A stretch of DNA of 64,000 nt from Sphingomonas psychrotolerans (GTDB lineage Bacteria; Pseudomonadota; Alphaproteobacteria; Sphingomonadales; Sphingomonadaceae): contig NZ_CP024923.1 of the NCBI RefSeq assembly GCF_002796605.1, positions 4,471,501-4,535,500 on the forward strand, read 5' to 3'. The notes beneath the pieces were generated by a model, which did not search any database, had not been told where the DNA came from, and saw nothing but the letters and a program-made list of their open reading frames with translations. Every line of letters begins with the position of its first letter. Position 1 is the stretch's first letter. Below are positions 1 to 64,000 of this stretch, one piece after another. The position numbers and the translations under genes are program-made.

Positions 1-419
1 CGGTGGTCGCTGCCGCAGGCAAGGTCGGCGCCGATCCGCTGATCCGCCGGCTGCCGAACGGCTATGACCATCAGCTCAAGCTCGGCGGCCGCGGCGTCTC
101 GGCCGGGCAGGCGCAGCGCATCGCGCTCGCGCGCGCCATCTATGGCGACCCGCGCATCCTGATCCTCGACGAGCCCAATGCCCATCTCGACAGCGAAGGC
201 GATGCTGCGCTGGTCGCGGCGCTGGCGGCGCTCAAGGCCGAGGGGCACACGATCCTGGTCGTCTCGCACAAGCTCGGCATCCTGCCGGTGGTCGACAAGA
301 TGCTGGTATTGCGCGACGGCCGAGCCGAGATTTACGGCCCGCGCGACGAGGTCATGGCCAAGATCGCCCCGCCCAATCTGCGGCAAGTGGCGCCGCCTGC
401 GGCAAAGGCGAACGGATGA
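1..419 (+). CDS. Type I secretion ABC transporter ATPase, C-terminal part
   Basis: This is the C-terminal part of the nucleotide-binding domain of a PrtD/HlyB-type ABC exporter; the gene begins before the window. An ABC signature region (GVSAGQ followed by AQRIALARA), a Walker B stretch (ILILDEPN) and the H-loop (VVSHK) are visible in order. The signature reads VSAGQ rather than the canonical LSGGQ. These proteins power one-step export of RTX-like substrates from cytoplasm to outside. The stop codon overlaps the ATG of the downstream HlyD-family adaptor (ATGA), which supports a type I secretion operon. The substrate is not in view. Confidence 0.93.
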   Translation, partial: VVAAAGKVGADPLIRRLPNGYDHQLKLGGRGVSAGQAQRIALARAIYGDPRILILDEPNAHLDSEGDAALVAALAALKAEGHTILVVSHKLGILPVVDKMLVLRDGRAEIYGPRDEVMAKIAPPNLRQVAPPAAKANG

Positions 420-1780
420 CAGTGCCGATTCTCCTCTCCCCCGCCGCGCCTGCACTGACGGCGCCCGCGCCGGTCGGCGCCGATCCGCGCGGCGACATCC
501 GCACCGGCGCGATCATCGCGGCCTTGTTCTTCGTCGTCTTTCTCGGCTGGGCGGCGTTCGCGCGGCTCGACGCGGCCGCTTATGCACAGGGTACTCTGGT
601 CGTGTCGGGCCAGCGTCAGTCGGTCCAGCACCGAGACGGCGGGGTGGTCGGCCGCATCTATGTCCATGAAGGGCAACGCGTCGAGCGCGGGCAGTTGCTG
701 GTCCAGCTTGCCGCCGCCGAAGTGCAGGCGCAGGAGCGCGCGCTCGCCTCGCAGGCGATCCGGCTGCTCGCCCAGCGTGCGCGGCTCGAGGCCGAGCAGC
801 TCGGGCGGACCCGGATCGTCCAGCCGCGCGAATTCGCGTTACTGCCGCCCGAGGATCGCGCCGAGGCCGCGCTTGCGATGCGGCTCCAGCAGACCGAGCT
901 GCAGGCGCGCACTTCGGTGCTGGCGGCGCAACGCGGCGCGCTCGGCCAGCGGGTCGCCCAGTCGGGCGAGCAGGGCAAGGGCTATGGCGAGCAAGTGGTC
1001 TCTTCCGCCGAGCAGCTCCGCCTGATCGAGGAACAGATCGCCGCGCTTCGGCCGGTTGCCGAAAAGGGCTTCGTCTCGGAAACCCGGATGCGCGAGCTCG
1101 AGCGCGCACGCGCCCAGCTGATCGGCCAGCGCGGCCAGTATAGCGCCAGCGTCGCCCAAACCCGCGGCGCGGCGCGCGAGACCGAGATTCAAGTGCTCGA
1201 GGCCGAGCGCACTTTCCGCGAGCGCAGCGCCGCCGATCTGCGCGACGTCGAGACGCGGCTCGGCGACGTGCTGCCGCGCTGGACCGCGGCGCGCGATCAG
1301 CTCGAGCGCACTGCGATCCGCGCGCCTGCCACCGGCGCGGTGGTCGGGATGTCGGTGTTCACTCCGGGCGGCGTGGTCGCGCCGGGGCAGAAGCTGATGG
1401 ACGTGATCCCTGAGCGCACGCCGCTGCTGATCCAGGCGCGGATCGCCCCCGAGGATGCCGACGACCTCACGGTCGGGCAGCGCACCCTCGTCAAATTCTC
1501 GGGGCTCCACGAGCGCACCCTGCCCAATCTCGAAGGCAAGCTCACCCGGCTGTCGGCCGACAGCTTCGTCGACGAGAAAAGCGGGCTGAGCTATTTCACC
1601 GGCGAGGTCACCGTGCCGCGCGATCAGCTCCGTCTGATCGCCGACGTCCGCGGCGGCGGCTTCGCGTTAAGGGCGGGGATGCCGGTGCAGGTGCTGATCC
1701 CGCTGCGCAAGCGTACGGCGCTCGATTACGCGCTCGAGCCGCTTCTCGGCAGCTTCTGGTCGTCGTTCCGCGAGCATTGA
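416..1780 (+). CDS. HlyD family type I secretion periplasmic adaptor
   Basis: The product is a 454-residue membrane fusion protein. A short cytoplasmic N-terminus is followed by one membrane segment at about residues 30-50. Next come a lipoyl half-motif (around residues 60-100), a long alanine/glutamine/arginine-rich coiled coil (about 100-290), the second lipoyl half (around IRAPATGAVVG) and a C-terminal beta-barrel region. This is the usual order for PrtE/HlyD adaptors, which link the inner-membrane ABC exporter to a TolC-type channel. The start overlaps the stop of the ATPase gene by four bases, so the two are translationally coupled. No TolC-like gene is in the window. Confidence 0.93.
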   Translation: MTVPILLSPAAPALTAPAPVGADPRGDIRTGAIIAALFFVVFLGWAAFARLDAAAYAQGTLVVSGQRQSVQHRDGGVVGRIYVHEGQRVERGQLLVQLAAAEVQAQERALASQAIRLLAQRARLEAEQLGRTRIVQPREFALLPPEDRAEAALAMRLQQTELQARTSVLAAQRGALGQRVAQSGEQGKGYGEQVVSSAEQLRLIEEQIAALRPVAEKGFVSETRMRELERARAQLIGQRGQYSASVAQTRGAARETEIQVLEAERTFRERSAADLRDVETRLGDVLPRWTAARDQLERTAIRAPATGAVVGMSVFTPGGVVAPGQKLMDVIPERTPLLIQARIAPEDADDLTVGQRTLVKFSGLHERTLPNLEGKLTRLSADSFVDEKSGLSYFTGEVTVPRDQLRLIADVRGGGFALRAGMPVQVLIPLRKRTALDYALEPLLGSFWSSFREH

Positions 1781-1786
1781 GCCCGC

Positions 1787-2380
1787 TCAGCGGATCGGGC
1801 GGACCCGCCCGATCAATGCCCGTCCGGTGCGCACTTCGCGTGCCACCACGCCGGCGGTGAACCGGGCGATGATCCCGCGGGTGCGCCGCAGCGGGCCATC
1901 CACATCGCTGCGCGATCCGGCGATCATCCCGCTGCCCCAGCCATCGGCGAGCGCCTGCACCCGCGCGGCGAGCGCCGTGCGCCGATCATCGCGCCCGAGC
2001 ACGATCGAGGGGAAAGGGAGGCGCGTGCGCGGCGAGGCGAACGTATCCATCAGCGACTCGACATTCTCCTCCTCGTCCGCGATCGGATCGAAGAACAAGG
2101 CGCCGGCGACGCGCGAAACATAGGAAGCCGGCGACAGCCGCGCCCACCAGGCAGTGGCGAAGCAGCCGGCGCCTTCGGCGACCAGCAGCACTGCGCCTTC
2201 GGCGCGGGTGACTGCCGAATCGAGACGCGCGCCGAGCAGGTTGCGCTCGGAGAGCGTGTCGGCGCGATAGGGGACATGCGCCTGCGCCGGGGCGGCGAAC
2301 AGGTCGCGCCACGGCGCGGTGGCAGCCGCCGAGATTTCGACGAGCGAGAGATTCGCAGGGAGGGTCAGCGCAGTCGCCAT
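1787..2380 (-). CDS. Degenerate RBBP9/YdeN-like alpha/beta hydrolase, probably inactive
   Basis: This 197-residue protein matches the layout of RBBP9/YdeN serine hydrolases. The stretch LLVAEGAGCFATAWWA stands where active members have VAHSLGC followed by a similar helix. The segment FPSIVLGRDDR corresponds to the strand carrying the aspartate, and GWGSGM to the conserved WGS. The nucleophile serine is absent (EGAGC replaces HSLGC), and no GHIN-type histidine motif follows WGS. It therefore looks like a pseudo-hydrolase rather than an esterase. The start at 2380 is preferred because GGAG lies 7 bases upstream; an in-frame ATG four codons earlier is possible. Family assignment is from motif resemblance only. 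Confidence 0.6.
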   Translation of the reverse strand: MATALTLPANLSLVEISAAATAPWRDLFAAPAQAHVPYRADTLSERNLLGARLDSAVTRAEGAVLLVAEGAGCFATAWWARLSPASYVSRVAGALFFDPIADEEENVESLMDTFASPRTRLPFPSIVLGRDDRRTALAARVQALADGWGSGMIAGSRSDVDGPLRRTRGIIARFTAGVVAREVRTGRALIGRVRPIR

Positions 2381-2477
2381 CGCGTACTCCATCAGCTAAC
2401 GAATCACGATACACCGCCGCCGAACCCCTCGCCAGCGGATTCCCATCCGACTGGTGGAGATTCGGCGCGTATCGCGC

Positions 2478-2903
2478 TCAGGCCAGCGTATGGCTGAGGG
2501 TGATCTCGGCGTTGAGCAGCTTCGAGACCGGGCAATTGGCCTTGGCCCCCGCTGCGAGCTCGTCGAACTGCTGGGGCGAGATGCCGGGGACTTCGGCGTT
2601 GAGCGTCAGGTCCGAATGGGTGATCGCGAAGCCGTCACCTTGCTGCTCGAGTTTGACTGCGGCCGTCGTCTCGAGGCTGCCTTCGCTGAACCCGGCCTTC
2701 GCCAGCGCGAAGCTCAGCGCCATCGTGAAGCAGCCGGCATGCGCCGCCGCGATCAGCTCCTCGGGGTTGGTGCCCTTCTCGTCGCCGAAACGGGTGTTGA
2801 AGCTGTACGGCGTCGCGTCGAGCACGCCCGACGGGCTGTCGAGCCGACCCTTGCCGTCCTTGCCGAAGCCCTCGTAGCGGGCAGTCGCGGTACGTGTGGT
2901 CAT
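2478..2903 (-). CDS. OsmC family peroxiredoxin-like protein
   Basis: The 141-residue product has the two cysteines of OsmC/Ohr thiol peroxidases, one in AHAGCFTMAL and one in ANCPVSKLLN. It also has the typical OsmC N-terminus (ARYEGFGKDGKG). These cytoplasmic enzymes reduce organic hydroperoxides using the reactive cysteine pair. Length and motif order agree with the OsmC subfamily. The ATG at 2903 is chosen because the sequence upstream gives a purine-rich ribosome site and family members start at this point; the open frame extends further without support. It stands alone, with no adjacent OhrR-type regulator. Confidence 0.92.
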   Translation of the reverse strand: MTTRTATARYEGFGKDGKGRLDSPSGVLDATPYSFNTRFGDEKGTNPEELIAAAHAGCFTMALSFALAKAGFSEGSLETTAAVKLEQQGDGFAITHSDLTLNAEVPGISPQQFDELAAGAKANCPVSKLLNAEITLSHTLA

Positions 2904-2961
2904 GTCGGATCCCCCCAGGGTAGTGGAACGCGGCGACAGCATGCCGCCGCGTTCCGGTTAG

Positions 2962-3375
2962 TCAACGGCAGCGCACGTCCTTGTTCGAGCCGCGATCGAC
3001 GGCCGCGCCCGCCGCAGCACCGGCGGCAGCACCGAGCACGGTGCCCAAGGTCTCCGATCCGCCCGGCGCGATGATATTGCCGAGGATCCCGCCGGCGACG
3101 CCGCCGACGATCAGCCCGGTCGTCCCGTCCGACCGGCGGCAATAATAGCGCCCGTCCTGCCCGCGATAGACGCGCTCGTCGCGCGACACGCGGCGCTCGC
3201 GATAGCGGCGGTCGTCGCGGTAATAGCGGTCGGCATGATAGCCGCCGTACGACGGATCGGGACGGTTCCAGTCATAACTGCGATAGCCGTCATAGCTCGA
3301 TGAAGGCCCGTAACCGGTGTCGGCGCAACTCGCGAGCGTGCCCGCAGCCAGCAATCCCAAGAGGATGGCGCGCAT
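2962..3375 (-). CDS. Glycine-zipper 2TM lipoprotein
   Basis: This 137-residue protein starts with a lipoprotein signal whose lipobox is LASC (cysteine at residue 17). A tyrosine/arginine/aspartate-rich hydrophilic segment follows, then a YYCRRSDGTTGLIVGG motif leading into a glycine/alanine zipper (about residues 85-125). It resembles the 17 kDa surface antigen/Rickettsia 17 kDa family, common in alphaproteobacteria and placed in the cell envelope. The start at 3375 gives a compact signal peptide; an upstream in-frame ATG would add six residues. The function is unknown beyond envelope association. Confidence 0.8.
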   Translation of the reverse strand: MRAILLGLLAAGTLASCADTGYGPSSSYDGYRSYDWNRPDPSYGGYHADRYYRDDRRYRERRVSRDERVYRGQDGRYYCRRSDGTTGLIVGGVAGGILGNIIAPGGSETLGTVLGAAAGAAAGAAVDRGSNKDVRCR

Positions 3376-3450
3376 ATCTACTCTCCCGTGCATATATTCT
3401 GATAGCGAGGGAATGCTTGGGCACCGGGAAAGTTGCGCCGGGTCAAAGCG

Positions 3451-3828
3451 TCAGGACGGCGCCGCGTCGAGCCGCTCGTTCTCGCGCGCTTCGCCTTTCA
3501 CCAATGTTGGTGCCGAAGCGCCTGCCAGCGCGGGGCGGAACGCATCGCGCTCGCCTGCGGGGATCGGCGCGGTGGGGTCGGGTCGGAAGGCATCGATCGC
3601 GCGGTCGTTCGGGCCGGGATGCGCGTCGCCCATCAGGTCGGTCGGCACATGCCCGGCGCTGCCCCTCGCGGTCTTGCTCCGCTTGAGCAATGCGAAGGCG
3701 GCGGCCGCGAACGCGCCCGCGATCGCGCCGATCGAAAGCGTGCCGAGCGCCAGCGATTTGCCGCGGGATTTCGCGGCGGGCTTGCGCTGCCGGTTGGTGG
3801 TCTTCGTCTTGCCTGTGTCGTTTGCCAT
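3451..3828 (-). CDS. Small single-pass membrane protein, function unknown
   Basis: This is a 125-residue protein not recognised as a named family. A basic lysine/arginine-rich N-terminus (about residues 7-25) precedes one hydrophobic segment (about 26-48, rich in Gly/Ala). A proline-rich, mostly acidic tail follows. By the positive-inside rule the N-terminus should be cytoplasmic and the tail periplasmic. It sits among other short envelope or hypothetical genes on the same strand. GC content and codon use look like the neighbours. Confidence 0.6.
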   Translation of the reverse strand: MANDTGKTKTTNRQRKPAAKSRGKSLALGTLSIGAIAGAFAAAAFALLKRSKTARGSAGHVPTDLMGDAHPGPNDRAIDAFRPDPTAPIPAGERDAFRPALAGASAPTLVKGEARENERLDAAPS

Positions 3829-3880
3829 CGCGGTTTCCCTTTGGTTCGCGGCTTCAACGGGTTTGGCGGATGCGTGTTCC

Positions 3881-4225
3881 TCAATCCTTCAGCGGATCAT
3901 GCCCCCAGTTCATCAGCGAATAGCGCCAGCGCGACCCCGGGATCCGGTGCTCCTGATGCGGCCCCTGCGCGAGATGGCGCCGCACGAAGCCGGCCACCTT
4001 GCGCATATGGGCATAGTCGCCGCCGTCGAGTTCTTCGGGGGGCGTGCGCAGGATATGCACGATCTGTCGGCCCGAGGCGTGACCGATGCTCTCGCCGCCG
4101 TCGCGCTTGAACCCCACCGCCTGGCTCTCGTCGGTCTCGAGCCATTTCTCGATCTCGCCGGCGCTCATGTTCACTACGTCGTGGAAGCGCGCCCGAATCT
4201 GCGCAGGATCGTCCTGTCTCGCCAT
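3881..4225 (-). CDS. DUF3140 domain protein
   Basis: The product has 114 residues. The body shows the DUF3140 pattern: NMSAGEIEKWLETDES, then GESIGHASGRQIV, DYAHMRKVAGFVRRHLAQ, and a C-terminal RWRYSLMNWGHDP. The domain is widespread in soil bacteria and has no established biochemical role. The start at 4225 (MARQDD) matches family members; the reading frame extends 14 codons upstream without a family match. The gene lies head to tail with the lysozyme gene upstream on the same strand, about 40 bases apart. Confidence 0.85.
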   Translation of the reverse strand: MARQDDPAQIRARFHDVVNMSAGEIEKWLETDESQAVGFKRDGGESIGHASGRQIVHILRTPPEELDGGDYAHMRKVAGFVRRHLAQGPHQEHRIPGSRWRYSLMNWGHDPLKD

Positions 4226-4263
4226 GGGGCGCTCAAGCGCCGCGGCGCGCGAAACGTTCCGTT

Positions 4264-4725
4264 TCAACTACCGTACAGCGCGGCCTCGGCGGCGCGCCGC
4301 GTGGTCAACCCCGGCAGCACTTTCCCCGCCGCCTTGTTCCACCGCCCGAACTGCTGCTGCGCGTCGGCGAAATCGCCGGCCTTGTGCAGCCTGAGCAGCG
4401 TGCTGCTCGACAAATTGCCGACCCCGACATTGTAGGCGAAGCTGACCAGCGCATCGAACTGGTGCTGGCTGGTCTGCGCGCCGTCCAGCAATGCCGACAC
4501 CCTGGCGGCGAAGCTGGTGATATCTGCGGCCAGTCGATCGTCGCATTGCTGCTGGGTCCAGATCACCCCCGGCTTGATGTCCGCCCCGGTTGTGCCCCAG
4601 CCGATCGTCCACGGATCGCCGCCGGTGCCCGGATCGGGATAGGCAGTGAAGTTGCCGTCGATCTGTTTCTTCGCGCAACCTTCGAATCGCTGGACGAGCG
4701 CGAAGCATGCCGGACCTGGTGTCAT
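4264..4725 (-). CDS. Glycoside hydrolase family 24 lysozyme (endolysin-like)
   Basis: The 153-residue product shows the GH24 arrangement: a glutamate in RFEG (residue 15), an aspartate in AYPDPGTGGDPWT (residue 31) and the WTIGWGTT segment. A helical half follows with FDALVSFAYNVGVGNL and the RR of the C-terminal region. These enzymes cleave the beta-1,4 bond between MurNAc and GlcNAc in peptidoglycan. No signal peptide or signal-arrest anchor is visible, so export would need a holin or another route. There are no phage genes next to it, and it sits among small chromosomal genes. Confidence 0.87.
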   Translation of the reverse strand: MTPGPACFALVQRFEGCAKKQIDGNFTAYPDPGTGGDPWTIGWGTTGADIKPGVIWTQQQCDDRLAADITSFAARVSALLDGAQTSQHQFDALVSFAYNVGVGNLSSSTLLRLHKAGDFADAQQQFGRWNKAAGKVLPGLTTRRAAEAALYGS

Positions 4726-4839
4726 GGAAAGTCTTCCCCCGAAGTTGAGCAGGACTTGTGCATCACCTGACCTTTGCTGGCCATCGTCTTTATGCCCGGA
4801 ACTGTTGCAGCGCGGGTGAAGGCGCGACTAAAGCGGCCC

Positions 4840-5577
4840 ATGGCCAAGCAACGCGCCGATCAGATGCTCGTCGACCGCGGGCTGGCCGAGAGCCGCACCC
4901 GCGCGCAGGCGCTGATCATGGCGGGGCTCGTCTTCGCCGGCGATCGCAAGGTCGACAAGCCGGGCCAGCAATTGCCCGACGACGCCGCTCTCGACGTGCG
5001 CGGCCGCGATCATCCCTGGGTGTCGCGCGGCGGGATCAAGCTGGCGCACGCGCTCGACCATTTCGGTTGGGACGTCACCGACGCAGTCGCGATCGACGTC
5101 GGCTCCTCGACCGGCGGCTTCACCGACGTATTGCTCAGCCGCGGCGCGGCGCGCGTCTATGCGGTCGACAGCGGCACCAACCAGCTCGCCTGGAAGCTGC
5201 GCCAGGACCCGCGGGTGATCGTCCACGAACAGACCAGTGCGCGCATTCTCACCGAAGCGCACATCCCCGAGCCGGTCGACCTGATCGTCTGCGACGCCAG
5301 CTTCATCGGGCTCGCCAAGGTGCTCGAAACACCGTTCCGCTTCGCCAGACCGAATGCCCGGCTGGCGGCGCTGATCAAGCCGCAATTCGAGGCGGGGCGG
5401 GGCGAAGTCGGGAAGGGCGGGGTGGTGCGCGACCCGGAAGTCCATGACCGCGTCTGCCGCGAAGTCGCCGGGTGGGTCGCGGCGCAGGGCTGGCACGTGC
5501 GCGGCATCACGCAGAGCCCGATCACCGGGCCGGAGGGCAATGTCGAATTCCTGATCGGCGCGGAGCAGGGCGACTGA
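4840..5577 (+). CDS. tlyA: TlyA family rRNA methyltransferase / hemolysin A-like protein
   Basis: The 245-residue protein has an N-terminal S4 RNA-binding domain (residues 1-60: MLVDRGLAESRTRAQALIMAG) and an FtsJ-type methyltransferase domain. The SAM-binding loop DVGSSTGGFTD is at about residues 86-96. TlyA proteins 2'-O-methylate ribosomal RNA cytidines; some are also described as hemolysins. Later motifs (DLIVCDASFIGL, ALIKPQFEAG) fit the catalytic domain. The ATG at 4840 begins the S4 domain directly; the frame extends upstream but has no S4 similarity there. The gene is monocistronic in this window. Confidence 0.92.
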   Translation: MAKQRADQMLVDRGLAESRTRAQALIMAGLVFAGDRKVDKPGQQLPDDAALDVRGRDHPWVSRGGIKLAHALDHFGWDVTDAVAIDVGSSTGGFTDVLLSRGAARVYAVDSGTNQLAWKLRQDPRVIVHEQTSARILTEAHIPEPVDLIVCDASFIGLAKVLETPFRFARPNARLAALIKPQFEAGRGEVGKGGVVRDPEVHDRVCREVAGWVAAQGWHVRGITQSPITGPEGNVEFLIGAEQGD

Positions 5578-5624
5578 TCGGCCAGGTGGGGGCATTCGTC
5601 ATCAGGTAGGCTTCGACCCGGGAG

Positions 5625-6119
5625 CTACAGGAATAGAACCATTGGGAGATCGGCTTCATAGGTCCCATCGGATAGCCGGAATCGCCGTTCGAACCGACCT
5701 TCCCGGCGGAAGCCGACACGTTCGTAGAGGCGGATCGCGTGCGTGAGGCCTTCCCTGACGACCAGTTCCACGCGCTCGACCCTCGGCGTCAGAGCCGCGG
5801 CGTTCGCAAGCAATTCCGCAAGCAGCCTGTAGCCGATGCCGCGGCCCTGGGATTCGGGGTCGACCGCGACCGTCAAATCCCAAAGCACGTGCTGGAACTG
5901 GACGGAGGGCATGCGGCTGGTCTTTATCATCCCTGCCAAATGCGAGCCCTCCCACGCGCCGATTGCGAGGCCGCCCATCAGCGCGCCTGCCAGCGCCTCT
6001 TCCATCCATGGGAGGTCCATCTCGTCGGGCAGCCGGCCAAGACCGCCCTCCGCTCGACGCATCAACGCGAGCGCCGCCGGCGCGTCGGCGAGGCGCAATG
6101 GCCGAAGGTCGGCGCTCAC
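5625..6119 (-). CDS. GNAT family N-acetyltransferase
   Basis: The product has 164 residues. The acetyl-CoA binding motif A is visible as VDPESQGRGIGYRLLAEL (about residues 93-110), followed by the ERVGFRREGRFERRF region near the end. GNAT enzymes transfer acetyl groups to amines; the substrate cannot be read from the sequence. The start overlaps the stop of the AHSA1/SRPBCC gene by four bases. It is thus the last gene of an ArsR-SRPBCC-GNAT operon transcribed leftward from 6971. Confidence 0.85.
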   Translation of the reverse strand: MSADLRPLRLADAPAALALMRRAEGGLGRLPDEMDLPWMEEALAGALMGGLAIGAWEGSHLAGMIKTSRMPSVQFQHVLWDLTVAVDPESQGRGIGYRLLAELLANAAALTPRVERVELVVREGLTHAIRLYERVGFRREGRFERRFRLSDGTYEADLPMVLFL

Positions 6120-6628
6120 TGTCCTCCCACGCTGGCGCCCAGGCTGCCGAGAAGCGCGTCCAACTGCTCGAATTGCTCGGGCATTCCGCCCTCCATTCCG
6201 ACAAGGGCCTCGTCGAGCGCTTCCTTCGAGGGATAGAGTTCGTGGAAGGTCAGCAGCGTCTTGCTACCCTTTTCCTCGAAGGTCACCGTGGTCAGGGCGC
6301 CGTCCTCACCTTCATCATTGGTCCAGACGAGCCGCGCGCCCGGCGTCACTTCGATGTACCTGCCGAAGAATGCAAAGGCGTTCGAGGCATCCTGTCCGAA
6401 CTCGAGACGGTATTTGCCTCCGGCACGAACATCCATCTCGCAGGAAAGCAGAGGCACGCCCATCGACTTGGGTGCCCACCACCGCATGAACAGCTCTGGC
6501 CTGGTCCAGGCCTCGAACACGATGCGCGCCGGGGCATCAAAGGTTCGCGTAACGACCAGCTCGCGGTCGGACTCCCGTTTCACCATCGTGCCGTTCTGAA
6601 TGGTGGGTTCACTACCTATCTGGCCCAT
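6116..6628 (-). CDS. SRPBCC (AHSA1-like) family protein
   Basis: This 170-residue protein shows the AHSA1/START-like pattern: TRTFDAPARIVFEAWTRP near residues 28-45, MRWWAPKS, and the C-terminal FHELYPSKEALDEAL helix. The fold forms a hydrophobic pocket, and paralogues next to ArsR regulators are very common, with unknown ligands. The first codons overlap the end of the ArsR gene by 17 bases, and the gene is followed by GNAT with a four-base overlap. An internal ATG at 6586 (MVKRES) is an alternative start. Confidence 0.87.
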   Translation of the reverse strand: MGQIGSEPTIQNGTMVKRESDRELVVTRTFDAPARIVFEAWTRPELFMRWWAPKSMGVPLLSCEMDVRAGGKYRLEFGQDASNAFAFFGRYIEVTPGARLVWTNDEGEDGALTTVTFEEKGSKTLLTFHELYPSKEALDEALVGMEGGMPEQFEQLDALLGSLGASVGGQ

Positions 6629-6971
6629 CGCGCTTCTCCCTCAGTTTCAATTCTTCGACCACTTTGTCCAACGCATCGAAGCGTGCGTCCCAGAGCTGGC
6701 GGTGGGTCTCGATCCATGCCGCCTCCGCCTCCAGCCCGCGAAGGCCGAGCTTGCAGGCCCGCACCCGGCCGACCTTCTCCGTCGTGACGAGTCCGGCCCG
6801 CTCGAGGACGCCGACATGTTTCTTCATGCCCGTAAGGGTCATGTGGAACTTCTCGGCAAGATCCGTGATCGACGCCTCCGCACGTCCGAGCTGCTCCAGA
6901 ACGCCGCGTCGGGTGGCGTCCGAGAGCGCAGCGAACGAGGCATCGAGACGGGCGCTTGCACACTGAACCAT
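6612..6971 (-). CDS. ArsR-type (SdpR-like) helix-turn-helix regulator
   Basis: This 119-residue winged-helix regulator has the ArsR layout: LSDATRRGVLEQL, a helix-turn-helix at ITDLAEKFHMTLTGMKKHV (about residues 35-53), then the wing and a C-terminal helix. No metal-binding cysteine motif is seen in the recognition helix, so it belongs with ArsR members that pair with AHSA1 proteins rather than with metal sensors. It heads a three-gene operon. The ATG lies inside a perfect 24-bp palindrome, so binding of the protein to its own start region (autorepression) is the likely control. Confidence 0.88.
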   Translation of the reverse strand: MVQCASARLDASFAALSDATRRGVLEQLGRAEASITDLAEKFHMTLTGMKKHVGVLERAGLVTTEKVGRVRACKLGLRGLEAEAAWIETHRQLWDARFDALDKVVEELKLREKRDGPDR

Positions 6972-6983
6972 ATGGTTCAGTGT
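6960..6983. promoter_or_regulatory. ArsR operator palindrome over the arsR-like start codon
   Basis: This is a perfect 24-bp inverted repeat, each half reading ACACTGAACCAT. It covers the ATG of the ArsR gene at 6971-6969 and leaves no clear ribosome-binding site upstream on the minus strand. GAACCATATGGTTC-type palindromes are typical of ArsR regulators linked to AHSA1 genes, so autorepression is inferred. Confidence 0.75.
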
Positions 6984-7126
6984 TTAGCCTGCCAATTGGC
7001 GATACGCAAGTGCCCCCACGGACGCGATTCGGCGGCGCAGATATCTTTGCGACTGCGCAGGCTTTGGATTAGGGGATCGTTCCGGGGACGATGCGTGTTT
7101 CAGCGCATCGACAGGGGAGAACCGGG

Positions 7127-7684
7127 TTGAGAGAGATCGCGTCCAAAGGTCAGTTGCGCCTCGCATATTTCCGCTGGGCAGTGGTGACGGTCCCGCTCAT
7201 GCTGCTGCTCGGCTTCGCTTCGGGCAAGCTCGCCCCCAGCGGCGACGAGAATCCGTGGTTCGTCCAGCTGGTGAAGCCCGAGATCATGCCGCCCGGCTGG
7301 GCGTTCGGGGTGGCGTGGACGATCCTCTATGCGATGATGGGGCTCGCGCTGGCGCTGGTGATCAACGCGCGCGGATCGCGCGGGCGCGGGCTCGCGCTGC
7401 TCGTCTTCATCGTCCAGCTCGCGATCAATCTCGCCTGGACGCCGGTGTTCTTCGGGCTGCACAAGGTCGATACCGCGCTGCTGATGATCGGCGCCTTGCT
7501 CGTGCTGGTGCTGCTCACGATCCTGCTGTTCTGGCGCGTACGCCGCGTCGCCGGGCTGCTGCTGGTGCCCTATCTCGGCTGGCTGGGCTTCGCTTTCGTG
7601 CTGCTTTATCAGATCGATGCGCTCAATCCGAACGCCGAAAGCCTTGTACCTTCGCGCACGGTTGACCAGATAGAGATTCGCTGA
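7127..7684 (+). CDS. tspO: TspO/MBR family membrane protein
   Basis: The 185-residue protein has five hydrophobic segments and the TspO hallmark PEIMPPGWAFGVAWTILY (about residues 45-63), followed by INLAWTPVFFGLH and a final YLGWLGFAFVLLYQIDALNP. TspO proteins bind porphyrins and related ligands in membranes. TTG at 7127 is chosen as start because AGGGGAGA lies about six bases upstream and relatives begin with the EIASKGQLR segment. An ATG at 7091 in frame is a weaker alternative. It is followed by ubiK after 21 bases. Confidence 0.9.
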   Translation: MREIASKGQLRLAYFRWAVVTVPLMLLLGFASGKLAPSGDENPWFVQLVKPEIMPPGWAFGVAWTILYAMMGLALALVINARGSRGRGLALLVFIVQLAINLAWTPVFFGLHKVDTALLMIGALLVLVLLTILLFWRVRRVAGLLLVPYLGWLGFAFVLLYQIDALNPNAESLVPSRTVDQIEIR

Positions 7685-7705
7685 AGTTCGTTTAGGAAGC
7701 TCGAG

Positions 7706-7984
7706 ATGCAGACCGACAACCGCCTGTTCGACGATTTCGTCAAGTTCATGAACGGCGCGGCGGGCACCGTCGCCGGCATGGCGCGCGAGGCCGAGGGCGC
7801 CACGCGTGAGCGCGCCCGCGAATGGATCGGCGGGCTCGATTTCGTGGCGCGCGACGAGTTCGAAGCAGTCAAGGCGATGGCCGTGGCGGCGCGCGACGAG
7901 AATGATGCGCTCAAGGCGCGTCTCGCCGCGCTCGAAGCGCAGCTTGCAGCCAAGCCTGCCAGGGCACCGAAGGCAGCTTCTTGA
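7706..7984 (+). CDS. ubiK: UbiK (YqiC/BMFP) ubiquinone biosynthesis accessory factor
   Basis: This is a 92-residue protein with the UbiK pattern: a short N-terminal part (NRLFDDFVKFMNGAAG), an amphipathic middle and a C-terminal coiled coil (EFEAVKAMAVAARDEN and ALKARLAALEAQL). It ends in a lysine/alanine/proline tail. UbiK is an accessory factor that promotes the hydroxylation steps of ubiquinone synthesis with the UbiJ-type lipid-binding protein. Length and composition are typical for alphaproteobacteria. Confidence 0.85.
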   Translation: MQTDNRLFDDFVKFMNGAAGTVAGMAREAEGATRERAREWIGGLDFVARDEFEAVKAMAVAARDENDALKARLAALEAQLAAKPARAPKAAS

Positions 7985-8105
7985 GCGCACCGGTTAACGA
8001 CCGCTTGTCCACAGCTTTTCGACAGGGTTGCGCACCGCGTGCTTGTGCCCGCGGAACACGATTGGCAGGATTCTGTTCAGCCAATCCGGGCGCGTGGAGT
8101 TAGGA

Positions 8106-8609
8106 ATGTTGGACGAGGCCGAATTCGACCGCGACGACGCCGCGCCGATCGACATGCTCGAGAATTACTTCGCGGCGCATGGCTGGACCTATGAGCGCGA
8201 GGACGACGAGATCGTCGCCAAGTTCAAGGGCAGCTGGACCGAATATGAGCTGCGCGCGATCTGGCGCGAGGACGACGGCGTGCTCCAGTTCCTCGGCTTT
8301 CCGGACATCCGCGTCGCCGACGATCGCCGTGCCGCGGTCTACGAGACGATCGGGCTGGTCAACGAGCAATTGTGGATCGGCCATTTCGAATTGTGGTCGG
8401 CGAGCGGGATCCTGCTCTTCCGCCATGCCGCGCTGATCGACAGTGCGGGCGACAAGACGCTGACGCTCGATCAGGCCGAATTGCTGGTCGAAAGCGCGAT
8501 CGACGAGTGCGAGCGCTTCTACCCGGTATTCCAGTTCGTGCTCTGGGGCGGCAAGACCCCGCAGGATGCGCTTGCCTCCGCGCTGATCGAGACGCAGGGC
8601 GAGGCGTGA
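8106..8609 (+). CDS. YbjN domain protein
   Basis: The 167-residue product has the YbjN/type III chaperone-like fold signature: an acidic N-terminus, IDMLENYFAAHGW, an LQFLGFPDIRV strand and EQLWIGHFELWSASGILLFR. A C-terminal YPVFQFVLWGGKTPQDAL motif follows, characteristic of the alphaproteobacterial YbjN group. In these bacteria the gene is regularly found directly before proC, as here, where the stop overlaps the proC GTG by four bases. The biochemical function is not established. The ATG at 8106 is preceded by TAGGA. Confidence 0.88.
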   Translation: MLDEAEFDRDDAAPIDMLENYFAAHGWTYEREDDEIVAKFKGSWTEYELRAIWREDDGVLQFLGFPDIRVADDRRAAVYETIGLVNEQLWIGHFELWSASGILLFRHAALIDSAGDKTLTLDQAELLVESAIDECERFYPVFQFVLWGGKTPQDALASALIETQGEA

Positions 8610-9394
8610 GCACCGCCGGGCCGCTGCGGCTCTGGCTGCTGGGCTGCGGCAATATGGCGGGGGCGATGCTCCGCCAGTGGATTGCCAGCGGCGTGGTCAC
8701 CCCCGAGAACGTCTTCGTCGTCAATCGTCACGATCGCGCGCTTCCCGCCGGCGTCCGGCAGGGCAGGGCGTTCCCCGACGGGCCGACGCCCGATTTCATC
8801 CAGCTGGGCATGAAGCCCCAGCAAATCGATGACGTCGTTTCCCTGGTTCCGGAAGGCGAGATACCCCTCATCTCGATCCTCGCCGGCGCAGAGGTCGCGA
8901 CCCTCCGGGAGCGTTTCCCCGGCCACCCGATCGTTCGCGCCATGCCCAATCTCCCGGTCGCGCTCGGCAAGGGCGTCATCGGGCTTCACGGCGACCGCGT
9001 TCCCGGCGTCGACGCGCTGATGGCGCCGCTCGGGCTCGTCGAATGGATCGCGGACGAGGGCCTGTTCGAAGCCGTCACCACGCTTTCGGGTTGCGGCCCT
9101 GCTTTCGTCTATCGCTTCATCGACGCGTTGGCCGAAGCGGGTACGGCGCTGGGGCTCGACCCTGATCAGGCGCAGCGGCTTGCAGTCGCAACCGTGGAAG
9201 GCTCCGGCCTGCTCGCCGCCGAGGCCGATGTCGCGCCCGGAATCCTCGCCGATCGCGTCGCCAGCCCCGGCGGCTCGACCCGGCAGGGTCTCAACGTGCT
9301 CGACCGCGACGATGCGCTCAAATCGCTGATCCGCGAAACGCTTGCCGCCTCGCAGCGCCGCAACGCCGAGATGGCCGCCGAGGCACGGCGCTAA
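8606..9394 (+). CDS. proC: Pyrroline-5-carboxylate reductase
   Basis: The enzyme catalyses the last step of proline synthesis, reducing 1-pyrroline-5-carboxylate with NAD(P)H in the cytoplasm. The 262-residue protein starts with the dinucleotide-binding motif LLGCGNMAGAM. It contains the RAMPNLPVALGKG segment and the conserved C-terminal signature LADRVASPGGSTRQGL. The start is GTG at 8606, overlapping the TGA of the ybjN-like gene (GTGA), so translation is probably coupled. The frame is open far upstream but that part is not proC-like. Confidence 0.95.
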   Translation: MSTAGPLRLWLLGCGNMAGAMLRQWIASGVVTPENVFVVNRHDRALPAGVRQGRAFPDGPTPDFIQLGMKPQQIDDVVSLVPEGEIPLISILAGAEVATLRERFPGHPIVRAMPNLPVALGKGVIGLHGDRVPGVDALMAPLGLVEWIADEGLFEAVTTLSGCGPAFVYRFIDALAEAGTALGLDPDQAQRLAVATVEGSGLLAAEADVAPGILADRVASPGGSTRQGLNVLDRDDALKSLIRETLAASQRRNAEMAAEARR

Positions 9395-9402
9395 CTTCCC
9401 GC

Positions 9403-9476
9403 CCTCCCGGCGAACGCCGGGATCTCGTGCCACTGCCATTCGCTTGCCCCCTGAGATCCCGGCTTTCGCCGGGAGG
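9403..9476. repeat. REP-like inverted repeat between proC and hemerythrin gene
   Basis: Two 24-bp arms (9403-9426 and 9453-9476) are inverted copies with one mismatch, and each arm is itself a small hairpin around CCCGGCGAA. The spacer is 26 bases. There is no T-tract, so this looks like a REP/BIME-type intergenic element rather than a simple terminator. Confidence 0.7.
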
Positions 9477-9546
9477 ACGATCCCGCACGGAACGCCGGCC
9501 TTCCCGATTTGTTGTATTCCCGACTCATCCATCAATGGAGGCGGCA

Positions 9547-10161
9547 ATGGCGACCACCACGGCGACACGCGACAACAAGGGACGCTTCAAGGGCTCGTCG
9601 AAGGGCGGCGAAGGCAAGTCGAGCAATTTCGGAATGGTCGCGGGCGCAGTTGCCGGCGGCGCCGCGCTCGGCATCCTCGCGATGTTCGGCCGCAAGGCAG
9701 CAGTGCAGGCGCCGACCGCGCTTGCCGGCAATTGGGACGAAGCGCTCGTCGTAGAGCATCAGGCGACGCTCAAGGTGTTCGACGCGATCGAGGCGACCGA
9801 CGAGAACAATACCATCAAGCGCTCGATGCTGCTTTCGCACCTCAAGCATGCGTTGCTCAAACATGCCGTCGAGGAAGAGAATGTGATCTATCCGGCGCTG
9901 CGCGAGATCGGCCAGCGCGATGCCGCCGATGCGCTCACCAAGGAGCACGGCTATGTGAAGCAGTATCTCTACGAGCTGGAGAATACGCCCAACGCCTCGC
10001 CGGCCTGGATCGCCAAGGTCCGCGAATTCCGCGCGGACATCGAAAAGCACATGCAGGAAGAGGAAATGCAGCTCTTCCCGATGCTGCGCAGCCAGCTTTC
10101 CGAAGAGAAGAACAAGGCGCTGACGCTGACGATGAACAAGGAAGGCTTCAAGGTCGCGTAA
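9547..10161 (+). CDS. Hemerythrin HHE-domain protein with N-terminal membrane segment
   Basis: The product has 204 residues. A basic N-terminus (about residues 5-27) is followed by a Gly/Ala hydrophobic stretch (about 29-46), then a hemerythrin-like four-helix domain. Candidate iron ligands are seen in VVEHQATLKVFD, HLKHALLKHAVEEEN, KEHGYVKQY and EKHMQEEEMQLFPML. Such proteins bind a di-iron centre and are linked to oxygen, NO or iron handling. GGAGG six bases before the ATG at 9547 fixes the start. Confidence 0.88.
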   Translation: MATTTATRDNKGRFKGSSKGGEGKSSNFGMVAGAVAGGAALGILAMFGRKAAVQAPTALAGNWDEALVVEHQATLKVFDAIEATDENNTIKRSMLLSHLKHALLKHAVEEENVIYPALREIGQRDAADALTKEHGYVKQYLYELENTPNASPAWIAKVREFRADIEKHMQEEEMQLFPMLRSQLSEEKNKALTLTMNKEGFKVA

Positions 10162-10167
10162 ATCCAT

Positions 10168-10191
10168 GTGCTCCTGCGAAAGCAGGAGCAC
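10168..10191. repeat. Hairpin after hemerythrin gene (REP-type)
   Basis: A perfect 10-bp stem (GTGCTCCTGC with its complement) closes on a GAAA tetraloop, six bases after the hemerythrin stop and just before the convergent MarR gene. There is no T-run. A close variant of the core occurs at 39531-39549, which argues for a dispersed REP-like element. Confidence 0.65.
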
Positions 10192-10197
10192 TGAAGG

Positions 10198-10686
10198 CTA
10201 CCGCCCCGAAACGCTGTTCCGCTCGCTCTCGGGCATCAACCCTTCGAGCACTGCCCAGAACCCGCCGACCGCGCCTTGGCCCGCGCTCGAATACGCGGTC
10301 GACATCTTCTCGCGCAGCGCCTCGAACAGCTCCGCCTCGAGCGCCGCGCCCGCAGGGGTGAGCCGCAACAGCCGCTGCCGTCGGTCGCGCTCGCCCGTTC
10401 GCGTCTCGACCATTCCGCGCTCGGCGAGTTCGCCCAATACCCGCCCGAGCGATTGCTTGGTGATCCCCAGGATCGCCAGCAACGCGCTCACCGTCAGATC
10501 GGGCTCGCGGGCGATGAAATAGAGCGCCCGGTGATGCGCGCGGCCCAATCCCTGCCTCGCCAGCCCCGCGTCGATCGAGCGGGTGAGATTGGCATAGCCG
10601 AAATAGAGCAGCTCGATGCCGCGGCGGATCTCGGGCTCGCGCAGGAAAAGAGGCGAGGCAGGAATTGGGGCAGCCATGTTGACCAT
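10198..10686 (-). CDS. MarR family transcriptional regulator
   Basis: The 162-residue regulator has a MarR winged helix: HHRALYFIAREPDLTVSAL, the recognition region ILGITKQSLGRVLGELAERG (about residues 70-90) and the wing GERDRRQRLLRLTPAG. MarR dimers usually repress their own and neighbouring genes and respond to small phenolic or oxidant ligands. An N-terminal MVNM allows a second start three codons later. The gene is divergent from ilvE, with about 70 bases between them, but no clear palindrome was found there. Confidence 0.87.
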   Translation of the reverse strand: MVNMAAPIPASPLFLREPEIRRGIELLYFGYANLTRSIDAGLARQGLGRAHHRALYFIAREPDLTVSALLAILGITKQSLGRVLGELAERGMVETRTGERDRRQRLLRLTPAGAALEAELFEALREKMSTAYSSAGQGAVGGFWAVLEGLMPESERNSVSGR

Positions 10687-10754
10687 TCTAGCCCCGCCGC
10701 CTAGTCCTCCGCAAGCCGATCCGGTCTATCGTCGGCGAGTCACGGGAAGGTGCA

Positions 10755-11852
10755 ATGGCAGACGCGACGATCCTGGATTTCGAATACGAGGCGCATACCA
10801 GCCCGGTGGCCGGGGCTGACCGTGCCGCGCTCCTCGCCAATCCCGGATTTGGCAAGATCTTCACCGATCACATGGCGGTGATCCGCTACTCGGCAGACAA
10901 GGGCTGGCACGACGCCCGCATCGAGCCGCGTCGCCCGATCCAGCTCGATCCGGCCTGCGCAGTGCTCCATTACGCGCAGGAGATTTTCGAAGGGCTCAAG
11001 GCGTATCGCATGCCCGATGGCGGCGCGACCCTGTTCCGCGCCGACGCCAATGCCCGCCGCTTCGCCGAATCGGCGCGCCGGATGGCGATGCCCGAGCTGC
11101 CCGAGCAATTGTTCCTTTCGTCGATCCGCGAACTGGTCAGCACCGATCGCGACTGGATCCCCGAGGGCGACGGCGCCTCGCTCTATTTGCGCCCCTTCAT
11201 GTTCGCGAGCGAGACCTTCCTCGGCGTGCGGCCGGCACAGGAATATCTCTATCTGGTGATCGCCTCGCCGGCGGGCGCCTATTTCAAGGGCGGCGCGCCT
11301 TCGGTGACTTTGTGGGTCTCCGAGCATTACACCCGCGCCGCGCCGGGCGGCACCGGCGCCGCCAAATGCGGCGGCAATTATGCCGCGAGCCTCGTCGCGC
11401 AGGCCGAAGCGATCGGCCATGAATGCGATCAGGTCGTCTTCCTCGATGCGGCGGAGAACCGCTATGTCGAGGAACTGGGCGGAATGAATGTGTTCTTCGT
11501 TTTCGACGACGGCTCGATCCAGACTCCGCCGCTGACCGGCACGATCCTTCCGGGCATCACCCGCGAGTCGCTGCTGACTCTCGCTCGCGATACTGGCATC
11601 ACGGTGCGCGAGGAGCGTTACAGCCTCGACGAATGGAAGGCCGATGCGGCCAGCGGGCGCCTGCGCGAAGCCTTTGCCTGCGGCACTGCCGCGGTGGTCA
11701 CGCCGATCGGGCGGGTGCAGGGGCGCGGCTTCGACTTCACCATCGGCAATGGCGGTCCGGGCCTGCTGACCGAGCAGCTGCGCCAGCAGCTGGTGTCGAT
11801 TCAGCGCGGAACCGCGCCCGATCCGCACGGCTGGGTTGAACGGCTCTTCTAA
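10755..11852 (+). CDS. ilvE: Branched-chain amino acid aminotransferase
   Basis: This PLP enzyme transfers amino groups between glutamate and the keto acids of Leu, Ile and Val. The 365-residue protein is of the long bacterial IlvE type. The lysine forming the Schiff base lies in GAAKCGGNYAAS (about residue 204). The phosphate-binding region follows in the TGTILPGITR segment, and YAQEIFEGLKAYR near residue 75 is characteristic. The gene is followed directly by tRNA-Gln. Confidence 0.95.
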   Translation: MADATILDFEYEAHTSPVAGADRAALLANPGFGKIFTDHMAVIRYSADKGWHDARIEPRRPIQLDPACAVLHYAQEIFEGLKAYRMPDGGATLFRADANARRFAESARRMAMPELPEQLFLSSIRELVSTDRDWIPEGDGASLYLRPFMFASETFLGVRPAQEYLYLVIASPAGAYFKGGAPSVTLWVSEHYTRAAPGGTGAAKCGGNYAASLVAQAEAIGHECDQVVFLDAAENRYVEELGGMNVFFVFDDGSIQTPPLTGTILPGITRESLLTLARDTGITVREERYSLDEWKADAASGRLREAFACGTAAVVTPIGRVQGRGFDFTIGNGGPGLLTEQLRQQLVSIQRGTAPDPHGWVERLF

Positions 11853-11875
11853 GGCCGTATAAGCCCGCTTCCCGT

Positions 11876-11950
11876 TGGGGCGTCGCCAAGTGGTAAGGCA
11901 GCGGCTTTTGATGCCGCCATTCGCAGGTTCGAATCCTGCCGCCCCAGCCA
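11876..11950 (+). tRNA. tRNA-Gln (anticodon TTG)
   Basis: A 75-base cloverleaf is readable. The acceptor arm TGGGGCG pairs with CGCCCCA, the anticodon stem GCGGC/GCCGC carries the loop TTTTGAT with anticodon TTG, and the T-arm contains GGTTCGAATCC. The CCA end is encoded (11948-11950). It reads CAA glutamine codons (and CAG by wobble). Confidence 0.96.
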
Positions 11951-12078
11951 GGAATTGTGAATCCTGCCTATTCAATAGTTTCGGCGCCCTCACGGCAATT
12001 GCCAGCACGCTTGGGCCAGCCTGTCATCAGCGTGTTAAGAATCGTCGCGACTAGTCGGCTCGAAAGGGCCGGCGTGAC

Positions 12079-13452
12079 ATGGACGATGCGAAAATCACGC
12101 CGATGCGCGCGAGCGGCTTGCCGCGGCCGTTCTTTTCGCTGGCGGCGACCGAGTTTTCGCTGCGTTTCTCGCTGGCTGGGGTCAAATCGATCCTCACGCT
12201 GGTTCTCATCGATCACGTGCTGGCAGATGGATTGCCCGGTTCGGTCGGCGCCGACGGGTTGCAGCGGATGCTGGAGAGCCTGTTCGGCCCGCTCTCCGCT
12301 GCGGGTCTCGCTTCGCAGATCTACGGCATCACCACCGCTTTGCTGTACCTCTCCGTCCCGGTCGGCGGGTTTCTGGGCGATCGCCTGACACGCCGCAGCG
12401 GCTCGATCTATCTGGGCGGGCTGTGCATCCTGGCCGGGCTGGCTCTGATGACCGGGCGATTGCTGTTCCTGCCCGGTCTGGCGCTGTTTGCGGTCGGCAC
12501 CGGCATCGTGAAGGGCAATCTTTCGGTGGTGGTCGGTGCCTTGTTCGCCGATGGCGCGGCACGGCGGCGCGGCTATGCGATCTATCTCGGGTTCCTGAAC
12601 GGGGGGATCGCGATCGGACCGCTGGTCTGCGGGGCGCTGTTGCTGGCCGGCGGCTGGGGCTATGCCTGCGGCGCAGCGGCGACGGCGGTGGGACTCGGCC
12701 TGCTGAGCTGGCACCTTGCGGGGCGGCATCTGGCGAGGCTCGAGGCAGCGCCGGCCCGCGACCCGCGCCCGGCCGGCGACGACACTGCACGCGGCGACTG
12801 GCCATTGCTGCTCACTGCGCTCCTCGCGATCTATCTGTGCTTTGCCGCTTATGAGCAGGTCGGCAACCTGTTCCTCGTCTGGGCGCGCGCCCGGGTGACG
12901 CTGGAAGTCGCCGGCTGGCCGCTCCCGGTATCGTGGCTGCTCGCACTGGACGGAGTGTTCACGATCCTGCTGATCCCGGTCGTGCAATTCGGCCTGCGCC
13001 GGCTCGCCCGCTTCCGGTTCGCCACCGGGCCGATCTGGGAGATCGCGCTGGGCTGCGTGGCGTGCGCGTGCGGGAATGGGGTGCTGGCTGTGGCCGAAGC
13101 CACCAGCGGCGGCGCGCCGCTGCCGCTCGCCGCGGCGCTGGGCTACCTCATCTGCATCGACCTGGCGATCGTGCTCGTCTGGCCGGCGGGGCTTAGCCTG
13201 GTCACCGGATCGGCACCGGCGCGTGCCGTCGGCTTCTGGGTCGGCATGTTCTATCTGCACGGCTTCTTCGCCAGCCTGTGGGTGGGGCCGATCGGCGCGT
13301 GGTATGGGCGGATCCCGGCGGCGCAATTCTGGCTGCTCCACGCCGCGGTCGCGCTGGCCGGCGCCGTGCTTCTGCTTCCGCTCGGGCTGGCGCGCGCCCG
13401 GCGCCGCAGTCAGGCGACGACCACCTCGGCATGCGCGAACGCCTGCGCATAG
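12079..13452 (+). CDS. POT (proton-dependent oligopeptide) family-like transporter
   Basis: The product has 457 residues with about a dozen hydrophobic segments. The N-terminal motif TEFSLRFSLAGVKSIL corresponds to the PTR2 motif ExxERFxYYG, and VGGFLGDRLTRRSGS to the GGxxADR loop. FAVGTGIVKGNLSVVVG matches the third POT signature. In classical POT carriers the ExxER glutamates take part in proton coupling; here the second glutamate is replaced by leucine, so the coupling or substrate may differ. The 3' end overlaps the end of the convergent DeoR gene by 43 bases. Confidence 0.78.
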   Translation: MDDAKITPMRASGLPRPFFSLAATEFSLRFSLAGVKSILTLVLIDHVLADGLPGSVGADGLQRMLESLFGPLSAAGLASQIYGITTALLYLSVPVGGFLGDRLTRRSGSIYLGGLCILAGLALMTGRLLFLPGLALFAVGTGIVKGNLSVVVGALFADGAARRRGYAIYLGFLNGGIAIGPLVCGALLLAGGWGYACGAAATAVGLGLLSWHLAGRHLARLEAAPARDPRPAGDDTARGDWPLLLTALLAIYLCFAAYEQVGNLFLVWARARVTLEVAGWPLPVSWLLALDGVFTILLIPVVQFGLRRLARFRFATGPIWEIALGCVACACGNGVLAVAEATSGGAPLPLAAALGYLICIDLAIVLVWPAGLSLVTGSAPARAVGFWVGMFYLHGFFASLWVGPIGAWYGRIPAAQFWLLHAAVALAGAVLLLPLGLARARRRSQATTTSACANACA

Positions 13453-14225
13453 TCCGCGGTCAGCGGTGCTTCGGTGACGAGGATGTCGACTTCTTCGAGC
13501 GCGGCGGTGCGCATCAGGCCGTGGCGGCCGAACTTCGAGGAATCGGCACCCAGCAGCACTTTTTCCGACGTCTCATAGGCAATCCGGCTCATCGCCGCTT
13601 CGCCCGGATGGAAGTCCATCAGCCCCTGCTCGAGATGGATCGCGCCGACCGACAGGATCGCCAGATGCGGGGTGAACCCCGCGACATAGCGCTGCGCGTC
13701 GTGATCCGAGAAAGCGAGATAGCCATAGTCCATCTGCCCCGCGGCGAGGAACAGCCGGTTGTCGTTGATGCTGCCGAGCTCGGAGGCGACCTGGAGCGAA
13801 TTGGTGATCACCGTGAGGCCGCGACGCTCGACCAATTGGCGGGCGATGAAGCACGAGGTCGTGCCCGAATCGATGAACAGGATCGCGCCATCGGAGACGA
13901 AGTCCGCCGCCGCACGCGCGATCCGCAATTTGGCATCGGCATTCTGTTCCATCCGCTGGGCCAGCGGGCCTTCGAACGCCGAGGCGGCGAGCCGCGCGCC
14001 GCCATGTTCGCGGATGATCGCGCCCTGCTCCTCGAGCGCGCGCAGCTCGCGGCGAATGGTCTCGTCCGAGACGTCGAGTTCGGCGGCGAGGCCGGTGACC
14101 GACAGTGCCGCCCCGCCGCGCAGCCGCGCGACGATCTCGCGCTGTCGTTGCGTTCGCTTCTGAATGGTCTGTCCCCTCCTCAAGGACGTGGTCGCAACCG
14201 TGCCGCCCGTGGGCGGGCCGGTCAA
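13410..14225 (-). CDS. DeoR/GlpR family transcriptional regulator
   Basis: The 271-residue protein has the DeoR N-terminal winged helix (RQREIVARLRGGAALSV, then LAAELDVSDETIRRELRAL, about residues 27-62, and the wing IIREHGGARL). A DeoR-C sugar-phosphate sensing domain follows, with FIDSGTTSCFIARQL and LLGADSSKFGRHG. Members repress sugar or glycerol-phosphate genes and are released by a phosphorylated intermediate. The N-terminal 15-20 residues before the HTH are poorly supported, so the true start could lie inside. The gene overlaps the POT-like gene tail to tail. The nearest candidate target is the TBDR at 14276-17296. Confidence 0.88.
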   Translation of the reverse strand: MTGPPTGGTVATTSLRRGQTIQKRTQRQREIVARLRGGAALSVTGLAAELDVSDETIRRELRALEEQGAIIREHGGARLAASAFEGPLAQRMEQNADAKLRIARAAADFVSDGAILFIDSGTTSCFIARQLVERRGLTVITNSLQVASELGSINDNRLFLAAGQMDYGYLAFSDHDAQRYVAGFTPHLAILSVGAIHLEQGLMDFHPGEAAMSRIAYETSEKVLLGADSSKFGRHGLMRTAALEEVDILVTEAPLTADYAQAFAHAEVVVA

Positions 14226-14275
14226 TCAGGCGGAATCGCATTCGACACGCGATCCCGCCCGATCATTCTCGGCGG

Positions 14276-17200
14276 CTAGAAGCCGAGGCGGAACTGCAGC
14301 CGCACATAGCGGGGCGACTGATAGGCCACCGGGGTGCGATAGAGCGGATTGGGCGAGTCATCGCTCAACTGGCCGGCCTGGTTGTACGCGGTCACCGATT
14401 TCAGGTTGAACAGGTTGAACACGTCGAAACGCAGCGACCCTTCGAGCCCCGCCGGCATCGGCAGGCGCGCGACGGCGCTCGCATCGATCTGATAGAGCCA
14501 GTCACCGTCGAACGCGGTGCCGCGCGGAACCAGCTTGCCGTTACAATAATAGCTGTAGCCGTGATAGCCGTGCGCCGTCGGATCGACGTCGCGCGGAACC
14601 GTGCCGATGCAGCTGTTATGCTGCGGCGACTGGATCAGCAAATTGCTGCCGAGATCGAGGAATGCGAACGGACGATAGCTGCCGAACGCCTTGAGTGTGT
14701 GGCGGCGATCGTTGGGCAGATAGCCATAGGAACCGTTGGTGAAGCCGGGCGAGTCGAAGTCGGCCGAGCGATTGACCGCCAGCTGGCCGTTCTCCGAGCG
14801 GACGCCGCCTTCGTAATTCCCCTTGTCCATCGCCCAGGTGTAGGAGCCCGAAAGCCCCCACACGCCATCGAACTTGCGATCGAAGGTGAAGGTCAGCGAG
14901 TTGTAGTTGCGCTGGGGCCTGGGATAACCGAGATCCTCGGCGCGCAGCGTCACCACCGGCGTGGTGCCGTCGGGCAGCGGCGGGATCTTCACCACCACGT
15001 CGCGGCCCGGATTGGCGATCGGCCAGGTGCCGGAGCCCCCATAAGCGGCGTTGCACGCTGCCTGGGTGAAACCGGCGCCGACGCAATAGGCGCGCAGGCC
15101 GAAGCCGGTCGAGATGTCCTCGATCGCATTCTGGAGCGTGCGGTGCGTGAAATAGGCGCCGACCCGGATGCTGTCGCTGAACTGATGCTCGCCCCCGAGG
15201 ATGAACTCGTTGACCGACTGGGGCTTGAGGTTGTGCGCGATCGCGCCCGAATAATCGGCGGGCGTGCCGTCGGCCGAGACTTCGCAATTGACCAATTTGG
15301 TGTCCGGGCAGGCGCGGAAGTTCGACGGGCCGAGGATCGGCGCGCCGGCGATCGGGGTGTTGTCGGCCGCGTTCAGCCCGTTGAGCACATTGTAGCGGGT
15401 ATAGGTGACGAGGCCGCCGGCGATGTTGAGGTTGATGTCACCCGCCATCGGCAGCGCATATTTGCCGAAGAAGCCATAGGCCTTGGTGCGGCCGTCGCCG
15501 AACACATCGAACGAGGCGCCGATGCGCGGCGCCCATTGGTTGCCCGATTCGTAATAGGTCTTGCCGTCGACGCCCTGGTTGCTGAACCGGTCGTTGCGCA
15601 GACCGAGCTGGACCTTGACCCGATCGTTGAACAGCGACCAGTCGTCCTCGATATAATAGGCTTCGTTCTTTACCGTGGTCTCGCCGTTGTTGCGGTAGAC
15701 GCGGGTCGTGTAATAATCGGTGCCGACCGGGATGCCTAGCCGTGTCGCGGTTTCGGCATTGGCGGTGAAGATCTTGAAGAAGCCGTCGCCCATCGTCTGA
15801 TGGATCTGGCTCGATTCGTTGGTCTCATGGTCATAGCCGACGCGCAGATGGTGGCCGCCGAACAGCTGGAAGGTGAAGTCGAGATCGGCGCGGTAGAAGT
15901 CGCGCTTGTCGTCGGTCTGGCCATACGCGTCGCTGACCCGGTTGAGGCCGATATCGGTGCCCGCGGGATTGGTGCGATAGTCGAGCACCTTCTCGTTGGT
16001 GGTGTCGAGCGGGAGCGAGCCGTCGCGCAGCTTGTTGACGCCGTACGCCGCCGAGACGGTGAGCCAGGGGGCCAGGGTGCCGGTATAACGGCCGACATAG
16101 TTGATGCCGCCGGCGCGCTGGTTGGTGCCGCCGACCACCTCGCCGCGATCGCCGCCGGCGCGATCATAGTTCATGCTGCGGGTGCGGGTGTCGTTGGTGC
16201 TGTCGAAATAAGTGAATTCGACATGGTGATCGTCGGTGATGTAGCCGTCGACCTTGATCCCCCAGAACGGGCTGCGGTTCTTGACCTCGGTGGCATTGTC
16301 CTGATCGGCATCGGGCGTGAACGACGTGAAGTCGCGGAAATTGTAGAGGCCGTAGACGAACAGCCGGTCCTTGATGATCGGCCCGCTCGCCTGGAGGACG
16401 AGTTCGCGGCGAGTGGAGGTCGCGTCCGCATTGTCGAGCTCGATGGTGCCCGGCGAGGAGGAGCGCAGGCCGTCGGGCTCCCAGGTGGCGAGCATGCTGG
16501 CGTGATATTCGTTGGTGCCCGATTTGGTCACTGCGTTGATCACGCCGCCGGTGGCCCGACCGAATTCGGCCGCGAAGCCGCCGGTCTTCACTTCGATCGT
16601 CTTGTAGAAATCATAGGGCACTTCGACCGGAGTCAGCCCCATGCGGAAATTGGTGATGTTGAGGCCGTTCACGAAATAGGCGTTTTCGGTGAACGACGAG
16701 CCGCTGATCGCGACCTGATTGGCGAAGGCGCCGTTCGAGGCCGAGGAGCCGCGCACCACGCCCGGCGACAGCAACACCACATCCTGCAGCGAGCGCGCGA
16801 CGGGGACGCGCTTGTCGATCTCGGCAAGGTCGATCACCGCGCCGGTGGTGGTGTCGTTGAAATCGGTGGTGCGCACGCGCGAGCCGCGGACGACGATGTC
16901 GTTCTCGGCGACCGCGAGCGGGGCGAGGCGGAAGCTGTTGGCGCTGCCATTGGTGCGTGTCAGCTGGACGCCGCGTTCCTCATAGGAAGCGTAGTCGGCG
17001 GCGGTGATCTTGAAGTCATAGGCACCGGGCGTGAGCTGGGAGAAGCTGTAGGCGCCCGTCTCGTTGGTCTGGACGGTGTGCCCGACTCCGCGATCCGAGG
17101 ACGTGATCGTCACCGTGGCATTGGCGATCGGCGCACCGTCTTCCGCGGTGACCCGGCCGGATGCGATGATGTTGGTATAGTCCTGCGCACGCGCGGCGGG

Positions 17201-17296
17201 CGCGCTCAGCGCCATCACTGGAATCGCTGCGCCCAGCAACAGCGCGGCGCGCAACGGCGCGGTTCGCGAAAAGCTCTTCACGATAGGTTCCCCCAT
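14276..17296 (-). CDS. TonB-dependent receptor with carboxypeptidase-regulatory-like domain (Oar-like)
   Basis: This is a 1006-residue outer-membrane protein. A signal peptide ends at about residue 38 (ARAQDY). Residues about 45-130 form a carboxypeptidase-regulatory-like (CarboxypepD_reg) domain (SGRVTAEDGAPIANATVT, GAYSFSQLTPGAYDF). A plug domain follows (LQDVVLLSPGVV, then GGFAAEFGRATGGVINAVTKSG), then the beta-barrel ending in RLQFRLGF with a terminal phenylalanine. The layout matches Oar/OmpA-like TBDRs. It is divergent from the secreted phosphoesterase gene, and a role in uptake linked to that enzyme is inferred. The substrate is unknown. Confidence 0.9.
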   Translation of the reverse strand: MGEPIVKSFSRTAPLRAALLLGAAIPVMALSAPAARAQDYTNIIASGRVTAEDGAPIANATVTITSSDRGVGHTVQTNETGAYSFSQLTPGAYDFKITAADYASYEERGVQLTRTNGSANSFRLAPLAVAENDIVVRGSRVRTTDFNDTTTGAVIDLAEIDKRVPVARSLQDVVLLSPGVVRGSSASNGAFANQVAISGSSFTENAYFVNGLNITNFRMGLTPVEVPYDFYKTIEVKTGGFAAEFGRATGGVINAVTKSGTNEYHASMLATWEPDGLRSSSPGTIELDNADATSTRRELVLQASGPIIKDRLFVYGLYNFRDFTSFTPDADQDNATEVKNRSPFWGIKVDGYITDDHHVEFTYFDSTNDTRTRSMNYDRAGGDRGEVVGGTNQRAGGINYVGRYTGTLAPWLTVSAAYGVNKLRDGSLPLDTTNEKVLDYRTNPAGTDIGLNRVSDAYGQTDDKRDFYRADLDFTFQLFGGHHLRVGYDHETNESSQIHQTMGDGFFKIFTANAETATRLGIPVGTDYYTTRVYRNNGETTVKNEAYYIEDDWSLFNDRVKVQLGLRNDRFSNQGVDGKTYYESGNQWAPRIGASFDVFGDGRTKAYGFFGKYALPMAGDINLNIAGGLVTYTRYNVLNGLNAADNTPIAGAPILGPSNFRACPDTKLVNCEVSADGTPADYSGAIAHNLKPQSVNEFILGGEHQFSDSIRVGAYFTHRTLQNAIEDISTGFGLRAYCVGAGFTQAACNAAYGGSGTWPIANPGRDVVVKIPPLPDGTTPVVTLRAEDLGYPRPQRNYNSLTFTFDRKFDGVWGLSGSYTWAMDKGNYEGGVRSENGQLAVNRSADFDSPGFTNGSYGYLPNDRRHTLKAFGSYRPFAFLDLGSNLLIQSPQHNSCIGTVPRDVDPTAHGYHGYSYYCNGKLVPRGTAFDGDWLYQIDASAVARLPMPAGLEGSLRFDVFNLFNLKSVTAYNQAGQLSDDSPNPLYRTPVAYQSPRYVRLQFRLGF

Positions 17297-17691
17297 GGAT
17301 TTGAATTCGGTTCGTCGGGATAGGGTCGCCGTCCGCCAGGCGGCTTCGTCGGCCCGATGCCGCCACTAGGGGTGCCTTGTGGATGTTTTGTGACAAATGC
17401 ACATCAAAGCATCATTTATCCCAAATTTGTACCGGAAGCGGGCAGGCGTTCTTCAGAGCTCTTCGCAATATGCGAGGGACCTCATGCAGTGCTGGGTGGC
17501 CTAGTCGCCACAAACGTGACGCAGATACGTCAAAATAAGCTATTGATAATCATTAGCACCACTATCCTCCATGCCAGCATCATTCTGGGCGAGGCTTTCG
17601 ACGCAAAGATATTGTGAGAATAATGTTGAGTTCTGTGGGTGCCGGGGGTAGGGGCGCCGCGGCGCGAGGGCGCCGAGCCGGAGGAACCATG
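17297..17691. promoter_or_regulatory. 395-bp divergent intergenic region with Fur-box-like core
   Basis: The region separates the TBDR (leftward) from the phosphoesterase (rightward) and is clearly AT-richer than its surroundings. At 17545-17557 lies GATAATCATTAGC, which differs in one base from the 6-1-6 Fur core GATAATCATTATC. At 17517-17532 is an inverted repeat TGACG-N6-CGTCA. No reading frame in it resembles a known protein. Iron or other control of one or both genes is inference. Confidence 0.4.
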
Positions 17692-19704
17692 ATGACGAGA
17701 GCGCGCTTGCCGCAAATGTTGGCCGGAATGGCGTCGGGTGCGCTTTTCCTTGCCTCCGCCGCCGACGCACAAGATGCCGGGCCCGCCGACCCACCCTATT
17801 TCGCGTCGATCGAGGTGGTGCCGGGTAGCGCGGCGCGTGCCGACAGGGTGCGCGGTATCGTGTTCGACGACGCCAATCGCAACGGCGTGCTCAACGCAGG
17901 CGAGCGCGGCCTCCCCGGCGTCAAGGTCTCCAACGGTCGCGAAGTCGTGAAGACCGGCGCGGACGGCGGCTACGCGCTGCCGGTGCGCAGCGACATGTCG
18001 GTGTTCGTGATCCAGCCGAGCGGCTGGCGGGTGCCGACCGACAAGCGATTCGTCCCGCAATTCGCCTATGAACACAAGCCTGCGGGCTCGCCCAAGGCAC
18101 TGCGCTTCGGCGGCCTGCCGCCAACCGGCCCGCTGCCCAAGGCGATCAACTTCCCGCTCGCACCCAGCGCGGTGAAGGACGACTTCAATTGCGCGGTGCT
18201 GGGCGACGTCCAGGTCTATTCGGGCGACGAGATCGGCTATGCGCGCGACACGATCGTGCGTGAACTCAAGGACCGTCGCGGCGCGAAACCGGCATGCGTC
18301 TTCGCGCTCGGCGACCTGGTCGGCGACGATCTCGGGCTGATCCCGCGGCTTGCCGAAGTGCTCGGCGCGGCGGCGGTGCCGCAATGGTGGGTGCAGGGCA
18401 ACCACGACTATGATTCGGATGCCGATCGCGATGCCGACGCGTCGGACAGCTGGCGGCATCTCTATGGTCCCGCCACTTATGCCTTCGAAGTGGGGCAGGT
18501 GCTGTTCATCGCGCTCGATAATGTCGTCTATCCGTGCGGCAAGGACGACAATCGCGAGGGCACGCGCCCGTTCTGCGTCGAATATCCGCAGAAGAGCTAT
18601 AGCGGCCGCTTCACCGACGATCAGATGGCCTTCATCGCCAATCTGGTGAAGGCGACCGACCCGGCCAGGCTGATCGTGCTCGGCCATCACATTCCCTTGG
18701 TCGGCTTCGACAATGCAAAGGAGTGGGCGCACCAGACCGACAATGCGCCCGAGCTTTATGCGCTGCTGAAGGGGCGCCGCGCGCTCGATCTGTCGGGCCA
18801 TAGCCACACGCTGGAAAATCTGGCGCCGGGCGAATCCTATGGCGGCTGGAAGGCCGCGGTCGGGGTCGACACGATCCCGTTCCGCCATCTGGTGGCCGGC
18901 GCGGTGGCGGGCAGCTGGTGGGGCGGCGACTATGACGTCGCCGGTATTCCGATGAGCCTGCAGGGGGACGGATCGCCGCGCGGCTATGTCGACATGCAAG
19001 TACGCGGCGTGGACTATACGCTCGATTACCGCGCCACCGGCCACCTCGAGGACAAGGGCATGTGGCTATCGGTGAGCACGCCCGATTTCCGCAGCTGGGC
19101 AAAGACGCTGCTGGCGTGGCGCGAGGCCGATCGCGAGAAGCGCGGCAGCGTGCCCCCGCTGAGTGTCCAGGATCTTCCCGACGAGAAGCTGCTGACCCCC
19201 GTCGACCTGGCCGGGGGCAGCTGGATCACTGCCAATGTCTGGATGGGCGACAGCGCGACCGACGTGCGGGTCTCGATCGACGGCGCTGCGCCGGTGGCGA
19301 TGACCCACACCCAGCAAGCGCGCGGCGAGGACAGCCGCAGCGGCCCCGATTTTGCCGACCCGTTCGCGCTCGAGCGCCAGCTGACCGTCGCGCGTACCGC
19401 GATCCAGAGCGAGTCCGGCGTGGTCGAGAACCAGGGCTATATCCAGGGGCGCCAGACGCGCTTCCCGCCGGCGCCTCCGCAGCCCCAGGGATCGGTGGCG
19501 GATCACAATTCGCATCTGTGGACGCTGCGGCTGGCCGAGGGCATCGCGCCGGGAGTGCACAACGCCACCGTCACCGCGACGCGTCCGCAAGGCGGCACGG
19601 TGCGCGAGACCCTGGTGTTCGAAGTGCGCCCCGAACGGCCGGCGCGGACCTTCCGCTGGGACAAGTGGAACGCGTTCAAGGATGGGCCGCGAATCGCCGA
19701 ATGA
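17692..19704 (+). CDS. Secreted calcineurin-like metallophosphoesterase with N-terminal SdrD/Metallophos_N domain
   Basis: This is a 670-residue exported protein. A signal peptide is followed by a short beta domain (RGIVFDDANRNGVLNAGERG, residues 54-73) as in Metallophos_N modules. The catalytic domain shows the metal motifs in order: GDVQ (about 173), GDLVGDD (about 207), GNHD (about 236), GHH (about 331) and GHSH (about 369). A C-terminal beta domain completes the known three-part layout of these phosphodiesterases. GGAGGA six bases upstream favours the second ATG of the ATGATG pair. It should act in periplasm or outside on phosphate esters; the substrate is unknown. Confidence 0.88.
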   Translation: MTRARLPQMLAGMASGALFLASAADAQDAGPADPPYFASIEVVPGSAARADRVRGIVFDDANRNGVLNAGERGLPGVKVSNGREVVKTGADGGYALPVRSDMSVFVIQPSGWRVPTDKRFVPQFAYEHKPAGSPKALRFGGLPPTGPLPKAINFPLAPSAVKDDFNCAVLGDVQVYSGDEIGYARDTIVRELKDRRGAKPACVFALGDLVGDDLGLIPRLAEVLGAAAVPQWWVQGNHDYDSDADRDADASDSWRHLYGPATYAFEVGQVLFIALDNVVYPCGKDDNREGTRPFCVEYPQKSYSGRFTDDQMAFIANLVKATDPARLIVLGHHIPLVGFDNAKEWAHQTDNAPELYALLKGRRALDLSGHSHTLENLAPGESYGGWKAAVGVDTIPFRHLVAGAVAGSWWGGDYDVAGIPMSLQGDGSPRGYVDMQVRGVDYTLDYRATGHLEDKGMWLSVSTPDFRSWAKTLLAWREADREKRGSVPPLSVQDLPDEKLLTPVDLAGGSWITANVWMGDSATDVRVSIDGAAPVAMTHTQQARGEDSRSGPDFADPFALERQLTVARTAIQSESGVVENQGYIQGRQTRFPPAPPQPQGSVADHNSHLWTLRLAEGIAPGVHNATVTATRPQGGTVRETLVFEVRPERPARTFRWDKWNAFKDGPRIAE

Positions 19705-19737
19705 CGGAAGCGACCCGCGCCCGCGGACTTGTTGTCG

Positions 19738-20634
19738 TCAGGGCCAGGTGAAGGCGAAGCGGAGCGTCGAGGTGATCGAGCGGCTCGGCACGGTGATGTG
19801 CGTCTCGCCTGCGAACATCTCGAACTCGCTGCGCAGGCCATAGGCCGAGAGCGGCTCCAGCCGTTTGGCCAAAGCTGCGGCGTCGGTGTGCTCGACTGCG
19901 GTTTCGTCGAGTTCGCCGGTGACCAGCCGAAGCCTGCCGACGGGACCTTGCAACTTTCCCTGGGCAAGTTTCGCGGCGAAGGCGCGCTCCTCGGCAAGGA
20001 TGGCCTGATCGTTCCAGAATATCGACGGGCTCGCGGCGACGATCGCATGGAAGGCGCCGGGATGGTTGTAGAGCATGTACAAAGCGAACAGCCCGCCAAA
20101 GGAGTGGCCGAACAACGCCTGGCGATGCGGATGGATCGAATAGCGCCGGGCGAGCTCGGGACGCAGCCGATCGAGCAGGAAGGCGGCGAACTGCGCGCGG
20201 CCGCCAGCCTTGTATTTGGTCAGATATAGCTGGGCGGGCGGGACCGGTTGGCGGAAATCCTCGACGAAGTCGTAGATCCGCCGGACGTCATAGGCCGCTT
20301 CGGTCTTGTAGCCCACGCCGACGATGATCGTCTTGCCGAGGTCCGCCTTCATATAGCCGAGGATTCGCCGGGTCTCGGCGAAGCCGGCGAACATCGCATT
20401 GCCGTCCAGCACATAGAGCACCGGATAGCCCTCGGGCGGCGGCGGGTCCTTCGGCCGCGAGACGAAGATCTGATAGGGATAGCCGTCGTCGGACTTGAGT
20501 TCCCACGTCTCGCTCTCGGGGAGCACATAGCCGGCGGCGGGCGCTGCCTGCGCCCATGCCGAGGGCACAGACAGCGGTGTGCCCAGGGTCAATATGGCCG
20601 CGGCCAGCAAGCGGCGTGATGCAAGACCAGTCAT
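19738..20634 (-). CDS. Exported alpha/beta hydrolase, IroE/BesA-like esterase
   Basis: This 298-residue protein has a signal peptide ending near AWAQA. The segments YPVLYVLDGNAMF, IIVGVGYKT and the nucleophile elbow LFGHSFGGLFAL (Ser about residue 178) match the putative-esterase family that includes the enterobactin esterases IroE/Fes and BesA. A late histidine lies in GETHIT. Such enzymes hydrolyse siderophore esters, but the family also contains other esterases. A siderophore-type TBDR lies 3.5 kb away. It ends against the phosphoesterase gene (convergent, about 30 bases). Confidence 0.82.
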   Translation of the reverse strand: MTGLASRRLLAAAILTLGTPLSVPSAWAQAAPAAGYVLPESETWELKSDDGYPYQIFVSRPKDPPPPEGYPVLYVLDGNAMFAGFAETRRILGYMKADLGKTIIVGVGYKTEAAYDVRRIYDFVEDFRQPVPPAQLYLTKYKAGGRAQFAAFLLDRLRPELARRYSIHPHRQALFGHSFGGLFALYMLYNHPGAFHAIVAASPSIFWNDQAILAEERAFAAKLAQGKLQGPVGRLRLVTGELDETAVEHTDAAALAKRLEPLSAYGLRSEFEMFAGETHITVPSRSITSTLRFAFTWP

Positions 20635-20660
20635 CGTGCTCCCCTTCGATCGTTACGGAA

Positions 20661-21716
20661 TCATGCCGACACCGCCACCAGCGACGGCTGGGCGGTGGGT
20701 CGATAGCGCTGCAGCAGCCCGAACAGGTCGACCGGATCGTCGGGCTGGGCGATGAGGTCGATCTCGGCGATATTCGCGTCGTCGGCGGTGAGCGCGTCGA
20801 GGTAGCGCAGCGCGGAGAAGTCCTCGAGCGCGAAGCCGACCGAGTCGAACAAGGTGACCTGCGCCGCGCTGGTGCGTCCGGGCTCGAGCCCCGCGAGCAC
20901 GCGCCACACCTCGGTCACCGGAAAGTCGGCGGGCATCTGCTGCAGCTCGCCTTCAATCCGGGTCTGCTCCTCCAGCTCGACGAAGACGCTCGCGCGCAGC
21001 AGGATCTCGCGCTGCAGCTCGGTCTTGCCCGGGCAGTCGCCGCCGATCGCGTTGATGTGGATCCCGGCGCCGACCATGTTACCCGACAGGATCGTGGCAT
21101 TGCGCTTGTCGGCGGTGGCGGTGGTGATGATGTCGGCGGACATCACGGCTTCCTGTGCGCTGTCGAACGCTTCGACGGCGAAACCCTGCGCGGTCATGTT
21201 GCGGACGAATTTGGCGGTCGAGGCGGGGTCGATGTCATAGACCTGGAGCCGATCGATCCCGAGCAGCGCGCGGAAGGCGAGGGCCTGGAAATCCGACTGG
21301 GCGCCGAGACCGATCATCGCCATCACCCGGCTGTCCGGGCGGGCGAGGCGGCTGGCGACCAGCGCCGAGGTGGCGGCGGTGCGCAAGGCAGTGAGCAAGG
21401 TCATCTCCGCCACCAGCCGCGGATAGCCCGTATCCATGTCGGCGAGCACGCCGAACGCCGCGACGGTGAGCAGCCCCGCGCGGGCATTGCCGGGATGGCC
21501 GTTGACGTATTTGAACGCGAAGCGATCAGCATCGCTGATCGGCATCAGCTCGACCACGCCGAGATCGGAATGGCTGGCGTGGCGCGGCACCTTGTGAAAC
21601 TCCGCCCAGCGCCGGAAATCCTGCTCGATATAGCCGGCGAGGCCGATCAGGAACGGCTCGATGCCGATCGCGTGGACGATAGTGGCTAGGCTCTCGACGC
21701 CGATGAACCTTGTCAT
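20661..21716 (-). CDS. Ornithine cyclodeaminase family protein
   Basis: The 351-residue protein belongs to the ornithine cyclodeaminase/mu-crystallin family. Seen are the substrate-binding lysine region FAFKYVNGHPGNA (about residue 69), RTAATSALVASRL, the NAD-binding loop MIGLGAQSDFQALAF (about residues 135-149) and AIGGDCPGKTEL. The classical reaction converts L-ornithine to proline and ammonia using NAD+ as recycled cofactor. The longer C-terminus and the Gly-rich HPGN motif fit the true cyclodeaminase branch. It is divergent from an Lrp/AsnC gene, likely its regulator, with 128 bases between. Confidence 0.9.
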   Translation of the reverse strand: MTRFIGVESLATIVHAIGIEPFLIGLAGYIEQDFRRWAEFHKVPRHASHSDLGVVELMPISDADRFAFKYVNGHPGNARAGLLTVAAFGVLADMDTGYPRLVAEMTLLTALRTAATSALVASRLARPDSRVMAMIGLGAQSDFQALAFRALLGIDRLQVYDIDPASTAKFVRNMTAQGFAVEAFDSAQEAVMSADIITTATADKRNATILSGNMVGAGIHINAIGGDCPGKTELQREILLRASVFVELEEQTRIEGELQQMPADFPVTEVWRVLAGLEPGRTSAAQVTLFDSVGFALEDFSALRYLDALTADDANIAEIDLIAQPDDPVDLFGLLQRYRPTAQPSLVAVSA

Positions 21717-21802
21717 GTGCTGCTCCCTGTGACGGTGAATTGACGGGACACTAGGCGGAGCAGAGTTGCCGGTAGAATGCGCATGATGTGCAAATTCTGG
21801 CA

Positions 21803-21814
21803 GTCAAATTTGAC
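21803..21814. promoter_or_regulatory. Palindrome between ocd-like and Lrp genes
   Basis: GTCAAATTTGAC is a perfect 12-bp palindrome within an AT-rich stretch (21790-21845) of the divergent promoter region. A second AT-rich pair, CAAATT (21791) and AATTTG (21815), flanks it. Lrp/AsnC regulators commonly bind such sites next to their own gene, so it is a candidate Lrp operator. Confidence 0.5.
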
Positions 21815-21844
21815 AATTTGTGATGTCTGGTTGAGCATATTGTC

Positions 21845-22270
21845 ATGCAGCATCTCGACGAGCTCGATCGACGGATCATCGCGGTTCTCCGCGGCGACGG
21901 GCGTGCGCCGGTCGCCAAGATCGCCAGCATGCTGCAGGTGTCGCGCGCGACCGTGCAGGCGCGGCTCGACCGGCTGCTCGATACCGGCATGATCCTGGGG
22001 TTCACGGTGCGCGTGCAGGAGCCCGGCGGCGCGGAATCGCTGCGCGCGGTGATGATGATCGAAGTCGCCGGCCGCTCCACGTCAGCGATCATCCGCCGCC
22101 TGCGCAGCTTTCCCGAGATCCGCGCGCTCCACACCACCAATGGCGGTTGGGACCTGGTCGCCGAGATCGTCGCCGAGGGGCTTCAAGGGTTCGACCGCGT
22201 TCTGCGCGAGATCCGCGCGATCGAGGGAATCCTCAACAGCGAGACCAGCATCCTGCTGAGCAGCGCCTGA
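21845..22270 (+). CDS. Lrp/AsnC family transcriptional regulator
   Basis: The product has 141 residues: an N-terminal helix-turn-helix (LDRRIIAVLRGDGRAPVAKI, then MLQVSRATVQARLDRLLDTG) and a C-terminal RAM ligand-sensing domain (VMMIEVAGRSTSAIIRRL through GWDLVAEIVAEGLQGFDRVLREIR). Length and order are typical. Such regulators sense amino acids. Its position, divergent from an ornithine cyclodeaminase gene, suggests it controls that gene in response to ornithine, arginine or proline, by inference. Confidence 0.9.
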   Translation: MQHLDELDRRIIAVLRGDGRAPVAKIASMLQVSRATVQARLDRLLDTGMILGFTVRVQEPGGAESLRAVMMIEVAGRSTSAIIRRLRSFPEIRALHTTNGGWDLVAEIVAEGLQGFDRVLREIRAIEGILNSETSILLSSA

Positions 22271-22322
22271 CGCCGCCGTCACGCCGCTGCCGATGCAAGC
22301 GGGCGTGCGGCGGCGCGCATGT

Positions 22323-24053
22323 TCAGCGGCCGAGCGGCTGGAGCTTGCCGAACACTTCGCGGCCCTGGAACAGAGTGAGCAGGACTTTGGTCGAATGGAT
22401 CTGCCGCACCGGGGTCTCGAACAGATTGCGGTCGAGCACGATGATGTCGGCGCTCTTGCCCGGCGCGAGCGAGCCGGTCTGCTTGTCGAGGTGATTCACA
22501 TAAGCGACGTTGAGCGTATAGGCCCGCAGCGCCTGCGCCAGCGTGATCCGCTCGCCGGCGCCGAGCGGGGGACGATCGCCCTCCGGCGCGACGCGCGTGA
22601 GTGCCACTTCGATGCCCTCCATCGGATTGGCCGACGCCACCGACCAGTCGGCGCCATAAGCCAGCCGCCCGCCGAAGCGCAGCACGCTTCCCGAGGGGTA
22701 GATATAGGTGGCGCGTTTGGGGCCGATCCGCTCGATCGCGAGGTCCATATAGGCCTCGTTGCACGCCCAGAGCGGCTGGAAGATCGCCGTGACGTCGAGC
22801 TTGCCGAAGCGCGGCTGATCGGCCGGATCGATGACGTTCATGTGCGAGATCATCGGGCGCGTATCGTGGGCGCCGCCGGACCTGCGGGCGCTTTCGACCG
22901 CGTCGAGCGCCTGGCGGACGCCGGCGTCGCCGATCGCGTGGAAATGCGACTGCATGTTGCGGGCGTCGAGCTGCGCCACGGCTGCGGCGAGCGCGTCGGG
23001 GGTGATCTGGGTCGCGCCCTTGACGTCGGTGCCCTCATAGGGCGCGAGCATCGCCGCGGTCTGCTGCGGAATGACGCCGTCGATGAAGAATTTCACGCCA
23101 TTGGCGGTGAGCCCGATTTCGCGGGCGCGGGCCGAGAGCTTGACGATGTCGGGCATCTGATCGAGCCCGCGATCGTTGTTCCAGTGGAGGTCCATCACGG
23201 TGTGAGCGGTGAGCGCGCCGCGATCCTTGACGGCTTTGTACGCATCGAGTGCCTTGCTGGTGCCGCCCTTGTCCCACTCGACCGACGCGTCGTGCCACGA
23301 GGTGATGCCGAGGCTGTTGAACAGCGTCACCGTATAGGTGATCGCGCCTTCGAGGTCCTTCGCGGTTGGCGGCGGCACCAGCGGCTCGACCAGAGCCATC
23401 GCCGATTCTTCGAGCGCGCCGACCGGCTCGCCACTGGCGTCGCGGTCGATCGTGCCGTTCTTCGGATCGGGTGTATCGCGGGTGATCTTGGCGAGCTCGA
23501 GCGCCTTCGAGTTCACCCACAAGGTGTGCCCGTCGGATTCGAAGATCAGCGCGCGGTCCTTCGAGACCGAATCGAGCAGTTCCTTGTTGGGGATGCCCTT
23601 TGGCGGGAACAGCGACTGGTTCCAGCCCGAGCCGAAGATCGTGCCGGTGCCCGGCGTCTTCGCCACGCAATCGGCGATGATCCGGCGATAATCGTCCAGC
23701 GTCTTGCCGGCATGGAGCGAGCAGCGGGCATGGCTCATGCCGCCGAAGATCGGATGGGCATGCGCATCGCCGAACGCCGGCATCACGAAACGCCCGCCGA
23801 GATCGACGACGCGGGTCGCCGTGCCCTTGCGCCTGGCCACGTCCGCCGCTGAACCGACCGCGAGGATCTTGCCGTCCTTGATCGCCACTGCCTCGGCCCA
23901 GGGCTGGCCGGTCTCGACGGTATAGATCCTCGCATTCGTCAGGATCAGATCGGCGGTCGGGGCCGTGGGCGCGGGGGCGGCACCGATCGCGAGCAGCGCC
24001 GCGCCTGCCAGCAGCAGGCGGGTTTTGGGGAGACGGGGCGTGGTGCGGTTCAT
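22323..24053 (-). CDS. Exported amidohydrolase, YtcJ-like (amidohydrolase 3)
   Basis: This 576-residue protein has an N-terminal signal peptide (LLLAGAALLAIGAAPAPT) and the YtcJ-type TIM-barrel amidohydrolase pattern. The metal-site motif AFGDAHAHPIFGG, then GSGWNQSLFPPKG, MDLHWNNDRG, HFHAIGDAG and the C-terminal GADWSV and APGKSADIIVLDRN are visible. The family hydrolyses C-N bonds in cyclic or acylated amines. The start is ATG at 24053; the frame runs further upstream into the TBDR gene without meaning. It lies 65 bases downstream of a TBDR on the same strand and is probably co-transcribed with it. Confidence 0.9.
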   Translation of the reverse strand: MNRTTPRLPKTRLLLAGAALLAIGAAPAPTAPTADLILTNARIYTVETGQPWAEAVAIKDGKILAVGSAADVARRKGTATRVVDLGGRFVMPAFGDAHAHPIFGGMSHARCSLHAGKTLDDYRRIIADCVAKTPGTGTIFGSGWNQSLFPPKGIPNKELLDSVSKDRALIFESDGHTLWVNSKALELAKITRDTPDPKNGTIDRDASGEPVGALEESAMALVEPLVPPPTAKDLEGAITYTVTLFNSLGITSWHDASVEWDKGGTSKALDAYKAVKDRGALTAHTVMDLHWNNDRGLDQMPDIVKLSARAREIGLTANGVKFFIDGVIPQQTAAMLAPYEGTDVKGATQITPDALAAAVAQLDARNMQSHFHAIGDAGVRQALDAVESARRSGGAHDTRPMISHMNVIDPADQPRFGKLDVTAIFQPLWACNEAYMDLAIERIGPKRATYIYPSGSVLRFGGRLAYGADWSVASANPMEGIEVALTRVAPEGDRPPLGAGERITLAQALRAYTLNVAYVNHLDKQTGSLAPGKSADIIVLDRNLFETPVRQIHSTKVLLTLFQGREVFGKLQPLGR

Positions 24054-24118
24054 GCGATCGATCCCGATATTATGGTTGAGGGGCCGGAGCGGCGCGGCTC
24101 CGGCCCTGTGCGGAGCCG

Positions 24119-26227
24119 TCAGAAACGGCGGCGCAGCGAGGCGAGGACCGTGCGATCCTTGCCGAGGTAGCAATAGCCTTCGTTGATCGCGCCGGCGGAG
24201 TAGCTGCAGTTGGTGTAGACCTTCTCGTCGAAGATGTTGGCGCCGTTCACCGATAGCGACCATTTGCCGTAGCTGAGCTCGAGCATGGCATCGGCCAGCG
24301 TCACCGGATCGACCCGGTAGAGCTGGTCGAAGCTGACCTTGTCGCTTTGATAGCGCACCCCGGCGCCGACCTTGACGCTGAGATCACCCCCCAGGTCGAA
24401 CCGCTTCGACGTCCAGACCGATGCCTGATGCTCGGGCAGATTCTCGCGCCGATCGCCGCGCAGTCGGCCATCGACGACCAAATATTCGGCGCGGGTATAG
24501 CTGTACGAGGCAGTAACGTCGAAATCGGCCGGCAGCTTGAGCTTGGCTTCGGCCTCGACGCCGCGCGAACGGGTCGAGCCGCCCTGGATGAAGTTCTGCA
24601 GTTCGTTCGGGTCGGCGATCAGGACATTCTGTTCCTTGATGTCATAGGCCGCGACGGTGAACAGCATCCGCGACGAAGGCTGGAACTTGATGCCCGCTTC
24701 GTACTGGCGGCCCGACCGCGGGACATAGGCCACGCCGAAGAAGTTCGATCCGAACACCGGCAGGAACGATTCCGAATAATTGAAATAGGGCGACACGCCC
24801 TTGACCAGATCGGCGATGATGCCGCCGCGGAACGTCCACGCCTTGTTGCTTTCCAGCTGCACGTTGTTGACGTTCGACTTCACATTGTCGTGCCGCGCGC
24901 CGAAGACGAGCGACACCCGGTCCCAGGCGCGGATCTGGTCCTGGAAATAGAAGCCGGTCTGCGAATTCTTGGTGTCCGTGGTCCAGCCCACGCCCGTGGC
25001 GAACGGCACGCCGTACACCGGCGCATAGAGATTGAGCCCCGGCGCGGCGCCGAAGCCTTCCTCCTTGTCCTCACGGAACTCGGTATAGTCGAACCCGGCG
25101 AGGATCTGGTGCTCCAGCGGTCCGGTGCCGAAGCTCAGCACGAGATTATTGTCGCTGTTGAGGCCGGTATATTGGGCGCGGTTCAGATACCAGGCGCGGT
25201 TGGCGATGGTGCGGCCCGCGTCGGCATAGGCGCCCCCGAAGCCGGTATAGCCGAACACTTCCTGATAGTCGGTGTCCTGCTCGAAGGTGCGGTTGCGGCT
25301 GTTGAAGGTCAAATTGTCGTTGAAACGGTGCGTCACCAGCAGCGACAGCGCATAATGGCTCGAGCGGGTATGGTTGAAGTCCGGCTCGCCCAGATAGAAA
25401 TCGTCGGAGATACGCGTGGCGCCGCTGCCGTCGACGGTCTTGCTGGTCGGCAGATAGGTCTGGCTGCCCAGCTTGTCGCGCTGATATAGCCCGATAAAGG
25501 TCACTTCGGTGTCCGGGCCCGGCCTGAGAGTGACTGCCGGCATGACCGTGATGCGATCGTTCTTCTGCCCCGGCTGCTGCAGGTCCGCGTCGCGGTACAG
25601 GCCGACGAGCCGCGCCGAGACGCCGTCGACGATCGGGCCGGTGACGTCGAGCTGCGCCTGCTTGTAATCGTCGGTGCCGTAGGTGATGCCGATCTCGCCG
25701 CCGAAATTTTCCTGCGGCCGCTTGCTGATCGAATTCAGGATGCCGCCCGCGCCACCGCCGCCGTACAAGGTCGACGAAGGGCCGCGCAGCAGCTCGGCGC
25801 GCTCGACGGTGAAGATTTCCAGCCGTCCGCCATAGATGAAGCCCGGCATGCGATTGAGGCCGTCGAGATATTGCTCGGCGCCGGTGCCGCGCACCGCGAG
25901 GAAGTCGCCGCGGGTGTCGACGCCGTTCAGCTCGCTGGTGGCACCCGCGCTGTAGCGGATGACGTCCTGCAAATTGACGGCTGCGCGATCCTGGAAATCC
26001 TCGCTGGTGATGACGCTCACCGACTGCGGGACCTGAGTCAGCGGCGTATCGGTCTTGGTGCCTGAAAGCGCGCTGCCGGTCACGACGATGTCATCTTCGC
26101 CGTTCACATCCGGCGCGTCCTGGGCCAGCGCCGCATGCGACCAGGCCAGCATGCCGCAGGCCGACAGCAGCGCCAGCCGCAGTCGCTTCGCTCTGAGGGA
26201 ACCGCGTATCTCGAACTGCCGTACCAT
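24119..26227 (-). CDS. TonB-dependent siderophore-type receptor
   Basis: The 702-residue receptor has a signal peptide (LLSACGMLAWSHAALA), a TonB-box-like segment (DDIVVTG) and the siderophore-receptor plug pattern (TPLTQVPQSVSVITSEDF, LQDVIRYSAGA, ERAELLRGPSSTLYGGGGA). A barrel follows, ending in ASLRRRF with terminal phenylalanine. Sequence class is FhuA/FpvA-like, but many such receptors in sphingomonads serve other substrates. The start at 26227 follows AAGGGG. Its placement before an amidohydrolase and after a LAL regulator suggests uptake of an organic nitrogen compound rather than iron. Confidence 0.9.
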   Translation of the reverse strand: MVRQFEIRGSLRAKRLRLALLSACGMLAWSHAALAQDAPDVNGEDDIVVTGSALSGTKTDTPLTQVPQSVSVITSEDFQDRAAVNLQDVIRYSAGATSELNGVDTRGDFLAVRGTGAEQYLDGLNRMPGFIYGGRLEIFTVERAELLRGPSSTLYGGGGAGGILNSISKRPQENFGGEIGITYGTDDYKQAQLDVTGPIVDGVSARLVGLYRDADLQQPGQKNDRITVMPAVTLRPGPDTEVTFIGLYQRDKLGSQTYLPTSKTVDGSGATRISDDFYLGEPDFNHTRSSHYALSLLVTHRFNDNLTFNSRNRTFEQDTDYQEVFGYTGFGGAYADAGRTIANRAWYLNRAQYTGLNSDNNLVLSFGTGPLEHQILAGFDYTEFREDKEEGFGAAPGLNLYAPVYGVPFATGVGWTTDTKNSQTGFYFQDQIRAWDRVSLVFGARHDNVKSNVNNVQLESNKAWTFRGGIIADLVKGVSPYFNYSESFLPVFGSNFFGVAYVPRSGRQYEAGIKFQPSSRMLFTVAAYDIKEQNVLIADPNELQNFIQGGSTRSRGVEAEAKLKLPADFDVTASYSYTRAEYLVVDGRLRGDRRENLPEHQASVWTSKRFDLGGDLSVKVGAGVRYQSDKVSFDQLYRVDPVTLADAMLELSYGKWSLSVNGANIFDEKVYTNCSYSAGAINEGYCYLGKDRTVLASLRRRF

Positions 26228-26349
26228 ATGCCACCCCTTGTGAAGTCGTTGTGATGTCGTTGTCGAACGCCGGCGCGCAGTGCGTTGTGTGCGCCAGTCC
26301 TCCCATCGGCATTCAACAACACGGGCGCGGCAACGCCACGCGCAAATCA

Positions 26350-26378
26350 GGGTAAGCAAGGGGTGAAGATGGGTAAGC
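26350..26378. promoter_or_regulatory. Direct repeat GGGTAAGC (21-bp period) upstream of the TBDR
   Basis: Two identical 8-mers GGGTAAGC stand at 26350-26357 and 26371-26378. Read in the direction of the leftward TBDR gene they are GCTTACCC repeats about 120 bases before its start. The same TTACCC core with the same 21-bp period occurs at 29189-29218 before the hydantoinase operon. A binding site for the intervening LAL regulator is inferred. Confidence 0.55.
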
Positions 26379-26397
26379 CCGTAGAGACAAGCGGGTG

Positions 26398-29127
26398 TCA
26401 GGCGGCGGGCGGATCGGCGCCCGGCAGAAAGCCGCGCTCGCGCGAGACGCGTACCGCGTCGCGGCGCTTGTTGACCCCGATCTTGCGGAAAACCGATTTG
26501 AGCCGGTATTTTACCGTGTCCGGCGACATGCCGATCAGCCGGGCGATCTCCTTGTTCGAATAACCGTAGCTCAGATGCGCGAGGATCGCCGTTTCGGCTG
26601 GGTTGAGAGCGTCGTCGTCCGCCGGCGCCGCGGCGCGGATGGCGACGGCGCGAGAGAGATTGCGCAGGAACTGGGCGCGGAAGCGATCGATCCGCGGCGC
26701 GCCGCCAAGCGCCGCCTCGACCAGCTCACGCGAGAAGCGCCGCGCATCGACGAAAGGGCGGACCACGCCCTGGAACATCGCCACGCCGACCGCCTCGTCG
26801 AAACAAGCCTGTGCGCGGGCCGCGTCGCCCGCCTGACGCAAGCCATGTGCGCGGAGCAGATTGACGTCGATCAGCAGCCGGCCCGCGCCGTGCTGGCTGG
26901 CCCAGCGGTGCATATGCGCGAGATCGGCGAGCGCGGTCACGTGATCGCCGTCCAGCAGATGCAATTGCGCGCGGCACATGGCAGCGGCCACCGCCACTGC
27001 GCGATAGCGCGGCGATTCCGAGCGCATCGGCTCCGCAAGCGCGTCGAGCCCGATGCGCTCGGCCAATGCCCTTGCAGGGGCGATGTCCGGCGCGTGGTGG
27101 AGCAGCAGCTCGAGCTCGCATAGATCGGTGAGCAAGGTGAGCTGGTGGAAGCGCCGGCGCTCGGCGGTGCGCCGGGCGCGATCGAGCAATGCCTGCGCGG
27201 CGGCAAGCGCGCCGTCGCCGGCCGCCGCGCGGGCGGCAGTGAAATAAGCTGCGGCGTAGACGTCGACCCAGCCGTCGAACAATTCCATGTGCGGCAGCGC
27301 CCATTCGAGCAAGGCGAGCGCCTCCGGCGCGCGGTCCTGCTCGTAGAGCAATTCCGCCTCGAACGCCGCGCAATTGGCCGCGAGGTCCGATCGCGGGCCG
27401 AAGCCGCGTTCGATTTCATCGCGAGCATCGGCGAGGATCACGGCGGCGTCCTGCATGCGGCCCTGGGCGCGCTTGATCCGCGCCTCGTGGAAGCGCGTGA
27501 ACAGGTCCGAATAAAGCGAGCCGAGCGCCTGATAATGCTCGCGCGCGGCGAGCGTCGGTTCGAGCGCACGCTCCAGCCAGCCGCCTTCATAATATTTGGC
27601 GCCCAGCGTTTCGTAGAAATTGGCGAGCACCAGATGATCGTCGGCCGGCAGCGTGCGGAGCAGCGCCTCGCGCTCGAGCAAGGTCTCGAACGTCATCGGC
27701 AGATTCTCATATTCGACCAGCACATCGCCGACGACGCGGATCTCGGTCCATAGATCGGCGGAGAGATCGGGGTCTGCGGTCGCGACGAAGCGATCGAACT
27801 CGGCGCGGGCGACTTCCATCTGGCCGCGCTTCACTTCGAGATAGATGCTCGCCAGCAACAGCCGCGGGCGCGCCGCGATGGTGGCGGCAGGCAATTCGGC
27901 GAGGCCGCGCTCGACCATGCCCTGAAAGCCCTGCGGGATCAGCCGCCAGCCGCCGGCATCCTCGAGCACCGTCGCCAGCAGTGCGTCGTCACTCGCCTGG
28001 ACGGCGTGATCGACCGCTTCGACCACTTCGCCCCGCTCGGCGAACCACAAGGCCGCCCGCCGCTGCAGCGTGCGGAACAATGCGGCATCGCCGCGGGCGA
28101 GGCGCTCGCGCAGATATTCGGCGAAGAGCTGATGATAGCGATAGGCTTGGCGATCGGGCGAAACCGGGGTGAGCACCACGCCTTGCTGCTCGAGCCTTTC
28201 GAGCAGCAGCCAGCCGTCCTGGCGATCGCACAGCAAATTGATCGTGTCGCCGGTGAGATGGTCGAGCAACGCGGTGCGCAGGACGACTTGCTGAGTTTCC
28301 TCGGGCAGCGTCATCAGCACTTGCTCGGAAAGGTAGCGTGCGAGTTCCGAACTCGCGCCGCTGAAATGCGCGACGAGCTGGCGGGGGTCGGCGCCGCGCT
28401 TCAAGGAGAGCGCAGTGAGCTGGAGCGCGATCGCCCAGCCTTCGGTGCGCTCGACGATGCGCGCCACGTCTTCGCCCGCGAGCGTCGCGCCGTCGCCGCG
28501 CGCGAGCAGCGCCCCTGCTTCCTCGGCAGAGAATTTGAGGTCCTCGGCATGGAGCTCGAGCAATTGCTCTTCGGCAGCGAGGAGCGACTGGCCGAGCCAC
28601 GGATAATCGCGCGAGGCGACGATGAAGTGGCAGTTGGGCGGCGCGAGCTGGATCAGCGCCTTGAGGAACTCGCCGACCGGCGCGCCTTCGGCGAGATGGA
28701 GATCGTCGAGAATCAGCACCACCCGGCGCGGTTCGCGCGCGAGGCGATTGATGATCGCGGACAAGGCCGCGCGCGGCGGCAGATCGGCGAGCTTGCGTTC
28801 GCCCTCGGCATCCATGCCGTCCACCGCGAGCGCGATATATTGGGCGAGGCGCCCGGGATCGGCATCGTCGCGTTCGAGAGTCAGCCACGCGACCAGCGTC
28901 GCGTCGCCGTCGACCCGGGCGCGCCACTGCGAAAGCAGGCTGGTCTTGCCGTAGCCGGCGGGGGCGTGGATGAGCGTGAGGCGCCGCGCCAGCGCCCCAT
29001 CGAGCCGCGCGAGCAGCGCATCGCGCCGCACCTGGTTCCCCATCCAGGCGGGGGGCGCGATCTTCGTGGGGATCAGTTCATCCACTTTGCCGTCCTGTCG
29101 CCAAGGCTCCTCGTCGCTTTCCGGCAT
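26398..29127 (-). CDS. MalT-like LAL regulator (ATPase + LuxR HTH)
   Basis: This is a 909-residue transcription factor with a Walker A motif (HAPAGYGKTSL, Lys about residue 61) and a Walker B region (VVLILDDLHL, about residues 134-143). A winged-helix segment, a long TPR-like helical region (about 400-780) and a C-terminal LuxR HTH (about 840-900: LNPAETAILAHLSYGYSNKEI, then IGMSPDTVKYRL) follow. LAL/STAND activators oligomerise on ATP and effector binding and activate catabolic promoters. GGAGCGGG precedes the ATG. It is flanked on both sides by TTACCC direct repeats and is the likely activator of both adjacent operons. Confidence 0.92.
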   Translation of the reverse strand: MPESDEEPWRQDGKVDELIPTKIAPPAWMGNQVRRDALLARLDGALARRLTLIHAPAGYGKTSLLSQWRARVDGDATLVAWLTLERDDADPGRLAQYIALAVDGMDAEGERKLADLPPRAALSAIINRLAREPRRVVLILDDLHLAEGAPVGEFLKALIQLAPPNCHFIVASRDYPWLGQSLLAAEEQLLELHAEDLKFSAEEAGALLARGDGATLAGEDVARIVERTEGWAIALQLTALSLKRGADPRQLVAHFSGASSELARYLSEQVLMTLPEETQQVVLRTALLDHLTGDTINLLCDRQDGWLLLERLEQQGVVLTPVSPDRQAYRYHQLFAEYLRERLARGDAALFRTLQRRAALWFAERGEVVEAVDHAVQASDDALLATVLEDAGGWRLIPQGFQGMVERGLAELPAATIAARPRLLLASIYLEVKRGQMEVARAEFDRFVATADPDLSADLWTEIRVVGDVLVEYENLPMTFETLLEREALLRTLPADDHLVLANFYETLGAKYYEGGWLERALEPTLAAREHYQALGSLYSDLFTRFHEARIKRAQGRMQDAAVILADARDEIERGFGPRSDLAANCAAFEAELLYEQDRAPEALALLEWALPHMELFDGWVDVYAAAYFTAARAAAGDGALAAAQALLDRARRTAERRRFHQLTLLTDLCELELLLHHAPDIAPARALAERIGLDALAEPMRSESPRYRAVAVAAAMCRAQLHLLDGDHVTALADLAHMHRWASQHGAGRLLIDVNLLRAHGLRQAGDAARAQACFDEAVGVAMFQGVVRPFVDARRFSRELVEAALGGAPRIDRFRAQFLRNLSRAVAIRAAAPADDDALNPAETAILAHLSYGYSNKEIARLIGMSPDTVKYRLKSVFRKIGVNKRRDAVRVSRERGFLPGADPPAA

Positions 29128-29188
29128 CCCGCTCCGCCGGGAAGTCTAGGCGTGGAATTGCGGTGCGCTCAAGGCCGCCACGACAAGA

Positions 29189-29218
29189 ATTACCCGATTG
29201 GGCGGGCCGATTACCCGA
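29189..29218. promoter_or_regulatory. Direct repeat ATTACCCGA (21-bp period) upstream of the hydantoinase operon
   Basis: Two identical 9-mers ATTACCCGA lie at 29189-29197 and 29210-29218, two helical turns apart. The second copy ends 90 bases before the GTG of the hydantoinase gene, and the first copy starts 61 bases from the start of the divergent LAL gene. The core and spacing match the repeat at 26350-26378. A LAL-regulator binding site is inferred. Confidence 0.6.
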
Positions 29219-29308
29219 ACCACCTGTTCCCGCACCCGTTTTACGAGTTGCGCGGCGAACGACGCGGCACCTACCCACAAGGGGTTACCGGGGCAGGAGT
29301 TGAGGTCA

Positions 29309-30934
29309 GTGCGCATTGGTGTCGATGTGGGGGGCACGAATACCGACGCCGTGCTGATGGACGGGAGCGACGTGCGCGCCTGGACCAAGCAGCCGACCAC
29401 CGCCGATGTGAGCTCGGGAGTCGCAGCGGCGATCACGGTCGTGCTGGAGCAGGCCGGGGTGGCGCCGGGCGCGATCGCATCGGTGATGATCGGCACCACC
29501 CATTTCGCCAACGCTTTGGTCGAGCGCAACCAGCTCGACCGGGTCGGGGTGCTCCGGCTGGCGAGCCCCTCGGGCGAGGCGCTGCCGCCGATGACCGGCT
29601 GGCCGGCCGACCTGACCGCGCGGATCGGCGACCATGTCTTCCTGCTTCCTGGCGGCTATGAAATGGACGGGCGCGAGATCGCGCCGCTCGACGAGACCAG
29701 GGTCCGCGACGCCGCGCTCACCTTGCGGTCGGCGGGCGTCGACGCGATAGCGATCAGCTGCGCCTTCGCGCCGATCAACGCGGCGATGGAAGACCGCGCC
29801 GCACAGATCGTGCGGCAGGTGCATCCGGACGCCGTGGTCACCGTCTCCAATGCGATCGGCCGGATCGGTTTCATCGAGCGCGAGAATGCGGCGATCCTCA
29901 ATACCGCACTGACCAGCCTTGCGGGCCGGGTGATTGCGTCTTTCGAGCGGGCGCTGGCGGCGATCGGCGTATCCGCGCCGCTCTATATCTCGCAGAATGA
30001 CGGTACCTTGATCTCGGCGGCGCAGGCGGCGACCTATCCGGTGCTGACGATCGGATCGGGGCCGACCAACTCGATGCGCGGCGCCGCCTTCCTGACCGGC
30101 GTTACCGACGCGATCGTGATGGATGTCGGCGGCACCACCACCGATGTCGGCGTGCTGGTGGGCGGCTTCCCGCGCGAATCCTCGATCGCAGTCGATATCG
30201 GCGGGGTGCGCACCAATTTCCGCATGCCCGACATCCTCGCGATTGGGCTGGGGGGTGGTACGCGGGTGCATCTCGATCCGGCGCTGTATGGAGCGGTGGC
30301 GCTCGACGCGGCGGCGCTGCGGGTTGGTCCGGACTCGGTCGGCTTCCGCATCGCCGAGGATGCGATGCTGTTCGGCGGGGCCACGCTGACGACGAGCGAC
30401 GTGGCGGTCGCCACCGGCCGTGCCGCGTTCGGCGATCCGTCGCGCTTGCCTCCGCTGAGCGACGCGGTGTTGCAGACGGTGTGGCAGCGAATCCAGACCA
30501 TGCTGGCCGACACCGTCGACCGCATGAAGACCGCACGCGGCGACGTGACGATACTCGCAGTGGGCGGCGGCAATTTCCTGATTCCGGATACGCTGAAGGG
30601 TGCCGCGAAAGTGATCCGTCCGCCGCATGCGGGGGTGGCCAATGCAGTGGGGGCGGCGATCGCGCAGATCGGCGCGCAGGTCGAGCAACTCGTCAGCTAT
30701 GACAAGGTGCCGCGCGCCACGGTGATCGCGCAGCTGTCCGACGAGGCGCGCGCACGCGTGGCGGCGGCGGGGGGCGATATCGAGAAGGTGCAAATCGTGG
30801 ACGTCGATGAAGTGTTTCTGAGCTATATGCCCGGCCGGGCCGCGCAAGTCCGCGTCCGCGCGGTGAGCGATCTCGTCGAGAACCGCACCACCGGCGCCAC
30901 CCCTGAAACGAGCCTGGCCGCCCATGCGCATTGA
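29309..30934 (+). CDS. Hydantoinase/oxoprolinase family protein (HyuA-like)
   Basis: This 541-residue ATP-dependent hydrolase family member has an acetate/sugar-kinase-like ATPase fold. The N-terminal RIGVDVGGTNTDAVL is the phosphate-1 motif, MIGTTHFANALVER follows, and VMDVGGTTTDVGVLVGG (near residue 270) is the second. The family opens cyclic amides such as hydantoins or 5-oxoproline with ATP hydrolysis. The GTG at 29309 is chosen because AGGAG lies nine bases upstream and the domain begins there. The end overlaps the DUF917 gene by 11 bases; a permease gene follows, giving a three-gene operon. Confidence 0.92.
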   Translation: MRIGVDVGGTNTDAVLMDGSDVRAWTKQPTTADVSSGVAAAITVVLEQAGVAPGAIASVMIGTTHFANALVERNQLDRVGVLRLASPSGEALPPMTGWPADLTARIGDHVFLLPGGYEMDGREIAPLDETRVRDAALTLRSAGVDAIAISCAFAPINAAMEDRAAQIVRQVHPDAVVTVSNAIGRIGFIERENAAILNTALTSLAGRVIASFERALAAIGVSAPLYISQNDGTLISAAQAATYPVLTIGSGPTNSMRGAAFLTGVTDAIVMDVGGTTTDVGVLVGGFPRESSIAVDIGGVRTNFRMPDILAIGLGGGTRVHLDPALYGAVALDAAALRVGPDSVGFRIAEDAMLFGGATLTTSDVAVATGRAAFGDPSRLPPLSDAVLQTVWQRIQTMLADTVDRMKTARGDVTILAVGGGNFLIPDTLKGAAKVIRPPHAGVANAVGAAIAQIGAQVEQLVSYDKVPRATVIAQLSDEARARVAAAGGDIEKVQIVDVDEVFLSYMPGRAAQVRVRAVSDLVENRTTGATPETSLAAHAH

Positions 30935-32024
30935 TCGCGCGGCGCTTGCCGATCTCGCCACCGGCGCGGCCTTTCTGGGATCGGGCGGGGGTGGGGACCC
31001 CTATTATGCCATGCTCCTCGGCGAGGCCGAACTCGCCCGGCGCGGCAGCTTTGAGCTGGTGACGCTCGATGTGTTGGCGGACGACGCGCTGGTCGTGCCG
31101 TGCGGCTGGGTCGGTGCGCCGACAGTCTCGGTCGAGAAGTTGCCGAGCGGCAAGGAGGCGATGGCCGGACTGCTCCGGCTGGAGACGATGCTCGGCCGAA
31201 AGATCGACGCAGTGATGCCGATCGAGATCGGCGGCAGCAACGGGCTGGCGCCCCTCGTCGCCGCCGCCGAGCTGGGAGTGCCGGTGGTCGATGCCGATGG
31301 CATGGGGCGTGCCTTCCCCGAATCGCAGATGGCGATCTTCAACATCCACGGGATATCGGCCTGCCCCTCGGTGGTGACCGCATCGTCGGGATCGCTGACG
31401 GTGATCGAGACCTCGGACAATGTCGAGCATGAGCGGCTGGCGCGTGCGCTGGCGATCGCGCTGGGCGGGATCGCACACATGGTCGAATATCCACTGAGCG
31501 GCGCGCAGGCCAAGGCCTATGCGGTGCCCGGCAGCATTTCGGCGGCGATCGCGATCGGCGCGGCGATCCGGCAGGCGCGCGCGGCGGGCGAGGATCCGTT
31601 CGAGGCGCTGTTCACTGCGCTGTGGGAGGGCGGGCTCTATTCGCATGCGGGAGTGCTGTTCGACGGCAAGATCACCGATCTCGAGCGCGAGACGCGCGGC
31701 GGCTTCTCGGTCGGCCGGATCGTGATCGAGGCGTTCGACGGCCAGTCGCGCGTCGAGGTCGATTTCCAGAACGAGAATCTGCTGGCGCGCCGCGACGGCC
31801 GGATCGTCGCGATGGTGCCTGACATCCTGACGGTGATGGACCGCGAGACCGCCGACAGCATTACTACCGAACGGCTCAAATACGGCCAGCGAGTCAAATT
31901 GGTCGGCGCCGCCGCGCCGGCGATGCTGCGCACCGAACGCGCGCTCGACTTCGTCGGGCCAGGCGCCTTCGGCTATCCCGACGCCTATGTGCCGATCGAG
32001 CAATTGAACGGGTGGGGGGCGTGA
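30924..32024 (+). CDS. DUF917 / S-methyl-thiohydantoin desulfurase-domain protein
   Basis: The product has 366 residues. The N-terminal FLGSGGGGDPYYAMLLGE and later PIEIGGSNGLAPLVAA and DADGMGRAFPESQM are hallmarks of DUF917 (Pfam PF06032). Members almost always accompany hydantoinase/oxoprolinase genes and permeases; the domain has been connected with thiohydantoin desulfurisation. The true substrate here is unknown. It overlaps the upstream hydantoinase gene by 11 bases and the downstream permease gene by four (GTGA), so the three are translated together. Confidence 0.9.
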   Translation: MRIDRAALADLATGAAFLGSGGGGDPYYAMLLGEAELARRGSFELVTLDVLADDALVVPCGWVGAPTVSVEKLPSGKEAMAGLLRLETMLGRKIDAVMPIEIGGSNGLAPLVAAAELGVPVVDADGMGRAFPESQMAIFNIHGISACPSVVTASSGSLTVIETSDNVEHERLARALAIALGGIAHMVEYPLSGAQAKAYAVPGSISAAIAIGAAIRQARAAGEDPFEALFTALWEGGLYSHAGVLFDGKITDLERETRGGFSVGRIVIEAFDGQSRVEVDFQNENLLARRDGRIVAMVPDILTVMDRETADSITTERLKYGQRVKLVGAAAPAMLRTERALDFVGPGAFGYPDAYVPIEQLNGWGA

Positions 32025-33307
32025 CCGAACACGCCGGCGAACTCCACGCGCACAGCCCGGTCCCCGAGGGCGTTACCGTCCCCGGCTGGCGGGTCGGGCT
32101 GATCGTCGCGAGCTTTTCGATCGGGCTGCCGGACTTCCTCAACGGTGCGCACAATGCGTTGGCGCTGGGCTTGTGGGGCGCGGTGAGCGCGGCATTGATC
32201 GCGGCGGTGATCCTGTGCGCCGGGGGGTGCCTCACCGCATTGGTCAGTGTGCGGACGCGGCTATCGACCTATCTGCTCGTCCGCCGTTCGTTCGGCACCG
32301 GCGGCGCGGCGCTGATCAACACCGTGATCGCGCTCATCCATTTCTGCTGGTTCGGCGTAAACGCCTCGTTCTTCGGCGAGGCGATGGTGCAGGCGGCGGA
32401 GGCCAACGGCTTCGCCGGAAACTTCACGCTCTTCGTGATCCTCGGCAGCGCGCTGATGACGGTTTCGACGATCATCGGCTTCAAGGCGCTCGATCGGCTC
32501 GCGGTGGTGGCGGTGCCGGTGCTTGGCGTTATCCTGGCGCTGGTCGTCTGGGCCGCGCTCGATCGCCACGGATTGGTGACGGTCCCCGCCGCCAGCCCGG
32601 CAGAGCCGATGGGCTTCGGCATCGCGATCTCGGCGCTGATCGGCGCCTATATGCTCGCGGTCGCGACGATGCCCGATCTGTCGCGCTATACCCGCACCAC
32701 GCGCGGCGCGATCGCCAGCATGGTGCTGTCCTTCCCCATCGCCACGCCGCTGATGATGACCGCCGCGGCGATCCCCGCGCTGGCGACCTGCGAGACCAGC
32801 ATCATGAAGCTGGTGGTGCAATTCGGCTTCGGCACGCCGGTATTGTTCCTGCTGGTGCTGCCGACCTGGACGGTCAACTCGCTCAACCTCTATTCCTCGA
32901 GCCTGTCGCTCGGCACCACTTTCCCGCGGGTGCGGCCGTGGCTGTTCACAATGCTGGGCGGCACGATGGGCGCCGGCTTTGCGCTGATGGGCATCCTCGA
33001 CGCGTTCATTCCGTTCCTTTTGTTCCTCGGCCTGATCATCCCGCCGATCGCCGCGATCTATGTGATCGACGCGTTCACTACCTGGCGCGACGCCGATTCC
33101 GCCGCGTCCATCGCCGCAGTGCCGCTGGTGCGCTGGCCGGCGCTGGCGACCTGGCTCGGATCGATCGTGGTCGCTGTGCTCGCCGCCTATCAGGGATGGA
33201 CGCTGACCACGGTGCCCGCGCTCGACGCGACGATCTGCGCCGCTTTGGTCTATGCGCTGGTGCGCCGGCGTTTCGCGTCAGCCCGGCCCGGTTCCGACCA
33301 CGCCTGA
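32021..33307 (+). CDS. NCS1 family cytosine/purine permease
   Basis: The 428-residue protein has about 12 hydrophobic segments and the pattern of CodB-like NCS1 carriers (SFSIGLPDFLNGAHNALALG at the first helix, WFGVNASFFGEAM, MPDLSRYTRT). NCS1 carriers import nucleobases, allantoin or hydantoins by cation symport. GTG at 32021 overlaps the DUF917 stop; another GTG nine bases upstream is possible. Its place in the operon suggests it imports the cyclic amide that the hydantoinase opens. The tail overlaps the convergent CoA-transferase gene by 30 bases. Confidence 0.9.
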   Translation: MTEHAGELHAHSPVPEGVTVPGWRVGLIVASFSIGLPDFLNGAHNALALGLWGAVSAALIAAVILCAGGCLTALVSVRTRLSTYLLVRRSFGTGGAALINTVIALIHFCWFGVNASFFGEAMVQAAEANGFAGNFTLFVILGSALMTVSTIIGFKALDRLAVVAVPVLGVILALVVWAALDRHGLVTVPAASPAEPMGFGIAISALIGAYMLAVATMPDLSRYTRTTRGAIASMVLSFPIATPLMMTAAAIPALATCETSIMKLVVQFGFGTPVLFLLVLPTWTVNSLNLYSSSLSLGTTFPRVRPWLFTMLGGTMGAGFALMGILDAFIPFLLFLGLIIPPIAAIYVIDAFTTWRDADSAASIAAVPLVRWPALATWLGSIVVAVLAAYQGWTLTTVPALDATICAALVYALVRRRFASARPGSDHA

Positions 33308-34474
33308 GGCGACCAGCGCCTCGATCGCCGCATCGTCATGTCCGCAGTCGCGCAGCACCGCGCGGCTGTCCGCGCCGATCCCGGCAGGCGGCGCATCGGG
33401 GGCAGGAGATACCGTCTCGAAACGCACCGGCTGCGGCACCATCCGCGCCAACCCGGCGGGATAGACCTCGGGCACGTCGAAGAAGCCGATCTCGGCGAGA
33501 TGCGGATCGTGCAACAGATCGTTGGGCGTCGCGATGCGCGCGCACGGGACATCGCGTGCCGACAGCTTCTCGATCCACGCATCGGTAGTCCGCGCGGGCA
33601 GGCTCTCGGCGAGGATCGCATAGAGGTCGTCGATCCGCGTCTGCCGCGTCCGCGCATCGCGGAACCATGCCTCTTCGCACAGCGCCTCGCGGCCGATCTC
33701 GGCGAGGAAGCGGCGCCATTGTTCGGCGGTATAAGGCAGCACCGCGATCCAGCCATCGGCAGTGCGGAACGGCCGGCGATTGGCCGACAGCACCCGCGGA
33801 TAGCCGGTCGCGCCGTCTTCGGCGAAGCTCGCTTCGGCGAGATGCTCGTTCATCAGGAACGCGACCATCGCCTCGAACATCGGCACTTCGACCCGGAACG
33901 GCCCCGGCTGTCCGCGCTCGCGCGCCACGAGCGCCGCAAGGATGCCGTAGACCGTGTGCAAGGCCGCGACCTTGTCGGCGACGATCGTCGGCACGAATTG
34001 CGGCGCGCCGCCGTGATGCATCGCCAGCCCCGCCATGCCGCTGGCCGCCTGGATGATGTCGTCGAACGCCGGCCGGTCTCGATATTGCCCCGCCTGCCCG
34101 AAGCCGATCGCGGCGCAGTGGACGATGCGCGGGTTGATCGCGGCCACTGCATCGAAGCCCAGCCCCAGCCGCTCGGCCGCATCGACGCGCATATTGTGGA
34201 GCAGCACGTCCGCCGTCCCGATCAGCCGCGCCAGCGCGGCGCGTCCCTCGGCGCGCTTCAGGTCGATCGCGAGCATCCGCTTGTTGCGGTTGTTGTTGAC
34301 GAACAGCGCGCCGCCGCCGGGACCCTGCGGATGCGCGTTGCGGGCGATATCGCCCTCGAGCGGTTCGACTTTGATCACTTCGGCGCCGAGATCGCCGAGG
34401 ATCTGCCCGGCATAGGGGCCGAGCACCACCGCTCCGATTTCGACCACGCGGATGCCCTTGAGCAGCGGAATCAC
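33278..34474 (-). CDS. CaiB/BaiF family CoA-transferase
   Basis: This is a 398-residue class III CoA-transferase. The N-terminal GIRVVEIGAVVLGPYAGQIL and LGAEVIKVEP are the family hallmark. The catalytic aspartate is expected in PAFDDIIQAASG (about residue 150). A C-terminal RPFRTADGWIAVLPYT segment is typical. The family moves CoA between carboxylic acids by a ping-pong mechanism. The start is GTG at 34474 with AGGGAGA upstream; no conserved sequence precedes it. It is divergent from the aldehyde dehydrogenase gene. Confidence 0.9.
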   Translation of the reverse strand: MIPLLKGIRVVEIGAVVLGPYAGQILGDLGAEVIKVEPLEGDIARNAHPQGPGGGALFVNNNRNKRMLAIDLKRAEGRAALARLIGTADVLLHNMRVDAAERLGLGFDAVAAINPRIVHCAAIGFGQAGQYRDRPAFDDIIQAASGMAGLAMHHGGAPQFVPTIVADKVAALHTVYGILAALVARERGQPGPFRVEVPMFEAMVAFLMNEHLAEASFAEDGATGYPRVLSANRRPFRTADGWIAVLPYTAEQWRRFLAEIGREALCEEAWFRDARTRQTRIDDLYAILAESLPARTTDAWIEKLSARDVPCARIATPNDLLHDPHLAEIGFFDVPEVYPAGLARMVPQPVRFETVSPAPDAPPAGIGADSRAVLRDCGHDDAAIEALVASGVVGTGPG

Positions 34475-34494
34475 CGAATCTCTCCCTAAATCTC

Positions 34495-34541
34495 TTGACT
34501 CATGTTTCCATGTGAGGACTAATATGTCCATATATAGAGAC
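34495..34541 (+). promoter_or_regulatory. Candidate promoter and operators before the aldehyde dehydrogenase
   Basis: A -35-like TTGACT (34495) and -10-like TAATAT (34520) are separated by 19 bases, slightly long. Two imperfect palindromes overlap them: CTCATGTTTCCATGTGAG (34499-34516) and GTCCATATATAGAGAC (34526-34541). IclR regulators bind such sites, and an iclR gene lies two genes downstream. The region is distinctly AT-rich. Confidence 0.4.
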
Positions 34542-34560
34542 TATACCGAGAGTGATGTCG

Positions 34561-36027
34561 ATGACCGAGTTCCGCTTCGATCGCCTGTTCATCGGCGGCG
34601 CCTGGGTTGCGCCGATCGACGGCGGGGTGCGTGACAGCGTGGATCCGGCGACCGGCCAGCCATGGACGCAGGTCGCTTATGGGGGTGCGCAGGACATTGA
34701 TCGGGCGGTTGTTGTGGCGCGCGAGGCGTTCGAGGGGCCGTGGCGCAAGATGGCGCCGTGGGAGCGGGCCGGGCTGCTGCGCAAGTTCGCCGAGCTCTAC
34801 GCCACGCAAATCGAGGCGCTGGCGCAAGTCGAATCGCGCGACAATGGCCGCGCGATCCGTGAGTCGCGCGGCGATATCGGACTCCATCCGCAATATTGGC
34901 ACTGGTTCGCCAGCCTCGCCGACAAGGCGGACGGTCGGACGATCCCGATGGACGACAGCGTCCATGCCTTCACGTCGCGGCTGCCGGTGGGTGTGGTCGG
35001 CACGATCACGCCGTGGAACGTGCCGCTGATGGCGGCGACGTGGAAGCTCGGGCCGGCACTGGCGGCGGGATGCACCGTCGTCCTCAAGCCCGCCGAGCAG
35101 ACTCCGGCTTCGTCGCTGGCGCTCGCCGCGTTGTTCGAGCAAGCGGGTTTTCCGCCGGGCGTGGTCAATGTCGTGCCCGGCGATGGTCCCGTTGCCGGCG
35201 CGCATCTCGTCGCGCATCCGGGGGTCGACAAGATCGCCTTCACCGGCGAGGGCGCGACCGCCAAGGCGATCCTCAAGACCGGCGCCGACACGCTCAAGCG
35301 CTTCAGCTTCGAGCTGGGCGGCAAGGCGCCACACATCATTTTCGCGGACGCCGATATCGAGAATGCGGTCAACGCCGCGACCGGATCGGCCTGGGCACTG
35401 TGCGGCCAGAGCTGCGCGCTCGGGAGCCGGGTGCTGGTCGAGCGCCCGGTCTATGACCGCGTCGTCGAGGCGTTTCGCCGCAACGCCGGCCGGGTCCGTG
35501 TCGGCAACCAGATGGACCCCGCCACGCATATGGGTCCGCAGGCGCATGCCGAGCAGCTCGCCAAGACGCTGTCTTATGTCGATATCGGCCGCGACGAGGG
35601 GGCCGAATTGGTCGCGGGTGGGACCCGCATCGGAAGCGAGGGTTATTTCGTCGAGCCCACCGTGTTCGCCGGCGTCGCGCCGCAGATGCGGATCGCGCAG
35701 GAGGAAATCTTCGGCCCGGTCGCCGCGATCATCCCCTTCGACGGCGAGGACGAGGCAGTCGCGATCGCCAACGGCACGCCTTATGGCCTCGCCGCCGGAC
35801 TGTGGACCGGCGATGTCGGCCGCGCGCACCGCGTCGCCAATCGGATCGAGGCCGGCATGGTCTGGGTCAACACCTATCGCTATATCCGCTGGTCCACGCC
35901 TTATGGCGGCGTGAAGACCAGCGGCTGGGGCCGCGAGAACGGCGTCGAGGCGCTCGATTCCTATCTGGAGACGCGCACCACCGTGATCTCCACCACCGGC
36001 AAGTTTGCCGATCCCTTTGCGAATTGA
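34561..36027 (+). CDS. NAD(P)-dependent aldehyde dehydrogenase
   Basis: This 488-residue enzyme has the full ALDH active site: the PWN motif (about residue 151), the general-base glutamate in FELGGKAPH (residue 251) and the nucleophilic cysteine in CGQSCALGSR (residue 285). Near the C-terminus is EIFGPVAAIIPF. ALDHs oxidise aldehydes to acids with NAD(P)+. Of several nearby starts, the ATG at 34561 has GAGAG eight bases upstream. The gene is followed by an SDR gene after 10 bases and is probably co-transcribed with it. Confidence 0.93.
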   Translation: MTEFRFDRLFIGGAWVAPIDGGVRDSVDPATGQPWTQVAYGGAQDIDRAVVVAREAFEGPWRKMAPWERAGLLRKFAELYATQIEALAQVESRDNGRAIRESRGDIGLHPQYWHWFASLADKADGRTIPMDDSVHAFTSRLPVGVVGTITPWNVPLMAATWKLGPALAAGCTVVLKPAEQTPASSLALAALFEQAGFPPGVVNVVPGDGPVAGAHLVAHPGVDKIAFTGEGATAKAILKTGADTLKRFSFELGGKAPHIIFADADIENAVNAATGSAWALCGQSCALGSRVLVERPVYDRVVEAFRRNAGRVRVGNQMDPATHMGPQAHAEQLAKTLSYVDIGRDEGAELVAGGTRIGSEGYFVEPTVFAGVAPQMRIAQEEIFGPVAAIIPFDGEDEAVAIANGTPYGLAAGLWTGDVGRAHRVANRIEAGMVWVNTYRYIRWSTPYGGVKTSGWGRENGVEALDSYLETRTTVISTTGKFADPFAN

Positions 36028-36037
36028 GGAGAGAGTG

Positions 36038-36802
36038 ATGCGCCTTCAGGGCAGGCTGGCGATCGTCACCGCGGCGGCTTCGGGAATGGGCCGGGCAGGG
36101 GTCGAGCGCTTCGTGCGCGAAGGCGCGCAAGTCGCGGCGATCGACATCGACCCGGCGGCGCTCGACGCGCTGGTCGCGGCGTTCGGCGCCGATCGGGTGA
36201 CGGCCATCGCGGCGGACCTGTCGACCCCTGAAGGTGCGCGCGGCAGCATCGATCAGGCGGTGGCGGCTTTGGGCGGTGCCGATATCCTCTGGGCGCATGC
36301 CGGGATGCCGGGGCCGGCATCGGTCGAGAATCTCGATCTCGTCGCCTATCAAAAGGCGATCGACCTCAACATCACCTCCGCCGCGCTCGGCGCGGGGCAG
36401 GTGGCGCCGCACATGCGTGCGCGCGGCGGCGGATCGATCATCTTCACGTCGTCGATCTCGGGACTGGTCGGATCGATGATGAGCCCGATCTATTCGGCGG
36501 CGAAATGGGGCGTGGTCGGTCTCGCCAAGTCGCTTGCGCTGGCGCTCGCCCCCGATGGGATCCGCGTCAATGTGGTGTGCCCGGGCCTTGCCGACACGCC
36601 GATGAAATTGGGCTTCACGGGCCGCAGCGGCGATCCCGCCGAAGCCGCGGCCAACGAGGCGAAGATCGTTGCCGCGGTGCCGCTCGGCCGGCTGGTCAAG
36701 CCGGGGGAGGTAGCCGACGCTGCGCTCTGGCTGGCTTCCGACGAGGCGAGCTTCGTCACCGGCGTGGCATTGCCGGTCGATGGCGGCTTCACGGCGCGCT
36801 GA
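36038..36802 (+). CDS. SDR family oxidoreductase
   Basis: The 254-residue classical short-chain dehydrogenase has the cofactor motif TAAASGMG (residues 11-18) and DIDP, whose aspartate suggests NAD preference. It also has Asn111, the catalytic serine in FTSSISG (about 138) and the YSAAK motif (Tyr152, Lys156). These enzymes interconvert alcohols and ketones. GAGGAGAG precedes the ATG. It follows the aldehyde dehydrogenase closely, so the pair may handle successive oxidation steps of one side chain. Confidence 0.93.
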   Translation: MRLQGRLAIVTAAASGMGRAGVERFVREGAQVAAIDIDPAALDALVAAFGADRVTAIAADLSTPEGARGSIDQAVAALGGADILWAHAGMPGPASVENLDLVAYQKAIDLNITSAALGAGQVAPHMRARGGGSIIFTSSISGLVGSMMSPIYSAAKWGVVGLAKSLALALAPDGIRVNVVCPGLADTPMKLGFTGRSGDPAEAAANEAKIVAAVPLGRLVKPGEVADAALWLASDEASFVTGVALPVDGGFTAR

Positions 36803-36874
36803 GGATGGGGCGGGATCCGGCCAGCGCGCGACACGCTGTTGCCGGGGCCGCGCTTGCGCCATACGGCTCCAATC

Positions 36875-37606
36875 ATGATCGTCCGCCAGGCGGCCAATGC
36901 GCTGCAGATCCTCGAATTCTTCGCCGAGCGGCAGCGACCCGCCAATGCCGCGGAGATCGCCGATGCGATGGGCTGGCCGCGCTCGAGCACGTTCAAGCTG
37001 GTCGGCACGCTGGCAGGGATGGGCTATCTCTACGAGCCGCTGCCGCGCGGCGGCCATTATCCCAGCCCGCGCTGGCTCGAGCTGGCCGAGAAGGTTTCGC
37101 AGGCCGATCCGCTGCCGGCGGAGCTCGGGCCGCTGATCCGCGACGTGATGCAGGAGAGCGGCGAGACCGTGGCGATCTCGGCTCCGGCCGGCGTGCATGC
37201 GATGTTCGTCGCGGTGGCGGAGTCGCGCCAGCCGGTCCGCTATTTCGCGCGGGTCGGCGATCGGGTGCCGATCCATGCCAGCTCGGCCGGGCGCGCCTTG
37301 CTCGCGCAGATGAGCGCGGAGGAACGCCAGGCGCTGTATCGCCGGATAGACTTCACCGATTATTCGGCGACGACGCCGATGACGCCCGGGCGCATCGAGG
37401 ACGATCTGGCCGAGGCGGAGGCGCGCGGCTGGCATCAGAGCAATGCCGAATACACCCCCGATCTCGCCGGCGTGGCACTGCCGCTGGCGTATCCCGATCG
37501 GCGGCTGTCGATCGTGGTGGTCGGCCCGGTGTCGCGCTGCCTCGATCGGCGTGCCGAGACCGCGGCGCTGCTGCAGCGGCATGTGAAGGCGCTTCCCGCG
37601 CGCTGA
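36875..37606 (+). CDS. IclR family transcriptional regulator
   Basis: The 243-residue regulator has an N-terminal winged helix (ANALQILEFFAERQRPANAAEI, then MGWPRSSTFKLVGTLAGMGYL) and a C-terminal effector domain (PIHASSAGRALLAQMSAEE, GVALPLAYPDRRLSIVV). IclR proteins often control aromatic or acid catabolism and sit inside the operons they regulate. Palindromes at 34499-34541 are candidate targets. The ATG at 36875 has a weak ribosome site; another start at 36839 would add 12 residues. Confidence 0.88.
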   Translation: MIVRQAANALQILEFFAERQRPANAAEIADAMGWPRSSTFKLVGTLAGMGYLYEPLPRGGHYPSPRWLELAEKVSQADPLPAELGPLIRDVMQESGETVAISAPAGVHAMFVAVAESRQPVRYFARVGDRVPIHASSAGRALLAQMSAEERQALYRRIDFTDYSATTPMTPGRIEDDLAEAEARGWHQSNAEYTPDLAGVALPLAYPDRRLSIVVVGPVSRCLDRRAETAALLQRHVKALPAR

Positions 37607-37658
37607 AACCATACGAGCCCCGCCCAAAGAGGTGCGGGCCGAACCCGAGAGGAACCCC

Positions 37659-38981
37659 ATGACGCAGGATCCCCGCGCGGTGATCGCCGCCGAGCCGATG
37701 CGCGCCGCGCAGATCGTGGTGATCGTCTTGTGCATCGCGCTCAATGCGCTCGATGGCTTCGACGTGCTGGCGATCAGCTTCGCGGCGCCGGGGATCGCGC
37801 TGGAATGGGGGATCGACAAAGCGACGCTCGGCCTGCTGCTGTCGATGGAGCTGTTCGGCATGGCCGTAGGATCGGTACTGATCGGCAATGTCGCCGATCG
37901 CATCGGGCGGCGCCCGACGATCCTCGGCTGCCTCGTGGTGATGGCGATCGGGATGTTCGCGGCGTGGGGCGCGCGCGACCTCCAATGGCTCTCGGCCGCG
38001 CGATTGTTCACCGGGCTGGGCATCGGGGGCATGCTCTCCTCGACCAGCGCGATGGTCGCCGAATTCTCGAACGATCGCCGCCGCGGGCTCGCCGTGTCGC
38101 TCAACATCGCCGGCTATTCGACCGGCGCGATCCTCGGCGGGCTGGTCGCTTCGGCACTGCTGGCGGAGACCGGCGACTGGCGTTCGGTGTTCCTGTTCGG
38201 CGCGATCGCGACCAGCGTGGCGCTGCCGCTCGCTTTCTTCCTGCTTCCCGAATCGATCGATTCGCTGATCGCGCGGCGCCGCCCGGACGCGGTGGCGCGG
38301 GTGAACGCCACCCTTGCGCGGCTTGCCCGCCCGCCGATCGCGCAATTGCCGCCACTACCCGCGCAGATCGAGAAGCCGTCGGTATTGACGCTGTTCTCGC
38401 CGCGTTATGCCGGCGTCACCTTGCTGCTCACCACCGCCTATTTCGCGCAGATCATGTTCTTTTATTATGTCCAGAAATGGATCCCGAAGATCGTGGTCGA
38501 CATGGGTTTCGACCAGGCGTCCGCCGGACGCGTGCTGGTCATGGCGAATATCGGCAATCTTGCCGGTGCCGTGGCGATCGGGCTCGCCGCGCAGCGCTTC
38601 GCGCTTCGCCCGCTGGTCATCGCGGCGATGCTGGCGGGGGTCGCCGCGATCGCAGTGTTCGGCCTCGGTTTCCACGATCTGGTCAAGCTGTCGGCGGCGG
38701 CGGCGGTCGCGGCCTTCTTCATCAACGCCGGCGTGGTCGGCATGTACCCGATCCTCGCCGAGGCCTATCCGGCGGCGCTTCGGGCCAGCGGCACCGGCTT
38801 CGTGATCGGAATCGGGCGCGGCGGATCCGCGGTCGGGCCGCTGGTCGCCGGCGCCTTGTTCGCCGGGGGTAGCGGGCTCATGACGGTGTCGCTGGTGATG
38901 GGCGTCGGCGGACTGATCGCCGCGACGATGCTGGTCCTGCTCCCGGTTGCGCTGCGTCGGTTGCACAGCGACAGCGCCTGA
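37659..38981 (+). CDS. MFS transporter, aromatic acid:H+ symporter (AAHS)-like
   Basis: The 440-residue protein has 12 predicted membrane segments. The first helix contains NALDGFDVLAISFAAPGI, typical of the AAHS family (PcaK/BenK). The loop motif GNVADRIGRRPTI lies between helices 2 and 3, and PESIDSLIARRRPDA follows helix 6. The family imports aromatic and related acids by proton symport. GAGAGGA precedes the ATG. It is the last gene of the ALDH-SDR-IclR-transporter series. Confidence 0.9.
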   Translation: MTQDPRAVIAAEPMRAAQIVVIVLCIALNALDGFDVLAISFAAPGIALEWGIDKATLGLLLSMELFGMAVGSVLIGNVADRIGRRPTILGCLVVMAIGMFAAWGARDLQWLSAARLFTGLGIGGMLSSTSAMVAEFSNDRRRGLAVSLNIAGYSTGAILGGLVASALLAETGDWRSVFLFGAIATSVALPLAFFLLPESIDSLIARRRPDAVARVNATLARLARPPIAQLPPLPAQIEKPSVLTLFSPRYAGVTLLLTTAYFAQIMFFYYVQKWIPKIVVDMGFDQASAGRVLVMANIGNLAGAVAIGLAAQRFALRPLVIAAMLAGVAAIAVFGLGFHDLVKLSAAAAVAAFFINAGVVGMYPILAEAYPAALRASGTGFVIGIGRGGSAVGPLVAGALFAGGSGLMTVSLVMGVGGLIAATMLVLLPVALRRLHSDSA

Positions 38982-39001
38982 TATTCCTGGCGTTCGCGTG
39001 A

Positions 39002-39502
39002 TTATCCGTCTTCGGAATCATCCGCGGGTGGATCGGCAAATTCCGGGAAAAGCTGTTCGATCGCGCTTTGCAGATCGTCGGTGCCGGGAAGCAGATCGTA
39101 ATGGGCGAGCAATCGCTTCACCAGCCCGGCCTTGTGCGGGCCGATTCCCGGCATCGCTTCCAGACCGGGCAGGTCCGGGTCGGAGAGCCGGTCAGCCAGA
39201 TCTCCCAGCGTTCGATAGCCCGACGCCGTCAGCTGCTTGCGCAGGCCCGATGGCAATATCGATCGGCTTACCGGAAGATCGCGATCGGTGGCATCCGGCG
39301 TGGTGCGCAACAATCGGGTGCCGGCTGCCTTCTCCCGCGAGAGCGCCCGGCGAATATAGCCGAGCTGCCCCGGGCTGAGCCCAAGCTGGCGTCGGATCTG
39401 GCGATAGGAATAGCCGGCGGCACGCAGGCTACGCGCCTCTTCGAGGTTCAACGCCGCTTGCTTCGACGGGCTCAACATCGGTCCCGGTTCTTCCTTTCTC
39501 AT
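39002..39502 (-). CDS. DNA-binding protein: HTH plus helix-hairpin-helix (RNAP-alpha-CTD-like)
   Basis: This 166-residue protein has a likely helix-turn-helix (AGYSYRQIRRQLGLSPGQLGYIRRAL, of which residues about 33-50 are the core) and a C-terminal segment GYRTLGDLADRL through LEAMPGIGPHKAGLVKRLL. The latter resembles the helix-hairpin-helix of the RNA polymerase alpha C-terminal domain. The very C-terminus is acidic. No named function is known to me. The start is ATG at 39502; MLSPSK at 39478 is an alternative. It is divergent from a MarR gene. Confidence 0.7.
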   Translation of the reverse strand: MRKEEPGPMLSPSKQAALNLEEARSLRAAGYSYRQIRRQLGLSPGQLGYIRRALSREKAAGTRLLRTTPDATDRDLPVSRSILPSGLRKQLTASGYRTLGDLADRLSDPDLPGLEAMPGIGPHKAGLVKRLLAHYDLLPGTDDLQSAIEQLFPEFADPPADDSEDG

Positions 39503-39530
39503 GCCGACCTTCCGCGTCAGGCGACCCAAT

Positions 39531-39569
39531 GCTCCCGCGAAGCAGGAGCCCGAGGGCATACAGCCCTCG
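39531..39569. repeat. Two adjacent hairpins (REP-like)
   Basis: GCTCCCGC and GCAGGAGC (39531-39549) form an 8-bp stem with one mismatch around GAA. CGAGGGC and GCCCTCG (39551-39569) form a perfect 7-bp stem. The first resembles the hairpin at 10168-10191. They lie in the non-coding stretch between two divergent genes. Confidence 0.55.
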
Positions 39570-39621
39570 CTTCGTCCAGGCTCCTGTTTTCGGAACCAGC
39601 TGCGCCGAGCCCTCTTGATAG

Positions 39622-39641
39622 ATATACAAGTGCTTGTATAT
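39622..39641. promoter_or_regulatory. MarR-type operator
   Basis: ATATACAAG and CTTGTATAT form a perfect 9-bp inverted repeat around TG, ending nine bases before the ATG of the MarR gene. Such ATACAAG-type palindromes are typical MarR autoregulatory sites, and the position would block initiation. Confidence 0.7.
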
Positions 39642-39649
39642 ATCGGCAC

Positions 39650-40123
39650 ATGAATGGAACTGCTACCTTGGGAACGCTGCTTCGTCGGCTGATCGAGCAT
39701 CTCGATGGCGCCGTCGAGCGGGTCTATCTCGACGCCGGGCTGGACTATCGCCCGCGCTATACGCCGGTGGTTCGCGCTTTGATCGCCGAGGGGCCGTCGA
39801 CGATCCGGGCGCTTTCGGAGCGGACCCGCGTCACCCATTCCGCCACCGGGCAGACGGTCAACCAGATGGAGCGGTGCGGCCTGGTCACGCTGACCGCGGG
39901 CAGCGATGCCAGGGAGCGGATCGTCGCGCTCGCGCCGCTCGGCGAGAGCATCGTGCCCCGGCTCGAGCAATTATGGGCCGCCACCGAGACGGCGGCGCGA
40001 ACCCTCGACGAGGAACTCGGGCTGTCGCTTCCGGATGTGATCGCGCGCGCGCTGGATCTGCTCGACGAGACGCCGTTCATCGAGCGGCTCAAGGCCGCGT
40101 CGCCTCGCTTGCCAAACCAATGA
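39650..40123 (+). CDS. MarR family transcriptional regulator
   Basis: The 157-residue protein has the MarR pattern: YTPVVRALIAEGPSTIRAL, a recognition helix in RTRVTHSATGQTVNQMERCG (about residues 57-76) and the wing SDARERIVALAPLG. It ends at TGA 40121-40123, overlapped by an ATG of the following peptidase frame. A palindromic operator lies just upstream, so autoregulation and control of the S41 peptidase are likely. Confidence 0.87.
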   Translation: MNGTATLGTLLRRLIEHLDGAVERVYLDAGLDYRPRYTPVVRALIAEGPSTIRALSERTRVTHSATGQTVNQMERCGLVTLTAGSDARERIVALAPLGESIVPRLEQLWAATETAARTLDEELGLSLPDVIARALDLLDETPFIERLKAASPRLPNQ

Positions 40124-40134
40124 AAGGCATTGCC

Positions 40135-41487
40135 ATGTTGCTGCGTTCCGCCGCGGTTCTTGCCTTGCTCGCTGCCTCGCCCGCTTCCGCGCAGGGCGTC
40201 GTGCCGGGAAGCGCAGCGTCTTCGGCGGTTTCGCTGACTGCCGCGCAGCGTTCCGCCGCGATCGCCGACGTCGTGAAAAAGGTGACCGATCGCTATGTCT
40301 TCCCCGATCGCGTCCCGGCGATCGTCGCGCGGCTCAACGCGAGTCTCGCCGCGGGCCGGTACGATACCGACAGTCCCACCGCTTTCGCCGCCCGCGTCAC
40401 CGAGGATCTGCGCGCCGCGAGCAATGATCGCCACATGTATCTGAACTATGCCCCGGCCCAGTTCGCGGCCGCGAGCACGAGCAAGCGTGGGGGCGAGGAC
40501 AGCCCTGAACTTCAGGCATTCTGGCAGCGCAAGGCACGTCGCGACAATCATGGTCTCACCGAGATGAAGATCCTGCCGGGCAATGTGCGGTATCTGCGCA
40601 TCGCGGGCTTCGAATGGGTCGAGGACCAGACCGGCGGGGCCTATGACGCGGCGATGCGCTTCCTTCGCGACGGGGACGCAGTGATCGTCGATCTGCGCGG
40701 CAATGGCGGCGGATCGCATGCCGCGGTGCGCTATCTGCTCAGCCATTTCATGGCGAGCGACCAGCTCGACATCACCTTCCTAGAAACCGGCAAGGAGCCG
40801 GTCCAGTCGCGCACGCTGGAATATCTCCCGTCCGGCCGGCTGAAAAGCACGCCGCTTTATGTGCTGATCAGCAAGCAGGTCGGTTCGGGCGCCGAGGCCT
40901 TCGCTTATGACGTCCAGCAATTCCATCTCGGCACCCTGGTCGGCGCGACCACTTCGGGCGCCGCGAACAACAACGAACTGACTCCGATCGCGCCGGGCTT
41001 CATCCTGAGCTGTTCCTACGGTCGACCGGTTCATCCGGTGTCCGGGTCGAACTGGGAGGGGATCGGCGTGAAGCCCGACATCGCGACCGACGCGGAGCAG
41101 GCGCTGGAGGTTGCCCAATCGCTCGCGCTGGCCGGACTGCTCAAGCGGACCGACGCGAATCCCGCCGACCGTAGCGCCTGGACATGGGCACGCTTCGGCA
41201 TCGAGGCACGGCTGCATCCGCCGGTGCTGTCGCAAGCCCAATTGCGCGCGATGGCCGGGCAATATGGCGAGCAGCGCGTGCTTTGGCGCGATGGGGCGCT
41301 TTATTACGCGCGCCGCAGCGGTCAGGCCGCGCGACTCATTCCCTTGACCGCGGACGGGCTGTTCACGGTCGAGGGCTATGACGATCATCTCCACATCCGC
41401 CTGACCGGCGATGCGATGGAGACGCAGTGGAACGACGAGCCGGCACCCACGCGTCTGCCCCGGTCGTCGGGTGTCGCGAAGCCCTGA
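40135..41487 (+). CDS. Exported S41 family peptidase (IRBP/tricorn-core type)
   Basis: The 450-residue protein has a signal peptide (LRSAAVLALLAASPASA). It has the S41B layout: ASNDRHMYL (candidate His about residue 100), DAVIVDLRGNGGGSHAAVRY, and the nucleophile region SKQVGSGAEAFAYDV (Ser about residue 251), then VGATTSGAANN. Such C-terminal-processing-like serine peptidases act in the periplasm; the physiological target is unknown. The ATG at 40135 with AAAGG seven bases before is preferred. An in-frame ATG at 40120 overlaps the MarR stop. Confidence 0.88.
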   Translation: MLLRSAAVLALLAASPASAQGVVPGSAASSAVSLTAAQRSAAIADVVKKVTDRYVFPDRVPAIVARLNASLAAGRYDTDSPTAFAARVTEDLRAASNDRHMYLNYAPAQFAAASTSKRGGEDSPELQAFWQRKARRDNHGLTEMKILPGNVRYLRIAGFEWVEDQTGGAYDAAMRFLRDGDAVIVDLRGNGGGSHAAVRYLLSHFMASDQLDITFLETGKEPVQSRTLEYLPSGRLKSTPLYVLISKQVGSGAEAFAYDVQQFHLGTLVGATTSGAANNNELTPIAPGFILSCSYGRPVHPVSGSNWEGIGVKPDIATDAEQALEVAQSLALAGLLKRTDANPADRSAWTWARFGIEARLHPPVLSQAQLRAMAGQYGEQRVLWRDGALYYARRSGQAARLIPLTADGLFTVEGYDDHLHIRLTGDAMETQWNDEPAPTRLPRSSGVAKP

Positions 41488-41509
41488 TCGCGCTTATCAT
41501 GCCACGTCG

Positions 41510-41522
41510 TGCATCGATCCAT
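41510..41522. promoter_or_regulatory. Shared 13-bp near-palindrome upstream of kdgD
   Basis: TGCATCGATCCAT occurs here and, identically, at 48467-48479 before the TBDR. The first 12 bases are a palindrome with one mismatch. It ends 100 bases before the kdgD start; the other copy ends 101 bases before the TBDR start. Sequence similarity continues about 18 bases downstream of each. A common operator is inferred. Confidence 0.55.
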
Positions 41523-41621
41523 CGCGGCTTTGGTTTGGACGGGGCGCCGGAGACGCCCTAGTTGAACAGGCGAGACCCGTGGCGCATCGATCGCGGCGCG
41601 GCCTGGGAGATGCCTGTGACG

Positions 41622-42551
41622 ATGAGCCCGACCGACATGGCCCGCACCTTGGGTGGTGGGCTGCTGTCCTTCCCCGTGACCCATTTCGACGCCGAGGGCA
41701 CCTTCCTCGAAGATCCCTATCGCGCGCATTGCGCATGGATGCTCTCGCACGAGCTGGCGGGGCTGTTCGCCGCCGGTGGCACCGGCGAATTCTTCTCGCT
41801 CACTCCGAACGAAGTCGTCCGGGTCGTGGGCGCCGCGGCCGCCGAGGCGAACGGCAAGCTGCCGGTGATCTCGGGCTGCGGCTATGGCACTGCGATCGCA
41901 GTCGAGATCGCGCGCGGCGCCGAAAAGGCCGGTGCCGACGGGCTGCTGCTGCTCCCGCCCTATCTGGTCGGCTCGTCGCAGGCGGGGCTCGCCGCGCATG
42001 TCGAGGCGGTTTGCAAGGCGACCGGGCTCGGCGTGATCGTCTACAACCGCGACAATGCGGTGCTCGACGACGAGGCGCTCGCGGGGCTTTGCGAACGCAA
42101 CCCCAACCTTGTCGGGTTTAAGGACGGCGTCGGCGATATCGAGCTGATGACGCGGATCTATGCGCGGATGGGCGATCGGCTGACCTATATCGGCGGGCTT
42201 CCCACCGCGGAGACCTTCGCCGCGCCCTATCTGACGATGGGCGTCACCACCTATTCCTCGGCGATCTTCAATTTCATGCCCGAATGGGCGCTGAATTTCT
42301 ATCGCGCGGTGCGCGCCGACGACCGCGCCGAAGTGCTCGCCCAGCTTCGCGCGTTCGTGCTTCCCTATATCACGCTGCGCAACCGCGGCCGCGGTTATGC
42401 GGTGTCGATCGTCAAGGCCGGCATGCGCGTGGTGGGTCGCGATGCGGGTCCGGTGCGCTCGCCGCTCACCGATCTGACCCCTGCCGAGCAGGAAGAGCTT
42501 CGCGCGCTGATCGAGCGTGCCAGTGCCGGGGCGATCGCGCACGCCGCGTGA
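41622..42551 (+). CDS. kdgD: 5-dehydro-4-deoxyglucarate dehydratase
   Basis: The enzyme (DapA/NAL family TIM barrel, decarboxylating) converts 5-dehydro-4-deoxy-D-glucarate to 2,5-dioxopentanoate, CO2 and water in D-glucarate/galactarate or oxidative uronate breakdown. The 309-residue protein has [26 protein letters not shown], the catalytic tyrosine in VIVYNRDN and the Schiff-base lysine in [14 protein letters not shown] at 41622 matches the family N-terminus; starts at 41610 and 41562 are less likely. It is followed by LysR and esterase genes on the same strand. Confidence 0.92.
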
Positions 42552-42582
42552 CTTGGGGCATGGGGGTGCGATAGATGGGCTC

Positions 42583-43473
42583 ATGTTCGAGCTGAGCCAG
42601 CTTCGCTGCTTCGTCGCCGCTGCCGAGGAACTTCATTTCGGCCGCGCCGCGCAGCGGCTGAACATGACCCAGTCCCCGCTCAGCCGCCAGATCCAGCTGC
42701 TCGAGCGCATTCTCGGGATCACCTTGCTCGAGCGGACCAGCCGGCAGGTCAGCCTGACTCCGGCGGGCCGCGTCTTTCTGATCGAGGCGCGCCGTATCGT
42801 CCGCCTCGCCGAGAGCGCGGCGCTTTCCGCCCGGCGCGTGGCGAAGGGCGATACCGGCAAGGTCGCGATCGGCTTCACCGCGGTGTCGGGCTACAGCCTC
42901 GTCCCGCGCATCGTCGCGCAGGCGCGGGCACGCCTGCCCAATATCGACCTCGAATTGCGCGAGATGGTATCGGGCGATCAGGTCGATGCCTTGCTCACCG
43001 GGCTGATCGACATCGGTTTCGTCCGCCCTCCCGTCGACCGGCACGAATTCGACACCTTGTGCGTCGCGCGTGAGCCTTTGGTGGTGGCGTTGCCGCCGGG
43101 CGATCCAGGTCTGGGCAAGGCCGAGTTCGCCCTTGAGGACTTCGACGGCGAGCCGCTGATCATGTATTCGCGCGAGGGGGCGGGCTATTTCCACAACATG
43201 CTGCTGCGGCTGTTCGACGATGCCGGCGTGTCGCCGCTCTATATCCAGCACGTGACCCAGATCCATTCGATGCTCGGGCTGGTGCAGGCCGGGCTCGCTG
43301 CCGCGGTGGTGCCGCAGTCGGCCTCGGGGCTGCACTTGATCGACGTGCAGTTTCGGACCCTGCAGACCGAGCCGGAGGCCCCGGTCGAGCTGCACATGGC
43401 GTGGCGGCGCGACAATGCGAACCCCGCGCTCGAGCCGATGCGCCTGCTCTGCGCGCAGATTGCCGGGACATGA
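42583..43473 (+). CDS. LysR family transcriptional regulator
   Basis: The 296-residue protein starts with the LysR winged helix (ELSQLRCFVAAAEELHFGRA, then LNMTQSPLSRQIQLLERILG) and continues with a periplasmic-binding-protein-like effector domain. Together with its place between kdgD and an esterase gene, this suggests control of the sugar-acid locus. The stop overlaps the ATG of the esterase (ATGA). No T-N11-A palindrome was clearly identified near kdgD; the 13-bp element at 41510 is a candidate. Confidence 0.9.
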   Translation: MFELSQLRCFVAAAEELHFGRAAQRLNMTQSPLSRQIQLLERILGITLLERTSRQVSLTPAGRVFLIEARRIVRLAESAALSARRVAKGDTGKVAIGFTAVSGYSLVPRIVAQARARLPNIDLELREMVSGDQVDALLTGLIDIGFVRPPVDRHEFDTLCVAREPLVVALPPGDPGLGKAEFALEDFDGEPLIMYSREGAGYFHNMLLRLFDDAGVSPLYIQHVTQIHSMLGLVQAGLAAAVVPQSASGLHLIDVQFRTLQTEPEAPVELHMAWRRDNANPALEPMRLLCAQIAGT

Positions 43474-45011
43474 TCGCGCGCCGGACACTGCTCGCGAGTA
43501 CCTTGCTGCTGCCGGCCGCGAGCTGGGCGCGCGGCGCCGATCCGGTGGTTGCCACGCGCTACGGCCGCGTTCGCGGGCTCGCCAAAGAGGGCGTCCTGAT
43601 CTTCCGCGGCGTCCGCTACGGCGCCGACACCCGGCCGCGCCGCTTCCAGCGCGCATTGCCGCCGGTGCCGTGGTCGGGCGTGGCCGATGCCATCCGCTAC
43701 GGCCCCGCGGCGCCGCAGACCCGCGCCGACGAGCCGATCAGCGAGGACTGTCTGTTCCTCAACATCTGGACTCCGGCGCTCGATCGCGCGCGCCGCCCGG
43801 TGATGGTCTATCTCCACGGCGGCGCGCATGCGCACGGTTCGGGTTCGGACCCGCTGTACGACGGCACCAATCTCGTCCGCCGCGGCGATGTCGTGGTGGT
43901 GACGCTCAACCACCGTCTCGCCGGGCTTGGTTATGCCTATCTCGCGGGGCTGGGCGGCCCGGCGGAATCGGGCAATGTCGGCAATCTCGACATCGTCCTC
44001 GCGCTGCAATGGCTCCGCGACAACATCGCCGGTTTCGGCGGCGACCCTGACAAGGTGATGCTGTTCGGTCAGTCGGGCGGCGGCGCCAAGGTAGTCACCT
44101 TGATGGCGATGCCAGAGGCGCGCCCGCTGTTCCACCGCGCCGCGACGATGAGCGGCCAGCACGTCACCGCCGCCGGCCCGATGCACGCGACTGCACGTGC
44201 AAAGGCGTGGATGGCCAAGGCCGGCGCCGCGGACGTCGCCGCGCTGCGCGCGCTGCCGGTCGACAAGCTCGTCGAGGCGATGGGGATGACCGATCCGCTC
44301 GAAGGCAAGGGTGAGATCAGCTTCGTCTCAACGCTCGACCATGCAGTGCTGCGGCGCCATCCCTTCGTTCCCGATGCGCCGCGCGAAGCCGCGCACATCC
44401 CGCTGATCGTCGGCAACACGCATGACGAAACCGCCGGCTGGATTGCCGATTGGCTCAAGCGCGGCGACACCAATTGGGACAATCTCCCCGCGCGCATCGC
44501 CTCGCAGATCACCAAGGATGTCGCGCCCGATTGGGTCGCGCGGCGCTATCGCGAGATCTATCCGGACAAGACTCCCGGCCAGATCCTGCTCGCGGCGACG
44601 ACGGCGGGGCGCTCATGGCCCGGGCACCTGATCCAGGCCGAGGAGCGCGCGAAGATCGGCGCACCCGCGTGGATGTACCAGCTCGATTTTCCCGCACCCG
44701 AACATAATGGCGTGCTCGGCGCGTTTCACACGCTGGACATCCCACTGGTGTTCGACAATGTCGCGGCGCCGGGTTCGCACACCGGCACGAGCCCGGCGGC
44801 GCGGCGGCTGGCGGGGCGTATGGCCGACGCCTTCATCGCCTTCGCGCGTACCGGCGATCCGAATTGCGCCAGTATCCCCGTCTGGCCGAAATACGCGCTC
44901 GACCGGCGCCTGACGATGCTCTTCGACACCGACACCCGCGTGGCGAGTGATCCGCGCCGCGAGGAGCGGCTGCTCTGGTCTGTCGCACCCTATATCAAGC
45001 CGGGCGGTTGA
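43470..45011 (+). CDS. Exported type B carboxylesterase
   Basis: This 513-residue alpha/beta hydrolase has a Tat-like signal (MIARRTLLASTLLLPAASWA). The oxyanion HGG motif (YLHGGAH, about residue 116), the nucleophile LFGQSGGGAK (Ser about 202), an acid-residue region NTHDETAGW and the catalytic histidine in GAFHTLDIP are visible. Type B carboxylesterases hydrolyse esters; acting in the periplasm it could remove acyl groups from sugars or uronate esters. It overlaps the LysR stop by four bases. Confidence 0.9.
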   Translation: MIARRTLLASTLLLPAASWARGADPVVATRYGRVRGLAKEGVLIFRGVRYGADTRPRRFQRALPPVPWSGVADAIRYGPAAPQTRADEPISEDCLFLNIWTPALDRARRPVMVYLHGGAHAHGSGSDPLYDGTNLVRRGDVVVVTLNHRLAGLGYAYLAGLGGPAESGNVGNLDIVLALQWLRDNIAGFGGDPDKVMLFGQSGGGAKVVTLMAMPEARPLFHRAATMSGQHVTAAGPMHATARAKAWMAKAGAADVAALRALPVDKLVEAMGMTDPLEGKGEISFVSTLDHAVLRRHPFVPDAPREAAHIPLIVGNTHDETAGWIADWLKRGDTNWDNLPARIASQITKDVAPDWVARRYREIYPDKTPGQILLAATTAGRSWPGHLIQAEERAKIGAPAWMYQLDFPAPEHNGVLGAFHTLDIPLVFDNVAAPGSHTGTSPAARRLAGRMADAFIAFARTGDPNCASIPVWPKYALDRRLTMLFDTDTRVASDPRREERLLWSVAPYIKPGG

Positions 45012-45121
45012 CCCCGCTTGCAATGTTGGATTTCACCTGCTTGGCTCGGGCGTCCGCTGCTGCCGGCCGCTCTTTGACATGATTTGATATAGGCGAAATC
45101 GCTGCCCGGAAACATGCGTGG

Positions 45122-45141
45122 CAGTGTCAAGCCAGTGTCAA
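45122..45141. repeat. Direct repeat CAGTGTCAA with 11-bp period
   Basis: CAGTGTCAA stands at 45122-45130 and 45133-45141, giving TGTCA-N6-TGTCA, the spacing of a Pho box. It lies in the 147-bp gap between two convergent genes, with no start codon downstream, so a regulatory role is doubtful. Nothing else is seen in this gap. Confidence 0.35.
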
Positions 45142-45158
45142 CTTCCGCTTCGCTCGCC

Positions 45159-46988
45159 TCAGCGATCCCAGGGAAATGCCAGCGTCGGCCGATTGGCGTA
45201 GCGCCGCATCGCCAGTCGCAGCCGCGCGCCGCAGCCGGGCTCGAGCCGGATGGTGAAGTCGCGCTTGCCTACCGGCGTTTCGCGCCCGTTGAGCACCACG
45301 CTGTCGATTCGATGTTCGGAATAGGCGCCGCCCTGCACCGTGACGGTGCGCGCGTGCGTGCGGCTCAGATTCACCAGGGTGACGTCGGCCGACGCATCGC
45401 CGAGCGCATGAACCAGCGCGGCGACATCCTCGGGCACGCCGGCGCGTCGCCGGTCGGCATCGAAATAGCGCAACCGGCAATGCAGCGGCACGCCGCCTTG
45501 CGGGGGTGAGGTCGGCGACCAGGACGGGCGGGCGATGTGCAGCCCGCCGGTCATCAGCTGGACGAGGCTGGTCACGCTCGCCGGGTTGATCCCGATTGGC
45601 CAGTCGGCGAGCCGGGTGTCTGGCGTGGTCGGATCCTTCTCGCGCGCGGTGACGCGCCCGGCGACGCGGTCGAGATCGGCCTGCAATGCCTTGGCGGGAT
45701 AGCCGGGATTGCGGCCTTCGAGGAAATCGAGCCATGGATGGTTGCCCGCGGCGGCGCGATCGTCGGCGCGCTGGGTGATGTACCAGATCTCGAAGCCGTT
45801 GGTGCGATACGCGCCGGGCTTCCAGCCATGCCAGCCCTGCGGCCCGTACATCGTCGGCGTCTGGTGCTTGCCGTCGACTTGCTTGCCGGCGTCGTTGATC
45901 CGCGAGGTCTGGCGGCGCCAGACCTCGATATAGGCCGGGTCGCCGGTGAGCAAAGTGCCGTTCAGGAACGCCGTGATCGATCGGGGCACCCGGTTGCGGT
46001 GCTCGCGCGCGCCGGTCTGCGGCACCACCGGCGAGAAGCCCCAGCCATAGACGCCGCCCCACCAATCGGACGCGATCCGGCCGTCGAGCCCGATTTTGCT
46101 CGGCAGGATGTCGTTGTTGACGCGGGCGCGCTCGACCCACGCGTCGAGATAATCGAGCGCCCAGCGCCGATAGCGCTCGCCGCCGCCCAGCGCATAGGCG
46201 TTCAGCCCGAGCGTCGTCGCTTGTAAATTGAGCGGGCTGTCGCAGACGACGTCGCCATATTCGGCATAATGATCGAGCGTCTGCTGATAGGTGTTCTCGC
46301 CATGCTCCATGTGGAAGCGGGCGCCCGCCTCGAACGGATCGCCGGCCCAGTCGAGCGGCGTCGCGTTGCGCAGCATCGGCCCGCGGCTGCCGTTGAGCAT
46401 CGATCGGATCATGCGGCGCTGCGGATCGTAATTCTGCGCGGTCGGATCGCGGCCGGTGTAGAAATCGGCATAGCGCCGCGTGCGTTCGAGCAATTTGCGG
46501 TCGCGCGGCGTCGACATGCCGATCACGTTGAAGGTGGTGAGGCCTTCCGAATTGTGCTGCCAGTCCATCTGGACCGGGAATTCGCGCGAATACATGCCGC
46601 TCCGCGCGATCGGCACCTCGACGGTGCGCGCTGCGGTATATTGCTTGAGATGCCCCTCCCAGAAGCGCCGGGTCAGATCGAGGATCCGGTCCGGTCCGCC
46701 GAGCGCGTGGAGGATCGCCCAGTCGTTGGTCGCCTCGGCGGCATCGTCGGGGCCATCATTGGCGCCCCAGCGCGCGAACGCGCGCAGCCAGTCGCGCCGG
46801 TCGACATATTTGGCGTAGAACGCCTCGCACGCCGCGCCATTCGCCTGCAGCAGCCGGCGCTGGAGCAAAGCCCAGTCGGGCGCCGCCATCGGCGTGCGCG
46901 CCACCAACTCTGCGGGCGCCGCACGCGCGGTGGCGGGGACCGCGGCTGCTGCAGCGCCGGCAAGGAGATGGCGGCGGCTCAGCTTCAT
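45159..46988 (-). CDS. Tat-exported protein of unknown activity, probable helical-toroid carbohydrate-active enzyme
   Basis: The 609-residue protein has a clear Tat signal (MKLSRRHLLAGAAAAAVPATARA). The body is Trp/Tyr/Arg-rich with repeated helical segments (DWLRAFARWG, QMDWQHNSEGLTTFNVIG, RYRRWALDYLDAWVERA, DWWGGVYGWGFSPV) and a C-terminal beta-rich part. This composition resembles alpha/alpha-toroid lyases and glycosidases followed by a beta domain, but I do not recognise the family. It overlaps the MFS gene upstream by ATGA, and so is translated with an ACS-type sugar-acid transporter. A role in releasing the imported sugar acid is inferred. Confidence 0.7.
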   Translation of the reverse strand: MKLSRRHLLAGAAAAAVPATARAAPAELVARTPMAAPDWALLQRRLLQANGAACEAFYAKYVDRRDWLRAFARWGANDGPDDAAEATNDWAILHALGGPDRILDLTRRFWEGHLKQYTAARTVEVPIARSGMYSREFPVQMDWQHNSEGLTTFNVIGMSTPRDRKLLERTRRYADFYTGRDPTAQNYDPQRRMIRSMLNGSRGPMLRNATPLDWAGDPFEAGARFHMEHGENTYQQTLDHYAEYGDVVCDSPLNLQATTLGLNAYALGGGERYRRWALDYLDAWVERARVNNDILPSKIGLDGRIASDWWGGVYGWGFSPVVPQTGAREHRNRVPRSITAFLNGTLLTGDPAYIEVWRRQTSRINDAGKQVDGKHQTPTMYGPQGWHGWKPGAYRTNGFEIWYITQRADDRAAAGNHPWLDFLEGRNPGYPAKALQADLDRVAGRVTAREKDPTTPDTRLADWPIGINPASVTSLVQLMTGGLHIARPSWSPTSPPQGGVPLHCRLRYFDADRRRAGVPEDVAALVHALGDASADVTLVNLSRTHARTVTVQGGAYSEHRIDSVVLNGRETPVGKRDFTIRLEPGCGARLRLAMRRYANRPTLAFPWDR

Positions 46989-48301
46989 TCGGGCAGCTCC
47001 ATCCGCCGGATCGGGCCGGCGATGACGAGGAAAGCGAAGATCGTCAGCAGGCAGTGCGCGCCGACGAAGATCAATGCGAGGTCGAACGAGCCCGTCGCCG
47101 CAACGATGTAGCCGACGACGATCGGCGTGACGATCCCCGCGATGTTGCCGAACATGTTGAACACCCCGCCCGAAAGCCCGGCGAGGCGGCGCGGCGCGAC
47201 GTCGGCCATGATCGCCCAGCCGAGCGAAGCGATACCCTTGCCGAAAAATGCGACCGACATCAGCGCGACCACCAGCCATTCGCTCGGCGCCCAGACGCAG
47301 GCGATGATCATCGAGGCGAGCAGCATGCCGACCACCAAGGGCGTCTTGCGCGCCCAGTCGAGCGAACCGGTGCGTTTGAGGATGCGATCGGAGATGAAGC
47401 CGCCGGCGAGCCCTCCGGCGAAGCCGAACAATGCCGGCGCGGCGGCGGCGAAGCCGGCCTCGAGCACGTTCAGGCCACGCTCCTTGATCAAATAGATCGG
47501 GAACCACGTCACGAAGAAATAGGTCAGCACGTTGATGCAATATTGGCCGAGATAGATGCCGAGCATCATCCGGTTCGCAATCAGGTGCCGGACGTTGCGC
47601 CACGCGAAGGCCGGCGCCTTGCTCGCGGCGGAATCCTCCATGCCGACCAGCCCGCCGCCGGCCTCGATATGCGCGAGTTCCGCTGCATTGATGCGGGGAT
47701 GGTTCGCCGGGCTGTGGATGAAGCGGACAAACGCCAGGGTCGCCAGCACACCAAGGACACCCATCGTCCAGAAGATCGAACGCCAGCCATAATTGTGCGC
47801 CAGCCACCCCATCAGCGGCGCGAAGGCGACCAGCGAGAAATATTGCGCCGAGTTGAAGATCGCCGACGCGGTGCCGCGCTCGGCGGCGGGGAACCACGCC
47901 GCAACGAGGCGGGCGTTGCCGGGGAAAGATGGTGCCTCGGCCAGACCGACGAGGAAGCGCAGCGCGAAGAGCATCGCGACGACGGGGATGCCGATGATCC
48001 AGCCGGCAAAGCCCTGGGTGGCGGTGAACAGCGACCAGAGCAGGATCGCGGCGGCATAGACGCGCTTGGTGCCGAAGCGATCGAGCAGCACGCCACCGGG
48101 GATCTGCGCCAGCACATAGGCCCAGGCGAAAGCGGAAAGGATGAAGCCGGTCTGCACGGGAGTGAGGGCGAGTTCGCGCGCCGCTGCGCTGCCCGCGATC
48201 GAGAAAGTCGCGCGGTCGGCATAATTGACCGAGGTGATCAGGAAGATCAGCGCGATGATCGCGTAACGCACGCGGGTCGGCCTGGCGTGCAGGTCGGTCA
48301 A
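46985..48301 (-). CDS. MFS transporter, ACS family (hexuronate/glucarate type)
   Basis: The 438-residue protein has 12 predicted membrane segments. The N-terminal NYADRATFSIAGSAAARELAL, the GGVLLDRFGTKRVY loop and GLAEAPSFPGNARLVAAWFP are the family pattern of anion:cation symporters such as ExuT/GudP. These import galacturonate, glucuronate or glucarate with protons. TTG at 48301 is chosen because AAGGAGAG lies six bases upstream; no conserved sequence precedes it. It is divergent from the TBDR at 48580 and overlaps the Tat-exported protein gene by four bases. Confidence 0.9.
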   Translation of the reverse strand: MTDLHARPTRVRYAIIALIFLITSVNYADRATFSIAGSAAARELALTPVQTGFILSAFAWAYVLAQIPGGVLLDRFGTKRVYAAAILLWSLFTATQGFAGWIIGIPVVAMLFALRFLVGLAEAPSFPGNARLVAAWFPAAERGTASAIFNSAQYFSLVAFAPLMGWLAHNYGWRSIFWTMGVLGVLATLAFVRFIHSPANHPRINAAELAHIEAGGGLVGMEDSAASKAPAFAWRNVRHLIANRMMLGIYLGQYCINVLTYFFVTWFPIYLIKERGLNVLEAGFAAAAPALFGFAGGLAGGFISDRILKRTGSLDWARKTPLVVGMLLASMIIACVWAPSEWLVVALMSVAFFGKGIASLGWAIMADVAPRRLAGLSGGVFNMFGNIAGIVTPIVVGYIVAATGSFDLALIFVGAHCLLTIFAFLVIAGPIRRMELPE

Positions 48302-48466
48302 ATCGTCTCTCCTTGCCTCGCGCCGCCTGCATGGTCGGTCTGATCGAGGCATCACCCCTAACCGGGACACCCGAAGCGGTCCAAGCCAAAAGGGGGGATG
48401 ATCCAGCCAGACTCTGGCTCAATGACCCCACACGCGCGCGAGAGCTGCGCAGATCAGTGCAAGGCA

Positions 48467-48479
48467 TGCATCGATCCAT
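48467..48479. promoter_or_regulatory. Shared 13-bp near-palindrome upstream of the TBDR
   Basis: This is identical to the 41510-41522 element (TGCATCGATCCAT) and lies in the divergent region between the ACS transporter and the TBDR, 101 bases before the TBDR start. It could serve both directions. Trailing similarity to the kdgD upstream region (CGG, TT and TTGG at equal spacing) continues to about 48495. Confidence 0.55.
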
Positions 48480-48579
48480 GTCGGATTGAGGTTGGCGTTT
48501 GCCGCGACGGCGGGGCTAACGACAGGCTGTAGAGCCGGCTCGCGACGAAGCCGGGCGCCCATGGGGAGTCTGAAGGCAC

Positions 48580-51411
48580 ATGTCCCGTATTCGAATCCTG
48601 AAGACCGTCTTCGCCGTCTCGAGCGCGGCCGCCGCGCTCGCCACGTCCTCCGCCTGGGCGCAGGCCCAGCCCGAAACGCCCGTGCTCCAGAGCGAGCCGG
48701 AGGATACCGTCGAGCAAGATACCGTCGGGCAGGACATCGTCGTCCAGGGCTTCCGCGCCAGCCTGACCAGCGCGATCAACATCAAGCGCAACCAGACTGC
48801 GACGGTCGACGTGATCAAGGCCGAGGACATCGCCGAGTTTCCCGACCTCAATCTGGCGGAATCGCTTCAGCGCATTCCCGGCGTGGCGATCAGCCGGGTC
48901 AACGGCGAGGGCCGCAACATCTCGGTTCGCGGCCTGGGGCCGGAATATAGCCGGGTGCGGATCAACGGCATGGAAGCGATCGGCACCACCGGCGGCACCG
49001 ACAATTCGGGCGGCGTCAATCGCGGCCGCGGCTTCGATTTCAACATCTTCTCGTCGGACCTGTTCAACAGCCTCGCGGTGCGCAAGACCGCGACCGCCGA
49101 TGTCGAGGAAGGTTCGCTCGGCGGCACCGTCGACCTGCAGAGCGCGAAGCCGTTCGACTATAAGAAGAACACCGCAGTGATCGCGGCGGCGGCGAGCTAC
49201 AACGATCTGGCGCGCAAGACCAAGCCGCGCGTCTCGGGCCTCGTCACCGCCACCACCGACGACGGCAAATTCGGCGTGCTGCTCTCGGTCGCCTATGAGG
49301 AGCGCCGCCTGACCGAGGAAGGCGCCAACATCACGCGCTGGACCTATGGCGGCTTCAACGGCGGCTTCAATCCGGCCTCGACGATCCAGGGCAAGACGAT
49401 CGGGCAGATCAACTACGGCTTGCTGCCGGGCGAGACCGACGTAGCGACCAAAGGGCTGTTCCACCCCCGCATCCCCGGACTGGTGAGCTACGATATCGAG
49501 CAGAAGCGGCTGGGCGCGGCGCTGTCGCTCCAGTTCCAGCCGACCGACAAGACCCTGCTCTCGATCGACGGCCTCTATTCGCGCCTCGACGGCACGCGCA
49601 CCGAAGCGCAGTTCCAGGCGATCGGCTTCAGCCGTTCGGGCAGCGGCAAGCCGCAGACGATCATCCGCTCGGGCACCGTCGATGCCGACAACAACATCGT
49701 CAGCGGCACCTTCGACGCCGTCGATCTGCGTACCCAGTCGCGCTACGACGAGCTCAAGACCGATTTCTATCAGCTCACCGCCACGCTCGATCAGAAGATC
49801 GGCGAGAACTTCAAGGTCGGCGGCGTCGTCGGCTATTCGCGCTCGGAGTTCCGCAATCCGGTCCAGACCACGGTCACGATGGACGCGGCGAACACCAACG
49901 GCTTCTTCTACGACTTCTCGACCCGCTTCCCGACGATCCGGCCGGGAGTGGACGTGACCAACCCGGCGACCTTCGCGTTCACCAACGGCACGTCCGAGGT
50001 CCGCATCCGCCCGCAGACCGTCGACAACAGCTTCACCAACGCCAAGGGCTTCGTCGAATGGACGGTCAGCCCGATCGTCAAGCTCAAGGCGGGGGCGGAC
50101 TGGCGCAAGTTCGAATATGCTTCCACCGAGCGCCGCCGCCTCCAGGGCGAGACCGTGGTGACCACACTCACCGGCGCGCAGCTCGCCCCGTTGACGATGC
50201 TCTATTCGGGCTTCGGCCGCGGGCTCGACGTGCCCGAAGGAACACCGACGGCGTGGGTCGTCCCCAATCTCGCGGCCTTCCAGAACGCGCTCAACACCGC
50301 CGGCAATCCGCTCTACGCCACCGGCGGAGTCCAGAACGCGACGGCGCGCGGCTCGTTCGTCACCGTGCAGGAGAAGGACCTCGGCTTCTGGGGGATGAGC
50401 GAGTTCAACCTCGCCGAGGCCGGCCTGCCGGTGCGCGGCGATGTTGGTGTGCGCTACGTCAAGACCGACCAGTTCTCGACCGGCTATGCCGGGCAGGGCG
50501 CCACCGTCGACCTGGTCGGCGCGGACCGCAGCTATGATCGCTGGCTACCCTCGGCCAACCTCGTCCTCGACGTGACGCCGAATTTGCTCGTCCGCGTGGC
50601 CGCAGCCAAGACGATCGCCCGCGCGGGGATCGGCTCGCTCACCCCGGGCGGCAACCTCAACGTCTCGGGCGGCAATCGCACCTTCAGCTCGGGCAATCCG
50701 GACCTGTTGCCGACCGAATCGACCAATCTCGACGCCTCGATCGAATGGTATCCGGCGCCGGGCGCGCTCTACGCGGTTTCGGTGTTCCAGAAGGATATCG
50801 GCACCTTCGTCCAGACGCTCAGCACCACCGTTCCCTATAGCAGCCTCGGCCTGCCGGACTCGCTGCTGGCGGGAACGACGGCGAGCCCATCGGACGCGTT
50901 CATCGTCAGCCAGCCGGTCAATTCGAACGGCGGCCTGCTCCGCGGCTTCGAAGTCAACGTCCAGCAGCCCTTCACCTTCCTGCCGGGCTTCCTCTCCAAT
51001 TTCGGCATCCTGGCGAACTACACCTATGTGAGCTCGGACATCGAATATCTGCTCGCGGCCAACGGCTCGGCGACGGTCGAGGCGCCGCTTCTCGGGCTCT
51101 CCAAAAACGCCGCCAACGCGACACTCTATTTCGAGACGAAGAAGTTCTCGATCCGCGGCTCGGTGGCGTATCGCTCCAAATATCTCACGGCTGTGCCCGG
51201 CACCGAGGGCAATGCCTATAACGGCACCAACGCGACGACCAATTTCGATGCGCAGATCTCGTACAACGTCACCGACAGTCTCAAGCTCAGCCTCGAGATG
51301 ATCAACCTGACCGACGAGAAGAACGATCAGTTCGTCGACGAGACCAACAGGCTCAACGTGCTGACCCATAGCGGGCGGCAATTCGTGCTCGGTGCACGCA
51401 TGGCATTCTGA
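48580..51411 (+). CDS. TonB-dependent receptor (carbohydrate type)
   Basis: This is a 943-residue outer-membrane receptor with signal peptide (ATSSAWAQA), TonB-box-like DIVVQGFRASL, and the plug pattern common to sugar TBDRs of Caulobacter and Xanthomonas. That pattern is VIKAEDIAEFPDLNLAESLQ, RIPGVAISRVNGEGR, ISVRGLGPEYSRVRINGME. The barrel ends in FVLGARMAF with terminal phenylalanine. GAAGG precedes the ATG. Its neighbours (ACS transporter, unknown Tat-exported enzyme, kdgD) suggest transport of a uronic-acid-containing oligosaccharide. A strong terminator follows. Confidence 0.92.
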   Translation: MSRIRILKTVFAVSSAAAALATSSAWAQAQPETPVLQSEPEDTVEQDTVGQDIVVQGFRASLTSAINIKRNQTATVDVIKAEDIAEFPDLNLAESLQRIPGVAISRVNGEGRNISVRGLGPEYSRVRINGMEAIGTTGGTDNSGGVNRGRGFDFNIFSSDLFNSLAVRKTATADVEEGSLGGTVDLQSAKPFDYKKNTAVIAAAASYNDLARKTKPRVSGLVTATTDDGKFGVLLSVAYEERRLTEEGANITRWTYGGFNGGFNPASTIQGKTIGQINYGLLPGETDVATKGLFHPRIPGLVSYDIEQKRLGAALSLQFQPTDKTLLSIDGLYSRLDGTRTEAQFQAIGFSRSGSGKPQTIIRSGTVDADNNIVSGTFDAVDLRTQSRYDELKTDFYQLTATLDQKIGENFKVGGVVGYSRSEFRNPVQTTVTMDAANTNGFFYDFSTRFPTIRPGVDVTNPATFAFTNGTSEVRIRPQTVDNSFTNAKGFVEWTVSPIVKLKAGADWRKFEYASTERRRLQGETVVTTLTGAQLAPLTMLYSGFGRGLDVPEGTPTAWVVPNLAAFQNALNTAGNPLYATGGVQNATARGSFVTVQEKDLGFWGMSEFNLAEAGLPVRGDVGVRYVKTDQFSTGYAGQGATVDLVGADRSYDRWLPSANLVLDVTPNLLVRVAAAKTIARAGIGSLTPGGNLNVSGGNRTFSSGNPDLLPTESTNLDASIEWYPAPGALYAVSVFQKDIGTFVQTLSTTVPYSSLGLPDSLLAGTTASPSDAFIVSQPVNSNGGLLRGFEVNVQQPFTFLPGFLSNFGILANYTYVSSDIEYLLAANGSATVEAPLLGLSKNAANATLYFETKKFSIRGSVAYRSKYLTAVPGTEGNAYNGTNATTNFDAQISYNVTDSLKLSLEMINLTDEKNDQFVDETNRLNVLTHSGRQFVLGARMAF

Positions 51412-51435
51412 CAGCCTCCGTCGAATGCCCGCTCA

Positions 51436-51466
51436 GGGCCAGCCGCCATGCGGCTGGCCCCTTTTT
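51436..51466 (+). terminator. Intrinsic terminator after the TBDR
   Basis: A perfect 11-bp stem (GGGCCAGCCGC with its complement) around a CAT loop is followed by CTTTTT. It ends the rightward TBDR transcript 25 bases after its stop and precedes the convergent TetR gene. Confidence 0.9.
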
Positions 51467-51495
51467 CGCCCTGGGATCTTTACGATAACGCGACG

Positions 51496-52110
51496 TTACA
51501 GGTCACTATCCAGATATCCATGGACCGCCCTGGATACGCGATTGCCAAGATTTTCCTGGTCCAGCTCGCCGCGTTCCCCGCCGGCATCGACCATCCCCTT
51601 GATGATTGCCAGCACGTCCTGTGCGGCCACATCCGGATCGAGCTGGTGGCGGATATCAGAACGGCTCAGCACATCGAGCAGGATCGTCCGAAGCCGTTGT
51701 GTAACATTCTGGGTAGCCGCATCGAACGGCAATCGCGCTTCTTCCAGGTCCAGTAACCGGGCGAGCCCGGGACGTCGAAGCTGATGCTTCACTGCCGACG
51801 AGATCAATCTGGATAAAACAGCCCTCCCGGTCGGTGCCGCGAGGGACGTTTCCCAATCTGCGATCAGGAGCGAGGTTTCCCGGACGATCAAGGCCCCTAT
51901 CAGCGCATCCTTGCCGGGGAAATATTGGTAGAGCGAACCTATGCTGACGCCGGCACGTTCCGCCACGGCATTCGTGGTGAACCCGCCGAGTCCGCCTTTT
52001 TCCAGAATGCGAGCAGCAGCCTCGACAATCACGCGCACCGTCTCGGCGGAGCGCGCCTGCCGGGGTGCTTTCCTGAGGGGCGGGCGCTGCTGGACGGGTG
52101 TTTGCGGCAT
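51496..52110 (-). CDS. TetR/AcrR family transcriptional regulator
   Basis: The 204-residue regulator has a TetR N-terminal HTH: TVRVIVEAAARILEKGGLGG, TTNAVAERAGVSIGSLYQYF, PGKDALIGALI. The C-terminal ligand domain shows no special motif. It is divergent from the darcynin gene, which starts 76 bases away, and probably represses it or itself. The start is taken as ATG 52110; a TTG seven codons upstream is possible. The darcynin-side gap holds no clear palindrome that I could identify. Confidence 0.88.
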   Translation of the reverse strand: MPQTPVQQRPPLRKAPRQARSAETVRVIVEAAARILEKGGLGGFTTNAVAERAGVSIGSLYQYFPGKDALIGALIVRETSLLIADWETSLAAPTGRAVLSRLISSAVKHQLRRPGLARLLDLEEARLPFDAATQNVTQRLRTILLDVLSRSDIRHQLDPDVAAQDVLAIIKGMVDAGGERGELDQENLGNRVSRAVHGYLDSDL

Positions 52111-52186
52111 AAGACGAACGCGAGTAGCCAATTGTGAGGATCTGCTCGCATCCTAGGCGCGTCAACCAACGACGCAAGGATGAAAA

Positions 52187-52549
52187 ATGACCTCACAGCG
52201 CACCCCGTTCGAACCGGCCCTGACGGTATTCATGATGGTGAAAACCTCCCCCGAATGGCTGGGCTTCACCGTGGATCGCCGTTTCGAACTTCTGGGCGAA
52301 CACTTTACCCCTATTCTGAAAAAACACGCCGCGAACGTCACCCTCCGCTTCTTCGATGTCGAGTTCTATTCGACCCGCGTTACGGACATCTGGATGTGGG
52401 ATGCAAAGGACCACCATTCATACGAATTGCTGGTGGAGGACCTGCGTGAAACCGCGTTCTGGGACCGCTATTTCGACGTGGTGGAAATCTTGGCCGGTGT
52501 GGAAAATGCCTATGCCAAAAACTACGACAGACCTCTCGTCACCGCTTGA
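52187..52549 (+). CDS. Darcynin-like protein
   Basis: The 120-residue protein matches the small darcynin family: FMMVKTSPEWLGFTVDRRFE, LRFFDVEFYSTRVTDIWMW, YELLVEDLRETAFWDRYFDVVEI and VENAYAKNYD. It has a ferredoxin-like dimeric alpha/beta barrel look, as in EthD/monooxygenase-type small proteins, but no activity is known. It is divergent from a TetR regulator. A weak GC-rich hairpin followed by TTT lies about 10-40 bases after the stop. Confidence 0.75.
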   Translation: MTSQRTPFEPALTVFMMVKTSPEWLGFTVDRRFELLGEHFTPILKKHAANVTLRFFDVEFYSTRVTDIWMWDAKDHHSYELLVEDLRETAFWDRYFDVVEILAGVENAYAKNYDRPLVTA

Positions 52550-52770
52550 CGACATAGCGGGGTGGGCCTTGTGCCCGCCCGCTTTGCCTCGGGAAAGACC
52601 GTTATCGGATGTGCGGGATCGACCGGGACAGCTTGTAGCGGGTCGAAGGCGGTTGCGGCCGCCGGGTTTTTCAAAGACGCGATTTTTTGCGCCCGGATCG
52701 CGACCGTCGGCATGCGTGCTCCGACCGGCTCGCTTGACAGTGCCACGCTTGCCCCGCCAAGCCGCAGCAA

Positions 52771-53865
52771 ATGGGGTCACATTCCAAAACCGGGCGTGGC
52801 GAGGGGAGGCCTCCCGACCCCGCGAACGCGGCGCAGCCCACGATGGACGACGTCGCGGCGCTCGCCGGCGTCGCGCGCGCCACGGTTTCGCGCGTGCTCA
52901 GCAATCACGCCAATGTGCGCGGGGCGGTGCGCGAACGCGTCATGCAGGCGGTTGCCGCGCTCGACTATCGCGTCAATCCGCAGGCGCGGGGCCTCGCCAG
53001 CAAGGTCAGCAAGGCGCTGGTGCTGGTCCATTGCACCAATCCGGACGCCGAACCCAATTCCTATTATGATTCGGCGCTCGAACTCGGCGCGCTGCGGGCT
53101 GCCGCCGCGGCGGGATTCGAGTTGTCGACGTTGAGCCTGTTCACCGATGATCCGCGCCGTTCGGACAAATTGATCGAATTGCTCGCCTCCGGACGCTGCG
53201 CCGGCGCGATCCTCACGCCGCCGATGTCCGACGATGTCGCGCTGGCGAAGCGGCTGATCGAGCTCGGCCTGCCTGCGGTCTGCGTCGCGCCGGGGGACGA
53301 GGTGCGCGGGCTGCTGGCCGGTGTTGGGCTCGACGAAGAGGCCGCCGGACACGAGATGGGGGCCTATATGCTGGCGCTCGGGCATCGCCGGCTAGGCTAT
53401 GTGCTCGGCATCGAGGGACACCGTTCCGCCGAGCTGCGTCACGCCGGCTTCGCGCGCGCCGTGCGCGAGGCGGGGATGTCCGAAGACGCCGTCTCCACCG
53501 TGCGCGGCGATTTCACTTTCCGCGCCGGCGTGATCTGCACCCAGCAATTGCTCGATGCCGGCGCGGGGATCAGCGCCATCGTCTGCGCCAATGACGATAT
53601 GGCGGTGGGTGCTCTGTTCGCGGCGCACCGCATGCGGCTGGCGGTTCCGGCAGAGCTGTCGATCGTCGGCTTCGACGACGCCCCGATCTCTGCCCACACC
53701 TGGCCGCCATTGACCACCGTCCATCAGCCGGTTCGCGCGATCGCTGGCCGTGCCGTGGAGCTTCTGGTCGAGACCGTGGGGCGCGGCTCGGCGCTCGCCC
53801 CGACGTTCGAAGCAGTCGAGCACCGGCTGGTCATCCGCGATTCGGCCTCCGCGCCGCACGTCTAG
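52771..53865 (+). CDS. LacI family transcriptional regulator
   Basis: The 364-residue regulator has the LacI headpiece (TMDDVAALAGVARATVSRVL, about residues 24-43, with the hinge VNPQARGLASK) and a periplasmic-binding-protein-like core (DEVRGLLAGVGLDEE, AIVCANDDMAVGAL, IVGFDDAPISAHTWPPLTT). LacI members usually repress sugar loci. A perfect 22-bp LacI-type palindrome lies 50 bases downstream, in front of the TBDR, and is its likely operator. The first 23 residues before the headpiece are longer than usual, so a later start is possible. Confidence 0.9.
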   Translation: MGSHSKTGRGEGRPPDPANAAQPTMDDVAALAGVARATVSRVLSNHANVRGAVRERVMQAVAALDYRVNPQARGLASKVSKALVLVHCTNPDAEPNSYYDSALELGALRAAAAAGFELSTLSLFTDDPRRSDKLIELLASGRCAGAILTPPMSDDVALAKRLIELGLPAVCVAPGDEVRGLLAGVGLDEEAAGHEMGAYMLALGHRRLGYVLGIEGHRSAELRHAGFARAVREAGMSEDAVSTVRGDFTFRAGVICTQQLLDAGAGISAIVCANDDMAVGALFAAHRMRLAVPAELSIVGFDDAPISAHTWPPLTTVHQPVRAIAGRAVELLVETVGRGSALAPTFEAVEHRLVIRDSASAPHV

Positions 53866-53886
53866 GCGATCAAATTCAGGGCGGCA

Positions 53887-53916
53887 TTGACGCGAACGCC
53901 GATCTGACGGTAGTAA
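53887..53916 (+). promoter_or_regulatory. Candidate promoter of the glucan-locus TBDR
   Basis: TTGACG (53887-53892) and TAGTAA (53911-53916) are spaced by 18 bases. The -10 box is poor. The downstream edge meets the LacI palindrome, which would cover the transcription start, a normal repressor arrangement. Confidence 0.4.
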
Positions 53917-53936
53917 ATTGGAAGCGCTTCCAATTT
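53915..53936. promoter_or_regulatory. LacI-type operator (perfect 22-bp palindrome)
   Basis: AAATTGGAAGC and its exact complement form a perfect palindrome with the classical core TGGAAGCGCTTCCA. It is located 50 bases after the LacI gene and 75 bases before the TBDR start, so it is the probable binding site of that regulator. No other copy was noticed in the window. Confidence 0.85.
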
Positions 53937-54010
53937 GGCAACGTTGTCAGGCGGGAGGGCGAAAAACGAAGCAGGGCGATCGATCGTCCGCACTCAGGGG
54001 AGAGAGCAGG

Positions 54011-56897
54011 ATGGGCCACACCGCCGGCACGCGTCGATTGAATCCGACATTGTGGAAACTCGGCCTGACGGCGTCGTCGCTCGCGCTGATCGCGGCGCTC
54101 CCGTCGGTCGCGCTGGCGCAGGAAGCCGCCGCGCCCGACGATCAGGTCCAGTCGGAAGACGAGATCGTCGTCACCGGCCTTCGCGCCGGTCTTGAAAGCT
54201 CGATCAGGACCAAGCGCGACGAGACCTCGATCGTCGAGGCGATTTCCGCCGAGGATATCGGCAAGCTGCCGGACGTCTCGATCGCCGAATCGATCGCGCG
54301 CCTGCCGGGCCTCGCGGCGCAGCGGGTCAACGGTCGCGCGCAGGTGATCTCGATCCGCGGTCTCGCTCCCGATTTCACCACCACCTTGCTCAACGGCCGC
54401 CAGCAGGCGAGCTCGGGCGACAACCGCGCAGTCGAGTTCGATCAATATCCGTCCGAGCTGCTGTCGAGCGTGGTCATCTACAAGACACCCGATGCCGAAA
54501 TCGCGGGAATGGGTCTGTCGGGCACTGCGGATCTGCGCACGGTGCGGCCGCTCAATTTCGGCAAGCGTGCGATTGCGGTCAACATCCGCGGCGAGAAGAT
54601 CGAGGGCGACCGGCTGAACAGCGACGTTCGCAACTGGGGCGGCCGGGCGAGTATCAGCTATATCGATCAGTTCGCCAACGGCACGCTGGGGATTGCGATC
54701 GGCTATGCGCATCTCGATTCGCCGTCGCAGAACAAGCATTACAAAGCCTATGGCTATGAGGCCTTTGGCGGTGTGTGCGAGCCCGTCCCGGTGACCAATG
54801 AATGCGGCACCGATACGGTTCAGCCTGACGCCGCGGACACGGCGCTGCTCCTGAACGGGCAGGAGGTGTTCGCGACGTCGCGCCTCAATCGTCGCGACGC
54901 CGTAATGGGTATCCTCGAATGGCAGCCGAGCGACCGGGCGCATTCGACCCTCGACGTCTATTATTCCAAATTCCACCAGGAAGAGACGACGCGCGGCGCG
55001 CAATGGTTCTCGAACGGCTGGGCGGACGGCGCCTTCTTCCGCGACGTCGTCGCCGAGGATCGCGGCGGCACGCCGTTCGGAGTGAGCGGGACGGCCAATC
55101 GCGTCGTTCCGATCATCCGCAACGACCACAATACGCGTGACGACGAGTTGTTCTCGATCGGCCTCAACAACGAGTTCAAGCTCGACGATCGCACCAATTT
55201 CGCTGCCGACCTGTCTTACTCGAAGAACCACCGCAAGGAGCAGATCCTCGAAACCTATGCGGGCTATGGCCGCGGTACCGGTTTCGTGAACGGCGCGACG
55301 CCGGATGCCGGGAGGACCTTCGACACTATCGGTTTCGATTTGCCGGACGACGGCTATCCGACTTATTCGGAAGGGCTGAACTATGCCGACGCGGCGCAGG
55401 TGTCGCTCGGCGATCGCGCGCCCTGGGGCGGCTGGGCCCATGACGGCGCGATCCGCTTTCCCGATGTCGAAGAGAGCATCTATGCGATCGACCTCAAGCT
55501 CGATCACGAGTTCGACGGCGTGCTAAACAAACTGACCGCGGGCATCAACTTCACCCAGCGCCAGAAGAACAAGACCGTCGACGACAACGATCTGTTCCTC
55601 AAGAACGGACGCCAGCAGGTCCTCGTCGACTCGCAATATCTCGTGAAGCCGACATCGCTCGGTTATACCGGTTTCGGCAACGTGCTGAGCGTCGATATCG
55701 AGCGGGCGCTCGACGCCTATTACGACTGGGCGCCGATCCGCGACGCCAATTATTTCGACAAGACCTGGGAGATCGAGGAAGATCTGCTCACCGGTTTCGT
55801 CAAGGCCGATTTCAAGCTGGGGCCGATCCGCGGCAATGTCGGCGTGCAGATCGTCCAGCAGCGCCAGCAATCGACCGGCATGATGATCAACGCCACCAGC
55901 AGCGGGCCGATCGTCCCGACCACGCGCACGCTGGGTGCGGAATATACCGACATACTGCCTAGCGCGAACCTGATCTGGGATCTCGGTGGCGGTCACCGCC
56001 TCCGCGCCGCGGCGTCCAAGACCATGGCACGCCCGCGCATGGACCAAATGCGGGCCAACGTGACGCCGGGGTTCGATCCGCTGCAATGCAGTCAGGGCGG
56101 GGGATGCGCGCCCGGCGCGACCGTCAATCCCTGGTCGGCCTCTGGCGGCAATCCCAACCTCAAGCCCTGGCGGGCGACCGCGTTCGACGCCGCCTATGAA
56201 TGGTATGTCGACCGCACGACCTATTTTTCGGTCGCGGGCTTCTACAAGGACCTCGACACCTACATCTACCAGCAATCGACCGTCTTCGATTTCACCGGCA
56301 TTCCGATCCCTGCGGCAGGGCAGTTAAACTACGCCAATCAGGTGATCAGCCCGCTCGGCCAATTGACCTTGCCGGCGAACGGCAATGGCGGAACGGTCAA
56401 GGGCGTCGAGATCAGCGGCGCGCTCGATTTCGGAACGCTGATCAAGCCGCTCGAAGGGCTGGGCGTGATCGCCAGCCTGTCGCTCACCGAGTCCGACCTG
56501 AACCCGACGACCGAGGACGAGGAGGTCCGCATCCCCGGCCTGTCGGGGACGATCTACAACATCACCGGCTATTACGAGCGCGGCGGCTTCCAGGCGCGCG
56601 CCAGCTATCGCTACCGTTCGGCTTTCAAGGGCGAGGTGGTGCAGCTGTTCGCCAACCGCGGACAGACCGAGATTCTCGCAGATCGGCAGATCGACGCGCA
56701 GATCGGCTACACCTTCGAAAGCGGAGCGCTGGAGGGCTTCGGCGTGCTGCTCCAGGTCAACAATTTCCGACTCGCCGTATCGCACCCGGCTGGGCCTCGA
56801 TGGCGGCGGCACCCACACCGCCGACGGTTCGAGCCTGCTCGAGACATACGAGAAATACGGCCGGTCGTTCCTGCTCGGCTTCAACTACCGGTTCTGA
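54011..56897 (+). pseudogene. TonB-dependent receptor with a frameshift near the C-terminus
   Basis: The receptor has a signal peptide (LPSVALAQE), TonB-box-like DEIVVTGLRAGL, and a plug of the carbohydrate type (AISAEDIGKLPDVSIAESI, RLPGLAAQRVNGRAQ). The frame runs intact until about 56764 (LLQVNN). The expected ending is then found in another frame: SDSPYRTRLGLDGGGTHTA, then LLETYEKYGRSFLLGFNYRF and TGA at 56895-56897. The junction AATTTCCGAC fits loss of one TC from AATTTCTCCGAC. In the uninterrupted frame the protein would lose its terminal beta-strands and run to 57031. It is either a real two-base deletion or an assembly error. Confidence 0.8.
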
Positions 56898-56926
56898 ACC
56901 CTCCTCGGAACGTCTCCGAGAGCTTT

Positions 56927-56962
56927 GGGGAGACGCCGGCAGGTCCGCGCCTCCCCGTTTTT
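56927..56962 (+). terminator. Intrinsic terminator between TBDR and halogenase-family gene
   Basis: GGGGAG with CTCCCC, one A/C mismatch, then CGC with GCG form a stem around a 10-base loop, followed by GTTTTT. It lies 30 bases after the expected TBDR stop, so the downstream halogenase gene depends on read-through or its own promoter. Confidence 0.75.
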
Positions 56963-57047
56963 CCCAGGAGGGGCGTAGACGGCCGGGCCTTGCCAAGCAT
57001 GCCGGCGAGTTGCGACACCATCGCAGGATAAGGGGAGAGGAAGCGCG

Positions 57048-58544
57048 ATGGAGCAGATCAGGCAGATCTTGATCGTCGGCGGTGGATCGGCCGGCTGGAT
57101 GACGGCCGCTTTGCTCGCCCGATTGTTTCAGGGCCTCTACCAGATCACGCTGATCGAATCCGAGGAGATCGGTACGATCGGCGTCGGCGAGGCGACGATC
57201 CCGGCGATCAAGAAATATAACGAGCTGCTCGGGCTGGACGAGAACGACTTCCTTCGCCGCACCCAGGGAACGTTCAAGCTCGGCATCCAGTTCGTCGACT
57301 GGCTGCGCTGCGGATCGAGCTACATCCACGGCTTCGGGGTGATCGGACAGGATCTCGGCTGGCTGCGTTGCCACCAATATTGGCTCAAGATGCATGGGCT
57401 CGGTCGCGCCTCGGACTTCGCCAATTATTCGATCAACACCGCCGCCGCGCTCGCCGACAAGTTCCGCCGCGCCGATCCCAAGATGGCGGAATCGCCGATC
57501 GGGCATATCGCCAACGCCTTCCATTTCGACGCCAGCCTCTATGCCAAATTCCTGCGCGGCTTTGCCGAGGAGCGCGGCGTGGTGCGCCGCGAGGGCAAGG
57601 TCACCGATGTCGCGCTCGACCCCGAAAACGGCTTCGTCCGCTCCGTGACGATGGCCGACGGTGCGGTGATCGAAGCCGATCTGTTCATCGACTGCTCGGG
57701 TTTTCGCGGGCTGATCATCGAGCAGGCGATGCAGACCGGCTATGAGGAATGGACGCAGTGGCTGCCCTGCGACCGCGCGATCGCAGTGCCGTGCGCGCGC
57801 AGCGACGCGTTCACCCCCTATACCCGGGCCACTGCGCGCAGCGCCGGCTGGCAATGGCGGATCCCGCTCCAGCATCGCACCGGCAACGGCCATGTCTATT
57901 CGAGCCGATATGTGGATGATGCCGAGGCCGAGGCGATGCTGCTCGCCAATCTGGACGGGGCGCAATTGGCCGAGCCCAATCGCATCCGCTTCGTCACCGG
58001 CAAGCGCCGCAAGACGTGGAACCGCAACTGCGTCGCGATCGGGCTGGCCGCGGGCTTTCTCGAGCCGCTCGAATCGACCAGCCTTCACCTCATCCAGTCG
58101 GCGGTCATCCGGATGGTGCGGCTGCTGCCCGACGCGCGCTTCGATCCCGCGACGATCGCCGAGTTCAACCGCCAGACCGATTTCGAATATGAGCGCGTCC
58201 GCGACTTCATCATCCTCCACTACAAGGCCACGGAGCGCGACGACACGCCCTTCTGGCGATATTGCCGCGACATGGAGGTGCCCGACACGCTCCGGCACAA
58301 GATCGATCTGTTCGCCGCCAATGGCCGCATCTTCCGCGAGGACGAGGAATTGTTCGCCGAAGAAAGCTGGATCCAGGTCCTTCTCGGCCAAGGCGTGATC
58401 CCGCGCGGCTATGATCCGCTGGTCGACATCAAGAGCGAGCCGCAGATCGAGCAGTATCTCGGCAACGTGGAACGCGTGATCCGCAAATGCGTCGAGGTGA
58501 TGCCGACGCATGACGATTATGTCGCGAATACGTGTCCGGCCTAG
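57048..58544 (+). CDS. Flavin-dependent tryptophan-halogenase family protein
   Basis: The 498-residue flavoprotein has the FAD motif VGGGSAGW (residues 10-17), GVGEATIP and a catalytic-type lysine in TFKLGIQFVDW (Lys77). The halogenase signature WQWRIP is at residues 268-273, and the glutamate region FLEPLESTS at about 338-345. All hallmark residues are thus present. Family members next to TBDRs and glycosidases are frequent in sphingomonads, Caulobacter and Xanthomonas, but their role there is unknown. GGGGAGAGGAAG precedes the ATG. It ends overlapping the convergent cupin-like gene by CTAG. Confidence 0.9.
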   Translation: MEQIRQILIVGGGSAGWMTAALLARLFQGLYQITLIESEEIGTIGVGEATIPAIKKYNELLGLDENDFLRRTQGTFKLGIQFVDWLRCGSSYIHGFGVIGQDLGWLRCHQYWLKMHGLGRASDFANYSINTAAALADKFRRADPKMAESPIGHIANAFHFDASLYAKFLRGFAEERGVVRREGKVTDVALDPENGFVRSVTMADGAVIEADLFIDCSGFRGLIIEQAMQTGYEEWTQWLPCDRAIAVPCARSDAFTPYTRATARSAGWQWRIPLQHRTGNGHVYSSRYVDDAEAEAMLLANLDGAQLAEPNRIRFVTGKRRKTWNRNCVAIGLAAGFLEPLESTSLHLIQSAVIRMVRLLPDARFDPATIAEFNRQTDFEYERVRDFIILHYKATERDDTPFWRYCRDMEVPDTLRHKIDLFAANGRIFREDEELFAEESWIQVLLGQGVIPRGYDPLVDIKSEPQIEQYLGNVERVIRKCVEVMPTHDDYVANTCPA

Positions 58545-59512
58545 GCCTGCAGCCGGGCGAGCAATGCACGGCGCATCTGCGCGATATCGCGCGGCGACGT
58601 CGCTCCAAGGATTCCGCGCGCTCCTTCGGCAAGATGCGCGCCGGGGTCGCCTTTGGTCAGGAAGACATAATGGTCGAACATCGCCCGCCAGGCCCTGCGC
58701 TGATCGGGCGGCAGGGGACGAAGGCTCATCATCCCGGCCATCATCGCATCGAGCGGCGAACCGATATCGGCGCGCGCCGGATCCCACCAATAATTCACCA
58801 GCACGTTGAACGCGTCGAGCGCCTCGACATGATGATACCATTGATAGGGGATGTAGAGCGCGTCGCCGGGTTCGAGTTCGGCGACCAGCGCCGCCGCGAG
58901 CGCCTCGGCGAAGCGGGGGTAACGGGCGAGATCGGGCGCAGTGACATGGACCATGCTCACTTGCACTCCCGCGGGCGTGGGATCGAACGGACCCATATAG
59001 AGATTGCCGACCTGCTCGGGCGGAAACAGCGTGAAGCGCCGTCGCCCCGCCGCGACGCACGCGATGTTTTCCGAAGGATCGTGATGCGTCGCCACCTTGG
59101 CAGCGTTGCCGATCCACAGCCGCGGCCCGATCGCCGGGGGCAGGAGCGGCATCGGGTTGCGCTCGGCGAAGCCCGGCAGGTGCGTGGCGGCGGGCAAGCC
59201 CTGCAGCGCGAGCGCCTCGGCTTGGCCCGCGGCGAGCAGATCGAGAAAGCCGGCAAGCGTCGCCTCGCCGCGTTCGAAGTTCCGCCCGGTCGCGCCGTCG
59301 GCATAATGCAATCGGCCTCCGACCTCGGGCGGTGCGCGCATGAACTGCACCGGCTTCGCGGTCGCCAGTCCGCGCAACCAGCCGGACGGGTCGTCGGTGC
59401 GAACGATCGGCCAGTCGGCGACCACGCCCTTCAGCACCACCGGCTCGGCCGCGGCGCGTATCTCGTGGAAGATCGCCGGGGAAACATGGTGCCGGGCCGG
59501 GATCGGATGCAT
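58541..59512 (-). CDS. Cupin-like (JmjC-fold) Fe(II)/2-oxoglutarate-type protein
   Basis: The 323-residue protein has the cupin_8 layout: an N-terminal EPVVLKGVVADWPIV, the iron-site HHDPSEN (HxD, about residue 143) and RRRFTLFPPEQVGNLYMGP. Near the C-terminal half are LEPGDALYIPYQWYHHVE with the third ligand histidine, and YWWDP. Relatives hydroxylate proteins or small molecules. The halogenase-cupin-like pairing at TBDR loci recurs in related genomes. The target is unknown. It is convergent with the halogenase gene and divergent from the GH30 gene. Confidence 0.88.
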   Translation of the reverse strand: MHPIPARHHVSPAIFHEIRAAAEPVVLKGVVADWPIVRTDDPSGWLRGLATAKPVQFMRAPPEVGGRLHYADGATGRNFERGEATLAGFLDLLAAGQAEALALQGLPAATHLPGFAERNPMPLLPPAIGPRLWIGNAAKVATHHDPSENIACVAAGRRRFTLFPPEQVGNLYMGPFDPTPAGVQVSMVHVTAPDLARYPRFAEALAAALVAELEPGDALYIPYQWYHHVEALDAFNVLVNYWWDPARADIGSPLDAMMAGMMSLRPLPPDQRRAWRAMFDHYVFLTKGDPGAHLAEGARGILGATSPRDIAQMRRALLARLQA

Positions 59513-59568
59513 CGAGGGAGCTTATCAGTGGCGCATGGCGACGAGCAACCGCGGCTGGAGACGATGGC

Positions 59569-60987
59569 ATGAGAACGCTCCCCTTGTTGCTGGCATTGGG
59601 CATCGCCGCCTGTGTGCCGATGGACCGGCCCGGCGCGGCTCCCGCGACGGTCGAGGTCTGGCTGACCACGCCCGACAAGACGGCCTTGCTCTCGCCGCAA
59701 GCCTCGCTCCCGCTCGAGACCGGCGCGCCGCCTCCGGAGGCCCTCATGGTGGATCCGGCGCGGCGCTATCAGCGCATGGTCGGCTTCGGGGCCTCGATCA
59801 CCGACGCTTCGGCGTGGCTGATCCAGCGGATGACCGAGGATCAGCGCAAGGCGCTGCTGGCGGAGCTGTTCGGACCCGCGCCGGGCCTCAATTTCTCTTT
59901 CACCCGGCTGACCATCGGCGCCTCCGACTTCTCGCGCAGCCATTACAGCTATGACGATATGCCGAAGGGGCAGGCCGATCCGGCGCTCGCGCATTTCTCG
60001 ATCGCGCCGGCACGCGAAGACGTGCTGCCCGTTGCCAAGGCCGCGCGGGCGATCAATCCAGGGCTGGCAGTTATGGTATCGCCGTGGAGCGCACCGGGCT
60101 GGATGAAGACGAGGGACTCGCTGATCAAGGGCAGCTTGCGCGCGTCGGCCTATGCGCCCTTCGCCAGCTATCTGCGCCGCACGGTCCAAGACTTCTCCGC
60201 CGAAATCGGCCCGATCGACTATCTCAGCATCCAGAACGAACCGGATTTTGAGCCGGACAATTATCCGGGCATGCGGTTGAGCGCCGCACAGCGCGCGCGG
60301 ATCATCGGCGATCATCTCGGTCCCGAATTCGCGCGTGCGGGGTTGAAGACGCGCATCCTCGATTGGGATCACAATTGGGATCAACCTGCGCAGCCGCTCG
60401 GCGTGCTCGCCGATGCCAAAGCGGCGCGTCACGTCGCAGGGGTGGCGTGGCATTGCTACAATGGCGAGGTCGGCGCGCAGACTATCGTGCGCGACAAATA
60501 TCCCGACAAGGACGTGTTCTTCACCGAATGCTCGGGCGGCGAATGGTCGAAGGCGTGGCCCGACAGCTGGGCGTGGACGATGCGCAACCTCGTGATCGGC
60601 AGCACCCGCAACTGGGCACGGGGCGTGCTGATGTGGAACCTCGCGCTCGACGAGAATTTCGGGCCGCATCTCGGCGGCTGCGGCAATTGCCGCGGCGTGG
60701 TGACGATCGACAGCCGGACCGGCGCAGTCACGCGCAACCCCGAATATTATGCGCTCGGCCATGCCAGCCGCTTCGTACCGGTCGGCGCATCCCGGATTGC
60801 GTCTGACAGCCGGTCGGGCGGCGTCGAAACGGTCGCCTTCGCCAATCCGGACGGCGCGCGCGTGCTGCTCGCCTTCAACGCGGGCAAGGAGACGGCGGCC
60901 TTCGCGGTGGCGAGCGGCGGGCGGCATTTCGCGTATCAGCTGGCGCCGAACGCCGCGGTCACCTTCCGTTGGCGAGACCGGCGCTGA
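59569..60987 (+). CDS. GH30 family glycosidase, lipoprotein
   Basis: The 472-residue protein has a lipoprotein signal with lipobox GIAAC (Cys15), so it is probably membrane-anchored. The GH30 (beta/alpha)8 barrel shows GFGASITDASAW (about residue 72), SPWSAPGWMK (171), the acid/base glutamate in SIQNEPDFE (Glu224) and the nucleophile in FFTECSGGEW (Glu320). A C-terminal beta side domain follows. GH30 members cleave beta-1,6-glucan, glucosylceramide or xylan; the closest general type appears to be the glucosylceramidase/beta-1,6-glucanase branch. It overlaps the transporter gene by 19 bases. Confidence 0.9.
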   Translation: MRTLPLLLALGIAACVPMDRPGAAPATVEVWLTTPDKTALLSPQASLPLETGAPPPEALMVDPARRYQRMVGFGASITDASAWLIQRMTEDQRKALLAELFGPAPGLNFSFTRLTIGASDFSRSHYSYDDMPKGQADPALAHFSIAPAREDVLPVAKAARAINPGLAVMVSPWSAPGWMKTRDSLIKGSLRASAYAPFASYLRRTVQDFSAEIGPIDYLSIQNEPDFEPDNYPGMRLSAAQRARIIGDHLGPEFARAGLKTRILDWDHNWDQPAQPLGVLADAKAARHVAGVAWHCYNGEVGAQTIVRDKYPDKDVFFTECSGGEWSKAWPDSWAWTMRNLVIGSTRNWARGVLMWNLALDENFGPHLGGCGNCRGVVTIDSRTGAVTRNPEYYALGHASRFVPVGASRIASDSRSGGVETVAFANPDGARVLLAFNAGKETAAFAVASGGRHFAYQLAPNAAVTFRWRDRR

Positions 60988-62216
60988 GCGGCACGCCTCG
61001 CAGCACCGGCGTCGCATTCGCCTCGGTCACGGCCTTGTTCTTCGCCTGGGGGTTCATCTGCGCGAACAACGACCCGCTCATCGCAGCGCTGCGGCGGATC
61101 TTCGCCGTCTCCTATACCGAGGCTCTGCTCACCCACATCGTCTTCTTCGCGGCGTTCGGCACGATGGGGCTGCCGGCGGCGGCGCTGCTGGGCCGGATGG
61201 GTACGATCGCTACGATGATGAGCGCACTCGCTGCGATGATCGCCGGTAGCTTGATCGTGCAGGCGACGGCGTGGGTGCCGTGGTTTCCGCTGCTGCTCGC
61301 CGGATTGTTCGTCCTCGCCTCGGGGATCGTCACGCTGCAGGTCGTCGCCAATCCGCTCGCCGCGACCCTGGGCCCGCCCGAACGCAGCCATTTTCGCCTG
61401 ACGCTGGCGCAGTCGTTCAATTCGCTCGGTGTGGTTGCCGGCGTGCAGTTCGGCGCGGCACTCGTCCTCGGCGATGCGGTCTTCGCGGGGACCGGGCCGC
61501 TGCTTTCGGAGGCGGCGCGTGGGGCAGGGCTGGCGGCGGTCCAGCGCGCCTTCCTGACGATCGCGGCGCTGATAGTGCTGTTGACGGCGTTGCTGTGGAT
61601 CGTGCGAAGCCCGATCGAACAGGCGGCGCCCCGCGCCACCGGCACATCCGGCATCGCGGACGCTTTTCGCTCGCGCTGGGCGGTGTTCGGCGCAGTCACG
61701 ATCGCGCTTTATGTCGGGGCCGAGGTGGCGATCGGCAGCATGATGATCGGCTTCCTCGCCGATCCGCACATTCTGGGCCTGTCAATGGTCGAGGCAGGGA
61801 CGTGGCTCGCGACCTTTTATTGGGGCGGCGCGCTGATCGGCCGCTTCCTCGGCAGCTGGATGCTGACCCGGGTCGCCGCCGCCAATTTGCTGCGCGTTGC
61901 CGCAGCGACGGCGGTGCTGCTTTGCGCCGCGGCGACGTTTGCCCCCGGACCCGTCGCCGCCGGCTGTGCGCTTGCGATCGGGCTGTGCAATGCGATCATG
62001 TTCCCGACGATATTCTCGCTGACCCTCGAACGCTCGACCGCCTCGGCGGCGGCGACTTCGGGCCTGCTCTGCGTCGCGATCTCAGGCGGCGCCATGGTCC
62101 CTTTGTTGGTGGGGCAGGTCGCCGATCGTGCCGGTATCGGCTGGATATTCGTCGTACCGCTCGCCGCCTATCTGGCCATCGCGGCGTTCGCGACCCGGGC
62201 AAAGGCCGGGACTTGA
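60969..62216 (+). CDS. FHS family MFS sugar transporter (glucose/galactose type)
   Basis: The 415-residue protein has 12 membrane segments and the FucP/GluP signatures ALFFAWGFICANNDPLI (first helix) and LTLAQSFNSLGVVAG (near residue 145). These permeases import glucose, galactose or fucose with protons. The TTG at 60969 lies inside the end of the GH30 gene. No clear ribosome site is seen, so translational coupling is likely. With GH30 it forms the glucan hydrolysis/uptake end of the LacI-linked locus. A short GC stem followed by GTTTTT lies just after the stop. Confidence 0.88.
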   Translation: MARPALSGTPRSTGVAFASVTALFFAWGFICANNDPLIAALRRIFAVSYTEALLTHIVFFAAFGTMGLPAAALLGRMGTIATMMSALAAMIAGSLIVQATAWVPWFPLLLAGLFVLASGIVTLQVVANPLAATLGPPERSHFRLTLAQSFNSLGVVAGVQFGAALVLGDAVFAGTGPLLSEAARGAGLAAVQRAFLTIAALIVLLTALLWIVRSPIEQAAPRATGTSGIADAFRSRWAVFGAVTIALYVGAEVAIGSMMIGFLADPHILGLSMVEAGTWLATFYWGGALIGRFLGSWMLTRVAAANLLRVAAATAVLLCAAATFAPGPVAAGCALAIGLCNAIMFPTIFSLTLERSTASAAATSGLLCVAISGGAMVPLLVGQVADRAGIGWIFVVPLAAYLAIAAFATRAKAGT

Positions 62217-62301
62217 CCGCTTGACGGGTCGGACGTTTTTGTAGGCGAGGGGCACCCGGTAAATTGCTTGTTTGTAAGGATAAAATGTCGGGGTAAGTTG
62301 A

Positions 62302-62529
62302 TCCGGGGGTGACGTTGCGCCCGCGACGCGGCGCCTCGATCATGCGCGACCGATGCTGCGTGAGGACGACGACCGTGTCCGGGCATTGCTCGGTTTTGCT
62401 TCGGAAGAAGCCAAGCACATCCATTTGTTCTACCGCTTCCACGCCGCGTTCGTGCGCGGATTCCCGGTGGAGTGCGGGATGATCGGCCCGGCCGACGCGA
62501 TCGCCGCCGAGATCCTGCGGCATGACCCA
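62302..62529 (+). pseudogene. Remnant of a ferritin-like (EExxH) protein gene
   Basis: The frame has no start codon with a ribosome site and is open from a TGA at 62299. It reads LDHARPMLREDDDRVRALLG, FASEEAKHIHLFYRFHAAF, CGMIGPADAIAAEILRHDP and then degrades into low-complexity basic sequence. The EExxH motif and the conserved-looking helix match ferritin-like di-iron proteins, so it seems to be an internal fragment of a decayed gene. Apart from this remnant I see nothing in the 388-bp gap 62217-62604 except the inverted repeat at 62591. Confidence 0.4.
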
Positions 62530-62590
62530 TCCGAACTTCCGCGCCACGCTCGGCACGATCTCGACTGCCGCGCGCGATCGGCTGATGTCG

Positions 62591-62621
62591 GACCGCCGCG
62601 CGCTTCAGGTGCGCGGCGGTC
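62591..62621. repeat. Inverted repeat across the HPP stop codon
   Basis: GACCGCCGCGC and GCGCGGCGGTC form a perfect 11-bp stem around a nine-base loop containing the stop codon of the HPP gene. No T-run follows on either strand, so it may protect the transcript end or act as a Rho-type pause. Confidence 0.55.
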
Positions 62622-63288
62622 TGGCGGTCGCGATGCGGCGCGCCGCGGCATGACGCTCGGCGCGATCGAGCAAAGCCTCGAGATCCTCGCGGCTGACGTC
62701 GAAGGTCTCGCCCGATTCCTCCAGTGCGGCGTCGATATCCTCCATCAGCAGCCGCGGCCGATCGGCGATCTTCATCGCGCGGTGCGGATAGCTGTGGCCC
62801 GAGATGCGGTGAAAGGCGATGCCGACCGCTACGAGCGCGACGGCATTGAGCCCGACCGGCAGGAGCGCGAAACCGTAACCCTGCGCGAGTACCGCCGGCG
62901 CGAGCAGCGGCAGCAATACCGTACCGCCGCCGGGCGGGTGCAGGCATCGCAATACCGACATTGCCAATATAGACGCGCCCACCGCCACTCCTACGGCGAG
63001 CGCCCCGCTTCCCAACTGATGCGCCACCACGACGCCGACGAGTGCCGAGACCACATTGCCGCCGACGATCGGCCAGGGCTGGGCGAGGGGGCTCGACGGC
63101 ACCGCGAACAGCAACACTGCCGACGCACCGAGCGGAGCGGCAAGCAACAGGCCGTGGCTCGGCGTCGCCAGCGTCGAGATCGCCGCGCACAGACCGATCC
63201 CGATCACCGCGCCGACGCCCGCGATCAGTCGCTCGCGCCAGTTCGCCCCCGCGAGCAGCAGGGCGAAGCGCCGATTCTTGAGACGCAT
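62605..63288 (-). CDS. HPP family membrane protein
   Basis: This is a 227-residue protein. The first 150 residues hold four or more hydrophobic segments with the HPP signatures APLGASAVLLFAVPSSPLAQ (about residues 50-70) and LRCLHPPGG (about 113-121). The last 70 residues are a soluble acidic/basic helix region. HPP proteins of cyanobacteria and plants have been linked to nitrite transport; the bacterial role is unsettled. The gene starts one base before the end of the upstream amidohydrolase gene on the same strand. Confidence 0.88.
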   Translation of the reverse strand: MRLKNRRFALLLAGANWRERLIAGVGAVIGIGLCAAISTLATPSHGLLLAAPLGASAVLLFAVPSSPLAQPWPIVGGNVVSALVGVVVAHQLGSGALAVGVAVGASILAMSVLRCLHPPGGGTVLLPLLAPAVLAQGYGFALLPVGLNAVALVAVGIAFHRISGHSYPHRAMKIADRPRLLMEDIDAALEESGETFDVSREDLEALLDRAERHAAARRIATARPPRT

Positions 63289-63289
63289 C

Positions 63290-64000
63290 CTATTTGCGCT
63301 GCCACACCCGGTCGCCGCCGACCCAGGTCTCGATGACCTTGGTGCTGCGCAGATCGCCCGGCGCGGCGAGCAGCGGATCGCGGTCGACGATCAGGAAGTC
63401 CGCGCGCATGCCCACGGCGATCCGGCCGATCTTGTCCTCGGCGAACCCGGCATAGGCCGCGCCGGTGGTGAAGCCGGCCCAGCCCTGCTCGCGGGTCACT
63501 GCCTCTTGCGGACGCCAGCCGCCAAAGGGCTGGCCGCTTGCATCCTGCCGCGTGAAGCTCGCTGCCCAGCCTGCCCACGGATCGGGGCTCTCGACGGGGA
63601 AATCCGAGCCGAAGGCGAGCCGCGATCCGTTCTGCAGCATCGATCGCCACGCATAGGCGCCAGCGAGCCGCGCCTCGCCCAGCCGCGCCTCGGCCATGTG
63701 CATGTCGCTGGTCTGATGGACCGGCTGCATCGAGGCGATCGTGCCGAACTTGCCGAAGCGCGGCAGATCCCTGGGATCGACGATCTGGGCATGCTCGATT
63801 CGCCAGCGGCGATCACCCTTATAGGTTTCGGAGAGTATCTCGATCGCGTCGAGCACTTGCTGGTTGGCGCGGTCGCCGATCGCGTGGACCGCGATCTGAA
63901 AGCCGTCCATCGTGCCGCGGATCATGTTGTTGAGCAATTGGTCGTCGGTCAGGAAAGGCAGGCCCCTGTTGCCCGGCGCATCGGCATAATCGGCCTTGAG
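63290..64000 (-). CDS. YtcJ-like amidohydrolase, C-terminal part
   Basis: This is the last 236 residues of an amidohydrolase 3 family enzyme; the rest lies beyond the window. Metal-site and family motifs are seen in order: FQIAVHAIGDRANQ, RIEHAQIVDP, LAFGSDFPVESPDPW, and the C-terminal GMRADFLIVDRDP. It is a paralogue of the enzyme at 22323-24053 but lacks detailed likeness in its loops. The N-terminus, and thus any signal peptide, cannot be seen. It abuts the HPP gene by a one-base gap. Confidence 0.88.
   Translation of the reverse strand, partial: LKADYADAPGNRGLPFLTDDQLLNNMIRGTMDGFQIAVHAIGDRANQQVLDAIEILSETYKGDRRWRIEHAQIVDPRDLPRFGKFGTIASMQPVHQTSDMHMAEARLGEARLAGAYAWRSMLQNGSRLAFGSDFPVESPDPWAGWAASFTRQDASGQPFGGWRPQEAVTREQGWAGFTTGAAYAGFAEDKIGRIAVGMRADFLIVDRDPLLAAPGDLRSTKVIETWVGGDRVWQRK

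Follow-up and report, generated by a model that had tools for sequence, protein, structure and literature searches.

Two pairs of TTACCC direct repeats flank the gene of a MalT-type (LAL/STAND) regulator in the window, the whole 64,000-nucleotide stretch analysed here, and most probably constitute the operator through which this activator would switch on both flanking operons. In relatives the pair keeps its place before the target genes even where genes have moved, which makes it very probably the regulator's binding site. Binding and activation by the regulator we infer from this co-occurrence and from family knowledge.

TTACCC pairs and the regulator between them

The locus comprises the following genes:
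22323..24053, minus strand: Amidohydro_3 hydrolase, signal-peptide-like N-terminus by eye
24119..26227, minus strand: TonB-dependent receptor (TBDR), siderophore-receptor subfamily TIGR01783, first gene of the left operon
26398..29127, minus strand: LAL/STAND regulator, 909 aa, with P-loop NOD, MalT-like TPR sensor and C-terminal LuxR-type HTH
29309..30934, plus strand: HyuA-type protein (Hydant_A_N + Hydantoinase_A), first gene of the right operon
30924..32024, plus strand: S-Me-THD (DUF917) protein, 11-nt overlap with HyuA
32012..33307, plus strand: NCS1 permease, CodB-like, 13-nt overlap with the preceding S-Me-THD gene

The original prediction placed two TTACCC words at 21 bp before both the TBDR-amidohydrolase pair and the hydantoinase (HyuA) operon, alike in orientation relative to each target gene, with the 909-aa regulator between them; a sequence check found all of this exact. 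GGGTAAGC starts at 26350 and 26371, and ATTACCCGA at 29189 and 29210. Read toward the gene, both pairs have the form TTACCC-N15-TTACCC, at 26376..26350 on the minus strand before the TBDR and at 29190..29216 on the plus strand before HyuA. When the window was shuffled 100 times with dinucleotides preserved, the pattern never appeared, and the 5.04-Mb genome contains no exact 21-bp pair besides these two; the reversed control pattern matches once there. Taken singly, TTACCC shows no enrichment in the window (8 vs 5.6 +/- 2.7 expected), so the signal comes from the spacing. No TTACCC site was found before the OCD/esterase in the window.

Allowing one mismatch added 12 places in the genome beyond the two exact pairs, with 94 matches in all for the reversed control, and we claim none of them as further members. 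Eleven of the 12 fall in a frame free of stops over 120 codons or more, which is no proof of a gene; the sole place outside one (G000:C1:3162062) has an imperfect first box. By eye, a clear TTCAAT-like hexamer at 33 bp was absent from all 12.

Both its sequence and its predicted structure identify the regulator as a MalT-type STAND protein. It carries the N-terminal P-loop NOD module, the MalT-like TPR sensor domain and a C-terminal LuxR-type HTH (PF00196, 39.8 bits, cut-off 23.5), and is the only protein in the genome to pass the TPR_MalT cut-off. The HTH matches ComA (2krf/3ulq) by sequence, and the structural matches do not cover it. The protein falls short of the MalT equivalog NF003420 (NCBIfam; 306.3 bits vs a cut-off of 537), and the conserved word is TTACCC, not the consensus MalT box GGGGA(T/G)GAGG given in PMC7567727. 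Among 34 relatives hand-picked from 120 listed, the 20-residue HTH core averages 99% identity to the window protein, and mean alignment-column identity is 67%.

Promoter architecture

The following elements were assigned:
26371..26376, minus strand: distal TTACCC box, TBDR promoter; also in all 19 genus orthologs
26350..26355, minus strand: proximal TTACCC box, TBDR promoter, 21 bp from the distal box; also in all 19 genus orthologs
26311..26316, minus strand: putative -10-like hexamer TTGAAT, a recurrent hexamer, 33 bp past the proximal TBDR box
29190..29195, plus strand: distal TTACCC box, HyuA promoter; also in all 19 genus orthologs
29211..29216, plus strand: middle TTACCC box, HyuA promoter; also in all 19 genus orthologs
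29232..29237, plus strand: third box GCACCC, degenerate, HyuA promoter, a further 21 bp on; in-register ACCC in relatives
29248..29253, plus strand: putative -35-like TTGCGC, HyuA promoter, suggested by recurrent GTTGC after the third box

Across 23 loci (489,679 bp), 48 of the 56 TTACCC pairs lying within 60 bp are spaced at 20-22 bp; this count omits L120/L121 and also L053-L055, which were fetched for a motif match in them. Promoters were compared in a table built from 27 loci, into which only those with an intact pair were entered and from which L006 and L014 (near L005), L013, L051 and L074 were omitted. The column statistics also omitted L003, L004, L042, L044 and L071, giving 20 non-redundant HyuA and 19 TBDR promoters. 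A third box, with ACCC in register at +20/+21, accompanies 22 of the 25 compared HyuA promoters, and its two C columns reach 2.0 bits. The HyuA promoters of L041 and L042 have no third box and are shorter (75 bp vs 90-100 bp), and TTACCC occupies its slot. On the TBDR side, 17 of 23 promoters have TTCAAT/TTGAAT as their best-scoring hexamer at 33-34 bp past the proximal box; the HyuA-side -10-like hexamer of the window, TACCCA, is weak.

We propose that an inducer binds the regulator's cytoplasmic sensor domain and promotes oligomerisation, upon which the C-terminal HTH domains would occupy two (TBDR) or three (HyuA) in-phase boxes. With boxes 21 bp, or two helical turns, apart, the array would lie just upstream of the -35/-10 region and both flanking operons would be switched on.

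Conservation of the pairs and the genes that carry them

Because most loci were selected for carrying the regulator, finding it there follows from the selection; the listing of pairs across the genus and the survey of HyuA orthologs are free of this bias. Paralogs at about 30% identity were excluded from ortholog counts. An orthologous regulator occurs in 19 of 295 genus genomes (own included), and all 19 have both pairs; a HyuA ortholog was found in exactly the same 19. Among the matches listed, none of the other 276 genus genomes has a facing TTACCC pair, and 26 of them carry isolated pairs. In other genomes of the family, at least one pair is present in all eight regulator-centred stretches (seven genomes); an eighth genome with the regulator, G597, is represented by short loci only, L066 with a pair and L058 without. 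Two loci of another class, in Pseudoxanthomonas and Luteimonas, keep pairs, with TBDRs 42-44% identical. The repeats thus persist at orthologous loci that keep the regulator; their absence or shift there would have refuted the original prediction. Two loci are exceptions: L013 (regulator 51% identical) keeps HyuA without an intact pair, and L074 (regulator 55% identical) has only TTACCC and a degenerate GCACCC before HyuA.

Which genes carry the pair was tallied over 36 loci, window included, near-copies kept and the five loci omitted from the distance count again left out; the amidohydrolases of G443 and G379 count twice (overlaps L070/L107 and L071/L108). The pair stands before 27 of 29 HyuA genes and 29 of 31 TBDR genes, both misses being TBDRs of ~27% identity. 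It precedes the esterase in 13 of 24 (the window's esterase is among the 11 without) and the amidohydrolase in 4 of 35; in each of those four loci no same-strand TBDR lies upstream of the amidohydrolase. The predicted two-operon regulon fits its own genome, and relatives have three or more member units. Before CaiB (CoA-transferase), ALDH, SDR, IclR and MFS genes no pair was seen (0/17-20 each).

These counts bear on the possibility that another factor, a downstream-encoded IclR-family or global regulator, binds the boxes and that the LAL protein, though encoded next to them, controls other genes. An IclR gene is indeed found in many loci. Moreover, the TACC within TTACCC resembles NarL-type half-sites, which would allow other FixJ/NarL-type factors to recognise the word. 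We nevertheless consider this improbable, as six loci (L043, L045, L047, L048, L049 and L072) have pairs but no IclR ortholog within the fetched stretch, the IclR-side genes lack the pair, and facing pairs in the genus listing are confined to genomes with the LAL ortholog. TACCC pairs are also missing from 11 of 12 LAL-paralog stretches, of which L102, L103 and L106 are partial matches that may miss gene ends. Counting against the operator reading, at one paralog locus (L039, 30%) a CTACCC pair precedes an unrelated large repeat protein, and in L048 such a pair lies inside a gene (MFS).

In no case (0/32) does a pair stand in sense before the regulator. In L073 and L068, where the regulator has moved, it has no adjoining boxes and the target genes have them. 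In G666, L118 bears pairs before the amidohydrolase, TBDR and esterase; it lies on a different contig from the regulator, which is at least ~0.7 Mb away from both ends of the contig that carries it. Sequence comparison thus supports the view that the pair follows the proposed targets and not the position of the regulator, like a cis-regulatory site. Repression by the LAL protein, or repeats serving mainly its own promoter, would agree with the HyuA boxes lying in a divergent region only ~60 bp from the regulator start codon; both the 0/32 count and the retention of pairs at L073 and L068 speak against it, as do the boxes ending 33-34 bp upstream of the -10-like hexamer, an activator-like position, and the activator role of MalT (PMC10427625). 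We regard it as very improbable.

When stretches were retrieved as a test, pairs stood before the predicted genes in L107, L108 and L118; L119 (amidohydrolase 54%, NCS1 57% identical) and L121 lacked them. A chance match, or general promoter decoration without regulatory role, would account for the ordinary number of lone TTACCC words in the window and for the isolated pairs in genomes without the ortholog. It is an extremely improbable reading given the empty shuffles, the sharp distance peak at 20-22 bp, the conservation across a class boundary and the test stretches; the genus listing, distance peak and gene tally together make chance very unlikely.

Putative pathway and relation to known systems

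The predicted LAL-controlled uptake regulon is supported by the conservation of pairs with the regulator and by their tracking of the target genes. The TBDR would provide outer-membrane uptake, the amidohydrolase (in relatives also the esterase) periplasmic hydrolysis, the NCS1 permease inner-membrane import, and HyuA with the S-Me-THD protein cytoplasmic processing of a nutrient, probably N-heterocyclic or amide-bearing. Direct binding, activation, oligomerisation, inducer, substrate and chemistry are all inferred here. For the ring-opening originally predicted, Pfam family membership speaks in favour, but every matched NCBIfam equivalog lies far below cut-off. HyuA has both Hydant_A_N and Hydantoinase_A above cut-off (129.2 and 91.7 bits), scores 95.8 bits vs 1000 in the CapA model and has none of four NCBIfam matches above cut-off; the S-Me-THD protein has both Pfam domains and scores 110.8 vs 450 and 100.5 vs 440 against desulfurase equivalogs. 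As the sole PDB match of the permease by sequence is cytosine permease 7qoa and the best matches of the amidohydrolase are uncharacterised hydrolases (3icj/3igh), we name no substrate. The open-access papers listed on DUF917 and hydantoinase proteins, or on TBDRs with hydantoinases in Sphingomonas, gave no usable substrate clue.

We see even chances that a distinct LAL subfamily (Sphingomonadaceae plus two Lysobacteraceae (Xanthomonadaceae) genera) reads a 21-bp-periodic TTACCC array as one oligomer-sized unit, with boxes added or dropped in multiples of 21 bp, and that the array switches on an outer-membrane-to-cytoplasm nutrient pathway (TBDR, periplasmic hydrolases, NCS1 permease, HyuA/S-Me-THD). 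If so, box spacing would reflect the geometry of the activated STAND oligomer on DNA. To our knowledge, few LAL/STAND activators have a known operator, and no published account of a TTACCC-pair/LAL system was found among the open-access PMC matches listed. For this subfamily, operator, spacing rule, promoter register and targets would be readable from sequence and directly testable. The predicted site would offer a route to unlinked pathway genes and so to the substrate, and the box array would serve as a phase-defined DNA template for work on how the activated STAND oligomer engages its site.

MalT of Escherichia coli/Klebsiella, the maltose regulon activator, shares the architecture of NOD, TPR sensor and LuxR HTH, an operator of direct repeats of a short box near -35 (PMC6099782, PMC7567727), and a regulon that unites uptake and catabolic genes, like the candidate regulon here (PMC10427625). 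It differs in its box, here TTACCC at 20-22 bp spacing, in its targets (maltodextrin genes vs TBDR/HyuA) and in register: the proximal box here ends ~33 bp before the -10-like hexamer, at ~-46 if that hexamer is the -10, whereas the 5' end of the MalT box is quoted at -34.5/-35.5. Scans of the E. coli malP and malE/malK regions gave overlapping, degenerate matches with no clean 21-bp rule, so we do not claim that MalT shares this spacing. Nor did 8-mer repeat scans round 12 paralog stretches, with only scattered matches, support a 21-bp rule for LAL regulators in general.

TpdR of Rhodococcus jostii TMP1, the LAL activator of tetramethylpyrazine degradation, also controls an N-heterocycle operon through two direct repeats upstream of the promoter; unlike the present system it is rhodococcal (actinobacterial), with 15-bp repeats whose starts are 28 bp apart, from -79 and -51 (PMC6099782). 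MalT of Actinoplanes sp. SE50/110 is similarly MalT-like and has numerous target promoters within a single gene region, but its motif is a palindromic TCATCC-5nt-GGATGA overlapping -35 (PMC7567727). The PimR-type SARP-LAL operators of Streptomyces are likewise direct-repeat arrays of two to three units, but are built of heptamers separated by 3-4 bp, and it is the SARP part that binds them; PimR has no LuxR HTH (PMC5930380).

Paired TTACCC boxes around the regulator

The original prediction placed a TTACCC direct repeat on each side of the MalT-like LAL regulator, and both pairs were found exactly at the reported positions:

26376..26350, minus strand, TTACCC-N15-TTACCC before the TonB-dependent receptor (TBDR) gene, read towards the target gene
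29190..29216, plus strand, TTACCC-N15-TTACCC before HyuA, read towards the target gene

These are the only exact pairs in the 5,038,478-base genome, where the reversed control pattern occurs once, and shuffling the window 100 times with its dinucleotides preserved produced none. Lone TTACCC words occur in the window at chance frequency; the significance of the finding is the box spacing, not the word itself.

At E <= 1e-60 the regulator matched 22 of 295 genus genomes, of which 19, including its own, encode a close ortholog (best copy 65–100% identity) and three only paralogs (28–32%). As anticipated for orthologous loci keeping the regulator, an exact pair was retained on each side in 19/19 (L016–L034), one per strand and spaced 20 or 21 bp. 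A TTACCC-N14-16-TTACCC search matched 45 of the 295 genomes, including all 19; isolated matches occurred in 26 of the 276 genomes without a close ortholog (a tandem array in one, G011), and the match list, read by eye, showed no two facing pairs within 5 kb in these 26. HyuA orthologs (E <= 1e-150) were present in the same 19 of 295 genomes.

Outside the genus, the regulator was detected in eight further genomes of a 397-genome family sample and, among 398 phylum genomes, in none besides its own. Each of eight 20-kb stretches around it, drawn from seven of these family genomes, contains one or more pairs, and the eighth genome (G597) has a pair in one of two short loci. Loci from the Gammaproteobacteria Pseudoxanthomonas broegbernensis (L009) and Luteimonas marina (L011) keep both pairs, spaced 21–22 bp, despite TBDRs merely 42–44% identical.

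Genes preceded by the pair

Pairs ahead of genes in 36 loci, window and near-copies counted in
HyuA: 27/29; misses L013 and L074
TBDR: 29/31; both misses ~27% identical
Esterase: 13/24
Amidohydrolase: 4/35 (L008, L068, L073, L118); elsewhere mostly behind TBDR, same strand
OCD: 0/7
CaiB: 0/17
ALDH: 0/19
SDR: 0/20
IclR: 0/18
MFS: 0/17
NCS1: 0/29; mostly downstream of HyuA
S-Me-THD: 0/29; mostly downstream of HyuA
Regulator, sense orientation: 0/32

The boxes go with the target genes. Locus L073 has none beside the regulator, and its TBDR, amidohydrolase and HyuA each have boxes; in L068, and likewise in the similar locus L008, boxes stand ahead of the amidohydrolase and of a small protein of secreted type (type by eye). 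Stretches L107, L108 and L118–L121 were fetched to test the prediction of pairs at targets. Two TBDRs outside the earlier stretches (L107, L108) both have the pair. In genome G666, the amidohydrolase ortholog and the regulator lie on different contigs, the regulator ~0.7 Mb or more from the ends of its own; on contig C16 (L118), amidohydrolase, TBDR and esterase are each preceded by a pair, and in L120 (5809–5834) a TTACCC/CTACCC pair, 20 bp apart, precedes a 31%-identical amidohydrolase. No pair was found in L119 (G512; amidohydrolases 54% and 29%, NCS1, OCD) or L121 (G493; two distant amidohydrolases, an esterase).

Regarding the HyuA misses, L013 (regulator 51% identical) retains HyuA, S-Me-THD and NCS1 with no intact pair, a single TTACCC being followed 20 bp on by a degenerate AGACCC (by eye), and L074 (55%) has TTACCC and GCACCC ahead of HyuA. 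The esterase lacks a pair in the window and its closest relatives, L003 and L004. Upstream of OCD, the plus strand at 21720–22280 resembles an Lrp/AsnC-family regulator (by eye), so OCD and the following esterase may be under a separate regulator here; in relatives the esterase often has a TTACCC pair.

Since CaiB, ALDH, SDR, IclR and MFS lack the pair in all tallied loci, this cluster is, as far as this site tells, not in the regulon. These genes (33278–38981 in the window) stay close to the locus in many relatives, never with a pair, and are perhaps a later pathway section controlled by IclR. Possible further members come from three genomes (L053–L055), where a pair precedes a second TBDR type (by eye), lying between it and a distant amidohydrolase (29–30% identical); in L053 a pair also precedes an FAD-oxidoreductase-like protein (name by eye).

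Box register and its candidate reader

Across 23 loci (489,679 bp), 48 of 56 TTACCC pairs at most 60 bp apart were spaced 20–22 bp (20 bp, n=13; 21 bp, n=29; 22 bp, n=6). TTCAAT/TTGAAT is the top-scoring -10-like hexamer 33–34 bp past the proximal box in 17/23 TBDR, 4/10 esterase and 2/3 amidohydrolase promoters, these two amidohydrolase promoters being near-copies; on the window's HyuA side the -10-like hexamer is poor. HyuA promoters carry a degenerate third box (ACCC in register) 20–21 bp past the second in 22/25, in the window:

29232..29237, GCACCC, third box of the HyuA promoter

In two of the three promoters without it (L041, L042), box and start codon are 75 bp apart, against 90–100 bp in the other 23, and the second TTACCC sits at the third-box slot, followed by the same GTT...GTTGC sequence. 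Boxes thus appear to be gained or lost by whole 21-bp steps; L041 and L042 resemble close relatives and may represent one event. An additional TTACCC or CTACCC precedes the distal TBDR box by 8 bp in L045, L046 and L048, and in L011 one TTACCC lies inside the pair, 9 bp after the first box. L048 also has a CTACCC pair inside a gene.

Because most of the loci were found via the regulator, its presence there is no proof that it reads the boxes; the unbiased evidence is that facing pairs, HyuA orthologs and regulator occur in the same 19 of 295 genomes. Across 34 relatives, mean identity to the window's regulator is 99% in the HTH core (858–877) and 82% in the whole HTH, with 41–68% in other parts, as would be expected if the regulator read one word throughout. 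No other protein in its own genome exceeds the TPR_MalT cut-off. TACCC pairs are absent from 11 of 12 LAL-paralog stretches (24–32% identity), three of these resting on partial matches; in L039/L056 (G064, contig C1), a 30%-identical paralog adjoins a CTACCC pair (21 bp) preceding a large repeat-rich protein (2149 aa). Genomes G284 (L031, L038, L040) and G493 (L059, L065) contain second and N-terminally short regulator copies, one of them surrounded by variant CTACCC boxes (L038). According to PMC10427625, oligomerisation is important for DNA binding by MalT, tested on a promoter with four sites; two or three boxes arrayed in phase therefore fit this family.

Putative function and known operators

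The order TBDR, secreted-type amidohydrolase (with an esterase in relatives), NCS1, HyuA and S-Me-THD suggests a putative regulon for taking up an amide or N-heterocyclic compound and degrading it step by step. Of the ring-opening regulon originally proposed, the respective Pfam domains of HyuA and S-Me-THD are present, but both proteins score far under every matched equivalog cut-off (95.8 vs 1000; 110.8 vs 450); the predicted ring opening therefore counts as a reasonable guess and not as a finding.

Among the open-access literature matches listed, none gave an account of a TTACCC operator or regulon. The MalT box, GGGGA(T/G)GAGG, and the palindromic Actinoplanes MalT site (PMC7567727), as well as the 15-bp repeats of the TpdR site (PMC6099782), all differ from the TTACCC pair in word and spacing. 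The putative TTACCC operator is best filed as MalT-type in manner and new within the LAL family, rather than as MalT itself.
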